A stretch of DNA of 64,000 bases from Chaetoderma sp. LZ-2023a (lineage: Eukaryota > Mollusca > Caudofoveata > Chaetodermatida > Chaetodermatidae): assembly GCA_034401795.1 (NCBI GenBank), contig JAVVLW010002922.1, positions 1 to 64,000 of the forward strand, read 5' to 3'. This document shows, piece after piece, positions 1 through 64,000 of this stretch. Position 1 is the stretch's first letter; each line of letters starts with the position of its first letter. The notes beneath the pieces were generated by a model. That model was not told the origin of the DNA, ran no database searches, and saw only the letters and a program-made list of their open reading frames with translations. A program made the translations under genes and the position numbers.

Positions 1-1082
1 CATGTTTTTTAGACATATCAACTGTCCATGGACAAATTTTAATGGCGTTTTGGCCCTAATCATATCTGCCATATTTCGGTCTGATCTGTTCAGCAGTTCT
101 GGGGTTGTTTTCGCGAAAGCTAGGTCATCCAAGATGGTTGCCAAACCATTTGGCAAATCTACTTCCCTTGAACAAACTTGTTTCCGTTCTTCCCCTAGAT
201 CATATTTCATGAGGTGTAAATAGATGCCCCAAGCGGTTTTGGAGAAGATTTTTAAAGATATTTCTAAAAATTGGTTGTAATCCAAGTTCGCCGGTGGCCA
301 AATTGGCTGATCAGCTTCATTTTAACAAACTTGGACCCCTTTGCCCTAAGGATGCTTCTTGCCAAATATAATTGAAATCGGCTTAGTGGTTCTCGAGAAG
401 ACATTTTAAATTTCCCATTGCTTTAGTATGGGAGTATTGAGCGGGAAAACAATTCAAAATGGCTACCAAACCATTTATCTGACAGTTTCAAAAGTGGCAA
501 ATTTGAAATCAGCATACTCAAAAACATAAATAAAACTAATTTCGGCTTCAAAATCCATCAAATAAAAAATTCCAAAATGGCCACCAAACACGATACATTT
601 TGATTGGTCCATGACGACCACGTTTTTTTACGTATCAACTTCTCTTGAACAAGCTTTAATGGCCCTTAGTCCCTAATCATATCCACCAAATTTTGGCCCG
701 ATCCATTCATCGGTTCTGGAGAAGTGGTTTTTGGGAAAACTAGGTCATCCAAGATGGCCAACACAATCAAGTTTTCTTGAACAACCTTAGTTCAGCTCTT
801 GCCGTAAATGATATTTCATGCGTTTTGAATCGATCCCTTAAACCGTTTCGGAGATTTTTCCAAGAAGTTTCCTAAAATCGGCTAAAATCCAAGATGGCCA
901 CCGGGCAATCAGCTTCATTTGAACAAATTTGGATCCCTATGGCCTAGATGCTTCCTGCCAAATATAATTGAAATTGGTCCCGAGGTTCTCGAGAAAGTCG
1001 CTTAAAGGAAAAGTTGACGGATGACGGACACACGACGGATGGTCGCCACGACATAAGATCACTAGGCCTTTCAGGCCAGGTG
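1..1082. repeat. Unclassified long dispersed repeat, copy 1 (cut by window start)
   Basis: AT-rich sequence with recurring phrases such as 'ccaagatggcc' and 'cccttgaacaaactt'. It ends in a GACGGA-rich stretch followed by 'cctttcaggccaggtgagc'. The same phrases, in the same order, recur at 11708-14008 and 53627-55434, and this is what defines the family. No coding frame of note is seen. I cannot assign it to a transposon class; the left end lies outside the window. Confidence 0.7.
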
Positions 1083-1204
1083 AGCTAATAATAGATTGTC
1101 ACATTCCCATTTGATATAAATGGCTTTCAGACACTCGCTTATTGACAACTCCCAGATTACCATTTGAAGATTGATGACGAACGTACATAAATATGTGTAA
1201 GATT

Positions 1205-1320
1205 TATACATACGTATGTACGTACATATGCACACACATACACGCATGCATGCACATGCACGCATGCACACGCACACGCACACGCACACGCACACACACA
1301 CACACACAAACACACATTTA
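1205..1320. repeat. CA/CG-rich microsatellite
   Basis: Runs of TACG, CATGCA, CACG and finally CA repeats. The open frames here on both strands are simple-sequence artefacts rich in Cys/Val or Thr/His. Confidence 0.9.
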
Positions 1321-1473
1321 TACAGTACCATTTCCAGAAAACAGCTTAAAGGCACTTTACTCAATTAACTGGTTACAGAAATGCTATTTTATACAAATGT
1401 GTTTTCAAAAAGTGATTTGATAAGTGGCATTATCTCAGTTCAAATGAATTAAATTTAAAATACAATATAAAAT

Positions 1474-1604
1474 CTAATCTACTAAATATTTAGAAATTAA
1501 ATGAGCAAAAGGTTGTTCCTGCCTACAACAGAAACAATTTTCATCAAGTTTATTCTCAAAATATTTGTCAGTTTGCCAGCACGCTCGATTGGAATTTTCA
1601 TGTT
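1474..1604 (-). CDS. Candidate terminal exon of unknown gene
   Basis: On the minus strand a frame runs about 42 codons from a possible acceptor (ctcag at 1605-1609) to a TAG stop at 1474-1476. Its composition is protein-like (for example WQTDKYFENKLDENCFCC) in a region otherwise full of stops. It could be the last exon of the minus-strand LRR gene, but its incoming phase (1) does not match the phase-0 end of exon 9336-9435, so at least one exon would be missing. The acceptor's pyrimidine tract is weak. Treat as tentative. Confidence 0.22.
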
Positions 1605-1789
1605 CTGAGACTATTTGGGACGTCAACGTAGGATGTACATAAAATTAACATGCAATCATATTTCAGCCATGAATGCATCGGCCTAGATAGTTTTATTCCC
1701 TATGAGTAGAATATAATATACTAGCCCACACTTACATCTGAGTCAGAATAACATCATGGATATATCTATTGGTTGAAATGTCATGGAAT

Positions 1790-2004
1790 AAACGAAATCT
1801 AGGATTTCTTTTTTCACGAGAGAGTTGATACTTACCTCCCTAATACTTTTGATATTGCTAAATATCGGCTTTCACTCAATAAAACACTCAGATTAAAAAC
1901 AGTTAGGTGCCCCTACTGGGCAGGGAGTCAGAGGTAGTCCGGCGGATGCTCGCCCCACCACCGCGCATGCGCCGACTACTACTTCCTCTGGCTCATTTAT
2001 TGGC
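1790..2004 (-). repeat. Copy A 3' terminal inverted repeat
   Basis: Positions about 1830-2004 match the reverse complement of 8625-8803. The outermost 40 bases (aaacgaaatctagg...) are unique to this end, so the two terminal repeats are not identical at their tips, a DIRS hallmark. It contains the palindrome GCGCATGCGC at 1963-1972. Confidence 0.9.
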
Positions 2005-2072
2005 TAACACATGCAACTACCAAGAGCCTGAAGACCGAGCCTCTGTGGGGCGGAGAGGCCGGGTCAGTATCT

Positions 2073-2171
2073 AGGGAGGTAAGTATCAACTCTCTCGTGA
2101 AAAAAGAAATCCTAGATTTCGTTTATTTCACATCAAGAGTATACTTACCTCCCTAATACTTTTGATATTGC
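2073..2171 (-). repeat. Copy A internal complementary region (ICR)
   Basis: 2073-2125 is the inverted copy of the left element end (1790-1841, one A-tract indel). 2126-2171 is the inverted copy of the right element end (8773-8818). The two arms meet at 2125/2126, giving the sequence expected for a circle junction. In DIRS-1 models this region templates completion of the circular intermediate. Confidence 0.9.
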
Positions 2172-2699
2172 CAGAATTCGAAAGTGAATCTGGCGGGAGG
2201 GAGGCGAGGTCAAAAGACCAGCTCTTCCCTATACGCTTTCAAGCGTTTAAGGCACTTATGACGTCTGAAACTGTGTGAAAACACAGTCAGGATTTGATAA
2301 ACCATCGGATAACACAACCGATGCCTGAGAGATGACCGATTTCTCATATGCGCTCCCCCCCCCTCCCTTGGGAGGAAGATTAAATGACCTCAATGTCCTA
2401 CACGCTCTCTTCGTACTAGTGCTAAGTACTATAGGACAGAGACGAAAAGGCTCCATTTTCGTATACTCTCTCTAAAGAACCACAACCCACATAAACCATC
2501 ACCATATTAATAACACTGGGTAACGTGACAATACAAAACAATGAACAACACATGAACAAGACTGACCTTGTTGTACTAGGAAGCTGTCATCATGAATCCA
2601 GTAGAGAAGGATGATACAGTCCCGACAAGTGGTTGTCACCGTCGCTGAATGGCGAAGTATATAAGCAATGCGGAGGCACTCTTCACAAACATAAAGCGG

Positions 2700-3734
2700 T
2701 TATTGTTTCAAAATCGACAAGGCGAGAGGGTTAGAGGTGTCACGGAGGTAATGGTCTGTAAAACTTGACTCACAGTGCCACTGAGCCACTGACATAATAT
2801 CATCCACAGGGACCCCATTAAAAAGGGCAGTGGATGTCACGACACCGCGGACACTGTGAGCCTTGGCCACGTCAACCTGTCGCCCGGTGGCGGATTTGTG
2901 ACAAAATTGAATACATTCCACAATCCACCTAGAAATGGTGTCCTTAGACGCCCTACCATGGGGTTCAATATATGACAACCATAACGCTGACTGGTCGGTA
3001 CGCCACTCCGAAGTACGCTGTTTGTACCGGAGCAGCGCCCGTACGGGGCACCATACTTTAGAATTAGGATCATATCTAGTTAAAGATGGCAAAAAAATAG
3101 GTTGACCTGGATATTTCAATGACTGATTTTTAGACAAGAAATTAATCCTAGGTAGAAGCTTAAGGCCTTCCCCTGTAACCACAAAACGGTCAACCTCGGC
3201 TGATAAGGCGTGAATTTCACTCCTACGCCTTGCCGAGGCCGCAGCAATTAAAAATACAGTTTTAAGAGTTAACATTTTCATAGAAATGGAACTAAGTGGT
3301 TCAAAAGGCTTATCACCTAGTACCTGGAGCACCAGTGATAAACTCCAAGACGGAATCAGTGGAGGATTCCTTGGTCTTAGATTGCCCATGCCTTTAATTA
3401 ATACATTTAATGTACTTACTTCATCACTCCCCCTATTAGCCAAGCAAGGAATAACAGTCATTAAAGCTGACTTATAACCAGCAATAGAGTTAGGCTTGAG
3501 GCTATAGGCATCATATAGGTGACAGAGGAAATCAGCCACTACCTGAATAGATGATTCCATTGGATCAATACATCTTTTTGAGCACCATTCTGCAAATCTG
3601 TTGATTTTATAATTATATGCTCTGGAGGTTGACCCCCTCCTGGCTTTGGCCATAAACATGGCCGCTTGCTCAGAAAAGCCCTCCTTAATTCTAGATTCCT
3701 TGACAACATCCACGCAGTCAATCGGAACATTGAC
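2700..3734 (-). CDS. Tyrosine recombinase (YR), copy A
   Basis: The C-terminal recombinase of the element, a site-specific DNA strand-exchange enzyme expected to integrate the circular DNA. Visible signatures are an N-terminal SAM-like part (SRIKEGFSEQAAMFMAKAR), box I arginine in ASARRRSEIHAL, box II HSVRG (H-x-x-R), then QWH and the nucleophile tyrosine in TDHYLRD near the C terminus. The frame is open to the TAA stop at 2700. The start is not fixed: the same frame continues upstream over pol, and the domain begins near 3700-3734, overlapping the end of pol. No inactivating lesion is seen within this part. Confidence 0.85.
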   Translation of the reverse strand, partial: VNVPIDCVDVVKESRIKEGFSEQAAMFMAKARRGSTSRAYNYKINRFAEWCSKRCIDPMESSIQVVADFLCHLYDAYSLKPNSIAGYKSALMTVIPCLANRGSDEVSTLNVLIKGMGNLRPRNPPLIPSWSLSLVLQVLGDKPFEPLSSISMKMLTLKTVFLIAAASARRRSEIHALSAEVDRFVVTGEGLKLLPRINFLSKNQSLKYPGQPIFLPSLTRYDPNSKVWCPVRALLRYKQRTSEWRTDQSALWLSYIEPHGRASKDTISRWIVECIQFCHKSATGRQVDVAKAHSVRGVVTSTALFNGVPVDDIMSVAQWHCESSFTDHYLRDTSNPLALSILKQ

Positions 3735-5727
3735 GGATTGTCGTGAAGGGCCTTGCCCTGGAAGATAAGGTTGTCCATCAGAGGCAGCGGAACCGGATTG
3801 CAGACCAGAAGGTCCAGCAGATCCGTATACCACGATCGGCTTGGCCAATCCGGGGCGATCAGAAGCACTTGGCACTCCTGCTGCCTGACTTTCTGAAGCA
3901 CCTTTGGAATCAGGATTGCTGGGGGGAATGCGTATGCATACATTCCCTCCCAGCTGATAGCTAACGCATCTGTTGCGAAAGCGCTTGGGTCTGGAATCGG
4001 AGAGACGTACGTCGTCATCTTCGCATTCTTCTTCATCGCGAACAAATCTATGTTGGGTTTCCCCCAATGGTCGAACAGACGATCCGCCACACATTGATTT
4101 AGTTGCCATTCCGTGGGTAAAACACTCATCCTTCGGCTCAATGAGTCTGCTAGCAGATTTAACCTCCCCGGAATATGAACTGCTTTCAAGGTGATCCCAT
4201 GATCCAGGCACCAACAAAGCAGTCTCCATGTCATCATACAGAGACTGGGCGACTTCGTTCCGCCCTGGCGGTTTATGTAAGTCACTACTGTTGAGTTGTC
4301 TGAACGAATTAGAACAATCTTGCCCTGAACTTTCTGTAAGAAATGTTCCAGGCCCAGGACTACTGCTCTTAGCTCTAGTAGATTGATATGTTCCTTGGAC
4401 TGATCCAGATCCCAAAGCCCTGATACTGTGGACTCTTCCAGACAAGCTCCCCACCCCTCCATCGATGCATCTGTATACACAGTCACCTGAGGGTGGGGAG
4501 GGGTTAGCAAAACCCCCGGCAAGAGATTCTCTGTATTCAACCACCATTGCAGGTGGTGAATCAGAGGCGCCAACACCGACACATTCGAGTCCAGCGAACC
4601 TGAACTCTGGGTCCACTGTGTCATGAGAAACAACTGGATCGGACGCCTGCGCAAGGCGGCCTGTGGAATGACTGGTTCCAAAGAAACCATCAAGCCCAGC
4701 ATTCTCAAGTAAACCCGTGCCAGGACATGACGACTGTCGCACACCGACTGAATTACCGAGATGAGTACTTGAACCCTCTCCTGAGTGGGGTACACATACC
4801 CCGTCTCCAGATCGAAGAACATGCCCAGGTAAACAAACTTCTGGGATGGAGTTAGCTCTGATTTCGGGAAATTGATCATCCAGCCCAAGTCCGAGAGTTT
4901 TCAAAACAATCTCTAGATTGGCTGACAACGATTCCCGGGTGTGCGCTTTCAACAGCCAGTCGTCTATGTACGTGTGGACTGCTATGCTTCTCCTGCGGAG
5001 GTATGCAGTGATCGCGAGAACCACACGGGTGAAGACCCGAGGAGCCGTGGAAATTCCGAAGGGTAACACCCTGAATTCCCACCGCCGGCCCTGAAATGCA
5101 AATCTCAGGAAGCGACGGAAACTCCTCTCTATGGGAATGTGGAAATAAGCATCCTTCAAATCTATCGACGCTGTCCACATCCCTCGCTCTAACCCCGCCA
5201 ACACCGAGCGCACAGTCTCCATCTTGAAACTGGGTGTCTCGATGAACTTGTTCAACGGCTTGAGGTTGAGAATCGGCCTCCACCCTCCGGTGTTTTTTTG
5301 TTACCAAGAACAGGGTTGAATAGAAGCCCGGGCACCTCTGTGCCGGCTGAATGGCTTCTTTTAGTATGAGGGAATTTATTTCCTCCTCTATACACAACCT
5401 CTGATCCGGATCCCGTGGAATGGGAGTCCAGATCGGCGCGAGAGACAGTCGCGATGGCGGGCCTGTCACCCAGTCGGGACGATACCCGACCGAAAGCCAT
5501 CGCAAGACTAAACGGTCCTGAGTCAACCGCTTCCACTCTGGCAAGCGGGCGGCCAAACGGCCGCCCACCGGTCCACCTAGGGATAGAGGTGGACATAAGG
5601 AGGGCCAGAGTGGCACTGTTCTCTCGGCCTGAAACACCGGAGTGGTTCCCACCGCGGTAACCAGGCCATCAGGCCCGATTACCGCGACCAGATCCCCGCG
5701 CGCCCCGCCCAGCGCCGCGCGCACCAC
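3539..5727 (-). pseudogene. pol (reverse transcriptase/RNase H), frameshifted, copy A
   Basis: RT motifs are all present: DLKDAYFHIP (motif A), LPFGISTAPRVFTR (motif B), HTYIDDW (catalytic YxDD). RNase H follows with TDAS, LLELRAV, RSDNSTVV and NLLADSLSR. The frame breaks twice. A lengthened T-tract on the plus strand at about 5287-5293 adds one base after TLFLVTKK. A two-base deletion near 4890 follows EIVLKTL. Compared with the uninterrupted pol of B-inner these are simple indels, so copy A is probably not autonomous. The C-terminal part after RNase H (PNIDLFAMKKNAK...) matches the domain that other DIRS elements carry between RNase H and recombinase. Confidence 0.88.
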
Positions 5728-7717
5728 GGTGCGCGGGCGGCTGTCTGGCTGGGTGCGGCTGGGGAGCCTGCGCCCCCCTCACTGCTGGCCGAATCGCCCG
5801 TGGCCTAGGCCTACGTTGCGACGGTGGCTGGCCTCTGACCTGGCCAGCACCACCTCGAGCCTGCAGAGGACGATACGCAGGGGGTGCCGCGCGAACACGC
5901 TCCCGCCGGAGCACCTCAAATTGTTCCCGCAGCGCCCTCTGGTTATTAACCAGAGTGACCGTCTCCTGGAGGTGCCTGCATCCCTCACCTCCAAAGAGAC
6001 CAGGACCTGTCATAGGCGTCCGCAGCAGCCTATTATACAGGTCCTGGGACGGGCACAGATTGTCAAGCGCAAACGTGCGCCTCGCCCGGACACTTCTGGT
6101 TACCACCCGCGTCAAACAGTCCAAAGCCAGGTTGATACCATCCTGAATGGCTCTCTGGACTGTCACCGGGCTTGGTTGGCGTGATGCGGAAGCCGCTACC
6201 ACCCCTTGTAGCAGCTGGGAGACGTGGGACAGAGCGGCAATCGACGCCCTCCCACTCTCCTCCGCATCCCGCAGCGCGGCATTTGCCGAACGCAACGCGT
6301 TCGAGCACAAGACTCCCGTGTCAGAACGGGAGCCCGGCCGCGCATCTTCGCCCAAAGCCGCGCGATCATCAACGCTTGGCTTCGGCACCACACCGTACCG
6401 CTGGTAATCCAGGGGCACGATGCGGCACCGCTTCGCCACCTCGCGAGGGGCCTTCGCGAGACGTCCATTCACCTTAATGGACGCCTCTGCCGCTTCGAAC
6501 ATGTCCACGACATGCTCAGCAAGCGGCAGAGATGGCATAGCGGTAGCCGCCGGCCTACCAGCTAACCACGGCCTATGGTCACGCTGGCTAGCCGGCAGCT
6601 CCACGGGTAGATCTGGCCGAACACTTACCAGCCACTGGCAAGCGTCCGACCAATCCTCCTCCGTGGCTAACTGCGAGCGCTCTACTAGACGAAGGCCTTC
6701 GTCTTCCTCCAGAGCACTCGCAGTTGATGTCGACGGCGGGTAAGCTGATACCCCTGGCAAGCCTGGAAAAGCATGCGGGCCCGAGAGAGCAGGCATGCTA
6801 AATTCCGCGGCTTGACCAGGAGCAGGCGCCGTGGCAGAGCGCGGGGTAAACACCGCTCTACCACGGGTCTGACCAGCACCAGCCATACCCTCGGCAAGCC
6901 GAGGTATGCGGTATCCGTGGTCAACAGCACCGCCCGGGGACACCCTCTGGACCGTGAAATCTACTCCTGCGTGAGTAGAACCATGGAACACGTCGCCTGC
7001 ATTCCCCGCGAGGGGTGCACAGACGTCGTATTCCATGGCCACGTCCTCAGAAGGCGACCCCAGCAGGAGATCCTCTTCTTCCTGGCCAGAAAGATTAGAC
7101 TCCGGGTCAGCAAAGAGAGCTAACCCGGACTGGCCAGGAAAGGTGCCATAGGAGGGTCTGGCACCTTCGGCGCGCGGATACCCGGGGTCTGATGAGCAGA
7201 CCGCGGGTCCCAGCAACAACCGTTGTCCACGGCCCCTCGGCGCGGCGCCATGCCTGCTGCCAGGGCCTTGGACTGCCCCCAACAAAGGGGCCACCTCTGA
7301 ATCCACAACCGGACCGGACCTAAAGAGACCGGATTCAGAGGCGGGGATCACCTGCTCGTAAGCAGATGCCGAGGACAACAAAGGAGCTGGCCCAGGGAGC
7401 ATGCCACGAAGCAACTCTGGGACCAGATCCTTAATTGTCCTCTGCATCTCTTGCAACATTTCGGACCTGAAGGCCTCCATATCCACCGCGGATGAGGCCT
7501 TCTTCTTACCCTTCTTACAAACTTTCTCCTTCTTCTTCCTCTCTTCCTCCATTACCTTCTCCCTTGCCTGCAATGCGAGAAAATCAGACATTAATTCGCC
7601 CCCCCACTGCTTACATACGTCGCACTTCAGCAACGGTCCACAGGGACTGCAGCTGAAGCACAAGTGCGGGACGAAGCGGCTTTTAAGAAACCTCCCGCAG
7701 GACGGGCAACCAGGTCT
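5669..7717 (-). CDS. gag-like ORF1, copy A
   Basis: About 682 residues open to a TGA at 5669. The N terminus has a Cys-rich module (CPSCGRFL, CFSCSPCG, CDVCKQWGG) resembling a zinc-binding knuckle. A Lys-rich stretch, an acidic/Pro-rich middle, a conserved helical region (LPLAEHVVDMFEAAE...) and an Arg/Gly-rich tail follow, suiting a nucleic-acid-binding structural protein. No in-frame ATG precedes the Cys module; the frame enters through a 3' splice-like site (tttgtcctgtttcag, last base at 7718). I therefore start the exon at 7717. Function is inferred from position and composition only. Confidence 0.75.
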   Translation of the reverse strand, partial: RPGCPSCGRFLKSRFVPHLCFSCSPCGPLLKCDVCKQWGGELMSDFLALQAREKVMEEERKKKEKVCKKGKKKASSAVDMEAFRSEMLQEMQRTIKDLVPELLRGMLPGPAPLLSSASAYEQVIPASESGLFRSGPVVDSEVAPLLGAVQGPGSRHGAAPRGRGQRLLLGPAVCSSDPGYPRAEGARPSYGTFPGQSGLALFADPESNLSGQEEEDLLLGSPSEDVAMEYDVCAPLAGNAGDVFHGSTHAGVDFTVQRVSPGGAVDHGYRIPRLAEGMAGAGQTRGRAVFTPRSATAPAPGQAAEFSMPALSGPHAFPGLPGVSAYPPSTSTASALEEDEGLRLVERSQLATEEDWSDACQWLVSVRPDLPVELPASQRDHRPWLAGRPAATAMPSLPLAEHVVDMFEAAEASIKVNGRLAKAPREVAKRCRIVPLDYQRYGVVPKPSVDDRAALGEDARPGSRSDTGVLCSNALRSANAALRDAEESGRASIAALSHVSQLLQGVVAASASRQPSPVTVQRAIQDGINLALDCLTRVVTRSVRARRTFALDNLCPSQDLYNRLLRTPMTGPGLFGGEGCRHLQETVTLVNNQRALREQFEVLRRERVRAAPPAYRPLQARGGAGQVRGQPPSQRRPRPRAIRPAVRGAQAPQPHPARQPPAHRGARGAGRGARGSGRGNRA

Positions 7718-8624
7718 CTGAAACAGGACAAAGGACAGGGACAATGAGCAAGATAGTTAAGGTTAGCGAACTCAAAACCAACTAAAAGAGAGGACAGGAT
7801 CATCAAGATCAGAAATCAAGAAGAACCAGCCATGGACAAAACGTTAATTGTTAATAAAAAAGTCAAGGCCGATTATGACGTCATCACTCTCGTGACCAAA
7901 TTAATCGATCCGCAACAAGCACCAAGTGCAAGAACGAATTGTATAAGTAAACGGAACATTTCCGTTGAATTGGCATTTCGAGTACACAACAATCAGATAT
8001 ACAGAGATAACTCCTTCCAATTCTAGCATTGGCAAAAAGGGAAATTATCTCCCCTTTTGTTTACAATAATTAGATACCTGATCCTTGTATAGACAAACCA
8101 TCCAACGTGATGAACCGGAGAACTCCACCATAGTACGCCTCTACATTCTCTCCACCTATAGGGGAAGGAATTGGAGCAAGAGGGCAAAGTGAGAAGACCT
8201 TTATAACAGGCCTCCAACTCACTGAACATAGACTTTTTGGTTAGATAACCTAACAGTATTAGTAGGAAATGGAACCGTGGTGGAGAGAAAACATATCCTC
8301 TTGTGCCGAGAAGTCCATCAAAGCGTCTATGCGATACCTGTGGACAAAACACAAAGAGAAATGAGACATATGAAGCACCATGTTGTAAAAAACCAACATA
8401 ATCAGGCGCTAATCACGGTAAGCGCGAGTCCCGGAAATACATTAAACCGGGACAAAACACGCTAGCATATCAAAGAATTCACCTGATAAAGCGATCCCGC
8501 TCCTTCTAAAGGCGAATCCTCCCTTTCCGACATGCTTCCACCAAAAAATAATCGTCAAACGTGAGCAAAAAACAAGGTAACGCGCAGAAAAGTATAAAGA
8601 ACACAAAACCGCATGTAACCCTTT

Positions 8625-8818
8625 GCCAATAAATGAGCAAAGAGGAAGTAGTAGTCGGCGCATGCGCGGTGGTGGGGCGAGCATCCGCCGGACTACCTCT
8701 GACTCCCTGCCCAGTAGGGGCACCTAACTGTTTTTAATCTGAGTGTTTTATTGAGTGAAAGCCGATATTTAGCAATATCAAAAGTATTAGGGAGGTAAGT
8801 ATACTCTTGATGTGAAAT
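8625..8818 (-). repeat. Copy A 5' terminal inverted repeat
   Basis: Inverted match to 1830-2004, with a unique outer tip (atttcacatcaagagtat in sense). The palindrome GCGCATGCGC at 8658-8667 is also a match to the alpha-Pal/NRF-1 motif and could serve as a promoter element (inference). Confidence 0.9.
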
Positions 8819-9335
8819 AGTGGCTTCCATATACTGTGCATATATTAAAATTTCACGATCGACTAGCTTTCTTTGATGTCTTACAATAGATCTGGTCATA
8901 ATTTATCATGTGAATAGATAGTTTGAAATGATTTAACAATCATTTACTGAATCTTAGCAGATACTTGAAAATTAACCATTGTAAACAATATTTTGGACAT
9001 ATTTTATGTTTTACAGGGAAAATAACACTGCCACACAAACTAAATGAAACAATCACAAGTGTAGTCTTATAATGAAATGTTTACATGCTAAAGTTTATAG
9101 ATTTGTGTCATAAAAATAACTCCTTGAATTTGTATTTTTTAGGGTTGATAAATCTGGTGACATATTTCCCTGAAACACTATTCCTTGCAATCGTTTGTCA
9201 GAATGGTATTCATGTACCAAATTTGATGCAAATTCTGACAGGCATTCAAATGTTATGCTGTGGGAATGAATACACATATCCCGACACATATGGAGGCAAA
9301 CTGAATACTAGTCATGCTGTGTGTGCTTATCTCAC
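8819..9335. other. Intronic spacer, no firm feature
   Basis: Lies between copy A and the LRR exon at 9336. A minus-strand frame of 64 codons (9095-9289) is open but has no fitting splice phase and no recognised motif. Nothing else is supported. Confidence 0.5.
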
Positions 9336-9435
9336 CTGTGCCAGGTAACTAATGTCCAGGTGTGTTAGGGACATGAATTTGTCCAAACACTGAGGGCTTC
9401 CTTCACCAACCAACGTACAACTGATGTTCAAGTAA
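9336..9435 (-). CDS. LRR protein exon 9 (most downstream exon found)
   Basis: Bounded by acceptor tgttgctag and donor gtgagat on the minus strand. It carries 1 + 99 nt, entering in phase 2 and leaving in phase 0. Together with the AG left by the previous exon it reads S-YLNISCT, then CLDKFMSLTHLDIS: two leucine-rich repeat cores. The junction KLS-YLNIS is exactly what an LRR consensus asks for, which supports the pairing with exon 11173-11252. Later exons should lie towards lower coordinates, beyond or around copy A; I could not fix them. Confidence 0.72.
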
Positions 9436-9718
9436 CTAGCAACATAAGATGACATTATAAGAGGCATAGGAAAATTGTCATGGTGTTCATAATCACATTT
9501 AACACAATTTATTCTAAATAATAATTGCTGTAAGATATCTAGGTAAAAACTTAACATTTCTCATGATGTTTACAATACAGTTTTCATGAAAGTTATGCGG
9601 ACATCATCAATAACCCTCAGTCACACTGTGTTTAAAATAGTGATATGGTTCCATTTTTGCCAGCATGATCCTGATATGCTGAAATGGGTTGAGTGAGCTA
9701 GTCATGATTAACAATTAA

Positions 9719-9943
9719 ATAGTCACACCGGCCAAAACCGGCCGCTGAAGTTGTCTTGTGGAATGGATATTTACAGTGCACGACAAGACTATTTTTGAAG
9801 ATTTACCACTCGATTGACTGACTTGGTAACCGAGCCAGTCGTTGCAGTAGTAAATTTCTAAAAATAGTCTTCTCTTGCCCTGTAAATGGACATACAATGG
9901 GGAAATATTTATATTTTCTCGACTAAATTTGACCATTGGAGGG
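9719..9943. mobile_element. TTAA-flanked MITE (piggyBac-like), copy 1
   Basis: 225 bp between TTAA at 9715-9718 and TTAA at 9944-9947. The right end is CCCTCCAATGGTC in inverted reading; the left end is degraded. The centre is a palindrome around 'ccgagccagtc'. Non-coding. Four related copies are in this window. Confidence 0.65.
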
Positions 9944-9947
9944 TTAA

Positions 9948-11172
9948 GATATCAATTCATTACAGAAGGCTATATCAGATGCCACCTGATACCCATCATA
10001 AAGCAGCGTTTCACACTATAACTCAAATTAGCTACCTGTCTGTCAGCTCCATCTCAATAGATGATAGCTACAGTATACCAGTGGTCTACCATTCAATGTT
10101 GTCAAATTACTAGGGAACAAATGACCACAATGACATACCAACAATGTCCAGTTTGCGTCATGGAAGTGGTAGCGATGACCCAGGCTCGATTTCAGCACTA
10201 ACCTGTTAACCCGAGGATAGTAGAATTTCACACAGGTTAGTAAAACTACACCTGCGCTAACCTGTCGTGGTTAGTAATGCTCTCAAAAGAGGAAAGACGA
10301 AAAAACACTCATAATGTCATTGTATTCAGTACCCACCAAAAATTGACAAAAGAACAGATTTTCTGATAGCTTCAATGCTTTAGTGAATATTTTGAAATTA
10401 ATTTGTCCGAAAAGGCCTAAGGCAGCAATGGCTTTCCGGACAAGTAAATTTCAAAATATTCAATGGCTCTGTACGGTTGCCATGGAAATGAGTTTTATAG
10501 GGATTCATCAGTGAATGGATTAAAGAAGTGATCAGCTTTGAGCTTACAATCATTGAAATTGGGTTAGTGAAATTTGCTGCGGGATAGTAAAATCAATGAT
10601 GCACTATTCCGTCTGGGTTACTAGAATAAATCCTTAAAATCTACCCCATACGATTCCTTAAATTAACAGCACAGAAAGGGGGCTAATTTATTTACAATGA
10701 ATCGCCATGGGATCAAGAACAATATTTCTGGTGTAGCGATATTTTTTTACATCTTTAAGGTCTCATTTAAAATTTAGTTTGAATCTAATCTGCTGAAAGC
10801 ACATTTAATTATTTTAACCTATTACAAAATGTCTGTTTACGCACATGCACAGGAGTGTACATACATATATAAAAGAGTTTGTGTATACATGTATGACTGT
10901 GAATGTAATACAATCAACTTTATTATAACAGAACTGTATTTATGCACAGGTACATAATGCCATATAAGGCATCCACAACAGACAATCACTTAGCCCATAG
11001 TATTCAGAATAAGGCAGATTGCTCAATAAAGCAACAACAAAAGTGTCAGTTCGAATATAACAAGTGAGAATGGCCTGTATATAGCCGCAAAATTATTTTG
11101 TCCAAAATGTTACCACTGACCCACTTATAATATCTGCAGGCTAATAAACTCCATCGCTCAGAGAACTCTTAC
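9948..11172. other. Intron sequence, no feature seen
   Basis: AT-rich DNA between the MITE and the next LRR exon. No ORF, repeat match to other parts of the window or RNA gene could be supported. Confidence 0.5.
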
Positions 11173-11252
11173 CTCAATTTCGAACATCCTTCCCCAATGA
11201 CCTCTAAAGCAGTGTTTATCAGCGTTTTACTCATACTGAGATTCAAGTGTTC
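11173..11252 (-). CDS. LRR protein exon 8
   Basis: 80 nt between acceptor atgtattttag and donor gtaagag (minus strand), entering in phase 0 and leaving in phase 2. It reads EHLNLSMSK, then TALEVIGEGCSKL, the core and tail of a cysteine-containing leucine-rich repeat. It follows exon 14036-14073 in frame, giving KIKTL-EHLNLS. Confidence 0.75.
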
Positions 11253-11707
11253 CTAAAATACATGTACAATAACAATTTTAGAAAATTACATACCTCGCTC
11301 TGCATTAATAGGTATGTGTGTATGTAAGGATGAGAGCAAGTGTTTACCCATAAATTGACCCTGACCATGGAAAAGCAGTCCATTTCCAAGAAGCCATAAT
11401 AGTTCAGGAATGCCTCAGAAGTCGCATTACATACAACTTCTAGGAAAGTGGCCTATTTTACTAACAGTGGAATGCTGCTTCTACGACACTGTTTGCATAT
11501 GGACTGAATGTTTATACTTTCCTGGATAATTTATGAAACACGAGGCTAAAGCTTCATTCTGAGACATTAAGTTGTGTCTGAGCTGTACTGTATAACAGGA
11601 ACATGAAGATTTAATGCGCTGAACGAATGTTATGCTCTTATCACTGTAACAGTTACTGTTCTATTCTACAATCAACGCAGACTAATTTACATTGCCGAGT
11701 ATCTTCA

Positions 11708-14008
11708 ACAAGAGGCACAAAGTACCTGTATCATTCACCTGTAAGAACACGATATCAAGCAAAAACATGGCACAAATGAACAATTATATTGGAAATGTGA
11801 GAATTTCTGTACAAAGTATGGATATCTAAATTCGAAATGTAAAAATTTTAACAAGAAATATGAACATTTAGGTTAGAGATTTAAGAATTTTGGGAAAAAA
11901 TGCAGAAATTTTCGCTCGAAACAAAGAAAGAGAGCTACAGGTCCATGACACTCAGCTACATTTACACAAAATCATATAAGAATGTGAAAGTTTTGATTTT
12001 CAAAATCGATCAACCAAACAAAGTACAATTTTGATATATTAATGGCGCCCATTTTTTCTTATTAGTTTCACCTGAACAAACATAAATTGTATAAATAGTC
12101 CACAATCATATTCACCAAATTGTGACAGATTTTTGGATACGTTTTAATGTAAACTACGGCATTTCAGATGATCACGAGACAAATACTTCAATCCAATTCT
12201 ATTGAACAAATAAGTATGTGAGCTTTTTGCCACAGGCTAGATGATGTTTCTTGAGTTCCATATCAATTGGCCATAGCTACTGGCCAAGTCAACTAATCAG
12301 ATTTATTTGAACATCCAGGTCAAGTAATCAGATTCAAATGCTAAATTCATTTTCAGTAGAACCCATGTAGGTCCATCACCATATCTGCAGTCAAACTTCA
12401 TAAACCAACAACAACTCAAGTTTGACTGTTTGATGGTGGACAAAATTTTAGCTGTGAGTAGCAGTTCAATAAACCACCATGTCTCTTAGTCAGTCAGTCA
12501 GGCGGTCAGTAAGTAACAAAAGCTTATTCAGGGCTGTTGTTTCAAGAGTTTTTCATATAAAGTAATTAAATGTGGGGGAAAATTCTGCCTGTGGAGTCCT
12601 GAAGACCAAGGCCACAGTGAAACAATTAAAAATTCTTCCAAATGCCAATGACATGATTAGTTAGTTAGTTCAACAGTCGGTCACAAAAGCTTATTCTGGA
12701 CGGTCGCTTCAAGAGTTTTTCGTATACAGTAGTCAAACTGGGCATGTATGAGTTGTAGGCTTCAGGTATGTGTCGCATCAAAAGTAGGTCAGTGTGACCT
12801 ACTTTTCTCGCTTCACCCACAGCTACTGAGATTCTATCAACCTCGTTTCACAAATCAGCTTCCACTGCTACATGCTTGAATGATTTTGGTCATTAATCAT
12901 ATCCTATAAATTTCATTCCAATACATGCAGCGGTTAGAAAAAAAGTTTCTGTCTAAAATAGCTCATCCAATACGGCCGCCAGACAAATTCTCAACTAGGT
13001 TGTCTTGAACAAACTTCTGTCAGCTATTGCGCTAGATGCTGTTTCTAGAGTTTCATGTCAATTGGTCAAATGTTTCTGTAATACATCATTAAAGGTTTTT
13101 CATATAATTAATAGGTTAATATCATGAAATTCAAGTTGGTCATGCCCAGTTTGACCACCCAGAATAAACTTTGCTTGAACAAACTGGTCAATCAATCTGA
13201 ATAGAAAGTGTCAAATTCGTATGCAGCGTACTCTATAACCTACACAGTAGAACCTCTCAAAACGGGGGAGACCATTTTGAACATGTGAAAATCCATCAGC
13301 CAAAGAATAAATTTTGATTGGTCTATGGCCGCTATGTTTTTTCAACGATCAACTTCCCTTGAACAAACTTGAATTGCATTTCTTCATGAATTATATTTCC
13401 AAAATTTCTGCACAATCACTTCAGCAATTATGGATGAAAAATAATTTTTGTAAGCCACACAAAATGGCTGCCACACAAATTGACCAATGATATTCTTTTT
13501 GACAAACTTGCTTCAGCTCTCGCCATAGATGAACTTTCGGGAGGTTTAAATCAATCTGTTAATTGGTTTTAGAGAAGATATTCAAACATGTTTTAAAAAC
13601 TAGTGCAAAATTCAAGATGGCCATAAACTATGACAAAAAGATGCTCCCTGTCAAATTTGTTTGAAATCAGCGCAGTGATTCTTGAGAAATGCTGTAACCC
13701 TTTAAAGGTCAAGCTGGCAAAAACCGGCCTCTGCAGTGGTCTTGAGGAATGTCCATTGCTTGTCAAGAGAAGACTATTTCTGAAAATTAACCACTGGAAT
13801 GCCTGGCTCGATAACCGAGCCAGTCATTCAAGTGGTAAATTTTCAAATATAGCCCTCTTTTAGCCTGCAAATGGACATTCAATAAGCAAATATTTAGATT
13901 TTCTTGACCAAATTCGACCATTAAAGGGTTAATAGAGAGAAGGTGACAATGGATAACAGGCAGTCACCATGGCATTATCTCATTTGTCCCGCTCAGGCCA
14001 GGTGAGTT
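11708..14008. repeat. Unclassified long dispersed repeat, copy 2
   Basis: Begins with 'acaagaggcacaaagtacctg' (like 53627) and ends with 'ctcaggccaggtgag' (like 1082 and 55434). Contains the family's internal phrases ('cccttgaacaaactt', 'aaatggctgcc'). More diverged than copies 1 and 3, and interrupted by the MITE at 13698-13928. Confidence 0.6.
13698..13928. mobile_element. TTAA-flanked MITE (piggyBac-like), copy 2
   Basis: 231 bp with ends CCCTTTAAAGG and, inverted, CCCTTTAATGGTC. The right flank is TTAA (13929-13932); the left has drifted to GTAA. A central palindrome lies around 'ggctcgataaccgagcc'. Inserted in dispersed repeat copy 2. Confidence 0.7.
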
Positions 14009-14035
14009 AACATAGGACTAAAGACAAAATCTTAC

Positions 14036-14073
14036 CAAAGTCTTTATCTTTGCTAACATCTTCAGACCATCTA
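14036..14073 (-). CDS. LRR protein exon 7
   Basis: 38 nt between acceptor ctctagtttcag and donor gtaagat (minus strand), entering in phase 1 and leaving in phase 0. It reads (T+TA = L) DGLKMLAKIKTL, the segment that links ...LELAECFET to EHLNLS. A nearer AG (ctctag, four bases upstream) would put a stop in frame, so the second AG is chosen. The frame stays open further upstream to 14242, so the true left border could be longer. Confidence 0.65.
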
Positions 14074-14426
14074 CTGAAACTAGAGAGAAACATTTGATTA
14101 ATATTTTCATAGATCTACTAATATCAGTTACCCACTGCCCTAGTTGGCTGTTTGTCTGTGCCATATTCACTTGATTTATTGTCCGTACTTGCCACATGTT
14201 ATCAAACAGAACAACATCATCATCGCTCAAACAGTGAGTCATTCACCAGCAAGGTGATGTGCTGCAAGCATGTGTAAGTTTATGCCTTTACCTGTAGCAA
14301 TATTATCTAGATATAACTTGTTATTCATACAGTGATATAAAATGTATACCATCAAACAGGTTCACTAGATTTTATTATTTCCAATTAGTGACAAGTCCTA
14401 TAGAAAACATGGCCATACTGTAGATT

Positions 14427-14640
14427 AAACGAAATCTAGGATTTCTTTTTTCACGAGAGAGTTGATACTTACCTCCCTAATACTTTTGATATTGCTAAAT
14501 ATTGGCTTTCACTCAATAAACACTCAGATTAAAACAGTTAGGTGCCCCTACTGGGCAGGGAGTCAGAGCGTAGTCTGGCGGATGCCAGCCCCACCACCGC
14601 GCATGCGCAGACTAGCACTTCCTCTGACTAGATTATTGGC
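14427..14640 (-). repeat. Copy B-outer 3' terminal inverted repeat
   Basis: Inverted match to 28342-28534 apart from the outer tip. Carries GCGCATGCGC near 14600. Confidence 0.9.
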
Positions 14641-14710
14641 TGACACACATGCAACTATTAAGAGCCTGAAGACCGAGCCTCTGTGGGGTGGAGAGGCCGG
14701 GTCCGTATCT

Positions 14711-14808
14711 AGGGAGGTAAGTATCAACTCTCTCGTGAAAAAAGAAATCCTAGATTTCGTTTATTTCACATCAAGAGTATACTTACCTCCCTAATACTTT
14801 TGATATTG
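14711..14808 (-). repeat. Copy B-outer internal complementary region
   Basis: 14711-14762 is the inverted 52-bp copy of the element's left tip (14427-14478). 14763-14808 is the inverted copy of its right tip (near 28489-28534). Confidence 0.9.
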
Positions 14809-15344
14809 CCAGAATTCGAAAGTGAATCTGGCGGGAGGGAGGCGAGGTCAAAAGACCAGCTCATCCCTATACGCTTTTCTGCGTTTAAGGCACTTAAACT
14901 TCTGAAACTGTAAGAAAAAACAGTCAGGATTTGACTAACCATCGGATAACACCACCGATGTATGAGAGATGACCGAATGTCATATGCGCTCCCCCCCCCC
15001 CCTCCTTCCTGGGAGGAAGAGTCGACTGACCTCAATGTCCTATACGCTCTCTACGTACAAGTGCCATGTACTACAGGACAGAGACGAAAAAACTCCATTT
15101 TCGTAACTCTCAACAATGAACCACACAAATACACAAACCATCACCATATTAATAACGGGTAACGTGACAATACAATCAACAACGGACAACACATGAATAA
15201 GACTGACCTTGTTGAAATGGCTGCTGACATCATCTTCCCATTGGTAAAGACTGATGCAGGCCCAAAAAAGTGGGTGTTTCCATAAATTAATTGTGAAATA
15301 TATAAGTAATGAGGAAAAAACCTCCTCAAAAAATATAAACCGAG

Positions 15345-15637
15345 TTATTTTTTCAAAATAGACAAGGCGAGAGGATTAGAGGTGTCACGGAGATAATGGT
15401 CTGTAAAACTTGACTCACAGTGCCACTGAGCCACCGACATAATATCATCCACAGGGACCCCATTAAATAGGGCAGTGGATGTCACTACGCCGCGGACACT
15501 GTGAGCCTTGGCCACGTCAACCTGCTTCCCGGTGGCGGATTTATGGCAAAACTGAATGCATTCAACAATCCACCTGGAAATGGTGTCCTTAGAAGCCCTG
15601 CCATGGGGTTCAATATATGACAACCATAACGCTGACT
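15345..15637 (-). pseudogene. Recombinase C-terminal part of B-outer (split gene)
   Basis: Encodes the last ~97 residues of the tyrosine recombinase, including HSVRG and the catalytic tyrosine in TDHYLRD, to a TAA stop. The gene is cut at 15637/15638 inside the triplet region for TDQS by the insertion of B-inner and resumes at 22688. Confidence 0.93.
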
Positions 15638-15852
15638 AAAGGAAATCTAGGATTTCTTTTTTCACGAGAGAGTTGATACTTACCTCCCTAATACTTTTGA
15701 TATTGCTAAATATTGGCTTTCACTCAATAAACACTCAGATTTAAAACAGTTAGGTGCCCCTACTGGGCAGGGAGTCAGAGCGTAGTCTGGCGGATGCCAG
15801 CCCCACCACCGCGCATGCGCAGACTAGCACTTCCTCTGACTAGATTATTGGC
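15638..15852 (-). repeat. Copy B-inner 3' terminal inverted repeat
   Basis: Inverted match to 22494-22687. The outer tip has one substitution from the usual form (aaagg instead of aaacg). Confidence 0.9.
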
Positions 15853-15922
15853 TGACACACATGCAACTATTAAGAGCCTGAAGACCGAGCCTCTGTGGGG
15901 TGGAGAGGCCGGGTCCGTATCT

Positions 15923-16020
15923 AGGGAGGTAAGTATCAACTCTCTCGTGAAAAAAGAAATCCTAGATTTCGTTTATTTCACTTCAAGAGTATACTTACCT
16001 CCCTAATACTTTTGATATTG
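15923..16020 (-). repeat. Copy B-inner internal complementary region
   Basis: Arms 15923-15974 and 15975-16020 are inverted copies of the left and right element tips. The arm still reads cgttt where the element's own tip now reads ccttt, so the tip mutated after insertion or came from another template. Confidence 0.9.
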
Positions 16021-16553
16021 CCAGAATTCGAAAGTGAATCTGGCGGGAGGGAGGCGAGGTCAAAAGACCAGCTCATCCCTATACGCTTTTCTGCGTTTAA
16101 GGCACTTAAACTTCTGAAACTGTAAGAAAAAACAGTCAGGATTTGACTAACCATCGGATAACACCACCGATGTATGAGAGATGACCGAATGTCATATGCG
16201 CTCCCCCCCCTCCTTCCTGGGAGGAAGAGTCGACTGACCTCAATGTCCTATACGCTCTCTACGTACAAGTGCCATGTACTACAGGACAGAGACGAAAAAG
16301 CTCCATTTTCGTAACTCTCAACAATGAACCACACAAATACACAAACCATCACCATATTAATAACGGGTAATCGTGACAATACAATCAACAACGGACAACA
16401 CATGAACAAGACTGACCTTGTTGAAAATGGCTGCTGACATCATCTTCCCATTGGTAAAGACTGATGCAGGCCCAAAAAAGTGGGTGTTTCCATAAATTAA
16501 TTGTGAAATATATAAGTAATGAGGAAAAACCTCCTCAAAAAATATAAACCGAT

Positions 16554-17588
16554 TTATTTTTTCAAAACCGACAAGGCGAGAGGATTAGAGGTGTCACGGA
16601 GATAATGGTCTGTAAAACTTGACTCACAGTGCCACTGAGCCACCGACATAATATCATCCACAGGGACCCCATTAAATAGGGCCGTGGATGTCACTACGCC
16701 GCGGACACTGTGAGCCTTGGCCACGTCAACCTGCTTCCCGGTGGCGGATTTATGGCAAAACTGAATGCATTCCACAATCCACCTGGAAATGGTGTCCTTA
16801 GAAGCCCTCCCATGGGGTTCAATATATGACAACCATAACGCTGACTGGTCGGTGCGCCATGCCGCCGTACGTTGTTTGTACCGGCGCAGCGCCCGGACGG
16901 GACACCATGCTTTAGAATTAGGATCATATCTAGTTAAAGCAGGCAAAATAATAGGTTGACCTGGATATTTCAACGACTGATTTTTAGCCAAGAAATTAAT
17001 CCTAGGTAGCAGCTTAAGGCCTTCCCCTGAAACCACAAAACGGTCATCCTCGGCTGATAAGGCATGAATTTCACTCCTACGCCTAGCCGAGGCCGCAGCA
17101 ATTAAAAACACAGTCTTCAGTGTTAATAGTTTCATAGAAATGGAACTAAGTGGTTCAAAAGGCTTATCACCTAGTACTTGAAGCACTAGCGATAAACTCC
17201 AAGACGGAATCACAGGTGGATTCCTTGGTCTTAGATTGCCCATGCCTTTAATTAATACATTCAATGTATTTACTTCATCACTTCCCCTCTTAGCCAAGGA
17301 AGGAATAACAGACATTAATGCTGACTTATAACCAGCAATAGAGTTAGGCTTGAGGCTATAGGCATCATAGAGGTGACAGAGGAAATCAGCTACTACTTGA
17401 ATAGATGAATCCATTGGATCAATACATCTTTTTGAGCACCATTCTGCAAATCTGTTGATTTTATAATTATATGCTCTGGAGGTTGACCCCCTCCTGGCTT
17501 TGGCCATAAACATGGCTGCTTGCTCAGAAAAGCCCTCCTTAATTCTAGATTCCTTGACAACATCCACGCAGTCAATCTGAACATTGAC
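16554..17588 (-). CDS. Tyrosine recombinase (YR), copy B-inner
   Basis: Intact recombinase region of about 345 codons to a TAA at 16554. Arginine of box I in ASARRRSEIHAL, H-x-x-R in HSVRG, WH in AQWHCE and the tyrosine in DHYLRD are all present. The domain overlaps the last ~65 codons of pol in another frame. The start is not resolved: the frame is open upstream over the whole pol gene to the gag stop at 19524. Expected to recombine the circular element with a target through a very short core. Confidence 0.88.
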   Translation of the reverse strand, partial: VNVQIDCVDVVKESRIKEGFSEQAAMFMAKARRGSTSRAYNYKINRFAEWCSKRCIDPMDSSIQVVADFLCHLYDAYSLKPNSIAGYKSALMSVIPSLAKRGSDEVNTLNVLIKGMGNLRPRNPPVIPSWSLSLVLQVLGDKPFEPLSSISMKLLTLKTVFLIAAASARRRSEIHALSAEDDRFVVSGEGLKLLPRINFLAKNQSLKYPGQPIILPALTRYDPNSKAWCPVRALRRYKQRTAAWRTDQSALWLSYIEPHGRASKDTISRWIVECIQFCHKSATGKQVDVAKAHSVRGVVTSTALFNGVPVDDIMSVAQWHCESSFTDHYLRDTSNPLALSVLKK

Positions 17589-19774
17589 GGATTGTTGTGA
17601 AGGGCCTTGCCCTGGAAGATAATATCGTCCATCAGAGGCAGAGGAACCGGATTGCAGACCAGAAGGTCCAGCAGATCCGTATACCATGATCGGCTTGGCC
17701 AATCCGGGGCGATCAGAAGCACTTGGCATTCCTCTTGTCTGATTTTCTGAAGAATTTTTGGAATCAGGATTGCTGGAGGGAATGCGTATGCATACATTCT
17801 CCCCCAGCTGATAGCTAACGCATCTGTTGCGAAAGCGCTTGGATCCGGAATCGGAGAGACGTACGTCGTCATCTTCGCATTCTTCTTCGTTGCGAACAAA
17901 TCGATGTTGGGTTTCCCCCAATGGTCGAACAGACGATCCGCCACACATTGATTTAGTTGCCATTCCGTGGGTAAAACACTCATCCTTCGGCTCAATGAGT
18001 CTGCTAGCAGGTTTAACCTTCCCGGAATATGAACTGCTTTCAAGGTAATCTGGTGATCCAGACACCAACAAAGCAGTTTCCATGTCATCATACAGAGACT
18101 GGGCGACTTCGTTCCGCCCTGGCGGTTTATGTAAGTCACAACTGTTGAGTTGTCTGAACGAATAAGAACAATCTTGCCCTGAACTTTCTGTAAGAAATGT
18201 TCCAGGCCCAGGACTACTGCTCTTAGCTCCAGTAGATTTATATGTTCCTGTGACTGTTCCAGATTCCAAAGCCCTGATATCGTGGATTCTTCCAGGCAAG
18301 CTCCCCAGCCCTCCATCGATGCATCTGTATACACAGTCACCTGAGGGTGGGGAGGGGTTAGCAAAACCCCCGGCAAGAGATTCTCTGTATTCAACCACCA
18401 TTGCAGGTGGTGAATCAGAGGCGCCAACACTGACACATTCGAGTCCAGCGAACCTGTACTCTGGGTCCATTGTGTCATGAGAAACAACTGGATCGGCCGC
18501 CTGCGTAAGGCGGCCTGAGGAATGACTGGTTCCAACGAAACCATCAACCCCAGCATTCTCAAGTAAACCCGTGCCAGGACATGACGACTGTCGCACACTG
18601 ACTGAATCAACGAGATGAGTATTTGAACTCTCTCCTGAGTAGGATAAACATATCCTGTCTCTAGATCGAAGAACATCCCCAGGTAAACAAACTTCTGGGA
18701 TGGAGTCAGCTCTGATTTTGGGAAATTGATCATCCAGCCCAAGTCTGTGAGAATTTTCAAAACAATCTCCAGATTGGCGGACAAACTTTCCCGGGTGTGC
18801 GCTTTCAACAGCCAGTCGTCTATGTACGTGTGGACTGCTATGCTTCTCCTGCGGAGGTATGCTGTGATCGCAAGAACCACACGGGTGAAAACCCGAGGAG
18901 CCGTGGAAATTCCGAAGGGCAACACCCTGAATTCCCACTGTCTGCCCTGGAATGCAAATCTCAGGAAGCGACAGAAACTCCCGTGGATGGGGATGTGGAA
19001 ATAAGCGTCCTTCAAATCTATCGACGCCGTCCACATCCCCCTCTCCAACCCCGCCAACACCGAGTGCACCGTTTCCATCTTGAAACTGGGCGTCTCGATG
19101 AACTTGTTCAATGGCTTGAGGTTGAGAATCGGTCTCCACCCTCCGGTGCGTTTTGTTACTAAGAACAGGGTTGAATAGAAGCCCGGACACCTTTGTGCCG
19201 GCTGAATAGCTCCCTTTTGTATGAGGGAATTTATCTCCTCCTCGATACACAACCTTTGCTCTGGATCTCTCGGAATGGGAGTCCAGACTGGCACCAGAGA
19301 CAGTCGCGACGGCGGGCCTGTCACCCACTCTGGATGATACCCGACGGAAAGCCATCGCAAGACTAAACGGTCCTGAGTTAACCATTCCCACTCTTGCAGG
19401 TGGCCGGCTAGCCGGCCTCCCACCGGCCCACCTAGGGACCGCGGTGGACACGAGGCATGCAAGAGCGGCACTGTCTCCGTCGCCATACACACCGGCGTGG
19501 TTCTTACCGCGGTAAGCGTACTGTCAGGAACGATAACCACGCCCAGATCCTCGCGCGCCCCGCCCCGCCCCGCGCGCACCTCGGTGCGCGGGCGGCTGCC
19601 TGGCTGACGGCGCCTGAGGAACCTGCGCCCCCCTCGCTGCTGGCCGAATCGCACGCGGCCGAGGCCGACGCTGCGACGGTGGCTGGCCACTGACCTGGCC
19701 AGCACCACCTCGAGCCTGCAGGGGACGATACGCCGGGGCCGCGGCGCGAGCGTTAGCACGACGCAGCACATCAA
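17393..19774 (-). CDS. pol: reverse transcriptase, RNase H and C-terminal domain, copy B-inner
   Basis: 793 codons open, stop at 17393. An Arg-rich N-terminal part overlaps gag by 251 nt; RT follows with DLKDAYFHIP around residue 255, LPFGISTAPRVFTR, and YIDDW around residue 325. RNase H, about residues 455-590, has the four acidic positions in TDAS, LLELRAV, RSDNSTVV and NLLADSLSR. The tail (PNIDLFATKKNAK, AYAFPPAILIP, LLIAPDWPSRSWY) matches the region where DIRS elements are reported to carry a methyltransferase-like domain; I see no clear catalytic motif for that. Pol is in +1 relative to gag. There is no conserved ATG, so translation may use frameshifting or re-initiation. Confidence 0.92.
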   Translation of the reverse strand: MMCCVVLTLAPRPRRIVPCRLEVVLARSVASHRRSVGLGRVRFGQQRGGRRFLRRRQPGSRPRTEVRAGRGGAREDLGVVIVPDSTLTAVRTTPVCMATETVPLLHASCPPRSLGGPVGGRLAGHLQEWEWLTQDRLVLRWLSVGYHPEWVTGPPSRLSLVPVWTPIPRDPEQRLCIEEEINSLIQKGAIQPAQRCPGFYSTLFLVTKRTGGWRPILNLKPLNKFIETPSFKMETVHSVLAGLERGMWTASIDLKDAYFHIPIHGSFCRFLRFAFQGRQWEFRVLPFGISTAPRVFTRVVLAITAYLRRRSIAVHTYIDDWLLKAHTRESLSANLEIVLKILTDLGWMINFPKSELTPSQKFVYLGMFFDLETGYVYPTQERVQILISLIQSVCDSRHVLARVYLRMLGLMVSLEPVIPQAALRRRPIQLFLMTQWTQSTGSLDSNVSVLAPLIHHLQWWLNTENLLPGVLLTPPHPQVTVYTDASMEGWGACLEESTISGLWNLEQSQEHINLLELRAVVLGLEHFLQKVQGKIVLIRSDNSTVVTYINRQGGTKSPSLCMMTWKLLCWCLDHQITLKAVHIPGRLNLLADSLSRRMSVLPTEWQLNQCVADRLFDHWGKPNIDLFATKKNAKMTTYVSPIPDPSAFATDALAISWGRMYAYAFPPAILIPKILQKIRQEECQVLLIAPDWPSRSWYTDLLDLLVCNPVPLPLMDDIIFQGKALHNNPSMFRLTAWMLSRNLELRRAFLSKQPCLWPKPGGGQPPEHIIIKSTDLQNGAQKDVLIQWIHLFK

Positions 19775-21587
19775 ACTGCTCGCGCAGCGCCCTCTGGTTA
19801 TTCACCAGGGTGACCGTCTCTTGGAGGTGGCGACATCCCTCACCTCCAAAAAGACCAGGGCCCGTCATAGGCGTATGCAGTAGCCTATTGTACAGGTCCT
19901 GAGACGGGCACAGATTGTCCAGGGCAAACGTGCGTCTTGCCCTGACACTCCTGGTCACCGCCCGAGTCACACAGTCCAGCGCCAGGTTAATACCATCCTG
20001 GATGGTTCGCTGGACAGTGACCGGACTTGGCTGGCGCGATGCGGATGCCGTTACTACCCCCTGTAACAGCTGGGAGACGTGGGACAGAGCGGCAATCGAA
20101 GCCCTCCCACTCTCCTCCGCATCACGCAACGCGGTATTCGCCGAACGCAACGCGTTCGCGCACAAGACACCCGTGTCAGAACGGGAGCCTGGCCGCGCAT
20201 CCTCACCCAAAGCCGCGCGGTCATCCACGCTGGGCTTGGGTACCACACCGTACCGCTGGTAATCCAGGGGCACGATGCGACAACGCCTGGCCACCTCGCG
20301 AGGGGCCTTCGCGAGACGTCCACTCGACTTAATGGACGACTCCGCCGCCTTGAACATGTCAACGACATGCTCCGCCAGCGGCAGAGAAGGCATAGCGTTA
20401 GCAGTCGGTTTCCCAGCTAACCACGGCGTGTGAACACGCTGGCTAGCCGACTGCTCCACGGGCAGATCAGGCCTAACGCTCACCAACCACTGGCAAGCGT
20501 CATACCAATCCTCCTCCGTGGCTAACTGCGAGCGCTCTACAAGACGGGGTCCTTCGTCTTCCTCCTGAGCGCAAGCAGTAGAGCTTGACGGCGGGTAAGC
20601 TGATACACCTGGCAAGCCAGGGAAAACACGCGGGCCTGACAGCACCGGCATGAGAATATCACTGGTTTGACCAGGAGCAGGCACCGTGGCAGAGCGCGGG
20701 GTATATATAGTCTCACCACGGGCCCGGCCAGCACCAGCAACACCCTCGGCAAGCCGAGGTATGCGGTACCGCTGGCCATCAGCAGCGCCCTGGGCAACCA
20801 CCTGAGCCGCGGACTTTACTCCAGGGTGAGTAAAACCGTGGAACAAGGCGCCTGCATTCCCCGCGAGGGGTGCACAAACGTCTTCATCCATGTCCACGTC
20901 GTCAGACGGCGACCCTAGCAGGTAATCCTCATTACCCTGGTCAGAAAGATTAGACCCCGGGTCAGCAAAGAGAGCTAACCCGGGCTGACCAGGAACGGTG
21001 CCATAGGAGGTACTGGCCACCGCGGCGTGCGGATACCCCTGGACTGATAAGCAGCCCGCGGGTTCCAGCGACAACCGTCCACGGTCCCCTATCGGCGCGG
21101 CAATAAGCCTGCTGCCAGGGCCGTGGAACGCCCCCTCTAATGGGGCCACCTCTGAATCGTCGAACAACGGAAGCGGACTAAGGAAAATCGATCCAGAGGC
21201 GGGGATTACCTGCTCCGAAGCCGATGATGAGGACAGTAAAGGATTTGGTCCAGGAAGCATGCCACGAAGCAACCCTGGAACCAAATCCTTTATTGTCCTC
21301 TTCATCTCTCCCAACATCTCGGTCCGGAAGGCCTCCATATCCACCGCGGACGAGACCTTCCCCTTACCCTTCCTACTTACAACCTCTCGTTTCCGCTTCT
21401 TCTTCTTCTCCTCCTCTACCACCTTGTCCGTCGCCTGTAAGCAGCACAAGAATTCGGACATTAACTCGCCCCCCCAGTGCTTACATATGTCACAATTAAC
21501 TAATGGACCACAAGGGCTACATTGACAGCACAGATGCGGCCAGAACTTATCCTGCAGAAAACGACCACAGGACGCGCAACCCGGTCC
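19524..21587 (-). CDS. gag-like ORF1, copy B-inner
   Basis: 687 residues, stop TGA at 19524. Cys-rich N terminus (CASCGRFL, CCQCSPCG, CDICKHWGG), a Lys/Glu coiled region (EEEKKKKRKREVV), a long low-complexity middle, a conserved region with LPLAEHVVDMF and CRIVPLDYQRYGVVPKPS, and an RG-rich tail. No ATG lies in frame upstream of the Cys module. The exon border is set at the 3' splice-like tttgccctgtttcag ending at 21588. Likely the structural nucleic-acid-binding protein of the particle (inference). Confidence 0.78.
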   Translation of the reverse strand, partial: GPGCASCGRFLQDKFWPHLCCQCSPCGPLVNCDICKHWGGELMSEFLCCLQATDKVVEEEKKKKRKREVVSRKGKGKVSSAVDMEAFRTEMLGEMKRTIKDLVPGLLRGMLPGPNPLLSSSSASEQVIPASGSIFLSPLPLFDDSEVAPLEGAFHGPGSRLIAAPIGDRGRLSLEPAGCLSVQGYPHAAVASTSYGTVPGQPGLALFADPGSNLSDQGNEDYLLGSPSDDVDMDEDVCAPLAGNAGALFHGFTHPGVKSAAQVVAQGAADGQRYRIPRLAEGVAGAGRARGETIYTPRSATVPAPGQTSDILMPVLSGPRVFPGLPGVSAYPPSSSTACAQEEDEGPRLVERSQLATEEDWYDACQWLVSVRPDLPVEQSASQRVHTPWLAGKPTANAMPSLPLAEHVVDMFKAAESSIKSSGRLAKAPREVARRCRIVPLDYQRYGVVPKPSVDDRAALGEDARPGSRSDTGVLCANALRSANTALRDAEESGRASIAALSHVSQLLQGVVTASASRQPSPVTVQRTIQDGINLALDCVTRAVTRSVRARRTFALDNLCPSQDLYNRLLHTPMTGPGLFGGEGCRHLQETVTLVNNQRALREQFDVLRRANARAAAPAYRPLQARGGAGQVSGQPPSQRRPRPRAIRPAARGAQVPQAPSARQPPAHRGARGAGRGARGSGRGYRS

Positions 21588-22493
21588 CTGAAACAGGGCA
21601 AAGGACAAGGAGTATGAGCAACTAGTTAAGCTTAGAAACTCAATCCAACTCAAAGAGAAGGAAAACGATCATAAAGATCAATATACATCAGAAACCAGCA
21701 TAGCGCTTGAATAGCTGATAAACACATAGCCAGGCTGATTATGACGTCATTAATCCCGTGACAGGAAAAATTCGATCCCAACAAAACATCCAAGTGCAAG
21801 GACGAATTGTATGCTGAATGGATAAGTTGACTACACAACCATCAGATACATATAGATAACTCTTTTCTGGCAAAAATGTTAATTATCTCCCTTTGTTTGT
21901 TTACAATAATTAACATCACCACATTATCAATAACTAGATACCTGACACTTTGTATAGACAAACCATCCAACGTGACGAACCGGAGAACTCCACCATCTGC
22001 ACGCCTCTTAACTCTCTCCACCTCATGGGGAAGGAATTGGAACAAGAGGGCAAAGTGAGAAGACCTTTATACTAGGCCTCCAACTCACTGGACATATTTT
22101 TCATTTGGTTAGATAACCTAACAGTGTTAGTAGGAAATGGAACCATGGTGGAGAGAAAACTAACTCTCAGCAACTGTGATGTCACCACCTAGCGTCATAC
22201 AGACCTGTGGACATAAACAGAAAGAGAAATTAGTCCTAGGTAGCACCGAGTTGACCTAAACCAACTAACTAAGGCGCTTATCACGGTAAACGCGAGTCCC
22301 GGAAACACAATACACCGGGAAGAAAACTCGCTAATTTTACTAGAAGTCACCTGATTTAAAGGTCCTAAGTCCTCCTTTGGCGAATTGATACATCCCGCCA
22401 TCCAAAAAAGTGACTATCACACCAAACAACACCACTTAAACTAGTTTAAGATAAAGAAAAGCTTCAGCACAAAAAGACATGTGTGAACTCTCT

Positions 22494-22687
22494 GCCAATA
22501 ATCTAGCAAAGAGGTAGTGCTAGTCTGCGCATGCGCGGTGGTGGGGCTGGCATCCGCCAGACTACGCTCTGACTCCCTGCCCAGTAGGGGCACCTAACTG
22601 TTTTAAATCTGAGTGTTTATTGAGTGAAAGCCAATATTTAGCAATATCAAAAGTATTAGGGAGGTAAGTATACTCTTGAAGTGAAAT
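22494..22687 (-). repeat. Copy B-inner 5' terminal inverted repeat
   Basis: Inverted match to 15680-15852; GCGCATGCGC at 22527-22536. Confidence 0.9.
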
Positions 22688-23722
22688 GGTCGGTGCGCCA
22701 CCCCGCCGTACGTTGTTTGTACCGGCGCAGCGCCCGGATGGGACACCATGCTTTAGAATTAGGATCATATCTAGTTAAAGCAGGCAAAATAATAGGTTGA
22801 CCTGGATATTTCAACGACTGATTTTTAGCCAAGAAATTAATCCTAGGTAGCAGCTTAAGGCCTTCCCCTGAAACCACAAAACGGTCATCCTCGGCTGATA
22901 AGGCATGAATTTCACTCCTACGCCTAGCCGAGGCCGCAGCAATTAAAAACACAGTCTTCAGTGTTAATAGTTTCATAGAAATGGAACTAAGTGGTTCAAA
23001 AGGCTTATCACCTAGTACTTGAAGCACTAGCGATAAACTCCAAGGCTGAATCACAGGTGGATTCCTAGGTCTTAGATTGCCCATGCCTTTAATTAATACA
23101 TTTAATGTATTTACTTCATCACTTCCCCTCTTAGCCAAGCAAGGAATAACAGACATTAATGCTGACTTATAACCAGCAATAGAGTTAGGCTTGAGGCTAT
23201 AGGCATCATAGAGGTGACAGAGGAAATCAGCTACTACTTGAATAGATGAATCCATTGGATCAATACATCTTTTTGAGCACCATTCTGCAAATCTGTTGAT
23301 TTTATAATTATATGCTCTTGAGGTTGACCCCCTCCTGGCTTTGGCCATAAACATGGCTGCTTGCTCAGAAAAGCCCTCCTTAATTCTAGATTCCTTGACA
23401 ACATCCACGCAGTCAATCTGAACATTGACGGATTGTTGTGAAGGACCTTGCCCTGGAAGATAATATCGTCCATCAGAGGCAGAGGAACCGGATTGCAGAC
23501 CAGAAGGTCCAGCAGATCCGTATACCATGATCGGCTTGGCCAATCCGGGGCGATCAGAAGCACTTGGCATTCCTCTTGTCTGATTTTCTGAAGAATTTTT
23601 GGAATCAGAATTGCTGGAGGGAATGCGTATGCATACATTCTCCCCCAGCTGATAGCTAACGCATCTGTTGCGAAAGCGCCTGGATCCGGAATCGGAGAGA
23701 CGTACGTCGTCATCTTCGCATT
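22688..23722 (-). pseudogene. Recombinase N-terminal part of B-outer (split gene)
   Basis: Continues the recombinase gene cut at 15637. Box I (ASARRRSEIHAL) is in this half. The frame is open up to the junction, after which it runs into the terminal repeat of B-inner and stops. Neither half alone contains the full active site, so no working recombinase is expected from B-outer. The upstream edge is approximate because the frame continues over pol. Confidence 0.88.
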
Positions 23723-25615
23723 CTTCTTCGTTGTGAACAAATCGATGTTGGGTTTCCCCCAATGGTCGAACAGACGATCCGCCACACATTGATTTAGTTG
23801 CCATTCCGTGGGTAAAACACTCATCCTTCGGCTCAATGAGTCTGCTAGCAGGTTTAACCTTCCCGGAATATGAACTGCTTTCAAGGTAATCTGGTGATCC
23901 AGACACCAACAAAGCAGTCTCCATGTCATCATACAGAGACTGGGCGACTTCGTTCCACCCTGGCGGTTTATGTAAGTCACAACTGTTGAGTTGTCTGAAC
24001 GAATAAGAACAATCTTGCCCTGAACTTTCTGTAAGAAATGTTCCAGGCCCAGGACTACTGCTCTTAGCTCCAGTAGATTTATATGTTCCTTTGACTGTTC
24101 CGGATTCCAAAGCCCTGATATCGTGGACTCTTCCAGGCAAGCCCCCCAGCCCTCCATCGATGCATCTGTATACACAGTCACCTGAGGGTGGGGAGGGGTC
24201 AGCATAACCCCCACCAAGAGATTCTCTGTGAGCAACCACCATTGCAGGTGGTGAATCAGAGGCGCCAACACTGACACGTTCGAGTCCAGCGAACCTGTAC
24301 TCTGGGTCCATTGTGTCATGAGAAACAACTGGATCGGCCGCCTGCGTAAGGCGGCCTGAGGAATGACTGGTTCCAAAGAAACCATCAACCCCAGCATTCT
24401 CAAGTAAACCCGTGCCAGGACATGACGACTGTCGCACACTGACTGAATTAACGAGATGAGTTTTTTCACTCTCTCCTGAGTAGGATAAACATATCCCGTC
24501 TCCAGATCGAAGAACATTCCCAGGTAAACAAACCTCTGGGATGGAGTCAGCTCTGATTTCGGAAAATTTATCATCCAGCCCAAATCCGAGAGAGTTTTCA
24601 AAACAATCACCAGATTGGCCGATAAAGCCTCCTTGTCGTGTGCCTTTAACAGCCAGTCGTCTATGTACGTGTGGACTGCTATGCTTCTCCTGCGGAGGTA
24701 TGCTGTGATCGCAAGAACCACACGGGTGAAAACCCGAGGAGCCGTGGAAATTCCGAAGGGCAACACCCTGAATTCCCACTGTCTGCCCTGGAATGCAAAT
24801 CTCAGGAAGCGACAGAAACTCCCGTGGATGGGGATGTGGAAATAAGCGTCCTTCAAATCTATCGACGCCGTCCACATCCCCCTCTGCAACCCCGCCAACA
24901 CCGAGCGCACCGTTTCCATCTTGAAACTGGGCGTCTCGATGAACTTGTTCAATGGCTTGAGGTTGAGAATCGGTCTCCACCCTCCGGTGCGTTTTGTTAC
25001 TAAGAACAGGGTTGAATAGAAACCCGGACACCTTTGTGCCGGCTGAATAGCTCCCTTTTGTACGAGGGAATCTATCTCCTCCTCGATACACAACCTTTGC
25101 TCTGGATCTCTCGGAATGGGAGTCCAGACTGGCACTAGAGACAGTCGCGACGGCGGGCCTGTCATCCACTCTGGATGATACCCGACGGAAAGCCATCGCA
25201 AGACTAAACGGTCCTGAGTTAACCGTTCCCACTCTTGCATGTGGTCGGCTAACCGGCCTCCCACCGGTCCACCTAGGGACAGAGGTGGACACGAGGCATG
25301 CAAGAGCGGCACTGTCCCCGTCGCCATAAACACCGGAGTGGTTCTTACCGCGGTAAGCGTCCCGTCAGGAACGATAACCACGCCCAGATCCTCGCGCGCC
25401 CCGCCCCGCCCCGCGCGCACCTTGGTGCGCGGGCGGCTGCCTGGCTGACGGCGCCTGAGGAACCTGCGCCCCCCTCGCTGCTGGCCGAATCGCACGCGGC
25501 CGAGGCCGACGCTGCGACGGTGGCTGGCCTCTGACTTGGCCAGCACCACCTCGAGCCTGCAGGGGACGATACGCAGGGGGCGCGGCGCGAACGTTAGCAC
25601 GACGCAGCACCTCAA
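23234..25615 (-). CDS. pol: reverse transcriptase/RNase H, copy B-outer
   Basis: 793 codons open with the same motif set as B-inner (DLKDAYFHIP, YIDDW, TDAS, LLELRAV, RSDNSTVV). Differences from B-inner are scattered, for example AHDKEALSANLVIV in place of AHTRESLSANLEIV. Only the recombinase of this element is broken by the nested insertion. Confidence 0.9.
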   Translation of the reverse strand: MRCCVVLTFAPRPLRIVPCRLEVVLAKSEASHRRSVGLGRVRFGQQRGGRRFLRRRQPGSRPRTKVRAGRGGAREDLGVVIVPDGTLTAVRTTPVFMATGTVPLLHASCPPLSLGGPVGGRLADHMQEWERLTQDRLVLRWLSVGYHPEWMTGPPSRLSLVPVWTPIPRDPEQRLCIEEEIDSLVQKGAIQPAQRCPGFYSTLFLVTKRTGGWRPILNLKPLNKFIETPSFKMETVRSVLAGLQRGMWTASIDLKDAYFHIPIHGSFCRFLRFAFQGRQWEFRVLPFGISTAPRVFTRVVLAITAYLRRRSIAVHTYIDDWLLKAHDKEALSANLVIVLKTLSDLGWMINFPKSELTPSQRFVYLGMFFDLETGYVYPTQERVKKLISLIQSVCDSRHVLARVYLRMLGLMVSLEPVIPQAALRRRPIQLFLMTQWTQSTGSLDSNVSVLAPLIHHLQWWLLTENLLVGVMLTPPHPQVTVYTDASMEGWGACLEESTISGLWNPEQSKEHINLLELRAVVLGLEHFLQKVQGKIVLIRSDNSTVVTYINRQGGTKSPSLCMMTWRLLCWCLDHQITLKAVHIPGRLNLLADSLSRRMSVLPTEWQLNQCVADRLFDHWGKPNIDLFTTKKNAKMTTYVSPIPDPGAFATDALAISWGRMYAYAFPPAILIPKILQKIRQEECQVLLIAPDWPSRSWYTDLLDLLVCNPVPLPLMDDIIFQGKVLHNNPSMFRLTAWMLSRNLELRRAFLSKQPCLWPKPGGGQPQEHIIIKSTDLQNGAQKDVLIQWIHLFK

Positions 25616-27425
25616 ACTGCTCGCGCAGCGCCCTCTGGTTATTCACCAGGGTGACCGTCTCCTGGAGGTGTCGACATCCCTCACCTCCAAAAAGACCAGG
25701 ACCCGTCATAGGCGTACGCAGTAGCCTATTGTACAGGTCCTGAGACGGGCACAGATTGTCCAGGGCAAACGTGCGTCTTGCCCGGACACTCCTGGTCACC
25801 GCCCGAGTCATACAGTCCAGCGCCAGGTTAATACCATCCTGGATGGCTCGCTGGACCGTGACCGGACTTGGCTGGCGTGATGCGGATGCCGTTACTACCC
25901 CCTGTAACAGCTGGGAGACGTGGGACAGAGCGGCAATCGAAGCCCTCCCACTCTCCTCCGCATCACGCAACGCGGTATTCGCCGAACGCAACGCGTTCGA
26001 GCACAAGACCCCCGTGTCAGAACGGGAGCCTGGCCGCGCATCCTCACCCAAAGCCGCGCGGTCATCCACGCTGGGCTTGGGTACCACACCGTACCGCTGG
26101 TAATCCAGGGGCACGATGTGACAACGCCTGGCCACCTCGCGAGGGGCCTTCGCGAGACGTCCACTCGACTTAATGGACGACTCCGCCGCCTCGAACATGT
26201 CAACGACATGCTCCGCCAGCGGCAGAGAAGGCATAGCGTTAGCAGTCGTTTTCCCAGCTAACCACGGCCTGTGGTCACGCTGGCTAGCCGACTGCTCCAC
26301 GGGCAGATCAGGCCTAACGCTCACCAACCACTGGCAAGCGTCAGACCAATCCTCCTCCGTGGCTAACTGCGAGCGCTCTACAAGACGGGGGCCTTCGTCT
26401 TCCTCCTGAGCGCCAGCAGCAGAGCTTGACGGCGGGTACGCTGATACACCTGGCAAGCCAGGGAAAACATGCGGGCCTGACAGCACCGGCATGACAATAT
26501 CACTGGTTTGACCAGGAGCAGGCGCCGTGGCAGAGCGCGGGGCATATACCGCCCCACCACGGGCCCGGCCAGCACCAGCAACACCGTCGGCAAGCCGAGG
26601 TATGCGGTACCGCTGGCCATCAGCAGCGCCCTGGGCCACCACCTGAACCGCGGACTCTACTCCAGGGTGAGTAAAACCATGGAAGAAGCCGCCTGTATTC
26701 CCCGCGAGGGGTGCACAAACGTCTTCATCCATGTCCACGTCGTCAGACGGCGACCCTAGCAGGTAATCCTCATCACCCTGGTCAGAAAGATTAGACCCCG
26801 GGTCAGCAAAGAGAGCTAACCCGGGCTGACCAGGAACGGTGCCATAGGAGGTACTGGCCACCGCGGCGTGTGGATACCCCTGGACTGATAAGCAGCCCGC
26901 GGGTTCCAGCGACAACCGTCCACGGTCCCCTATCGGCGCGGCAATAAGCCTGCTGCCAGGGTCGTGGAACGCCCCCTCTAATGGGGCCACCTCTGAATCG
27001 TCGAACAACGGAAGCGGTCTAAGGAAAACCGATCCAGAGGCGGGGATTACCTGCTCCGAAGCCGATGATGAGGACAGTAAAGGATTTGGTCCAGGAAGCA
27101 TGCCACGAAGCAACTCTGGAACCAAATCCTTTACTGTCCTCTTCATCTCTCCCAACATCTCGGTCCGGAAGGCCTCCATATCCACCGCGGACGAGACCTT
27201 CCCCTTACCCTTCCTACTTACAACCTCTCGTTTCCGCTTCTTCTTCTTCTCCTCCTCTACCACCTTGTCCGTCGCCTGTAAGCACAAGAATTCGGACATT
27301 AACTCGCCCCCCCAGTGCTTACATATGTCACAATTAGCCAAGGGACCACAAGGGCTACATTGATAGCAAAGATGAGGCAAGAACCTAACATGCAGAAATC
27401 GTCCACAGGACGCGCAACCCGGTCC
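25365..27425 (-). CDS. gag-like ORF1, copy B-outer
   Basis: 686 residues, stop TGA at 25365, entered through the splice-like site cctttgcctgtttcag at 27426. One residue shorter than B-inner near MSEFLCLQATDK (B-inner and E have a duplicated codon, FLCCLQ, right before the sequence cttacag). Same Cys-rich and RG-rich ends as the other copies. Confidence 0.77.
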   Translation of the reverse strand, partial: GPGCASCGRFLHVRFLPHLCYQCSPCGPLANCDICKHWGGELMSEFLCLQATDKVVEEEKKKKRKREVVSRKGKGKVSSAVDMEAFRTEMLGEMKRTVKDLVPELLRGMLPGPNPLLSSSSASEQVIPASGSVFLRPLPLFDDSEVAPLEGAFHDPGSRLIAAPIGDRGRLSLEPAGCLSVQGYPHAAVASTSYGTVPGQPGLALFADPGSNLSDQGDEDYLLGSPSDDVDMDEDVCAPLAGNTGGFFHGFTHPGVESAVQVVAQGAADGQRYRIPRLADGVAGAGRARGGAVYAPRSATAPAPGQTSDIVMPVLSGPHVFPGLPGVSAYPPSSSAAGAQEEDEGPRLVERSQLATEEDWSDACQWLVSVRPDLPVEQSASQRDHRPWLAGKTTANAMPSLPLAEHVVDMFEAAESSIKSSGRLAKAPREVARRCHIVPLDYQRYGVVPKPSVDDRAALGEDARPGSRSDTGVLCSNALRSANTALRDAEESGRASIAALSHVSQLLQGVVTASASRQPSPVTVQRAIQDGINLALDCMTRAVTRSVRARRTFALDNLCPSQDLYNRLLRTPMTGPGLFGGEGCRHLQETVTLVNNQRALREQFEVLRRANVRAAPPAYRPLQARGGAGQVRGQPPSQRRPRPRAIRPAARGAQVPQAPSARQPPAHQGARGAGRGARGSGRGYRS

Positions 27426-28341
27426 CTGAAACAGGCAAAGGACGAGGAGTATGAGCAACTAGTTAACTGCTTAGACACTCAAACCAACTCAAAGAGAAGG
27501 AAAACGATCATAAAGATCAATATACATCAGAAACCAGCATTGCAAGCTTGAATTGCTGATAAATACATAGCCAGGCTGATTATGACGTCATTAATCCCGT
27601 GACAGGAAAAATTCGATCCCAACAAACATCCCAGTGCAAGGACGAATTGTATGCTGAATGGATACGTCGACTACACAACCATCAGATACACATAGATAAC
27701 TCTTTTCTGGCAAAAATGTTAATTATCTCCCTTTGCTTACTATAATTAACATCACCACATTATCAATAACTAGATACCTGACACCTTGTATAGACAAACC
27801 ATCCAACGTGACGAATCGGAGTACTCCACCACCTGCACGCCTCTTAACTCTCTCCACCTCATGGGGAAGGAATTGGATCAAGAGGGCAAAGTGAGAAGAC
27901 CTTTATACTAGGCCTCCAACTCACTGGACATAATTTGTCATTTGGTTAGATAACCTAACAGTGTTAGTAGGAAATGGAACCATGGTGGAGAGAAAACTAA
28001 CTCTCTGCTGCTGTGATGCCACCATCTAGCGTCATACAGACCTGTGGACATAAACAGAAAGAGAAATTAGCCTTAGGTAGCACCGAGTTGACATAAACCA
28101 ACTAACCAAGGCGCTTATCACGGTAAACGCGAGTCCCGGAAACACAATACACCGGGAAGAAAAACTCGCTAATTTTACTAGAAGTCACCTGATTTAAAGG
28201 TCCTAGGTCCCCCTTTGGCGAAGTGATCCTTCCTGCCATCCAAATCAGTGACTATCACACCAAAATAACACCACCAAGTTATGTTAAAACAGTTTATAGA
28301 GCAAGGAAAAGCTTATGCAGAAAAACATGTGTGATCTCTCT

Positions 28342-28534
28342 GCCAATAATCTAGCAAAGAGGTAGTGCTAGTCTGCGCATGCGCGGTGGTGGGGCTGGCA
28401 TCCGCCAGACTACGCTCTGACTCCCTGCCCAGTAGGGGCACCTAACTGTTTTAATCTGAGTGTTTATTGAGTGAAAGCCAATATTTAGCAATATCAAAAG
28501 TATTAGGGAGGTAAGTATACTCTTGATGTGAAAT
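28342..28534 (-). repeat. Copy B-outer 5' terminal inverted repeat
   Basis: Inverted match to 14427-14640; GCGCATGCGC at 28375-28384. Confidence 0.9.
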
Positions 28535-28715
28535 TGCATTTAAATATATTCTATCCGCCTATAAGCTAAAGGTTAAGATGCCAGCCAACACATACATCCA
28601 CTTCAAAATCTGTTTTTGGTTTTTTTTATAAGTTTTGCTTCAGGGGGTCAAGCTGGTACAGACAATAGATAAATACGAATATGGTGCTAAAATGATGACA
28701 TGTATCTGATATTAA

Positions 28716-28942
28716 CCCTTTAATGGTAATACCGGCCAAAAGTGGCCTCTGTTATGGTCTTATGGAATGTCCATTTACACACCAAGAACCTTTTTTGAAA
28801 ATTTACCATTGGAATGACTGGCTTGATAACAAGCCAGTCATTCCACTGATAAATTTTCAAAAATTGCATTCTCCTGGCCTGTAAATGGACATTCAATAGG
28901 AAGATATTAAAATTTTCTTAACCAAATTTGATCATTAAACGG
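28716..28942. mobile_element. TTAA-flanked MITE (piggyBac-like), copy 3
   Basis: 227 bp with TTAA at 28712-28715 and 28943-28946. Terminal inverted repeats CCCTTTAATGG and CCGTTTAATGATC. Inside, a longer palindrome centres on 'ggcttgataacaagcc', with both arms reading 'atttaccattggaatgactgg' or close to it. The best preserved copy of the family. TTAA duplication and CCC ends are the piggyBac rule; no transposase is encoded. Confidence 0.78.
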
Positions 28943-28946
28943 TTAA

Positions 28947-30774
28947 TAGATGAGAACTATGTAATTTCTTTAATCTTTTTAACCGCCTGCCTGTTGAGAT
29001 TCTGCAGAATACATTTTCCATGGGCTTAACTATGAATATGTTGAATACTGTGCAAACGTTTTGACTGAAAGGTGTTGCGGGCTAAGCAAAATTTCAGTGA
29101 AATTATTTTCAAAATATTCAGCAGATCCAGAGTTATTGCCCATTGAAATGATTGTCAGGTGGCTCGCAGCAGTTAGACAGTTAATAAATGAATAACCAGA
29201 AATGCATCGACAAATGGTATTAATTATTCACAAGCGCTGATAAAACCAGAGACCCAGGGAGCCATAAAGATTACCTGGAATGGCACTTTTTGATCAGACT
29301 GTACATGTAGTCTTATTTAAGATCGGAAGCCTACAGTTCAAGGTTATCTTCAGCAAAGCTTTGCTTAAATTTGGCCAAGCAGTATTTTAAAGGTTTTTAT
29401 GGAAATCTCAGAACATACATGATGACCGCCCTAGCAAATTGACCAATTATATTTGTGCATAGAGATTCAGACGCCCATATTGTAGTCATTCATGACAAGC
29501 TTGGTTTAACATCAGAGTAGGGGTTAATGGGGGAGGGTTTTAAGTCCTTAAATTTTTACAACAAATTTACCAGTCAAATTTCAGCATAAGAGTACTGAAG
29601 CCAAGCTCGAGTAAAATCTGTCTAACAGTTAATGAGTAGTGCTGGAGAATTTTTGGAAATTCAAAATGGCACTGATAGAATTGACCTATCAGACTTAGAA
29701 CTTAGAAGAGAATTCTTAAGCCTACCACATGTGAGGGCCATTTCAGCAAAGTTTGATAAAAAGTAGACAGAATGCTAATGACGACTACTCTTCTAAGAAA
29801 AAGTCCCTATGGGTACACCGTATCCCCGGCGTGAACATCGTGTTTTAGTCTTAATGCGCAGATTAATTATGATGTAATAATAGCCAATTCTCTCTCCTCT
29901 CCCCTCCACCTCCCCTCCCTCTCTCTCGCTCTCTTAAAGGGGGGTACAATACAAACGTTTGCACGTGTGGCAACAGCCCGTACCCCCACCAAAACACTAG
30001 TGTAACTAATAGTATTCTCCAGGAACAAGGTTTTCATTAACTAGTAATCTAATAACAACTGAGTTTATCTGCAAAGAAATAGACCTCCAAAATGGTAAAC
30101 ATGCGTGTTCACTAAAACAACTTGGTGAACAATAGTCAATATTTGACTAGAACCCAGCCAAACATTGATTAACCCTTACCACTCTGTTGTTCAAAATTAA
30201 AATTTTTAAATTACATTAAAAGATGAACTGGTGTTCATTTTTTTAACAGATTTGGTGGGAGATGGTGCTGTCGTAGACAGCAATATCTTCCAGCAAAATT
30301 GTTGAAAAATGTACACCAGTTTCTGGGATATTGACATAGTAAAAGATGGAATATCGACATCAGAGTGCCAAAGGTTAAGTAGTTAACTGACCAGCCTCAC
30401 GAGCTTGAACGCAAATGGTCAATTCAAATTTTAATGTCAGATACAAAATGATGGATAGCCTTTGCAGATTTGCTTGACACTGTTAAATACACATAACAAT
30501 GTAATTATTTCATTAACTGATAAGGTTGATAAGTTTCCAACGCCAGTACCCTTCACATTTTCTTTATTTGCATTCTGACATCTGTTAATCATGTATTTAA
30601 AAGCTATCAGCCCTTAAATGCCAGTTAACACGTGCACAGAGAACACAATGCATGAATAGGATTTCCATGATAAACATATTTAATTTTTTCATAAAACAAC
30701 ATACGATTGTTGCTCCTGCACTTGGATTTGAAACACTTTAATAAGCGATTACAATTTGTATTCGTTACATTTGC
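28947..30774. other. Intron sequence without firm features
   Basis: AT-rich. A pyrimidine-rich tract lies at about 29889-29937 (CT/CCCT runs). Short resemblance to the dispersed repeat vocabulary near 29330-29760. No exon or RNA gene supported. Confidence 0.45.
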
Positions 30775-31445
30775 CGTGTGGTAACACATGATTACTAGTG
30801 TATTCTCGGCATCTTTTTAAGCATGGCAACAAGTGATTATCACACCTGTGTGTTCTTTAGATTGGCCATATGGTAACAAGAGATTACCATCTGTGTTACA
30901 TCAGTTGTATGGTAACAAGCGATTACCATGCGTATTCTTTACTTCGGCTGTATGGTAACAAGCGATTACCATGTATATTCGCTACATAGGCACTATGGTA
31001 ACAAGATTACTCCGTGTTGTTGTTATGTTGGCTATATGGTAACAAGTGATTACCATATGTGTTCATTACATAGGTAGTATGGTAATAAGCGAATACTATG
31101 TTCATTATATTGGTTATATGGTAACAAGCGATTACCATGTGCGTTCATTACATAGGAAGCGTGGTAACGTGCAACTGAGTGATTAACCCGAGTGTGCATT
31201 AATTGACCATATGGTAACAAGCGATTACCATGTATGCTCTGCAATTGCAGTGTTGTAGCAAGCGATTATCAATTGTCCATTAAATAGGCCACAATCTTGG
31301 TGAAACATGAAAACCAATATTATCAGCATTTTAAGTATGGTACCGAACGGTTATTCTGTGTATGTTCACTGCATTCGACCCATGCTAACTAATGGTTACC
31401 ACATGTATACACCACAGTTAACAAATGGTAATCATAGGTTATCCA
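30775..31445. repeat. Tandem array of ~42-bp units, each with a hairpin core
   Basis: About ten units spaced 39-47 bp between 30775 and 31275, with degenerate units to 31445. The core is ATGGTAAcaagcgaTTACCAT, a 7-bp perfect stem with a 7-base loop. Good cores start at 30870, 30909, 30952, 31035, 31118 and 31209. Linkers of about 20 bp are partly conserved ('gtgttcattacatagg'). Confidence 0.85.
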
Positions 31446-32268
31446 ATCTTTTACCTGTGTCGCTAGACAGAAGGTTTAATGCGATCATATAGTGCTTCTT
31501 GTTCTTAAGACACTTGTTAATGACTGGTTCTACTGGAGAGATCTCCAAACATGTGTGGAAGCTTGCCCCTGGAGTCCCACAGACGAATCAAAATTTCTGG
31601 TGTCAAAAGCCAAAATGCAACAGCATCAGCTTTCAGCAGTATTGTTTTCAAAATAGATATTTAGACACATTTTTCAATAACTCTAGTTCTACTGACGCGA
31701 TCTTATCCAAACTTGCATGACTGTTTGCTCGTGGGTCCCATTCTGGCCAGGTGAGCTAAAAACTGTTAAACAAGAATTACTAATTGTTTATTTGCCTTGT
31801 ATTCAATGACAAGGCATTGCTTGAAATCAGCCCAGTGGCTAAGACAGGTGCCGGGAACACCATCATTTATTTGATACACCGGGCAAGAATACACCTGGTC
31901 ATAAAGGTTTGACATAGATCCATATAATTTAAAGCAACAGCTTCCAGTCAACTTTATTTCAAAATATTCAACAGTTTTCTTGTAAGTAAGCATTAAAAAT
32001 GAGATATGGGGAATTCATCAATGGAAGAGTTAAGCAGGGAAAGCCTGACATAAAAGATCTTTGTAATCTGATTTTGCTACAAGAGTTGTACTTTTTCTTG
32101 TGTTGGCCTGATCGTTCAACATTAAGTTGCAGTTACGACTTTTTCAAAGGGGAAACAGGGATTCTGTTAATAACAGCTGAATCACTACAGCTTTAGGTGA
32201 GGTATCATGAATGAAAAGATGGATAAGTTAAAGGAAAAATAATCATAAATTTAATATTAAAAACTTAC
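31446..32268. other. Intron sequence; possible end of dispersed repeat
   Basis: The stretch 31735-31760 ('cccattctggccaggtgagctaa') resembles the right end of the long dispersed repeat, so an old copy may end here. No exon found. Confidence 0.4.
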
Positions 32269-32317
32269 ATGTTTCAAAGCATTCTGCTAGTTCCAGGACT
32301 TTCAACTTCGTGCAATG
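32269..32317 (-). CDS. LRR protein exon 6
   Basis: 49 nt between acceptor tctttttctag and donor gtaagtt (minus strand), phase 0 in and phase 1 out. Reads HCTKLKVLELAECFET. After exon 33322-33432 it gives SYLVQ-HCTKLKVLEL, a textbook joint between two cysteine-containing LRR units. Confidence 0.78.
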
Positions 32318-32589
32318 CTAGAAAAAGATAAAACTAAACATTGGCAGAGTAATGAAAACTAAAATACTTTTTGGTTATTTTACTACTCATCCAATCACTC
32401 CAGAAAGGCAGAAACTGACACCCAAAATTTGCATTCAAGGATGGATGGACAGTTGCAGTCAGAAAGACAAATGGATGGATACACGGATTGACACCCAAAA
32501 TAAGCTAGCTCTATAGCCAAACTTCCCATGAAGTTTCAGTGTAATACTCCAAGCAAAGGGTAGTTATTGAATGAAACTCTGTGTGTGTG

Positions 32590-32632
32590 ACGGACACACA
32601 GAGATGGATGGGTGGATGGATGGATGGAAGCA
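32590..32632. repeat. GGAT microsatellite
   Basis: Short run of GGAT/GGATG units within an intron. Confidence 0.7.
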
Positions 32633-33068
32633 AAACATAAGACCCACACTTTTGCAGATTGCATCCCTGCATCGCTAAGAACATAGAGGGGTCATAATGC
32701 CAATTAATATCTATAACCAAAGATACATTGATGGTGATACCAGCACTGACGGAATGAGTGACACATGTATCCTAGATACGCCAGATACAAACAGAATTAA
32801 TATGATAATATTGGTTTGATAAAATAGATTTCTTTTCTCGGAAAATACCACACTAAATTTAAGCGTGCTAAAACCTGTACTAGTAGTGTATTTACTGAGT
32901 GAAATGAGTAGAGCTGTTAAAGATGGGATGAAAGAGTGATTCATGAGTATGAGAAGACATCTTGGACGCTTAAGATTTATGCTGTGATATTCAGACGATC
33001 AAACAGCAGCGAATGTCAATGCAAAGATTGATACAATGCAAAACATATCCTATAAATACTTAGTTTAA

Positions 33069-33264
33069 CCCTTTAACCCTCGAATTTGTTCAAAAAAATT
33101 TCAATGTCCATTTGCAGACCAAAAAGAATATTTTTGAAAATTTACCACTGTAATAACGGGCTCGGTTATCCAGCCAGTCATTCCAGTGGTAAATTTTCAA
33201 AAATAGTGGACATTTCTTGAGACCACTTCAGAAGCCATTTTTGGCTGATATAAGTGTAAAAGGG
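33069..33264. mobile_element. TTAA-flanked MITE (piggyBac-like), copy 4
   Basis: 196 bp between TTAA at 33065-33068 and 33265-33268. Ends CCCTTTAACC and CCCTTTTACAC (inverted). The central palindrome is 'ccactgtaataacgggctcgg' against 'ccagccagtcattccagtgg', slightly decayed. Confidence 0.72.
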
Positions 33265-33321
33265 TTAATAATGAAAGTTTTCAAGTACAAAAAGAATGAA
33301 TACTAACATTGTTAATTTTAC

Positions 33322-33432
33322 CTGTACAAGGTAGCTGAGAGATAGATCACAAAGTTTGACCATCTTGCTTAAATGAAGCTCCTCTATGTTAGGGCATTTT
33401 GTCAGCAATTGCTTCATTCCTGCACTTTTAAC
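33322..33432 (-). CDS. LRR protein exon 5
   Basis: 111 nt (37 codons, phase 0 in and out) between acceptor ttatattcag and donor gtaaaat on the minus strand. Reads SAGMKQLLTKCPNIEELHLS, then LCDLSLSYLVQ: one complete leucine-rich repeat of about 26 residues plus part of the next, with the C-P-N-I-E-E-L-x-L-S core typical of FBXL/AMN1-type repeats. The longest and clearest exon of the gene. Confidence 0.82.
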
Positions 33433-34005
33433 CTGAATATAAATTGCACACATCATTTTGGCAGACTTGAGCATTAGAGTGATAAAGTATAGGTGCCATG
33501 AAAGGGTCAATATTCAGTGATACAATATAACTCAAATACAATAAGATCTTTCTCATACATATAATGCATGTGTGCAAAAGATAAATAATTTAAGTACTGC
33601 ATATTTTACATCAAATCTGGTTGCAAATCCAACTAGAATGCATAGTCGATGGCACGCAATCACAAATCCCTATGTTTTCACCAATTTTTGCCGACAGACA
33701 ATCGGACAGACGGAGGAGATTGCAATATACCATCCGATTGCAATATACCATCCGTTTTCTTAAAAGGTGTGGGGGATAACAAGGAAGCTTGCGTGTATAA
33801 AATACTTAGTCTACCTATCGATGATACCTATTCGCAAAGAGCTAACTATTACTTGTACCTACATGTATGAAAATTCATAATCATACAAGATGTGTGTATG
33901 CATGGCATGGAACAATGATATAATGTATTGCAGAATTGATAGAGGTGCAGTAACATATGAAGTTTGGTTACAAAAGGCATGCTAGTTTGGCCATAGGTGA
34001 GCTAA

Positions 34006-34025
34006 AGACAGACAGACAGACAGAC

Positions 34026-34056
<31 letters not shown>
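34006..34056. repeat. GACA microsatellite
   Basis: About twelve GACA units with one GAGACA interruption. Confidence 0.9.
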
Positions 34057-35229
34057 CTTATACTAGTGTGCGAGTTGCAACCATAGATATCGTATATATT
34101 GACTGGATCTCTCATGATCCTCTCAAAAGTGGCATATCAGAGATCAGTACTCTCTCGCCGATTTCGTTTATATCAGAATATCATATTACTAACAAAATTT
34201 TATTTTTGTTTGTACGTTCCATTTCCTAGTCGAATAAAATGTAAGATTAATACCTCTAACCAAATTTTAGTTACGATACAAATATTTAAATTCAGGTCAT
34301 GAGTGTCTGCTTCTGCTTGCCAATTAGTAGCCATTATGCTACTGTAGAGCGTGCACGACATTTCTCTTCTGACTATTGAAAAAAATTAGAAACCCGGTAT
34401 TATGCATGGTGGCACGGTTTTATAGACCGTGCTGGATGGACCAGGCACGTAGCCAGAAAAATGAGAACGAACAGCACAGAAAAAACGTCACAATCTACTG
34501 GTAGTTGTTGACAAGTGTTGATAAGTTGCCAAAATGAAATGAAACATTAGCTGAACAGCTTTTACTGACAGCTTTCATTGACGAGTTGAAATCTGAAAAT
34601 ACATGGTTAGGCGCAGTGGTGATAAACTGAACTCAAGTCATCGGTGGTCAAGACAACTAAACTCATACTGAGGGTATTCGCATGCGTGTTCTAGCCAATA
34701 TATATGATATCACTGGTTGCAACTAAAAACTTTAAGATGAAATGGCAATGTCTAAGCTGTACACATCAGATGGGTATAAATGCATCACAGTATGGATTTA
34801 TGCCATATAAAGCATTGGTTGCCATAACCATGACAGTTTAACTATAAGAGAGATAAGAGCAAAAAGAAGGGAGAAAATTTCTTAAGCGGAAAAGAAGTCA
34901 GAATGTTAAGGGCATATTAGTATGGATATAAATGTAGCAACTATGTTATATTGGAAGCTTGGTTACCATAGGCATGATCATCTTGTTGTAGAAGAGGTAA
35001 ATGCAAAGCTTTCCTGTGTGGATTATATTCAGCTAAATGCACATAGTTTTGATATAGTCAGGCAAATGTGCAACATAACCAAAATTGTCAAGCGCCATCA
35101 TCATACGGCAAAAGTGATACCACATCTTTTTTTACTATACAAAAAAGGAAAAACTGCATTACTTGCAATATATCCCATAGGCTAGAATTTTGGATTCAGG
35201 GACAAGGGTTAATTATTAATTATACTAAC
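34057..35229. other. Intron sequence, no feature seen
   Basis: AT-rich spacer between the GACA repeat and the next LRR exon. No ORF with recognisable motifs. Confidence 0.45.
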
Positions 35230-35286
35230 CATCTGACATCCAGTCAGGTTCATACTCTTGACACTTGGACCCAGCATATGAAAACA
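35230..35286 (-). CDS. LRR protein exon 4
   Basis: 57 nt (19 codons, phase 0 in and out) between acceptor gtttatttacag and donor gttagta on the minus strand. Reads CFHMLGPSVKSMNLTGCQM, an LRR core (MNLTGC). Its 3' neighbour begins VKSAGMKQLL, giving the usual alpha-side of the repeat. Confidence 0.76.
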
Positions 35287-36244
35287 CTGTAAATAAACAA
35301 CAAAGATTCTCTTATTTAACTGACAAATTAATTTTTGAGAACACAAACTTGACAATCCGAGCTCATTGCTCTCTATGGGCACTGATGGCAACCCCCCCCC
35401 CCCCCACACCTCCACCTCCATATGATCAATTTTATCACCATGGTCCTGACCATTTAACCACAAAATTAATCCGTTAACCCTTGAAATTCCAGTACAAGAC
35501 AATTATACAAGAAATCTGTTGAACATTTTGAAGCCATAGTCAGCAACAGCTTCAAGTCAGTTTCAAAATATTCAACCGAATATTCTGTACATATAAATAA
35601 TGAATCTGTAAGTGTTAAAGCCTTAATAGACTTGTGAAGATATTCTTATCAGTGGAGTCTGAACTATGATGTAACACGTGCGATACAATATGGCTGGGAC
35701 ATAACCAGCTTTGTAAATAACATTAACCATTTTACAGATCCACCAACCATAAGACCGACCAACCGACTGACTTACATCTGACATACTAGATGGGAGTACG
35801 CACTAAAAATACAATTTTTATAATTGATCACCATGATCAATTTTTACCCGCAATCGTAAAAGGATTCCTAGAGCCTTCAAGTGCAAGCCAGATCGCAGTT
35901 CGTGTGAAGATCGTTTCAGGAGAGTATGAATTATCTTTTGGGACCTTTACTTTTGACCTCAAAATCATTTCCAAGGGAGGTGTGATCAGGAGACATGCAC
36001 ATTAAATGAAATTGTGTCTGGAAATACAAACATCCTTATATGAAGCATAAAAACATGAGTTCCAAAGGTGAAAATTTTGACAAGAAAGATAATCATTTGT
36101 GTTTGAAATGATGGACATTGTTTACAAAATGCACTTGAAAAGTACCAAATTCCTATTCAACAGGCACCAAAGTCAATATATTAGCAATTTCAATGTTAAA
36201 TTGCATCAACGAACAGACAGCCAATTTTGATGGGTTGATGATGG

Positions 36245-37115
36245 CCATGTATTTTCATGATCTCTCTCTTGGGTCGATCACAGTGTATGCCATTCCATCA
36301 TTATCCTTGTTACAACAGACTTCCATCTGGTATGGTCTTTTGCCATATTTGTCAACTCCTGAACCCCTCTTCCAGTCATTCTCTTTACAATTCCATCTAT
36401 CCAACAAGTCTTTGGCCTTCCATGACCTCTTCAACTATTGACATGATACTGCATAAGCAGCTTCTCCAGACTATCATCTTCTCTTCTTCTCCAGCTTTCA
36501 TTGGATTATTACGTGCAGCACTCTTTTAGGATTGTCTTTTTTTACAATATGCTTACATTTGTTTGATGGTATTTGCAGCACCATGCATCATAATTCGAAG
36601 CTGGGGATCTTTGTCCTCTCATTCTGGGTCAAACTACAGCTTTCACAAGCATACAATACAATGAGTTCGAGCCACATTTTTGTACCTTTTGATATATCAT
36701 GACTCTTCTAAATCTTCTACATGTCAATGACTACTGCTTGTCTTGCATTTGCCAGTCTGATTTTAACCTCTTTCGGACTGCCTCTCATTGGTTAGGTAAC
36801 CGTCAGGAAAGTTAAAATCTTTTACCACATCAACCAATTCACCACCAACAGTTATTCCAGATGTCTGATTATCTTCACTAACCATGATCTTCAGTTCTTT
36901 ACATTAAGAAGGAACCCTGTTTCCTCAGTCCCAACTATACCAGGTAAATCAGTTTCTGAATCTCCACTCTCCATTAGCCAGCCATATTGTGTCATCAGCA
37001 TATCGTCACTATCTCAACACCAATGGTTGCACCTTGGACATAGTCTTCTAGTGCAGTTCGCATAACCCCCTCTGCATATATGTTGAATAAATATGGTAAG
37101 GCAGTATTTTCATGA
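36245..37115 (-). pseudogene. Non-LTR retrotransposon reverse transcriptase fragment, decayed
   Basis: Read on the minus strand the region carries, with stops and frameshifts, LFNIYAEGVMRTALED (RT palm), RYADDTIWLAN (YADD catalytic box, reached after a one-base shift near 37008), VGGELVDVVKDFNF (the usual 'V..F.YLG' block), IRLANARQA and, near the end, GRPKTCWIDGIVK with DHTRWKSVV. This order matches the C-terminal half of a LINE-type pol. Clade cannot be told from this. It is dead and lies in an intron of the LRR gene. Confidence 0.72.
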
Positions 37116-37277
37116 TGATGAATCAAATTCCCTTGATCAAGGAATTGCGCTCAGTCAACAATCTTATTTTCATGTCATAATTAATACAATAAAATTATAT
37201 TTACTGTGTGTTTGTGATGTTGAGTGCTGTGGTCTGCAGATTTAGAAAGTTCCTCCTAGACAGGATCTGAATCATCA

Positions 37278-37870
37278 TGCAATGTTCACTGCTGTGTATA
37301 GCCAGGTTGTGAGTGATCGGGGAATGTTCACAGCTGTGTATAGCCAGGATGTGAATGATCATGCAATGTTCACTGTTGTGTATGGTCGGGCTGTGAATAA
37401 TCAGGCAATTTTCACTGCTGTGTATAGCCAGGTTGTGAGTGATGTGGCAATGTTCACTGCTGTGTATAGCCAGGCTGTGAGTGATGTGGCAATGTTCACT
37501 GCTGTGTATAGCCAGGTTGTGAGTGATATGGCAATGTTCACTGCTGTGTATAGCCAGGCTGTGAGTGATGTGCCAATGTTCACCGCTGTGTATAGCCAGG
37601 CTGAGTGATATGGCAATGTTTACTGCTGTGTACAGCTAGGTTTTGAGTGATGTGACAATGTTCACTGCTGTGCATAGCCAGGCTGTGAGCGATGTTTACT
37701 GCTGTTTATAGCCAGGCTGTGAATGATGTGGCAATGTGCACTGCTGTGTATAGCCAGGTTGTGAGTGATGAGGCAATTCATTGTTGGAGCCAGGTAGCGA
37801 GTGACCAGGCAATGTTTACTGATGTATATAGCCAGGCTGTGAGTGGCCAGGCAATATAACTTGCGTAACA
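37278..37870. repeat. 42-bp minisatellite
   Basis: About 14 copies of a 42-bp unit of the form 'caatgttcactgctgtgtat' + 'agccaggttgtgagtgat'. Because 42 is a multiple of three the array is open in one frame and would read as 14-residue repeats (MFTAVYSQVVSD..), but nothing suggests translation. The right half has deletions in several units. Confidence 0.9.
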
Positions 37871-38663
37871 TTGTAGTTATGTCTGTAGCTCAGATGCCAA
37901 GTTGCTTCTAGAAGCATATTTTATTGCCGATGGACAGGAAATTGTGTTCAAATCAACCTTTTTAGCAGTTTAACCCTTTTACCACTTTTAGAGGTGATTT
38001 CAAGTTTTACTTCAAAGGTATCTAGAAGATGTGGTCATACACCACACACCCCTTCTTATAGAGTTGACTTTAGAAAAAGTACAGCTCACAGTGGCATCAT
38101 GCAACAAGTGCCAAAGGGACTGGGCTCACCTAAAAAACATTAGCGACAGAATTAGTGTATCAGAAATATCTTAAATATGGTCCTCTATTATTGTTAGCAT
38201 CTAGGCTGGATCACAATGCGGCAGCAGCTGTTCTGAGGGTATGATAGAGGTTTTAGCCATCCAGTTTTTGGCAATATTTAATATCTAATTGCATCACAAT
38301 GTCTCCAAAAAGGGAAATCCCTTTACCTTACATGAATTAAAATGAATGATCTCTTAATCCCGAAGCTCCAGTATCTCAATTTTAAAACTATAAGGTTGGC
38401 AGACTTCAGTAGCTTCCACGCAAATAAGCAAAATCTTTTTACATTATTAATTTATTAACCATATCAGGGGACGCTTTCACAAAGGGTACTTAGGTATAGC
38501 AGGGTAAATGATTAAGCATGGAGTAAGTGTCACATGCAAAATTCTGATTGGTCGGTTGTCTACTTTAGGATTGGGCCTTTACACACCTTTGTAAAACCTG
38601 CCGCTGGTCTATAATGTTGAGGTGTAAACTGTTGATGAATGATTACCAATGTGCTCCTAACAT

Positions 38664-38668
<5 letters not shown>

Positions 38669-38723
<55 letters not shown>
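38669..38723. repeat. CA microsatellite
   Basis: About 27 uninterrupted CA units, 20 bp beyond the donor side of LRR exon 3. Confidence 0.95.
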
Positions 38724-38727
<4 letters not shown>

Positions 38728-38743
38728 ATCTGAGTGTTCACAC

Positions 38744-38819
38744 CTGTCCTGTAGCCTTCGTATTGCCTTCTATGTCAATGACCTCAAGATCCTGGCATTG
38801 ATGGAACAACCACCAGAAG
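38744..38819 (-). CDS. LRR protein exon 3
   Basis: 76 nt between acceptor ctgtttattag and donor gtgtgaa (minus strand), phase 2 in and phase 0 out. Reads FWWLFHQCQDLEVIDIEGNT. The first base completes a Gly codon with the GG left by exon 41783-41823, giving GEKG-FWWLFHQC. The core C-x-D-L-E-V-I-D-I is a standard LRR. Confidence 0.7.
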
Positions 38820-39559
38820 CTAATAAACAGAATCAAAACAAATGGTTCATTACCTACAAATGTATGTCATCAATTTTTCACATAGTTATTAATACAGATC
38901 TAAATACCCTATAGCAACATGCATTAGTACTAACATACTGGGTTTGTATTAATTCTTATAAAGAATTCCACTACAATTCTGTTTCAAAAGGAATAGTATA
39001 ACTAAAAGAACTGTTACCCTTGTGCCGAGCCCTTTTGTTTTGTCGCATATCATATATCATAAATGGTTGTCACAAAATAAGGATTGCACCATTATGGTAT
39101 GGCAGGCTATAGTATATATAAGCTTGTGAGATTACATGATTAAATTGAAAATCATGATTATTTTTTTAACATGATTATATATGATCAAAAATTAAATAAG
39201 CGAATAATCGTGAATTTTTCCTACATACATAGTTAGTAACGAACCACTTATCGAGTGTCTGCACAAGGACGGAATATCACGAAACAATGTCTCGTTTTGT
39301 TAGCATAACCATGACATGCTGTGAAGATTGCATGCTGCATTTCTGTAGTAGTTTGACACCAGTAAAATAATATAGAATAATTAAAATCTCACTAAGTATA
39401 TCATTGGATGGTTAGAACCCGTTAAAAATGGTTAATATATCGTCAGCATTTACTACAGAGGAATTCCAAAACCTCGCAATGCACATGTGTCAATGTTTTC
39501 AATATGCTCAACTGATATTTGAATGTGTAGCCGTCACACACTCTCACCATCTACCACCA

Positions 39560-40165
39560 CACTTACTCTATATTTTAGGATTGCTTAATCCTACTGGAAT
39601 CACACTTGGATACGTGGTTGCCCATGTCACAATGAGGTAGATTGATGATTGTGATGTGACTAGGTCAAAGTTCAAGGTCATTCTGATCTTGTTATATGAC
39701 CTCTGCTTTTTCAAAGCTAAGTTTTTCCATTTAGCAAATCATTTACAAAATTTTTATTTCAGAATAGCTTAATACCAGTGGCTTTATATCACAAGAAGAA
39801 AATTTGGACATATGGTTTCCGATACCATAAGGAAGCTGTGCGCTAATAGTAACACCACTAAGTCAAAGGTCAAGGGCATCATAGCCTTGACATTTGGCCT
39901 CTGTCATATCTCTATTTCCATTGTCATATTTTTGCTCTTAGCATATCATCTTTGCATATCTTTTAGGATTGTCATCCTACTGGAACCAAACTTGGGCACA
40001 TGGTTGGCTATAACATACAGAGGTGGCATGATAATAGTGAAAACCTTGCTATTTGGCCTCCGCTTTTTCAACATTAAATTATTTATATTTGAACTAAGCG
40101 TGGATACATGGTTACCTATAATGCTAGCAAGCAGCAGAATCACATTGAGGTTATAAGGTTAAGAT
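39560..40165. repeat. Degenerate ~190-bp tandem repeat
   Basis: Phrases recur at roughly 190 or 386 bp: 'ggattgcttaatcctactgg' (39579) and 'ggattgtcatcctactgg' (39965), and 'gtcaaagttcaaggtcat' (39662) and 'gtcaaaggtcaagggcat' (39861). No coding potential. Confidence 0.6.
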
Positions 40166-40569
40166 CACTGTTGCAAAGAGAAGACATTTAATTCGATGGA
40201 ATTCTAGTTTTATATTTGTCGCTAAGAATTCTCCTTATTTATTCCGGGATAAATCCTTTCCGTTTTGTTTACACATTTTACAATAGAAAATAATGTAGGC
40301 AGTACTTTATGTATACCAAATCTGTCCATTCTCGTCACGGCAATTACGTTACTTTGATAATTCCTATGAAGTCCCAGCTTTCGTCACTGATTTTACTTTA
40401 CTCTGGCATTCTGTCAATTTAATAATTTTATACTTGTGATTAATTGAGTAATTGAGATTATTTTTTAATAATCGAGCGTGATCAATCACTCATTGAGCAT
40501 GCCTAATCGCATAGGTTATGGTATGCCATGTATAATATCACATACGGTGAGAAATTATATTGAAATCAG

Positions 40570-41000
40570 AAAAGCCCTTGAGGATATAAATCTCCATTTA
40601 AAAACTATAAAATTCTTCTAATTCTTGGTATGCACAGAGATAAGCTACATCTACACCATGTAAAATTTTCAAAATTATTTTCATTATGATGAAGACTGGA
40701 TGCAATGATGGTATAGAAGAAATCTGTAGTTTTAACGAGATCGGATAATTCCTTGATAAATTAAATGTCCCTTGAAAAACTTCAACATTTTTTAATTCAT
40801 GCCGCAAAATACAAGTCCAAACCATGTAGAAAGTATGGAAAAACTAGTTAGAAATTATTTGCATTATGATGGAGACTGGATGCACTGATGGCATAGAACA
40901 AATCTGTAAATTTTATTGAGACAAGATAAGCCCCTAATGAATTAAATGTCATTGAAAAGCTTTAACAGTTCCCTAATTCTTGGTGCATGCTGGACGCTAT
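40570..41000. repeat. Two to three degenerate ~195-bp tandem units
   Basis: 'cattatgatgaagactggatgcaatgatgg' type sequence at 40681 recurs at 40861, with matching flanks (attaaatgtcccttgaaaaac / attaaatgtcattgaaaag). Confidence 0.65.
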
Positions 41001-41654
41001 TTGGATCGCAATGTTGAACCATCCTCCACTTCATGCATGGCTCGACAAAAACTAGCCACTGGATCTCTCAATAAAATCTTTACTTACTTAGGCAGCAATG
41101 ACTTTGTTAAATGTTTGTCAATATAATGAGCATAGCTTACATAACAAGATCGTGTGCATTACATTTATCAGGGGTTGAAATAAGTGATATTTCATGCACA
41201 ATACAGGTAAAACTAGGTCTCCATCCTGCGTGTCAAGCCCTTGTTTTTCCACATTTCAGATTCACAACCATGTTTAACCCGTAACCCTTGAAACTTCAGT
41301 GTATCGTTTTCAAAACAGTGAAGGAAAGCTGTTGAGTATTTTGAAACTAGTTTGACTGGAACCTGTTGCCACCATTGGCAGCAGCAAGTCCAAGTCAAAT
41401 TGGTTTCAAAATATGCAACAGAATATTTCTTACATCATAATGAACTTGCAATTCCTGGTTTATACGGGTTAAAGCTTGCTATCAAATTTCAGTCAACCAG
41501 CCCTAGACAACTTTGTTAAATGTCACACACAACAAGTTCATTGCCATAATTTTGAGTTTAATAAAAATATGAGCACACACATGAAGAAATACATGCGTGC
41601 TTGCTTGCTCACTTTCACATGCATGCACACACGCTTAGGCATACATGCATGCTT

Positions 41655-41717
41655 GCTCGCTCACTCACGAACGCACGCATGCACGCACGCATGCACGCAC
41701 ACACACACACACACAAG
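41655..41717. repeat. ACGC/CA microsatellite
   Basis: Runs of CACG/CATG followed by CA, 65 bp from LRR exon 2. Confidence 0.9.
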
Positions 41718-41782
41718 GAATAAATGAATGAACGAATGCATACACGCTCACATGCATCCATACAAAACACACTCAGACTCAC

Positions 41783-41823
41783 CCTTTTTCGCCAATATTG
41801 TGACTGGACTTCATCTTAAAAAC
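41783..41823 (-). CDS. LRR protein exon 2
   Basis: 41 nt between acceptor catttttcag and donor gtgagtc on the minus strand, phase 0 in and phase 2 out, exactly the phases required between exons 53490-53587 and 38744-38819. Reads VFKMKSSHNIGEKG. The joined text CKKIK-VFKMK...IGEKG-FWWLFHQC follows the LRR pattern. Very short, so evidence rests on splice borders, phase and motif fit. Confidence 0.62.
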
Positions 41824-42202
41824 CTGAAAAATGTGAAATTTCATTGTAAAACACAGAAAATGTGCAGAAGAGAACACACATACAATGACATGATGTCAGA
41901 GCAAATAGCCCTGTCAAAAGGGGCATGGTGGTAGCGTTAGTACGTAGAGCTTTAAGTATCCTGGGTTATCCACTAGCTAGCAGAAGCAGTGACAAGTAAA
42001 GTCTAGTAATACAGATATACTAGCCCTTTCAAGGCTGATAATTTTTTAGTTGTGAAGTTGAATTAAAGATACATGGCTCTAATTCAATTTCACAACCGTA
42101 TAATTAATTTATATGGAATTAAATTATCATATGTTTAGATTTATTTCGTTTCATTTACATTGAGATACACAATTTAAATAAGAAAAACTAATTATAAAAG
42201 AA

Positions 42203-42374
42203 TCACCAGTCTGCATGATAGATCCCAATAGGATCTAGCGTGTGTAGTTGATGTATCCAGTACTTTTCCCGCTCTTTTTGTAAATGTGTTTTCTCTGTGT
42301 CCTCAGGGTCATGAGGTAGAACTCGTATGATTTTGTAGGACATGTTCTTTCCTCAGTGTGTGGGCAAATTAAAT
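42203..42374 (-). pseudogene. Penelope-like GIY-YIG endonuclease, C-terminal part (split by copy C)
   Basis: Minus-strand frame to a TGA at 42203 reading MSYKIIRVLPHD, then QKEREKYWIHQLHTLDPIG. The R-x-x-R-E-x-x-W-I-x-x-L-x-T-x-x-P-x-G pattern is the usual C-terminal end of the Penelope-type GIY-YIG endonuclease. One stop (NLPTH*) is in frame. The matching N-terminal part is at 52712-53260, on the other side of copy C. Confidence 0.72.
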
Positions 42375-42572
42375 AAACGAAATCACAGATTTCTTTTTTC
42401 ATGAGAGAGTTGATACTTACCCTTTAACACTCTTTGATATTCCCAAATATCGACTTTCACTCAATAAACACTTAGATTAAAAAAGTTAGGTGCCCCTACT
42501 GGGCAAGTAGTCAGATGACAGTCCAGTGGATGCCAGCCCCAAACTCACGCAAAAATTGATTAATTTATTAGC
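42375..42572 (-). repeat. Copy C 3' terminal inverted repeat
   Basis: Inverted match to 52525-52711, diverged. The GCGCATGCGC palindrome is lost on this side. Confidence 0.8.
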
Positions 42573-42639
42573 TGACACAATGCAACTTAAGAAAGCCTGA
42601 AGACCGAGCCTCTGTGGGGCAGAGAGGCCGGGTCCGTGT

Positions 42640-42738
42640 TAAGGAGCTAAGTATCAACTCTCTCGTGAAAAAATAAATCCATGATTTCGTTTATTTCACT
42701 TCAAGAGTATACTTACCTCCCTAACACTCTTTGATATT
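42640..42738 (-). repeat. Copy C internal complementary region
   Basis: Arms 42640-42692 and 42693-42738 mirror the two element tips with several substitutions. Confidence 0.8.
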
Positions 42739-43296
42739 GCCAGAATTCGTAAGAGAATTTGGCAGGAGGGAGGCGAGGTCAAAAGACCAGCTCTTCCCTA
42801 TGCACATTTCTGCGTTTAAGGCACTTAAACTTCTGAAATTGTGTGAAAACACAACCAGGGAATGACTTGAACATCGGATAACACAACCGATGGCTATGAG
42901 AAGACCATATGTCATATGCGCTCCCCCACTTCACCCACACCCCCCCCCCCCCCTTTTCTTGGGAGGGAGACAGAATGACCTCAATGTCCCCTACACTCTC
43001 TACGTACAAGTGCCATGTACTATAGGCCATAAGATGAAAAAGCTCCATTTTCGTATACTCTCAAGAATGAACCACATAAAACATGTACCATTAACATATT
43101 AGAACGAAGGGTTATGTGACAAATACAATCAAGAATGAACAACACATAGACAAGACTGGCCTTGTGAATTGCTTGTTGCTGTCTTCATCTCCCTATTAGT
43201 GAAGACTGATGCAGTTCTGACAAGTGGTTGTTTCCATTGATAAATTGTGATGTATATAAAAAATGAGAAAACCTCATCAAAAATTGTACACCTAAA

Positions 43297-44330
43297 TTAT
43301 TTTTTCAAAATCGATAAGGCGAGCGGATTCGAGGTGTCACGGAGATAATGGTCGGTGAAACTCGATTCACAGTGCCACTGGGCTACCGACATAATGTCGT
43401 CCACAGGCACCCCATTAAACAGAGCGGTGGAAGCGACTACGCCGCGATCACTGTGAGCCTTGGTAAAGTCAACTTGTTTACCTGTGGTAGATTTTTTGAC
43501 AAAATTGAATACATTCTACAATCCACCTGGAAATGGTGTCTTTGGAAGGCCTACTGTATCATGAGGTTCAATATACGACAACCATAATGCTGTTGGGTCT
43601 GTCCGCCATTCCTGGGTACGTTGTTTGTACCTGTTTAATGCGCGGACTGGACATGCTTTTGAATTAGGATCATATCTAGTCAAAGCTGGTAAAAATATGG
43701 GTTGACCTGGATATTTCAAAGACTGGTTTTTAGCCATGAAATTTATCCTAGGTAGAAGCTTAAGGCCTTCCTCTGTAACCACATAATGGTCTGCCTCAGC
43801 TGATAAGGCATGAATTTCTCTTCTCCGCCTAGCCGAGGCCGCAGCAATTAAAAATACAGTTTTCATAGAAATGGAACATACTGGTTCAAATGCCTTATCA
43901 GCTAATACCTGTATCACTAGTGATAAACTCCAAGACAGAATCACCACCTGAATAGATGAATCCATTGGATTAATACATCTTTTTGAGCACCATTCCGCAA
44001 ATCTGTTGATTTTATAGTTATATGCTTTGGAGGTTGACCCCATTCTGGCTTTTTCCATAAACATGGCTGCTTGCTCAGAAAAGCCCTCCTTAATTCTTGA
44101 TTCTTTGACAACATCCATGCAGTCAATCTGAACATTGACGGATTGTTGTGAAGGGCCTTGCCCGGGAAGATAACATTGTCCATCAGAAGCAGAGGAACCG
44201 GATTGCAGACCAGAAGGTCCAGCAGCTCCGTATACCATGATCGGCTTGGCCAATTTGGGGTGATTATAAGCACTTGGCACTCCTCCTGTCTGATTTTCTG
44301 AAGAATTCTTGGAATCAGGATTGCTGGAGG
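43297..44330 (-). pseudogene. Tyrosine recombinase, decayed, copy C
   Basis: SRIKEGFSEQAAMFMEKAR and ASARRRREIHAL are visible. An internal deletion removes the segment that in other copies follows SSIQVV (the FLCHLYDAYSLKPN block). A shift after SYIEPH puts the C-terminal half in another frame, where AHS-D-RG and the terminal part can still be traced to the stop near 43297. Confidence 0.8.
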
Positions 44331-46183
44331 GAATGCGTATGCATACATTCCCACCCAGCTGATAACTAACGCATCTGTTGAGATAGCGCTCGGATCTGGA
44401 ATCGAAGAGACGTATGTCGTCATCTTCGCATTCTTCTTCATTGCGAATAAATCTATGTTGGCTTTCCGCCAGTGGTTGAAGAGACAATCCGCCACACATT
44501 GATTTAGTTGCCATTCCATAGGTAAAACACTTCGGCTCAATGAGTCTTCTAGCAGATTTAATCTTCCCAGAATATGAACTGCTTTCAAGGTGATCCTGTG
44601 ATCCAGGCACCAGCAAAGCAATTTCCATGTCATCCTACATAGACTGGGCCACCCTGGTGGTTTATGTAAGTCACTACTGTTGAATTATCTGCTCGAACCA
44701 GAACAATCTTGCCCTGAACTTTCATTAAGAAATGTTCCAGGCCCAGTACTACTGCTCGTAATTCCAGTAGATTGATATATTCTTGTGACTGATCCAGATT
44801 CCAAAGCCCTGATACTGTGGCTTCTTCCAGGCATGCTCCCCATCCCTCCATTGATAGATCTGTATACATCCTTATTTGAGGGTGGAGAGGGGTGAGCATT
44901 ACCCCCGCAAGGAGATTCTCTCTTTCCATCCAACATTGGAGATGGTGAATAAGAGCCTCCAATTTGAGTCCAGTGATCCTGTACTCTGGGTCCACTGTGT
45001 AAGGCTGCCTGTGGAATGACTGGTTCCAATGAAACCATCAACCCCCGCATTCTCAAGTAAACCCATGCCAGGACATGACGACTGTTGCACACTGACTGTA
45101 TTAATGAGATGAGTACTTGTACCCTCTCCTGAGTAGGATAAACATATCCTATCTCTACATCAAAGACCATTCCCAGGTAAACAAACTTCTGGGATGGAGT
45201 CAGCTCTGATTTTTGAAAGTTGATTATCCAGCCTAAGTCTGTGAGAGTTTTTAGAACTATCTCCAGATTTGCTGATAGACTTTCCTGATTGTGTGCCTTT
45301 AATAGCCAGTCGTCTATGTATGTATGGAACGCTTTGCTTCTCCTGCGGAGGTATACTGTTATCGCAAGGACAACCCTGGTGAAAAGTTGAGGAGCTGTTG
45401 AAATTCCAAAGGGTAAACCCCTGAATTCCCACTGATGGCCCTGGAATGCAAACCTCAGGTACTGGCGAAAACTCCTCGCCATTGGAATGTGGAAATATGC
45501 ATATTTCAAATCTATTGACGTCATCCACATTCCTTTTTCCAACCCTACAAACACCGATTTCACTGTTTCCATTTTGAAACTTGGCGTGTCAATGAACTTT
45601 GTCAGTGGATTGAGGTTGACAATAGGCCTCAACGCTCCAGTGCTTTTTGTCACTAGGAATACGGGTGAATAGAAGCCTGGACAATTTTGTGCTGGTTGAA
45701 TTGCTACTTTTTATAGGAGGGAATTTATTTCCTCCTCTATACACAAACGTTGATCCAGATCGCTTTGGAGTCCAGATCGGAACCAGAGACAGCTGCGCTG
45801 GTGGACCTACTATCCAGTCGGGATGACACCCGACTGAAAACCATCATAAGACTAAGCAGTCCTGAGTCAACCGCTCCCAATCTTGCCTGTGGTGGGCCAG
45901 ACGGCAGGCCGCCTGGTCCACCTAGAGAGAGAGGTGGACATGAGCAATGCAAGAGTGGCACTGTCTCTGGACACAGAAGTACCGAAACGGTCCGTACTGT
46001 GGCAACCAGCCCATCAGGCACGGTTACCACGACCAGATCCTTGCGTGCCACGGCCCGCACCGCACGCACCGAGGTGTGCAAGTGGCTGTCTGGCTGGTTG
46101 CACTGGAGGAGCCTGCGTACCCCCTCGCTGCTGGCTGCAGAGCGTGCGACCATGGCCGGCGCTAAGCTGGTGGCTGGCCTAGA
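43941..46183 (-). pseudogene. pol, decayed, copy C
   Basis: RT (KYAYFHIPMARSFRQYL, LPFGISTAPQLFTR, HTYIDDWLLKA) and RNase H (YTDLSMEGWG, LLELRAVVLG, RADNSTVV) are recognisable in pieces: 44685-45653, 44630-44995 and 43941-44633. A small deletion at about 45001 and a frame break near 44640 split it. The TDAS aspartate context has become TDLS. The upstream part (45737-46153) is shifted as well and ends at the copy D insertion. Confidence 0.82.
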
Positions 46184-46204
46184 AACTAAGAAAATTTACC
46201 AAAT

Positions 46205-46967
46205 TTCTTTTTCAATTGGAATGTGGAAATAAGCATCCTTGAGATCTATTGATGCTGTCCACATCCCCTTCTTTAACACCAACAACACCGATTTTATTGT
46301 TTCCATTTTGAAACTTGGTGTATCTATAAACTTGTTTAGAGGTTTGAGGTTGAGAATTGGTCTCCAACCCCCAGTGTTCTTTGTCACAAGAAACACGGTT
46401 GAATAGAAGCTCGGACAATCTTTCGCCGGTTGAATTGCTTCTTTTAGAATTAGAGATTCTATCTACTCTTCTATGCACAACCGTTTGTCTGGATCTCTTG
46501 GTATTTGAGTCCAGACCGGTACCAGAGACAGATGCAATGGCGGACCTCTTATCGATTCTGGACTGTATCCGTGCGAAAGCCATTGCAAGACTAAGCGGTC
46601 CTGAATTAACCGCTCCCACTTCTGAATGTGGCAAGTCAAACGACCTCCTACTGGTGCACCTAGGGTTGACGGGGTGCCCATAAATTTTAGAAGTGGGAGT
46701 GTCTCTGGTACGAGTGACAACACCCGAGTGGTACCCATCAGGCCCGGTTATCACGTGCCGCTCCTCGCGTGCCATGCCCAGCGCCACATGCACCACAGTG
46801 AGCGGGCTGCTGTCTGGTTGGCTGCGCTTGAGGCGCTGGCTGACGTATAGCAGCACGCTGCTGCTGGCGCGGCCGACGCGGTCTCTGAAACTGGCCAGCC
46901 TGCTGGCGTCTGACAATGCCAGCACCGCCATGAGCGTACTGCTGTCGAGCAGCCGAGGGCTGAACAT
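46205..46967 (-). pseudogene. pol N-terminal fragment, copy D
   Basis: GGWRPILNLKPLNKFIDT and SIDLKDAYFHIPIEK are in one frame (46196-46396), the upstream part in another (46463-46738), so at least one frameshift. Ends in RT motif A at the truncation point. Confidence 0.8.
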
Positions 46968-48721
46968 GCACTTGTGCTCTGCGCAGCACTTATAACTGTG
47001 CGCGCAGTGCCCTCTGGTTGTTCACCAAAGTCACTGTCTCTTGGAGGTGCCGACAACCTTCACCTCCAAAAAGACCATGGCCTGCCATCGGCGCTTGCAA
47101 CAAGCATGACTAGAGCTCTTGAGACAGGCACAAATTGTCCAAAGCAAAAGTGCGCCTCGTCCTCAGTGACTTCGTGATGGACCTAGTCAGACACTCCAAC
47201 GCCAGGTTGATCCCATCCTGGATGGCTCGTTGGACTGTCACGGGGCTAGGTTGTTGCTGGACCGAGGCTGCTACTACCCAAGATAGCAGCTGTGAGACAT
47301 GAGACAGCGCACTAATCGCTGCTCGTCAGCTCTCCTCGGTGTAGCCGAGCACATAGCGCCTGAGCACACCGCTCCCATGTCAACACGGGAACCCGGTCGC
47401 GTATCTTCTCCCAGAGCGGCGGGTCGTCCGCGCTTGGTCTGGGCGCTAGGCCATATCGAGCATACTGACTAGCAGTAACCCGACATTGCCTAGCAACCTC
47501 GCAGGGGGCCTTCGCGAGGCGACCTTTCGGTCTAATCGACTCCTCTGCCGCAGAGAACATATCTAAGGTATGTTCAGTATACGGCAGACAGTCGTGTTGG
47601 CCAACGGCTTTGCCTGTAACCATGCCCAAGGGTTACCGGCGGCCGTTTCGTCCACGGAGAGCTCTGGTCTGACAGCGAGGAGCCACGTGCACGCTTCAGA
47701 CCAGTCTTCATCCATGGCTACCTGCGAATTGTCGACGAGCAGCGGGCCCTCGTCATCCTCAATGGAATTCGCAGGTAAGGCCGAGGTGGAGGCTAGAGAC
47801 AAACCCGGCTGCCCAGGGAATGCATACGGGCCCACGAGGGCTGGCATAACATTCTCCATAGGCTGACCGGGCACCAAGGCCGCACTTGTATGAGGGGTAA
47901 CATGCACACCAGCGCGGCCCGGATCATCCGTATGAGATTCCACGCTTAAGCGCGGAATCTTATACGGGCGGCCGTCCGCTCCAAACCGGCCCACAGGCTG
48001 AATCATGAAGCCTGCTCCCGAGGGAACAGTGCCATAGGCGCGAGCGGCCGCGCTCCTCTTGAGAGGAGTGTAGACGCTCGCATCCATGTCTTCATGTCTT
48101 CATTCCCTGGTCAGGAAAGTTAGACTCTGGGTTATCAAGAAAAACTAACCCAGACAGACCAGGAGAATGCCCGAAAGCAGATGACGAGGGTACTCCGCGA
48201 GTGATCGTGGTCAGGCCCGCTGCTTGGGTTCCGCCTGATGCTGCACGCGCTGCTGGATCACCAGGCGACGTGAACATCAAGCCTGGGTCCAAGACGGCCA
48301 CCCCTGGATCACTAAACACTTTGTCCGAGCTAGTAGGGCATGAACCAGGGAAGGGGGCTACCTGCACTGAGGTCGATGCGCAGGAAGTTGAAACAACTGT
48401 GCCAGGCAACATGCCGCGAAGCATGTCAGGCATCAGATCTTTCAAAGTCCTGCGCATCTCACTCACTAACTCAAACTTGAAGGCCTCCAGCTCACCCTCC
48501 AGCTCACCCTTCTGAGGCCTCTTCTTACCCTCCCTCTTTGTCTTCTTGCCCTCCTCAGCCATTAGCTTAGCCTGAAAAGCAAAGAATTCAGAGGTTAGAT
48601 TCCCCCCCCCCACCTCTTTACAAATGACACATTTGTTAGACAGCCTACACACTGAACAAAGATGGCAAGGGTGGGGGAAGAATCTAGCCTTCATAGGCTT
48701 GAAGCAAGATGGACATGACTT
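46738..48721 (-). pseudogene. gag-like ORF1, frameshifted, copy D
   Basis: Three frames are needed: 48092-48721 with the Cys module (CPSCFKPM, CHLCSVC, CVICKEVGG), 47563-48087, and 47312-47629. The RG/Q-rich tail is at 46738-46989. The exon again starts at a 3' splice-like site (ccttccctttttcag ending at 48722). Sequence is far from A/B/E outside the Cys module and the MRRTLKDLMPDMLRGMLPG block. Confidence 0.8.
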
Positions 48722-48722
48722 C

Positions 48723-49780
48723 TGAAAAAGGGAAGGCATACGAAGACAATGAGTATTATAGTTTGCAAACCCTTGTTAATTGCCTATTAGTACAAAACAA
48801 GAACAAACTCGAGAGAAGACATCCACTTTTATTACCGACAACCCTGATGGGACAGCTGACTTCTCTAGTTAATAATAACCAATCACAACCAGGATCCCAA
48901 ATTAAGAGAGAGAGAGAAGAGAAAAATTAATGACTATCTAGATATCTCTCCGCCTTCATAATAAATGGTGATAAACACATCAAAGACATCTCTAAACTAA
49001 GATATTGACATCAAGGAAAGAGAAAAAACTCTGGTTGATTATGACATCAAACCTCAATGCAACAGCTCTTTCAAGGAGAGGGGACGTCAGAAATGAATGC
49101 AAGAAATATCTAGAGACTAAAGACATTCATTACTCCCGAATAATATAATATCAAATTATATATATTCGAGAACCCATGCACACACACGAGCGATTACAGT
49201 GCAATAACAAAAGGCAGCAGAAAATTGTGACTATTTTCAAATAATTATGTGCCATAACTAATAAACTCCCTTAGCCTGAGCACAGGCAAAACCATCCTCT
49301 TGTGCAGGAGAACACGTCCATCCATCCGCCGAGACTCTTCTTTCAGAAGAGCTGATGAGGGGGATGGGACAAAAGGAAGGAGATATTTCTTTTATTCATT
49401 TAATATATCTCCAACCCATAGACATATCACAATGATAAGTCAAAAAAGAGAGGTGAACAACCTTCGAGAGAACAGGACCCCTTACTCATCCATAAGTTGA
49501 ACCTGTGAACACAAAGCACAAGGGATTAATAGCCCTAGGTGCTGGGAGAAATTTAACAAGGATTCCCAGCGCCTGAAAACGCGGTAACGCCAAAACGGCC
49601 GCGACGAAAACAGGTAACATATAAAAGTTACAAGTCTAAATTAATAAATGGAACAAGATCACCTTAACAGATGATGAGGAAAACTGCTCTGCAGACTTAG
49701 AATCAGCCATTAACCCAAAAGGTCATAATAATTATTGAAATTTCTCAAAAAGAGACTGGGAAAGTTTTCATGGTTGGTCA
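48723..49780 (-). other. 5' leader of copy D
   Basis: Region between gag and terminal repeat, AT-rich, without coding signal. Shows little similarity to the leaders of A, B and E. Confidence 0.55.
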
Positions 49781-49977
49781 GCCAATATATTAGAAAACGG
49801 AAGTACCAGTATGCGCATGCACAGTGGGTGGGGTCTGTCATGTGCATGACTGTGTACATCTACCTGCCCATTAGGGGCACATAACTTTTTATAATTCTGA
49901 ATATTATTGAATTTAGAGCCGATATACTAGTATATCAAGAGTGTTAGGGAGGTAAGTATGTTCTCATGATGTGAAAT
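49781..49977 (-). repeat. Copy D 5' terminal inverted repeat
   Basis: Reads in sense atttcatgagaac... with the family core cttacctccctaacac. The palindrome is decayed to TGCGCATGCA. It borders copy C sequence directly at 49978. Confidence 0.8.
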
Positions 49978-51602
49978 TGGCCACGACCACCCATGCCTGC
50001 TGAGGATGGTATGCAGAGGGTGTTGCGCGAACACGCTCCATTCGGCGGAGCACTTCAAATTGCTCGTGCAGAGCCCTCTGGTTATTCACCATGGTGACCG
50101 TCTCTTGTAACAACAGGAAGACATGCGAGAGCACCGCGATGGGTGCCCTTGAACTCTCCTCCGCATCGCGGTGTTTGCCGAGCGCAGCGTGCTCGTGCAC
50201 AGCGCTCCCATGTCAGACCGGGAGCTTGGCCACATGTCTTCGCTTAGTGCAGCGCGATCATCAGCACTGGGCTTAGGCACTACACTGTACCTCTGGTATT
50301 CAACGGGTACGATGCGGCATCACTTTGCCACCTCGCGAGGGGCCTTTGCGTGACATCCATTCACCTTAATAGACGTCTCTGCTGCTGAGAACATATCCAC
50401 AATGTGCTCCGCTTGCGGCAGAGATTGTATCACGGTAGCAGTCGGCTTACCTGCTAGCCATGGGCGCTGGTCCTGCTGGATAGCTGGCTGTTCCAACGAA
50501 AGATCTGGCCTGACATTGATTAGCCAATGACAAGCGTCAGACCAGTCTTCCTCTGTGGCTACCTGTGAATGTTCGATTAGGCGCGGGCCTTCGCTGTCCT
50601 CTAGAACATTCACAGGTGATTGCGTGGCTGGAGGTACCGATACTCCTGGCAGGCCAGTGAAAGCATGGGGGGCCCGACAGAGCAGGCATGCTAAACACAC
50701 TGGCTTGACAAGAAGCAGGCGCTGTGGCATTGCGTGGGGTATACATACTCGACACACCACGGCCCTGGCCAGAACCAGCTACACCATCGGCAAGCTGAGG
50801 TATGCGGTAATGCTGGCCATCGGATCCAGTCCGGGCTACCTTCTGCGCCTACTCCTGCGTGAGTAGACCCATGGAAAATGTCGCCCGTGCTCCATGCGAG
50901 GGGTGCACATTCGTCAGTTTCCATGTTCACGGCGATAGGAGAACCCAGCAAATAATCCTCTTCTTCTTGACCAGAAAGATTAGACTCCGGGTCAGTGAAG
51001 ATTGCTAACATGACTGACCAGGATACGGTACCTGTAGGGCGCGGATACGCCTGAGGACCCGATAAGCGGGAACCAGGGTCCAGCGAGCCCTGCCCATGAA
51101 TGACTGGTGCGGCAAGCCTGCTACCCGTGTTCTCCTAGTGATCTCCTGCCCCTTCAAAAGGGGCCACCTCTGAATCATGGACAAAAACTGATAAATACCT
51201 AACGAAAACCGATTCAGAGGTGGCGATTATTTGCTCTGGAGAAGAAAGAGGAGACATCAAAGGATTTGGTCCAGGGAGCATGCTGTGAAGCATCTCTGGG
51301 ACCAAATCCTTTATTGTCTTCTTCATCTCTCCCATCATCTCAAGACGGAAGGCTTCCATATCCATGGAAGTGGACGCCTTCCTCTTACCCTTCTTACTCA
51401 CACTTATACTCTCCCACTCCTTCTTTGAGCGCTTCTCATCCTCTAACCCATTCTCCTTGGCCTGATGCGACAAAAAGTCAGACATTAGATGGCCACCCCC
51501 TCCCCACTGTTTACATACATCACAGTTTAACAGTGGCCAATAAGAACAGCAATTAAAGCATGGGTGAGGTGCAAATCTAGGCTTGACTAAGCGACCACAG
51601 TT
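49978..51602 (-). pseudogene. gag-like ORF1, decayed, copy C
   Basis: Pieces at 49964-50280, 50320-50760, 50691-51011 and 51135-51485 cover the LEHIVDMFSAAE, SHVFLLLQE and MKKTIKDLVPEMLHSMLPG blocks with several shifts and an internal deletion. Its downstream end is cut by copy D. Cys module traces lie at 51490-51600. Confidence 0.78.
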
Positions 51603-52524
51603 GGGACACCCAGGTTTCTAAAAGGCCACAAGACAAAGACAATGAGTATTTTAGTTAATAAATTAGTAAAACTCAAACCAAAATAAACAGGAGAGGATCA
51701 ATGGCCATAAAGACCACTACAACAATAGATAAATCAGCGTTGGACAAAACATTTTTGTTAATAATGAGTGCAAGGCTGATTATGATGTCATATCTTCAAA
51801 AATAAGAAGACAATCCGACTGAAAAACAATAGCCAGGTGCAATGATGAATTGTATTCAAAATCCAGAGCATAAAGGATAATGATATGAGCTATGTAAACA
51901 TCAGATAAACAGTGATAAAATTGGCAGCAGATTTCAGAAATATTTCTAAATAGTTTGAAGTGTCTAATATAATAACACTAGAATACCTGCTTCTTTAGCA
52001 TAGACATATTACCCGATCTCATGAACTGGATACGCCACCATTCTCTATGACCTCTTAAAGCTCTCCACCATAAGGGGAAGGGAAATGGACCAAGAGGGCA
52101 AAGTGAGATCTTACGAGACCTCCAAATCACTGGGCATAGATTTTGTTGCTAACATGTTAGTGGGAAATGGAACCTTGGTGGAGAGAAAAACAAACGCTCT
52201 GAAGATGTGCTGTCCTTTTCAATCATAGATAGATACCTATGGACACAAACAGAGAGATTAGAATTTCATCGCGCCAGGTGTAAATAAATCAGTTTTAATG
52301 GTGACTATCACGTCTAATCATCATGAATCTGGAAACACATTACACACAGGATTAAAATGCTGAATTAGACAAATATGTAATTGAAATCACCCGATAACTC
52401 GGTCCCGGTCCTTCCTCCGGTGATTTAGATTGAGAAGACATATGTTATCCAGATGAATTTCAACCAAACGAGTGAAGAAAACAACTGAAACTTTAGAATT
52501 TGAAAATTTGCATGTGCCTATTTT

Positions 52525-52711
52525 GCCAATAAATTGGAAAAGAGGAAGTGCTAGTGTGCGCATGCGTGAGGTTGTGGCTGGCATCCGCCGGACTGTCATC
52601 TGACTACCTGCCCAGTAGGGGCACCTAAATTTTTTAATCTGAGTGTTTATTGACTGAAAGTCGATATTTGGGAATATCAGTGTTAGGGAAGTATACTCTT
52701 GAAGTGAAAAT
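52525..52711 (-). repeat. Copy C 5' terminal inverted repeat
   Basis: Core of the family repeat with a short deletion near 52680-52690 (the agtattaggg block). A GCGCATGCG remnant lies near 52557. Confidence 0.8.
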
Positions 52712-53260
52712 GATGTGCTACTGGGGTGTCTTTTTGTTTTTTGATACCCTGTAGGTGTTCTTTCATTCTAATATGGAATTCATGTTTTGTTTCACCTACA
52801 TATTGTTTTTTTACATCTAGTACAGGTGAGAAGGCAGACGACATTGCGTGTGTCGCAGTATGTTTTCACCGTACACCTGTATTTAAGGCCCGTATGAGTA
52901 CTTGTGAACTCGCATTTGTTGTCCATGTTCTGACAGCAAAAAAATGTTTTTTGTGGTGCATGAATCAATAGGGTTAAGAAGTTTTTCCTTGGATGCGGGC
53001 TTTGGCGGGAAACTCAAATTTAGCTTTGTGGGTTTAAGTCCATTATGCATGGGATCCTACTCATGCTTTCTTCATTTGGCGGTTTTGGTGTTCACAGCTC
53101 CAGCCGTTGACGTTTGCATGCCCTTTGATAGCATTTGAAGAGAAGGTCTGATGGGTGATTTCTGTTCTGCTAGTAACCGATCAGTTCATGAATGTGGGTG
53201 TGGAAATCAATATCCTTGCCGCAGATTCTGTGAAGGTGAAGGAATTGGCCACAAGGGTTG
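52712..53260 (-). pseudogene. Penelope-like GIY-YIG endonuclease, N-terminal part (split by copy C)
   Basis: Minus-strand reading near 52712-52880 gives NVVCLLTCTRCKKQYVGET followed by RMKEHLQGIKK and PVAHH, ending at the copy C border. The C-x-x-C before QYVGET and the R..EH block match GIY-YIG endonucleases of Penelope-like elements. Upstream sequence to about 53260 is open in pieces (for example KLNLSFPPKPASKEKLL) with stops. The rest of the element, including RT, is not seen. Confidence 0.72.
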
Positions 53261-53489
53261 GAGTTCTTGGTTGATTGTGGGTGTGCGGAGTACACAATTT
53301 AAATAGCTCTATAAAAGTCTACAATTTTAACAAATACACAGAATTACAATGGGAAGTTACGGAAAACAAACAGGCATTGTCATCAGTTAGTATTGACTAC
53401 TGTAGCCGGGCCATATTGGTGCTTGCTCATCATTTCATGACTATACATCATATATTTGCTAGATTAAGATAAAATGAATGAATAATTAC

Positions 53490-53587
53490 CTTAATTTTTT
53501 TACATTTACTGCCAAGTACTCTTAATGATTGATTAGTTGCTGGAACTCTAGATATATCCAGGTTTGTTAAATGAGGACAGTGATGAG
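53490..53587 (-). CDS. LRR protein exon 1 (most upstream exon found)
   Basis: 98 nt between acceptor cctttctctag and donor gtaatta on the minus strand, phase 1 in and phase 0 out. Reads HHCPHLTNLDISRVPATNQS, then LRVLGSKCKKIK, an LRR core with the conserved Cys and Asn-Leu. Together with the eight exons downstream (41783, 38744, 35230, 33322, 32269, 14036, 11173, 9336) it gives about 216 residues of uninterrupted cysteine-containing leucine-rich repeats, as in F-box/LRR (FBXL) or AMN1-like proteins, which usually serve as substrate-binding parts of ubiquitin ligases. No F-box is seen, so the family is not settled. The incoming phase shows that upstream exons exist. Confidence 0.76.
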
Positions 53588-53626
53588 CTAGAGAAAGGAA
53601 ACATAATGTCAAATACACAAGTGACA

Positions 53627-55434
53627 ACAAGAGGCACAAGGGGCCTGTATCGCTCACCTGGACCATAGGCATCTCAACTAGAATGGTCATTAACAATAAG
53701 TAGAACGCTAATGAGTTGAGCAGACTTGTAACAAGAAAACAGAGGCCATGTTTCTTTATGTATCAACTTCTCTTGACCAAACTTTAATATCACATTTCCC
53801 AAATTTCGGCCCAATCCGTTCAGTGGCTTTGGAGACAAAGTTGCTTTCATGAAAAACAGGCTATCCAAAATGGCCACCCAACCATTTGGCAAATCAAGTT
53901 CCCTTGAACAAACTTGGTTTAGCTCATGCCCTAAATGATATTTTATGAGTTTTGAATCAATCGTTCAAACAGTTTTGGTGAAGATTTTTAAAGCCATTTC
54001 TAAAAATCGGCCAAAATCCAAGATGGCCACTGGCCAATTGTCTTCGTTTGAACAAACTTGAATTTCTACAACCTAAGGATGCTTCATGCCAAATACAATT
54101 GAAATCTGTCCAGTAGTTTTAGAGAAGACATTTTAAATTTCCCATTGCTTTAGTATGGGAGCTTTTGGTAGGAAAATGATCCAAGATGGCCGCCAAACCA
54201 TTTATCCGACAGTTTCGAAAATTGCAAATTTGAGATCAGAATACCCAAAAACATATATAAAACCAGTTTCAGCCTCAAAATTCATTATATAAAAAAATCC
54301 AATATGGCTGCCAAACACACTATATTTTGATTGGCCCACGGCGGCCATGTTTTTTGACGGATCAACTTTCCTTGAACAAACTTTAATGGCCCTTAGTCCC
54401 TAATCATATCTGCTAAATTTTGGCCAGATTCCTTCAGCGGTTCTGGAGTTGTTTTCGCTAAAACTAAGTCAACCAAGATGGCCGTCAACCCATGGGACCA
54501 ATCAAGTTCCCTTGAACAAACTTGGTTCAGCTCTTGCCCTAGATCATATTTCATAGGGTCTGCTTCAATCCACCAAGCGGTTTCGGAGAAGGTTTTTAAA
54601 GCCTTTTCTAATAATCGACCAAAATCCAAGATGGCTGGCTGCCTTCCAAATTGGCCGATCGGCTTCGTTTGAACAAACTTGAATCTCTACACCCTAAGGA
54701 TGCTTCCTGCCAAATACAATTGAAATCGGCCCAGTACATCTCGAGAAGACATTTTAAGTTTCCCATTGCTTTAGTATGGGAGCGTTTGGCGGGAAAATGA
54801 TCCAAGATGGCCATCAAACCGTTTATCCGACAGTTTCGAAAATTGCAAATTTCAGATCAGAATACCCAAAAAACATATATAAAACCAATTTCAGCCTCAA
54901 AATCCATCACATAAAAAAATCCAATATGGCCACCAGACACACTATATTTTGATTGGCCCACTGCAGCCATGTTTTTTGACGGGTCAACTTCCCTTGAACA
55001 AACTCTATTGACCCTAGTCCCTAATCATATCTGCCAAAATTTTGGCCCAATCCCTTCAGCGGTTCTGGAGAAGTCGTTTTCGCTAAAACTAGGTCAACCA
55101 AAATGGCCGCTGCACCATTTCCCCAATCAGGTTCCCTTTAACAAAGTTGGTTCAGCTCTTGCCCTAGATCCTATTTCATGGGGTTTGCTCCAATCCACCA
55201 AGCGGTTTCGGAGATTTTTAAAGACGTCTCTAAAAGTCGCCAGCCAAATTGGTCAATCGGCTTCATTTGAACAAACTCAGTATGCCCTAAGGATGCTTCC
55301 TGCCAAATATAATTGAAATCGGCCCAGCGGTTCTTGAGAAGTCATTTAAAGGAAAACTTGATGCATGACAGACAGACGGACGACGGATGATCGCCACGAC
55401 ATAAGCTCACTTAGCCTTTCAGGCCAGGTGAGCC
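53627..55434. repeat. Unclassified long dispersed repeat, copy 3
   Basis: Starts 'acaagaggcacaaggggcctg' and ends 'cctttcaggccaggtgagc'. Holds an internal tandem duplication of about 613 bp: the block with 'tttatccgacagtttcgaaa' appears at 54208 and 54821. Terminal phrases (cgctcacctgg / ccaggtgagc) are inverted relative to each other. Confidence 0.7.
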
Positions 55435-55441
55435 AACAATA

Positions 55442-55590
55442 CATCAGCCAATACCAGCCTCTGTAGTGGTCAAGCCAGCCATTACCAGCCTCTGTAGTGG
55501 TCAAGCCAGCCATTACCAACCTCTGTAGTGGTCAAGCCAGCCATTACCAGCCTCTGTAGGGTCAAGACAGCTATTACAAGCATCTGTGGT
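55442..55590. repeat. 31-bp tandem repeat
   Basis: Four to five units of 'caagccagccattaccagcc' + 'tctgtagtggt'. The unit resembles the 'ggccaaaaccggcctct' part of the TTAA MITE, so the array probably grew from the MITE end that follows it. Confidence 0.8.
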
Positions 55591-55727
55591 GGTCTTGATA
55601 AATGTGCATGTACAGGCAAAGAGAAGGATAATGGAGTCAGTCAGTCTAATGCTAAATTTTCAAACATAGTCCTCCCTTCGCGTGCAAATGGATATTATCT
55701 TGGCAAACATTTTACAATTCTAGAGGG
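55560..55727. mobile_element. TTAA-flanked MITE, partial copy 5
   Basis: The right end has CCCTCTAGAATTG (inverted) next to TTAA at 55728-55731. The left end is replaced by the 31-bp tandem repeat. Confidence 0.55.
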
Positions 55728-55731
55728 TTAA

Positions 55732-56055
55732 TGGTTACAATTTGGCATAACAATATACATTTTCCCAGAAAGAATGGCCACATACACACCTAGAGAATCA
55801 CTACAGTGCAATCAATGGCGTATCAAATTTCTTGAGCTGGTCTACAAAGAGTAATTGTTGGCTAATTGTCTTTGTTCATTATGTGGTTAAATGACCACCT
55901 TAACGTGCAGTAGAATGTGATCAATAGATCAATCAGTCGGTCAAGCTATGGAGAATCAGTTTTCAGTCCATGATTGTGATCATCAACACATACCATCCGT
56001 AATTCATTTTCAAGATTTCGAGATACAGAGGGATCGTACAGAAAACAACTCAATA

Positions 56056-56093
<38 letters not shown>

Positions 56094-56507
56094 TAGGCAT
56101 AATGGAATAAATTGACCATTGACATAGATTCTACAGAAATTAGGCCAAGATGATATACTTTGTATATCGGTGGTAGTCTATGAAATCCATAAAACAATGA
56201 CAAAATTATTAGCATTTTCTCAATATTTTCATATATCCAGTAATACTTTTAGTAAATGGCTATAACTCTGTATTAACATATTAAGACGATTCTCACCAAC
56301 ATATTGTTAAAATCTAAATTGTGACCTAATTGTGAGCAAATTTAGGATTAATCCATTGAATTCATTGAATACTGCAAAACTTTACTGCTTAGATTTCAAT
56401 ACACATACGACAAATCCATCAACGAGGACAAAAAATACCACAAATCTATTTTCCCATTGAGTTTAAGGGAGATTAGTTTCTTAATGATTCTGCCTATATA
56501 TCGTATT
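55732..56507. other. Spacer with TTA microsatellite and a weak exon candidate
   Basis: A TTA run lies at 56056-56091. Just left of it, minus strand about 55994-56046, an open stretch (CFLYDPSVSRNLENELRM) ends at a gtatgt donor. It leaves phase 0, which does not fit the phase-1 entry of exon 53490-53587, so I do not call it as an exon. Confidence 0.4.
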
Positions 56508-57228
56508 TATTGTAATTATACCGCTGGCCGGGTAGCCGTCACCAAAGGGGGTGGGTTAATTAGGTGGAAAAAGTTTGAAAAAAATACCACGAAATTGGAA
56601 TGGTTTTCTCAGTCACCTTGAATCAGTATATAATTAGAGTATTCCATGCAATTTCTGCTAAATTTGCTCAAATATTCATGAAAACCATTCGTTTCACATT
56701 AGAGGCTTTATTTAGGACATAAAGGCAACATTTAGCAAAATTAGGAACAAATGATTTATCCATTGTTAAATTGGATGGAGGTGCGTTTGTGATGCACTCA
56801 CTGATACATCGGAAAATATGCCATAGGTGTATCTCAACATATAATTCACGTTAGAAGCTCTATCGCTGAACGGCAAGATACTGATCAGAAACAATTTAGG
56901 CATTGGTCGAATTGACTGGAGGCGTGTTTGCGATGCATTCAGCAATACATTAGAAAATTTATAGCCGTATCTTAATGCCAATTCAACAACAGCGTTAGGC
57001 GCTCTGTCATTGAACGACAGGATAAGCTGATGTATTCACGAAAATTACCAAACTGTTGCTGCATGTTTTATTTTTTCATGGATGTTTTTCTTCCTTGAAG
57101 ACTAGATGACAGCGGAAGACTGACTATTTCTTACTATTGGTAATTTGCTTTTTTTCCCACCATTCTCAAAAACATGGGGGGGGGGGGGCGGTATAATTGG
57201 GAGGGTGGGAAAATTACAATAAATACGG
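56508..57228. mobile_element. MITE-like element with CGTATTTATTGTAATT ends
   Basis: About 720 bp bounded by 'cgtatttattgtaattatacc' at 56508 and its inverted counterpart ending at 57227 ('aattacaataaatacg'). The inner part of the right end carries a G-run (ggggggggcggtataatt) also mirrored at the left (ataccgc). Inside is a two-fold repeat of about 140 bp (56769 and 56908). No transposase. Copy E begins within a base or two of its right end. Confidence 0.6.
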
Positions 57229-57422
57229 TTTTCACTTCAAGAGTATACTTACCTCCCTAATACTTTTGATATTGCTAAATATTGGCTTTCACTCAATAAA
57301 CACTCAGATTTAAAACAGTTAGGTGCCCCTACTGGGCAGGGAGTCAGAGCGTAGTCTGGCGGATGCCAGCCCCACCACCGCGCATGCGCAGACTAGCACT
57401 TCCTCTTTGCTAGATTATTGGC
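57229..57422 (+). repeat. Copy E 5' terminal inverted repeat
   Basis: Matches the right-end repeats of B-inner (22494-22687) and B-outer in inverted orientation. GCGCATGCGC at 57380-57389. Confidence 0.9.
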
Positions 57423-58331
57423 AGAGAGATCACACATGTTTTTTTTGTGCAATAGCTTTTCCTTAATCTTAAACTGTTTAAGTGGTGTTATTTTGGAGTG
57501 ATAGTCACTGATTTGGATGGCGGGAAGGAACAATTCGCCAAAGGGGGACTTAGGACCTTTAAATCAGGTGACTTCTAGTAAAATTAGCGAGTTTTCTTCC
57601 CGGTGTATTGTGTTTCCGGGACTCGCGGTTACCGTGATAAGCGCCTTGGTTAGTTGGTTTATGTCAACTCGGTGCTACCTATGACTAATTTCTCTTTCTG
57701 TTTATGTCCACAGGTCTGTATGACGCTAGGTGGTCGCATCGCAGCAGCAGAGAGTTAGTTTTCTCTCCACCATGGTTCCATTTCCTACTAACACTGTTAG
57801 GTTATCTAACCAAATGAAAAATTAATGTCCAGTGAGTTGGAGGCCTAGTATAAAGGTCTTCTCACTTTGCCCTCTTGATCCAATTCCTTCCCATGAGGTG
57901 GAGAGAGTTAAGAGGCGTGCGGATGGTGGAGTTCTCCGGTTCGTCATGTTGGATGGTTTGTCTATACAAAGTGTCAGGTATCTAGTTATTGATAATGTGG
58001 TGATGTTAATTATAGTAACAAGCAAAGGGAGATAATTAACATTTTTGCCAGAAAAGAGTTATCTATATGTATCTGATGGTTGTGTAGTCGACGTATCCAT
58101 TCAGCATACAATTCGTTCTTGCACTTGGATGTTTTGTTGGGATCGAATTTTTCCTGTCACGGGATTAATGACGTCATAATCAGCCTGGCTATGTATTTAT
58201 CAGCAATTCAAGTCGCTATGCTGGTTTCTGATGTATATTGATCTTTATGATCGTTTCCTTCTCTTTGAGTTGGTTTGAGTGTCTAAGCTTAACTAGTTTG
58301 CTCATACTCCTTGTCCTTTGCCCTGTTTCAG
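57423..58331 (+). other. 5' leader of copy E, possibly spliced
   Basis: About 0.9 kb between terminal repeat and gag, also present in A, B-inner and B-outer. Contains a good 3' splice-like site (tttctgtttatgtccacag, ending at about 57713). It also has a Kozak-type ATG (ccaccATGG at 57769-57777) that opens a 17-codon frame beginning MVPFPTNTVRLSNQ, and a second strong 3' splice-like site (tttgccctgtttcag) ending at 58331. The Kozak ATG is kept in both B copies but lost in A and C. Confidence 0.55.
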
Positions 58332-60425
58332 GGACCGGGTTGCGCGTCCTGTGGACGTTTTCTACCTGATAAGTTCTGGCCTCATCGTTGCTATCAATGT
58401 AGCCCTTGTGGTCCCTTGGTTAATTGTGACATATGTAAGCACTGGGGGGGCGAGTTAATGTCCGAATTCTTGTGCTGCTTACAGGCGACGGACAAGGTGG
58501 TAGAGGAGGAGAAGAAGAAGAAGCGGAAACGAGAGGTTGTAAGTAGGAAGGGTAAGGGGAAGGTCTCGTCCGCGGTGGATATGGAGGCCTTCCGGACTGA
58601 GATGTTGGGAGAGATGAAGAGGACAATAAAGGATTTGGTTCCAGGGTTGCTTCGTGGCATGCTTCCTGGACCAAATCCTTTACTGTCCTCATCATCGGCT
58701 TCGGAGCAGGTAATCCCCGCCTCTGGATCGGTTTTCCTTAGACCGCTTCCGTTGTTCGATGATTCAGAGGTGGCCCCATTAGAGGGGGCGTTCCACGACC
58801 CTGGCAGCAGGCTTATTGCCGCGCCGATAGGGGACCGTGGACGGTTGTCGCTGGAACCCGCGGGCTGCTTATCAGTCCAGGGGTATCCGCACGCCGCGGT
58901 GGCCAGTACCTCCTATGGCACCGTTCCTGGTCAGCCCGGGTTAGCTCTCTTTGCTGACCCGGGGTCTAATCTTTCTGACCAGGGTGATGAGGATTACCTG
59001 CTAGGGTCGCCGTCTGACGACGTGGACATGGATGAAGACGTTTGTGCACCCCTCGCGGGGAATACAGGCGGCTTATTCCACGGTTTTACTCACCCTGGAG
59101 TAGAGTCCGCGGCTCAGGTGGTGGCCCAGGGCGCTGCTGATGGCCAGCGGTACCGCATACCTCGGCTTGCCGAGGGTGTTGCTGGTGCTGGCCGGGCCCG
59201 TGGTGGGGCAATATATACCCCGCGCTCTGCCACGGTGCCTGCTCCTGGTCAAACCAGTGATATTCTCATGCCGGTGCTGTCAGGCCCGCGTGTTTTCCCT
59301 GGCTTGCCAGGTGTATCAGCGTACCCGCCGTCAAGCTCTGCTGCTTGCGCTCAGGAGGAAGACGAAGGACCCCGTCTTGTAGAGCGCTCGCAGTTAGCCA
59401 CGGAGGAGGATTGGTATGACGCTTGCCAGTGGTTGGTGAGCGTTAGGCCTGATCTGCCCGTGGAGCAGTCGGCTAGCCAGCGTGATCACAGGCCGTGGTT
59501 AGCTGGGAAACCGACTGCTAACGCTATGCCTTCTCTGCCGCTGGCGGAGCATGTCGTTGACATGTTCAAGGCGGCGGAGTCGTCCATTAAGTCGAGTGGA
59601 CGTCTCGCGAAGGCCCCTCGCGAGGTGGCCAGGCGTTGTCGCATCGTGCCCCTGGATTACCAGCGGTACGGTGTGGTACCCAAGCCCAGCGTGGATGACC
59701 GCGCGGCTTTGGGTGAGGATGCGCGGCCAGGCTCCCGTTCTGACACGGGAGTCTTGTGCTCGAACGCGTTGCGTTCGGCGAATACCACGTTGCGTGATGC
59801 GGAGGAGAGTGGGAGGGCTTCGATTGCCGCTCTGTCCCACGTCTCCCAGCTGTTACAGGGGGTAGTAACGGCATCCGCATCGCGCCAGCCAAGTCCGGTC
59901 ACGGTCCAGCGAACCATCCAGGATGGTATTAACCTGGCGCTGGACTGTATGACACGGGCGGTGACCGGGAGTGTCCGGGCAAGACGCACGTTTGCCCTGG
60001 ACAATCTGTGCCCGTCTCAGGACCTGTACAATAGGCTACTGCGTACGCCTATGACGGGTCCTGGTCTTTTTGGAGGTGAGGGATGTCGACACCTCCAGGA
60101 GACGGTCACCCTGGTGAATAACCAGAGGGCGCTGCGCGAGCAGTTTGAGGTGCTGCGTCGTGCTAACGTTCGCGCCGCGGCCCCTGCGTATCGTCCCCTG
60201 CAGGCTCGAGGTGGTGCTGGCCAAGTCAGAGGCCAGCCGCCGTCGCAGCGTCGGCCTCGGCCGCGTGCGATTCGGCCTGCAGCGAGGGGGGCGCAGGTTC
60301 CTCAGGCGCCGTCAGCCAGGCAGCCGCCCGCGCACCAAGGTGCGTGCGGGGCGGGGCGGGGCGGGGCGGGGCGCGCGAGGATCTGGGCGTGGTTATCGGT
60401 CCTGACAGGACGCTTACCGCGGTAA
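58332..60425 (+). CDS. gag-like ORF1 with altered C terminus, copy E
   Basis: 697 residues from the splice-like border to a stop at 60425. Identical in layout to B-inner (CASCGRFL, CYQCSPCG, CDICKHWGG; LPLAEHVVDMF). In the GC-rich tail the GGGGC run has five units (about 60346-60372) against three in both B copies. The 10-nt gain shifts the frame, replacing the RG-rich end (GSGRGYRS) with RARIWAWLSVL and more. Whether this tail still works is unknown. Confidence 0.76.
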   Translation, partial: GPGCASCGRFLPDKFWPHRCYQCSPCGPLVNCDICKHWGGELMSEFLCCLQATDKVVEEEKKKKRKREVVSRKGKGKVSSAVDMEAFRTEMLGEMKRTIKDLVPGLLRGMLPGPNPLLSSSSASEQVIPASGSVFLRPLPLFDDSEVAPLEGAFHDPGSRLIAAPIGDRGRLSLEPAGCLSVQGYPHAAVASTSYGTVPGQPGLALFADPGSNLSDQGDEDYLLGSPSDDVDMDEDVCAPLAGNTGGLFHGFTHPGVESAAQVVAQGAADGQRYRIPRLAEGVAGAGRARGGAIYTPRSATVPAPGQTSDILMPVLSGPRVFPGLPGVSAYPPSSSAACAQEEDEGPRLVERSQLATEEDWYDACQWLVSVRPDLPVEQSASQRDHRPWLAGKPTANAMPSLPLAEHVVDMFKAAESSIKSSGRLAKAPREVARRCRIVPLDYQRYGVVPKPSVDDRAALGEDARPGSRSDTGVLCSNALRSANTTLRDAEESGRASIAALSHVSQLLQGVVTASASRQPSPVTVQRTIQDGINLALDCMTRAVTGSVRARRTFALDNLCPSQDLYNRLLRTPMTGPGLFGGEGCRHLQETVTLVNNQRALREQFEVLRRANVRAAAPAYRPLQARGGAGQVRGQPPSQRRPRPRAIRPAARGAQVPQAPSARQPPAHQGACGAGRGGAGRARIWAWLSVLTGRLPR

Positions 60426-62536
60426 GAACCACTCCGGTGTGTATGGCGACGGAGACAGTGCCGCTCTTGCATGCCTCGTGTCCACCGCGGTCCCTAGGTG
60501 GACCGGTGGGAGGCCGGCTAGCCGACCACATGCAAGAGTGGGAACGGTTAACTCAGGACCGTTTAGTCTTGCGATGGCTTTCCGTCGGGTATCATCCAGA
60601 GTGGATGACAGGCCCGCCGTCGCGACTGTCTCTAGTGCCAGTCTGGACTCCCATTCCGAGAGATCCAGAGCAAAGGTTGTGTATCGAGGAGGAGATAAAT
60701 TCCCTCGTACAAAAGGGAGCTATTCAGCCGGCACAAAGGTGTCCGGGCTTCTATTCAACCCTGTTCTTAGTAACAAAACGCACCGGAGGGTGGAGACCGA
60801 TTCTCAACCTCAAGCCATTGAACAAGTTCATCGAGACGCCCAGTTTCAAGATGGAAACGGTGCGCTCGGTGTTGGCGGGGTTGGAGAGGGGGATGTGGAC
60901 GGCGTCGATAGATTTGAAGGACGCTTATTTCCACATCCCCATCCACGGGAGTTTCTGTCGCTTCCTGAGATTTGCATTCCAGGGCAGACAGTGGGAATTC
61001 AGGGTGTTGCCCTTCGGAATTTCCACGGCTCCTCGGGTTTTCACCCGTGTGGTTCTTGCGATCACAGCATACCTCCGCAGGAGAAGCATAGCAGTCCACA
61101 CATACATAGACGACTGGCTGTTGAAAGCGCACACCCGAGAAAGTTTGTCGGCCAATCTGGAGATTGTTTTGAAAACTCTCACAGACTTAGGCTGGATGAT
61201 CAATTTCCCAAAATCAGAGCTGACTCCATCCCAGAAGTTTGTTTACCTGGGGATGTTCTTCGATCTAGAGACAGGATATGTTTATCCTACTCAGGAGGGA
61301 GTTCAGAAACTCATCTCATTAATTCAGTCAGTGTGCGACAGTCGTCATGTCCTGGCACGGGTTTACTTGAGAATGCTGGGGTTGATGGTTTCATTGGAAC
61401 CAGTCATTCCTCAGGCCGCCTTACGCAGGCGGCCGATCCAGTTGTTTCTCATGACACAATGGACCCAGAGTACAGGTTCGCTGGACTCGAATGTGTCAGT
61501 GTTGGCGCCTCTGATTCACCACCTGCAATGGTGGTTGAATACAGAGAATCTCTTGCCGGGGGTTTTGCTAACCCCTCCCCACCCTCAGGTGACTGTGTAT
61601 ACAGATGCGTCGATGGAGGGCTGGGGAGCTTGCCTGGAAGAGTCCACGATATCAGGGCTTTGGAATCTGGAACAGTCAAAGGAACATATAAATCTACTGG
61701 AGCTAAAAGCAGTAGTCCTGGGCCTGGAACATTTCTTACAGAAAGTTCAGGGCAAGATTGTTCTTATTCGTTCAGACAACTCAACAGTTGTGACTTACAT
61801 AAACCGCCAGGGCGGAACGAAGTCGCCCAGTCTCTGTATGATGACATGGAAACTGCTTTGTTGGTGTCTGGATCACCAGATTACCTTGAAAGCAGTTCAT
61901 ATTCCGGGAAGGTTAAACCTGCTAGCAGACTCATTGAGCCGAAGGATGAGTGTTTTACCCACGGAATGGCAACTAAATCAATGTGTGGCGGATCGTCTGT
62001 TCGACCATTGGGGGAAACCCAACATCGATTTGTTCGCAACGAAGAAGAATGCGAAGATGACGACGTACGTCTCTCCGATTCCGGATCCAAGCGCTTTCGC
62101 AACAGATGCGTTAGCTATCAGCTGGGGGAGAATGTATGCATACGCATTCCCTCCAGCAATCCTGATTCCAAAAATTCTTCAGAAAATCAGGCAAGAGGAA
62201 TGCCAAGTGCTTCTGATCGCCCCGGATTGGCCAAGCCGATCATGGTATACGGATCTGCTGGACCTTCTGGTTTGCAATCCGGTTCCTCTGCCTCTGATGG
62301 ACGATATTATCTTCCAGGGCAAGGCCCTTCACAACAATCCGTCAATGTTCAGATTGACTGCGTGGATGTTGTCAAGGAATCTAGAATTAAGGAGGGCTTT
62401 TCTGAGCAAGCAGCCATGTTTATGGCCAAAGCCAGGAGGGGGTCAACCTCCAGAGCATATAATTATAAAATCAACAGATTTGCAGAATGGTGCTCAAAAA
62501 GATGTATTGATCCAATGGATTCATCTATTCAAGTAG
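60344..62536 (+). CDS. pol: reverse transcriptase/RNase H, copy E
   Basis: 730 codons open to a TAG at 62536, with DLKDAYFHIP, LPFGISTAPRVFTR, HTYIDDWLLKA, TDAS, LLELKAV, RSDNSTVV and NLLADSLSR. The open frame begins inside the GGGGC run, so its overlap with gag is shorter than in B-inner (where pol is open 251 nt into gag). The C-terminal DIRS domain (PNIDLFATKKNAK ... APDWPSRSWY) is complete. No ATG start is evident. Confidence 0.9.
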   Translation: MRGGAGRGGAREDLGVVIGPDRTLTAVRTTPVCMATETVPLLHASCPPRSLGGPVGGRLADHMQEWERLTQDRLVLRWLSVGYHPEWMTGPPSRLSLVPVWTPIPRDPEQRLCIEEEINSLVQKGAIQPAQRCPGFYSTLFLVTKRTGGWRPILNLKPLNKFIETPSFKMETVRSVLAGLERGMWTASIDLKDAYFHIPIHGSFCRFLRFAFQGRQWEFRVLPFGISTAPRVFTRVVLAITAYLRRRSIAVHTYIDDWLLKAHTRESLSANLEIVLKTLTDLGWMINFPKSELTPSQKFVYLGMFFDLETGYVYPTQEGVQKLISLIQSVCDSRHVLARVYLRMLGLMVSLEPVIPQAALRRRPIQLFLMTQWTQSTGSLDSNVSVLAPLIHHLQWWLNTENLLPGVLLTPPHPQVTVYTDASMEGWGACLEESTISGLWNLEQSKEHINLLELKAVVLGLEHFLQKVQGKIVLIRSDNSTVVTYINRQGGTKSPSLCMMTWKLLCWCLDHQITLKAVHIPGRLNLLADSLSRRMSVLPTEWQLNQCVADRLFDHWGKPNIDLFATKKNAKMTTYVSPIPDPSAFATDALAISWGRMYAYAFPPAILIPKILQKIRQEECQVLLIAPDWPSRSWYTDLLDLLVCNPVPLPLMDDIIFQGKALHNNPSMFRLTAWMLSRNLELRRAFLSKQPCLWPKPGGGQPPEHIIIKSTDLQNGAQKDVLIQWIHLFK

Positions 62537-63375
62537 TAGCTGATTTCCTCTGTCACCTCTATGATGCCTATAGCCTCAAGCCTAACTCTATTGCTGGTTA
62601 TAAGTCAGCTTTAATGTCTGTTATTCCTTGCTTGGCTAAGAGGGGAAGTGATGAAGTAAATACATTAAATGTATTAATTAAAGGCATGGGCAATCTAAGA
62701 CCAAGGAATCCACCTGTGATTCCGTCTTGGAGTTTATCGCTAGTGCTTCAAGTACTAGGTGATAAGCCTTTTGAACCACTTAGTTCCATTTCTATGAAAC
62801 TATTAACACTGAAGACTGTGTTTTTAATTGCTGCGGCCTCGGCTAGGCGTAGGAGTGAAATTCATGCCTTATCAGCCGAGGATGACCGTTTTGTGGTTTC
62901 AGGGGAAGGCCTTAAGCTGCTACCTAGGATTAATTTCTTGGCTAAAAATCAGTCGTTGAAATATCCAGGTCAACCTATTATTTTGCCTGCTTTAACTAGA
63001 TATGATCCTAATTCTAAAGCATGGTGTCCCGTCCGGGCGCTGCGCCGATACAAACAACGTACGGCGGAGTGGCGCACCGACCAGTCAGCGTTATGGTTGT
63101 CATATATTGAACCCCATGGCAGGGCTTCTAAGGACACCATTTCCAGGTGGATTGTGGAATGCATTCAGTTTTGCCATAAATCCGCCACCGGGAAGCAGGT
63201 TGACGTGGCCAAGGCTCACAGTGTCCGCGGCGTAGTGACATCCACGGCCCTATTTAATGGGGTCCCTGTGGATGATATTATGTCGGTGGCTCAGTGGCAC
63301 TGTGAGTCAAGTTTTACAGACCATTATCTCCGTGACACCTCTAATCCTCTCGCCTTGTCGGTTTTGAAAAAATAA
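62341..63375 (+). CDS. Tyrosine recombinase (YR), copy E
   Basis: 345 codons of recombinase to a TAA at 63375, overlapping the last ~65 codons of pol. ASARRRSEIHAL, HSVRG, AQWHCE and DHYLRD give the R..HxxR..H/W..Y set. The frame is open upstream to 60439 across pol. Confidence 0.88.
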   Translation, partial: VNVQIDCVDVVKESRIKEGFSEQAAMFMAKARRGSTSRAYNYKINRFAEWCSKRCIDPMDSSIQVVADFLCHLYDAYSLKPNSIAGYKSALMSVIPCLAKRGSDEVNTLNVLIKGMGNLRPRNPPVIPSWSLSLVLQVLGDKPFEPLSSISMKLLTLKTVFLIAAASARRRSEIHALSAEDDRFVVSGEGLKLLPRINFLAKNQSLKYPGQPIILPALTRYDPNSKAWCPVRALRRYKQRTAEWRTDQSALWLSYIEPHGRASKDTISRWIVECIQFCHKSATGKQVDVAKAHSVRGVVTSTALFNGVPVDDIMSVAQWHCESSFTDHYLRDTSNPLALSVLKK

Positions 63376-63910
63376 ATCGGTTTATATTTTTTGAGGAGGT
63401 TTTTCCTCATTACTTATATATTTCACAATTAATTTATGGAAACACCCACTTTTTTGGGCCTGCATCAGTCTTTACCAATGGGAAGATGATGTCAGCAGCC
63501 TTTTCAACAAGGTCAGTCTTGTTCATGTGTTGTCCGTTGTTGATTGTATTGTCACGATTACCCGTTATTAATATGGTGATGGTTTGTGTATTTGTGTGGT
63601 TCATTGTTGAGAGTTACGAAAATGGAGCTTTTTCGTCTCTGTCCTGTAGTACATGGCACTTGTACGTAGAGAGCGTATAGGACATTGAGGTCAGTCGACT
63701 CTTCCTCCCAGGAAGGAGGGGGGGGGGTGCGCATATGACATTCGGTCATCTCTCATACATCGGTGGTGTTATCCGATGGTTAGTCAAATCCTGACTGTTT
63801 TTTCTTACAGTTTCAGAAGTTTAAGTGCCTTAAACGCAGAAAAGCGTATAGGGATGAGCTGGTCTTTTGACCTCGCCTCCCTCCCGCCAGATTCACTTTC
63901 GAATTCTGGC
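63376..63910 (+). other. 3' untranslated part of copy E
   Basis: Between recombinase stop and internal complementary region, equivalent to 16021-16553 in B-inner and 2172-2699 in A. It has a purine/G run (63712-63728) whose length differs between copies, and the repeated phrases gaaaatggagctttt and gtacatggcacttgtacg (the latter a short inverted repeat). No ORF. Confidence 0.7.
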
Positions 63911-64000
63911 AATATCAAAAGTATTAGGGAGGTAAGTATACTCTTGAAGTGAAATAAACGAAATCTAGGATTTCTTTTTTCACGAGAGAGTTGATACTTA
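63911..64000 (+). repeat. Copy E internal complementary region (partial)
   Basis: 63911-63955 is the inverted copy of the element's 5' tip. From 63956 the inverted copy of its 3' tip begins (aaacgaaatctagg) and runs off the window. Confidence 0.88.

Follow-up and report, generated by a model that had tools for sequence, protein, structure and literature searches.

DIRS1-like elements are distinguished by a tyrosine recombinase, the hallmark of which is a set of residues comprising R, K, H-x-x-R, H/W and Y. In the excerpts of the literature considered here, integration of these elements is presented as a model, in which a 3-bp junction recombines with an identical target and no duplication arises (PMC3266345). 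By the excerpts of the same source, half of the 28 DIRS1-like elements published have pol and recombinase frames that overlap over a long stretch, and its table includes elements with unlike termini (PMC3266345). Nested insertion is already known in kind: the excerpts describe DIRS-1 of Dictyostelium as inserting into its own copies, which is ascribed to the recombinase (Cappello 1984, cited in PMC5633606 and PMC3266345). In Trematomus fishes, the excerpted text reports centromeric accumulation of DIRS1 elements, seen by FISH, and mentions insertion into pre-existing copies (PMC5941688). A literature search covering titles and abstract openings returned neither empty sites nor a genome-wide target motif for a DIRS family.

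Here, we describe a nested pair from Chaetoderma. The window, by which we mean the whole 64-kb stretch that was analysed (positions 1-64000 of the 93,000 on contig C1578, in a genome of 2.44 Gb, G000), holds four copies of one family with near-intact ends. As judged from the sequence, we confirm that one of these, a DIRS1-like element (B-inner, below the insert), lies within a sibling copy (B-outer, below the host copy) and splits its tyrosine-recombinase frame. Host copy (14427-28534) and insert share orientation, with the long frames of both on the minus strand. The features are as follows, with a slash marking the border in each junction.

15637-22686, minus strand: inserted element, full length, 7,050 bp (flank alignment, termini and the nested copy L042/L103)
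19524-21668, minus strand: first frame of the insert, 714 aa from stop to stop, assigned to gag by its position only (open reading frame)
17393-19801, minus strand: reverse transcriptase/RNase H frame of the insert, 802 aa stop to stop (RVT_1 at 6.9e-22, relatives)
16554-19523, minus strand: 989-aa frame of the insert, stop to stop, with its final third encoding the tyrosine recombinase (open reading frame, alignment, predicted model)
15924-16021, no strand: internal complementary region (ICR) of the insert (complementary to the joined termini at 97 of 98 bases)
14427-15637, minus strand: 3' part of the host copy, with terminus, ICR and 3' end of the recombinase frame (comparison of termini and ICR)
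22687-28534, minus strand: remainder of the host copy, with first frame, RT/RH, truncated recombinase frame and terminus (open reading frames, termini)
22656-25364, minus strand: host recombinase frame as cut short by the insert, with 902 aa from stop to stop (open reading frame)
14712-14809, no strand: ICR of the host copy (complementary to its joined termini, which lie at 14427 and 28534, over all 98 bases)
15631-15651, plus strand: left junction, GCTGACT/AAAGGAAATC
22676-22700, plus strand: right junction, GTGAAA/TGGTCGG, present on contig C18 too
1790-8818, minus strand: element A, a diverged sibling (empty site on contig C12)
57229-64000, plus strand: element E, an uninterrupted sibling, continuing to 64292 of contig C1578

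Elsewhere in the window, 42375-52710 contains the remnants of older and diverged relatives, with ends at about 75-84%, and 37215-37855 is an array of a 42-bp tandem repeat.

A sequence-only reading of this DNA had claimed an insertion without target duplication, had proposed aligning the rejoined flanks with the insert, and had named a duplication at the borders as an observation that would speak against it. Rejoined, the flanks (15338-15637 plus 22688-22987) align continuously with the insert (16547-17146) over 600 bases at 98.5% identity, free of gaps. Element E agrees (63382-62783; 98.7% over all 600 bases, 0 gaps), and element A aligns at 92.4% across 594 bases. No border duplication appears in the joined-flank alignment and, by comparison with the uninterrupted copies, no base of the host was lost, which bears out the claim. 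Both junctions are likewise seamless in four other nested copies (L042/L103, L060/L104, L097/L098 and L100/L101), one of which has a single C/T difference beside its right border. The left junction of the window's insert was found on contig C1578 only.

By sequence, the 7,050 bp of the insert can be placed at 15637-22686 or, equally, at 15638-22687; the ambiguity amounts to one base, a T at 15637 and at 22687. The nested copy L042/L103 has a right flank that does not begin with T. Its uninterrupted site reads CATGTCATC/ATACAG and its filled site CATGTCATC-T-AAAC...GTGAAA-ATACAG, so the ambiguous T is the element's own base. As the T is carried by the element, the strict borders become 15637-22686, with GCTGAC/TGGTCGG as the target. 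The earlier statement that nothing was gained apart from the element thus holds for the seamless junctions, but the border T has to be assigned to the element.

In all four copies compared, the ICR mirrors the copy's own joined ends. A diagnostic variant separates the two members of the nest: the host copy carries GATGTGAAAT in its ICR and at its far ends, whereas the insert carries GAAGTGAAAT in both. Since the host ICR matches the far termini at all 98 bases, including a base absent from the insert, the two halves of the host belong together. The GATGTG variant occurs in element A too, where ICR and termini agree at 98/98; for element E the figure is 97/98. The one mismatch of the insert is an AAAG at its own edge, where its ICR predicts AAAC.

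All three frames of the insert (714, 802 and 989 aa) are open from stop to stop, as the sequence-only reading had stated. The first frame had no Pfam match. In the pol frame, RT_RNaseH scored 22.6 bits, under the Pfam cut-off of 24.8, and the Pfam profiles gave no match to a methyltransferase domain. Measured stop to stop, the pol and recombinase frames overlap by about 2.1 kb. For the recombinase itself, Pfam returned weak SAM-like matches below cut-off, and searches of NCBIfam and of PDB sequences gave no useful match. When the query was aligned with 41 relatives, selected from 120 listed of 475 found, R161, K193, R287 and Y320 proved to be the same in every sequence, and H284 and W310 in nearly all. 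The predicted model of the domain has a mean pLDDT of 88.9, and its best match in the PDB is Cre (Foldseek E 7.2e-9, TM 0.67). With a tyrosine recombinase, an RT/RNase H, inverted termini with an ICR and no target-site duplication, the insert has the characters of a DIRS1-like element. The recombinase and the RT have matches among JGI proteins from a 4,925-bp contig (P0002 and P0122), at 100% over 85% and 98% over 77%, respectively; DNA of Chaetoderma or of a near species seems to be present in a metagenome.

The host recombinase is cut after RTAGWRTD and continues for ten further codons before a stop, which deprives it of the H, R, W and Y positions. The two other long frames of the host copy remain open (697 and 802 aa). 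The claim that the sibling's integrase was inactivated therefore stands as far as the frame is concerned, which is truncated and lacks these four positions; recombinase activity was probably lost with them.

When the genome was searched with the host copy's right flank, contigs C18 (100%) and C12 (99%) matched. On C12, the sequences that border the host copy are joined to each other: window positions 12924-14426 are matched at 99.0%, followed by 28534-31000 at 98.3%, with the empty site GTAGATT/TGCATT. Element A has an empty site on C12 as well, GGAAT/AGTGG (GTCATGGAAT/AGTGGC), with 98.8% identity over 1,944 adjoining bases. As a stretch that differs by about 1-2% lacks both element A and the host copy together with its insert, these are young, and the earlier view that the insertion is recent is borne out by this 98-99% identical stretch. 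C12 is most simply read as the other haplotype, and may instead be a duplicate locus. It is about 1.7 kb longer than the window in the interval 10748-12924, and C12:80454600-80458600, the expected flank of element E, has no window match except a short repeat. One exact pattern did not find an empty site of element E. Among the matching contigs C12 and C18, no haplotype was found that has the host copy without the insert. The locus had been described as a clean record of before and after; the uninterrupted sibling copies do show the state before, but a host-only allele was not found.

Contig C18 carries the right junction. Its five pieces before the gap (L030, L033, L036, L037 and L038; 12,201 bases, including 252 N) are identical to C1578, with the exception of 16 unaligned bases beside the gap. 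The gap (C18:52749-53248, about 500 N) lies within the insert, and beyond it the sequence that was read, 2.25 kb, has no match in the window. Since its pieces equal C1578, C18 is probably the same haplotype and not independent proof. We therefore rejected it as independent support for the insertion, given that it is identical to C1578 and departs from the window beyond the gap.

The 33-base end word of the family (at most one mismatch) occurs 15,974 times in the genome, and its control 0 times. As a complete element has two end words (left end and ICR), this corresponds to about 8,000 copies, which, were all of them full length, would make up about 2.3% of the genome. We examined 54 elements among the first 100 places listed, which lie on C1 at 2.0-31.2 Mb and thus represent a positional stretch and not a random sample. 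In the left flanks of these 54 insertions, position -1 is T in every case, -3 is A in 40, -11 is T in 36 and -6 is never A; position -2 is unconstrained (A21 T16 C15 G2). The preferred bases match the right end of the circle junction. On the right, the first base of the flank is T in 10, A in 9, C in 2 and G in 1 of 22 distinct flanks, which were kept from 25 rows after one ICR variant and two duplicates were dropped. The target triplet equals the junction's AAT in 17/54 insertions; ACT, the triplet of the window, is the second commonest, with 11. The strict DIRS1 model, in which the target is the 3-bp circular junction, does not describe this family: AAT accounts for 17/54 targets, and the T is the element's own. 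With no duplication and with identity in 17/54, the model in the literature correctly leaves out a duplication but demands more identity than this family shows. The element supplies its own T, and a loose half-site suffices as target; no identical triplet is needed.

Within C1 2.0-31.2 Mb, the elements are strongly clustered, with 28 of 53 neighbour gaps below 50 kb where 4.4 were expected (the maximum in 5000 simulations was 14). Four neighbour gaps on C1 measure 29,234, 29,374, 29,384 and 29,407 bp, and their flanks are unlike (P about 0.003, in a smoothed post hoc test). At L016 (C15:90.46 Mb), two left ends 5,079 bp apart share one flank, a shortened element having been duplicated in tandem together with that flank.

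Our data are consistent with a model, which we hold with high confidence, in which circular DIRS1-like DNA was joined by its recombinase into a matching site within a sibling's recombinase gene. In this model, the retrotransposon would be copied to circular DNA with the junction GTGAAA-T-AAACG, and the element's tyrosine recombinase would join the circle into CATAACGCTGAC/TGGTCGG in the recombinase gene of another copy. The element would enter with its own T and leave the surrounding sequence otherwise unaltered. Of the putative circular intermediate, what is visible is its predicted junction, in the ICR. The sequence-only reading had called the insertion recombinase-mediated, with which the termini, the target motif and the encoded enzyme are consistent; the circle and the strand exchange by this recombinase we infer.

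If a loose motif directs integration, is the window's site itself struck more than once? GCTGACT followed by AAAC or AAAG occurs exactly at five places in the genome, including the window. Two of these, at C1 83.0 Mb and C6 70.0 Mb, are inserts at the same recombinase-gene base in other host copies, in the same orientation and with seamless junctions. The remaining two (L094 and L096) have no match at this site; for L096, a weak match of 35 bases falls in another part of the element. With at most two mismatches allowed, a longer pattern returned the three same-base cases and a candidate fourth, at C1:145800379. The host copies diverge (window and C6 1.0%, window and C1 10.2%, C1 and C6 11.1%) and their flanks differ, so the three are most likely separate insertion events.

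The recurrence at one base could also reflect a single origin at this site and later spread by gene conversion or homologous recombination, in which case the window might not hold the original integration. This would fit the three copies that share the insertion base, and also the C1 and C6 inserts, which are identical across the 903 left-side bases compared. However, host copies that are 1.0-11.1% apart, with unlike flanks, and a window insert whose divergence from the other two is 0.8% at its left side and 7% at its right argue against it, and we consider such a history quite unlikely. An assembly artefact, in which copies from different loci were joined, might be expected in a family so abundant, where best matches are nearly uniform (40 scored), and C18 does break within the insert and continue with sequence absent from the window. 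We nevertheless regard an artefact as highly improbable: the two sides share one T only at the junction, the host halves pair at 98/98 by their diagnostic base, the same junctions recur at two other loci in other host copies, and the outer flanks adjoin each other on C12. That host copy and insert moved together as one 14-kb element is the least credible account, because, although both are missing together from C12, two successive insertions predict that absence equally, and the other two same-site pairs differ from the window's in host copy and insert alike.

Returning to separate, recombinase-mediated insertions, the window's site ranks 114 of 14,078 element positions by a target motif built from the sample without the nested sites L042, L060 and L067. 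For 185-400 nested copies, this motif predicts 0.27-0.59 hits at the site, and the probability of at least two further hits is 0.03-0.12. The site is thus at most a mild hot spot, largely explained by the motif; a strong hot spot was rejected, since the site recurs, yet with P 0.03-0.12 under the motif. That the recombinase gene is a preferred landing site for the family, with active copies tending to destroy each other's integrase, seems unlikely to us; the three hits at one base and in one orientation, with the candidate fourth, against the 0.27-0.59 predicted, would fit it. If true, such mutual destruction would be a built-in brake on the spread of the family. The C1 locus is part of a three-layer nest (L097, L098 and L099; C1:83.02-83.04 Mb), in which one element lies within the recombinase gene of a second, whose flanks match 6288-6343 and 6345-6404 of a third. 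At C6, the end of another family member lies 80 bases upstream of the host copy, and the two have the same orientation (L100, positions 183-264).

Nesting as such is not a rare event. With about 8,000 copies, a sibling would be hit about 2% of the time by coverage. In the C1 sample, 2/54 left ends lie inside a family copy (L042 and L060), and L067 lies in a 77.6% relative. The 19 loci retrieved through their similarity contribute 23 left ends, of which 21 are distinct, and two of the 23 are nested: L011, in a recombinase frame, with the rest of its host copy missing, and L018, nine bases inside the end of another element. Together, 4/77 left ends are nested (5 with the 77.6% relative) versus 2.3% expected (P about 0.10, computed with 76). 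Abundance nearly accounts for this rate, and a two- to three-fold preference may exist; strong self-targeting was rejected as unsupported by these counts. Siblings are thus struck at about the rate of their abundance, and the window's case is fairly ordinary. All seven nested insertions found without an oriented pattern (window 15637-22686, L011, L018, L042, L060, L067 and L097/L099) share the orientation of their host copy, where the motif predicts 53% (chance about 0.012, post hoc). This excess could come from instability of large inverted repeats or from assembly loss.

Among the described systems, the Aplysia elements AcaDIRS1 and AcaDIRS2, as excerpted from the published survey, share with the insert an ATT/AAT circular junction (published notation), ICRs and the lack of target duplication, and are shorter, at 5,222 and 5,808 bp versus 7,050 bp (PMC3266345). 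The frames of the insert overlap, whereas that survey, in the part considered, had not seen such overlap in Mollusca (PMC3266345). Regional accumulation of DIRS1 elements is common to Trematomus and Chaetoderma; by the excerpted account, the clusters in the fishes are centromeric by FISH, and those in Chaetoderma lie on part of C1, as determined by sequence (PMC5941688). As in Dictyostelium DIRS-1, insofar as the citing excerpts describe it, a DIRS element sits inside a sibling and its insertion is ascribed to the recombinase; in Chaetoderma, nesting does not significantly exceed the share of the genome that the family occupies. Beside these systems, the Chaetoderma nested pair is a well-documented ordinary case with useful mechanistic detail, and the family's roughly 8,000 copies with intact ends, its empty sites and its nested copies provide base-level data on DIRS integration.
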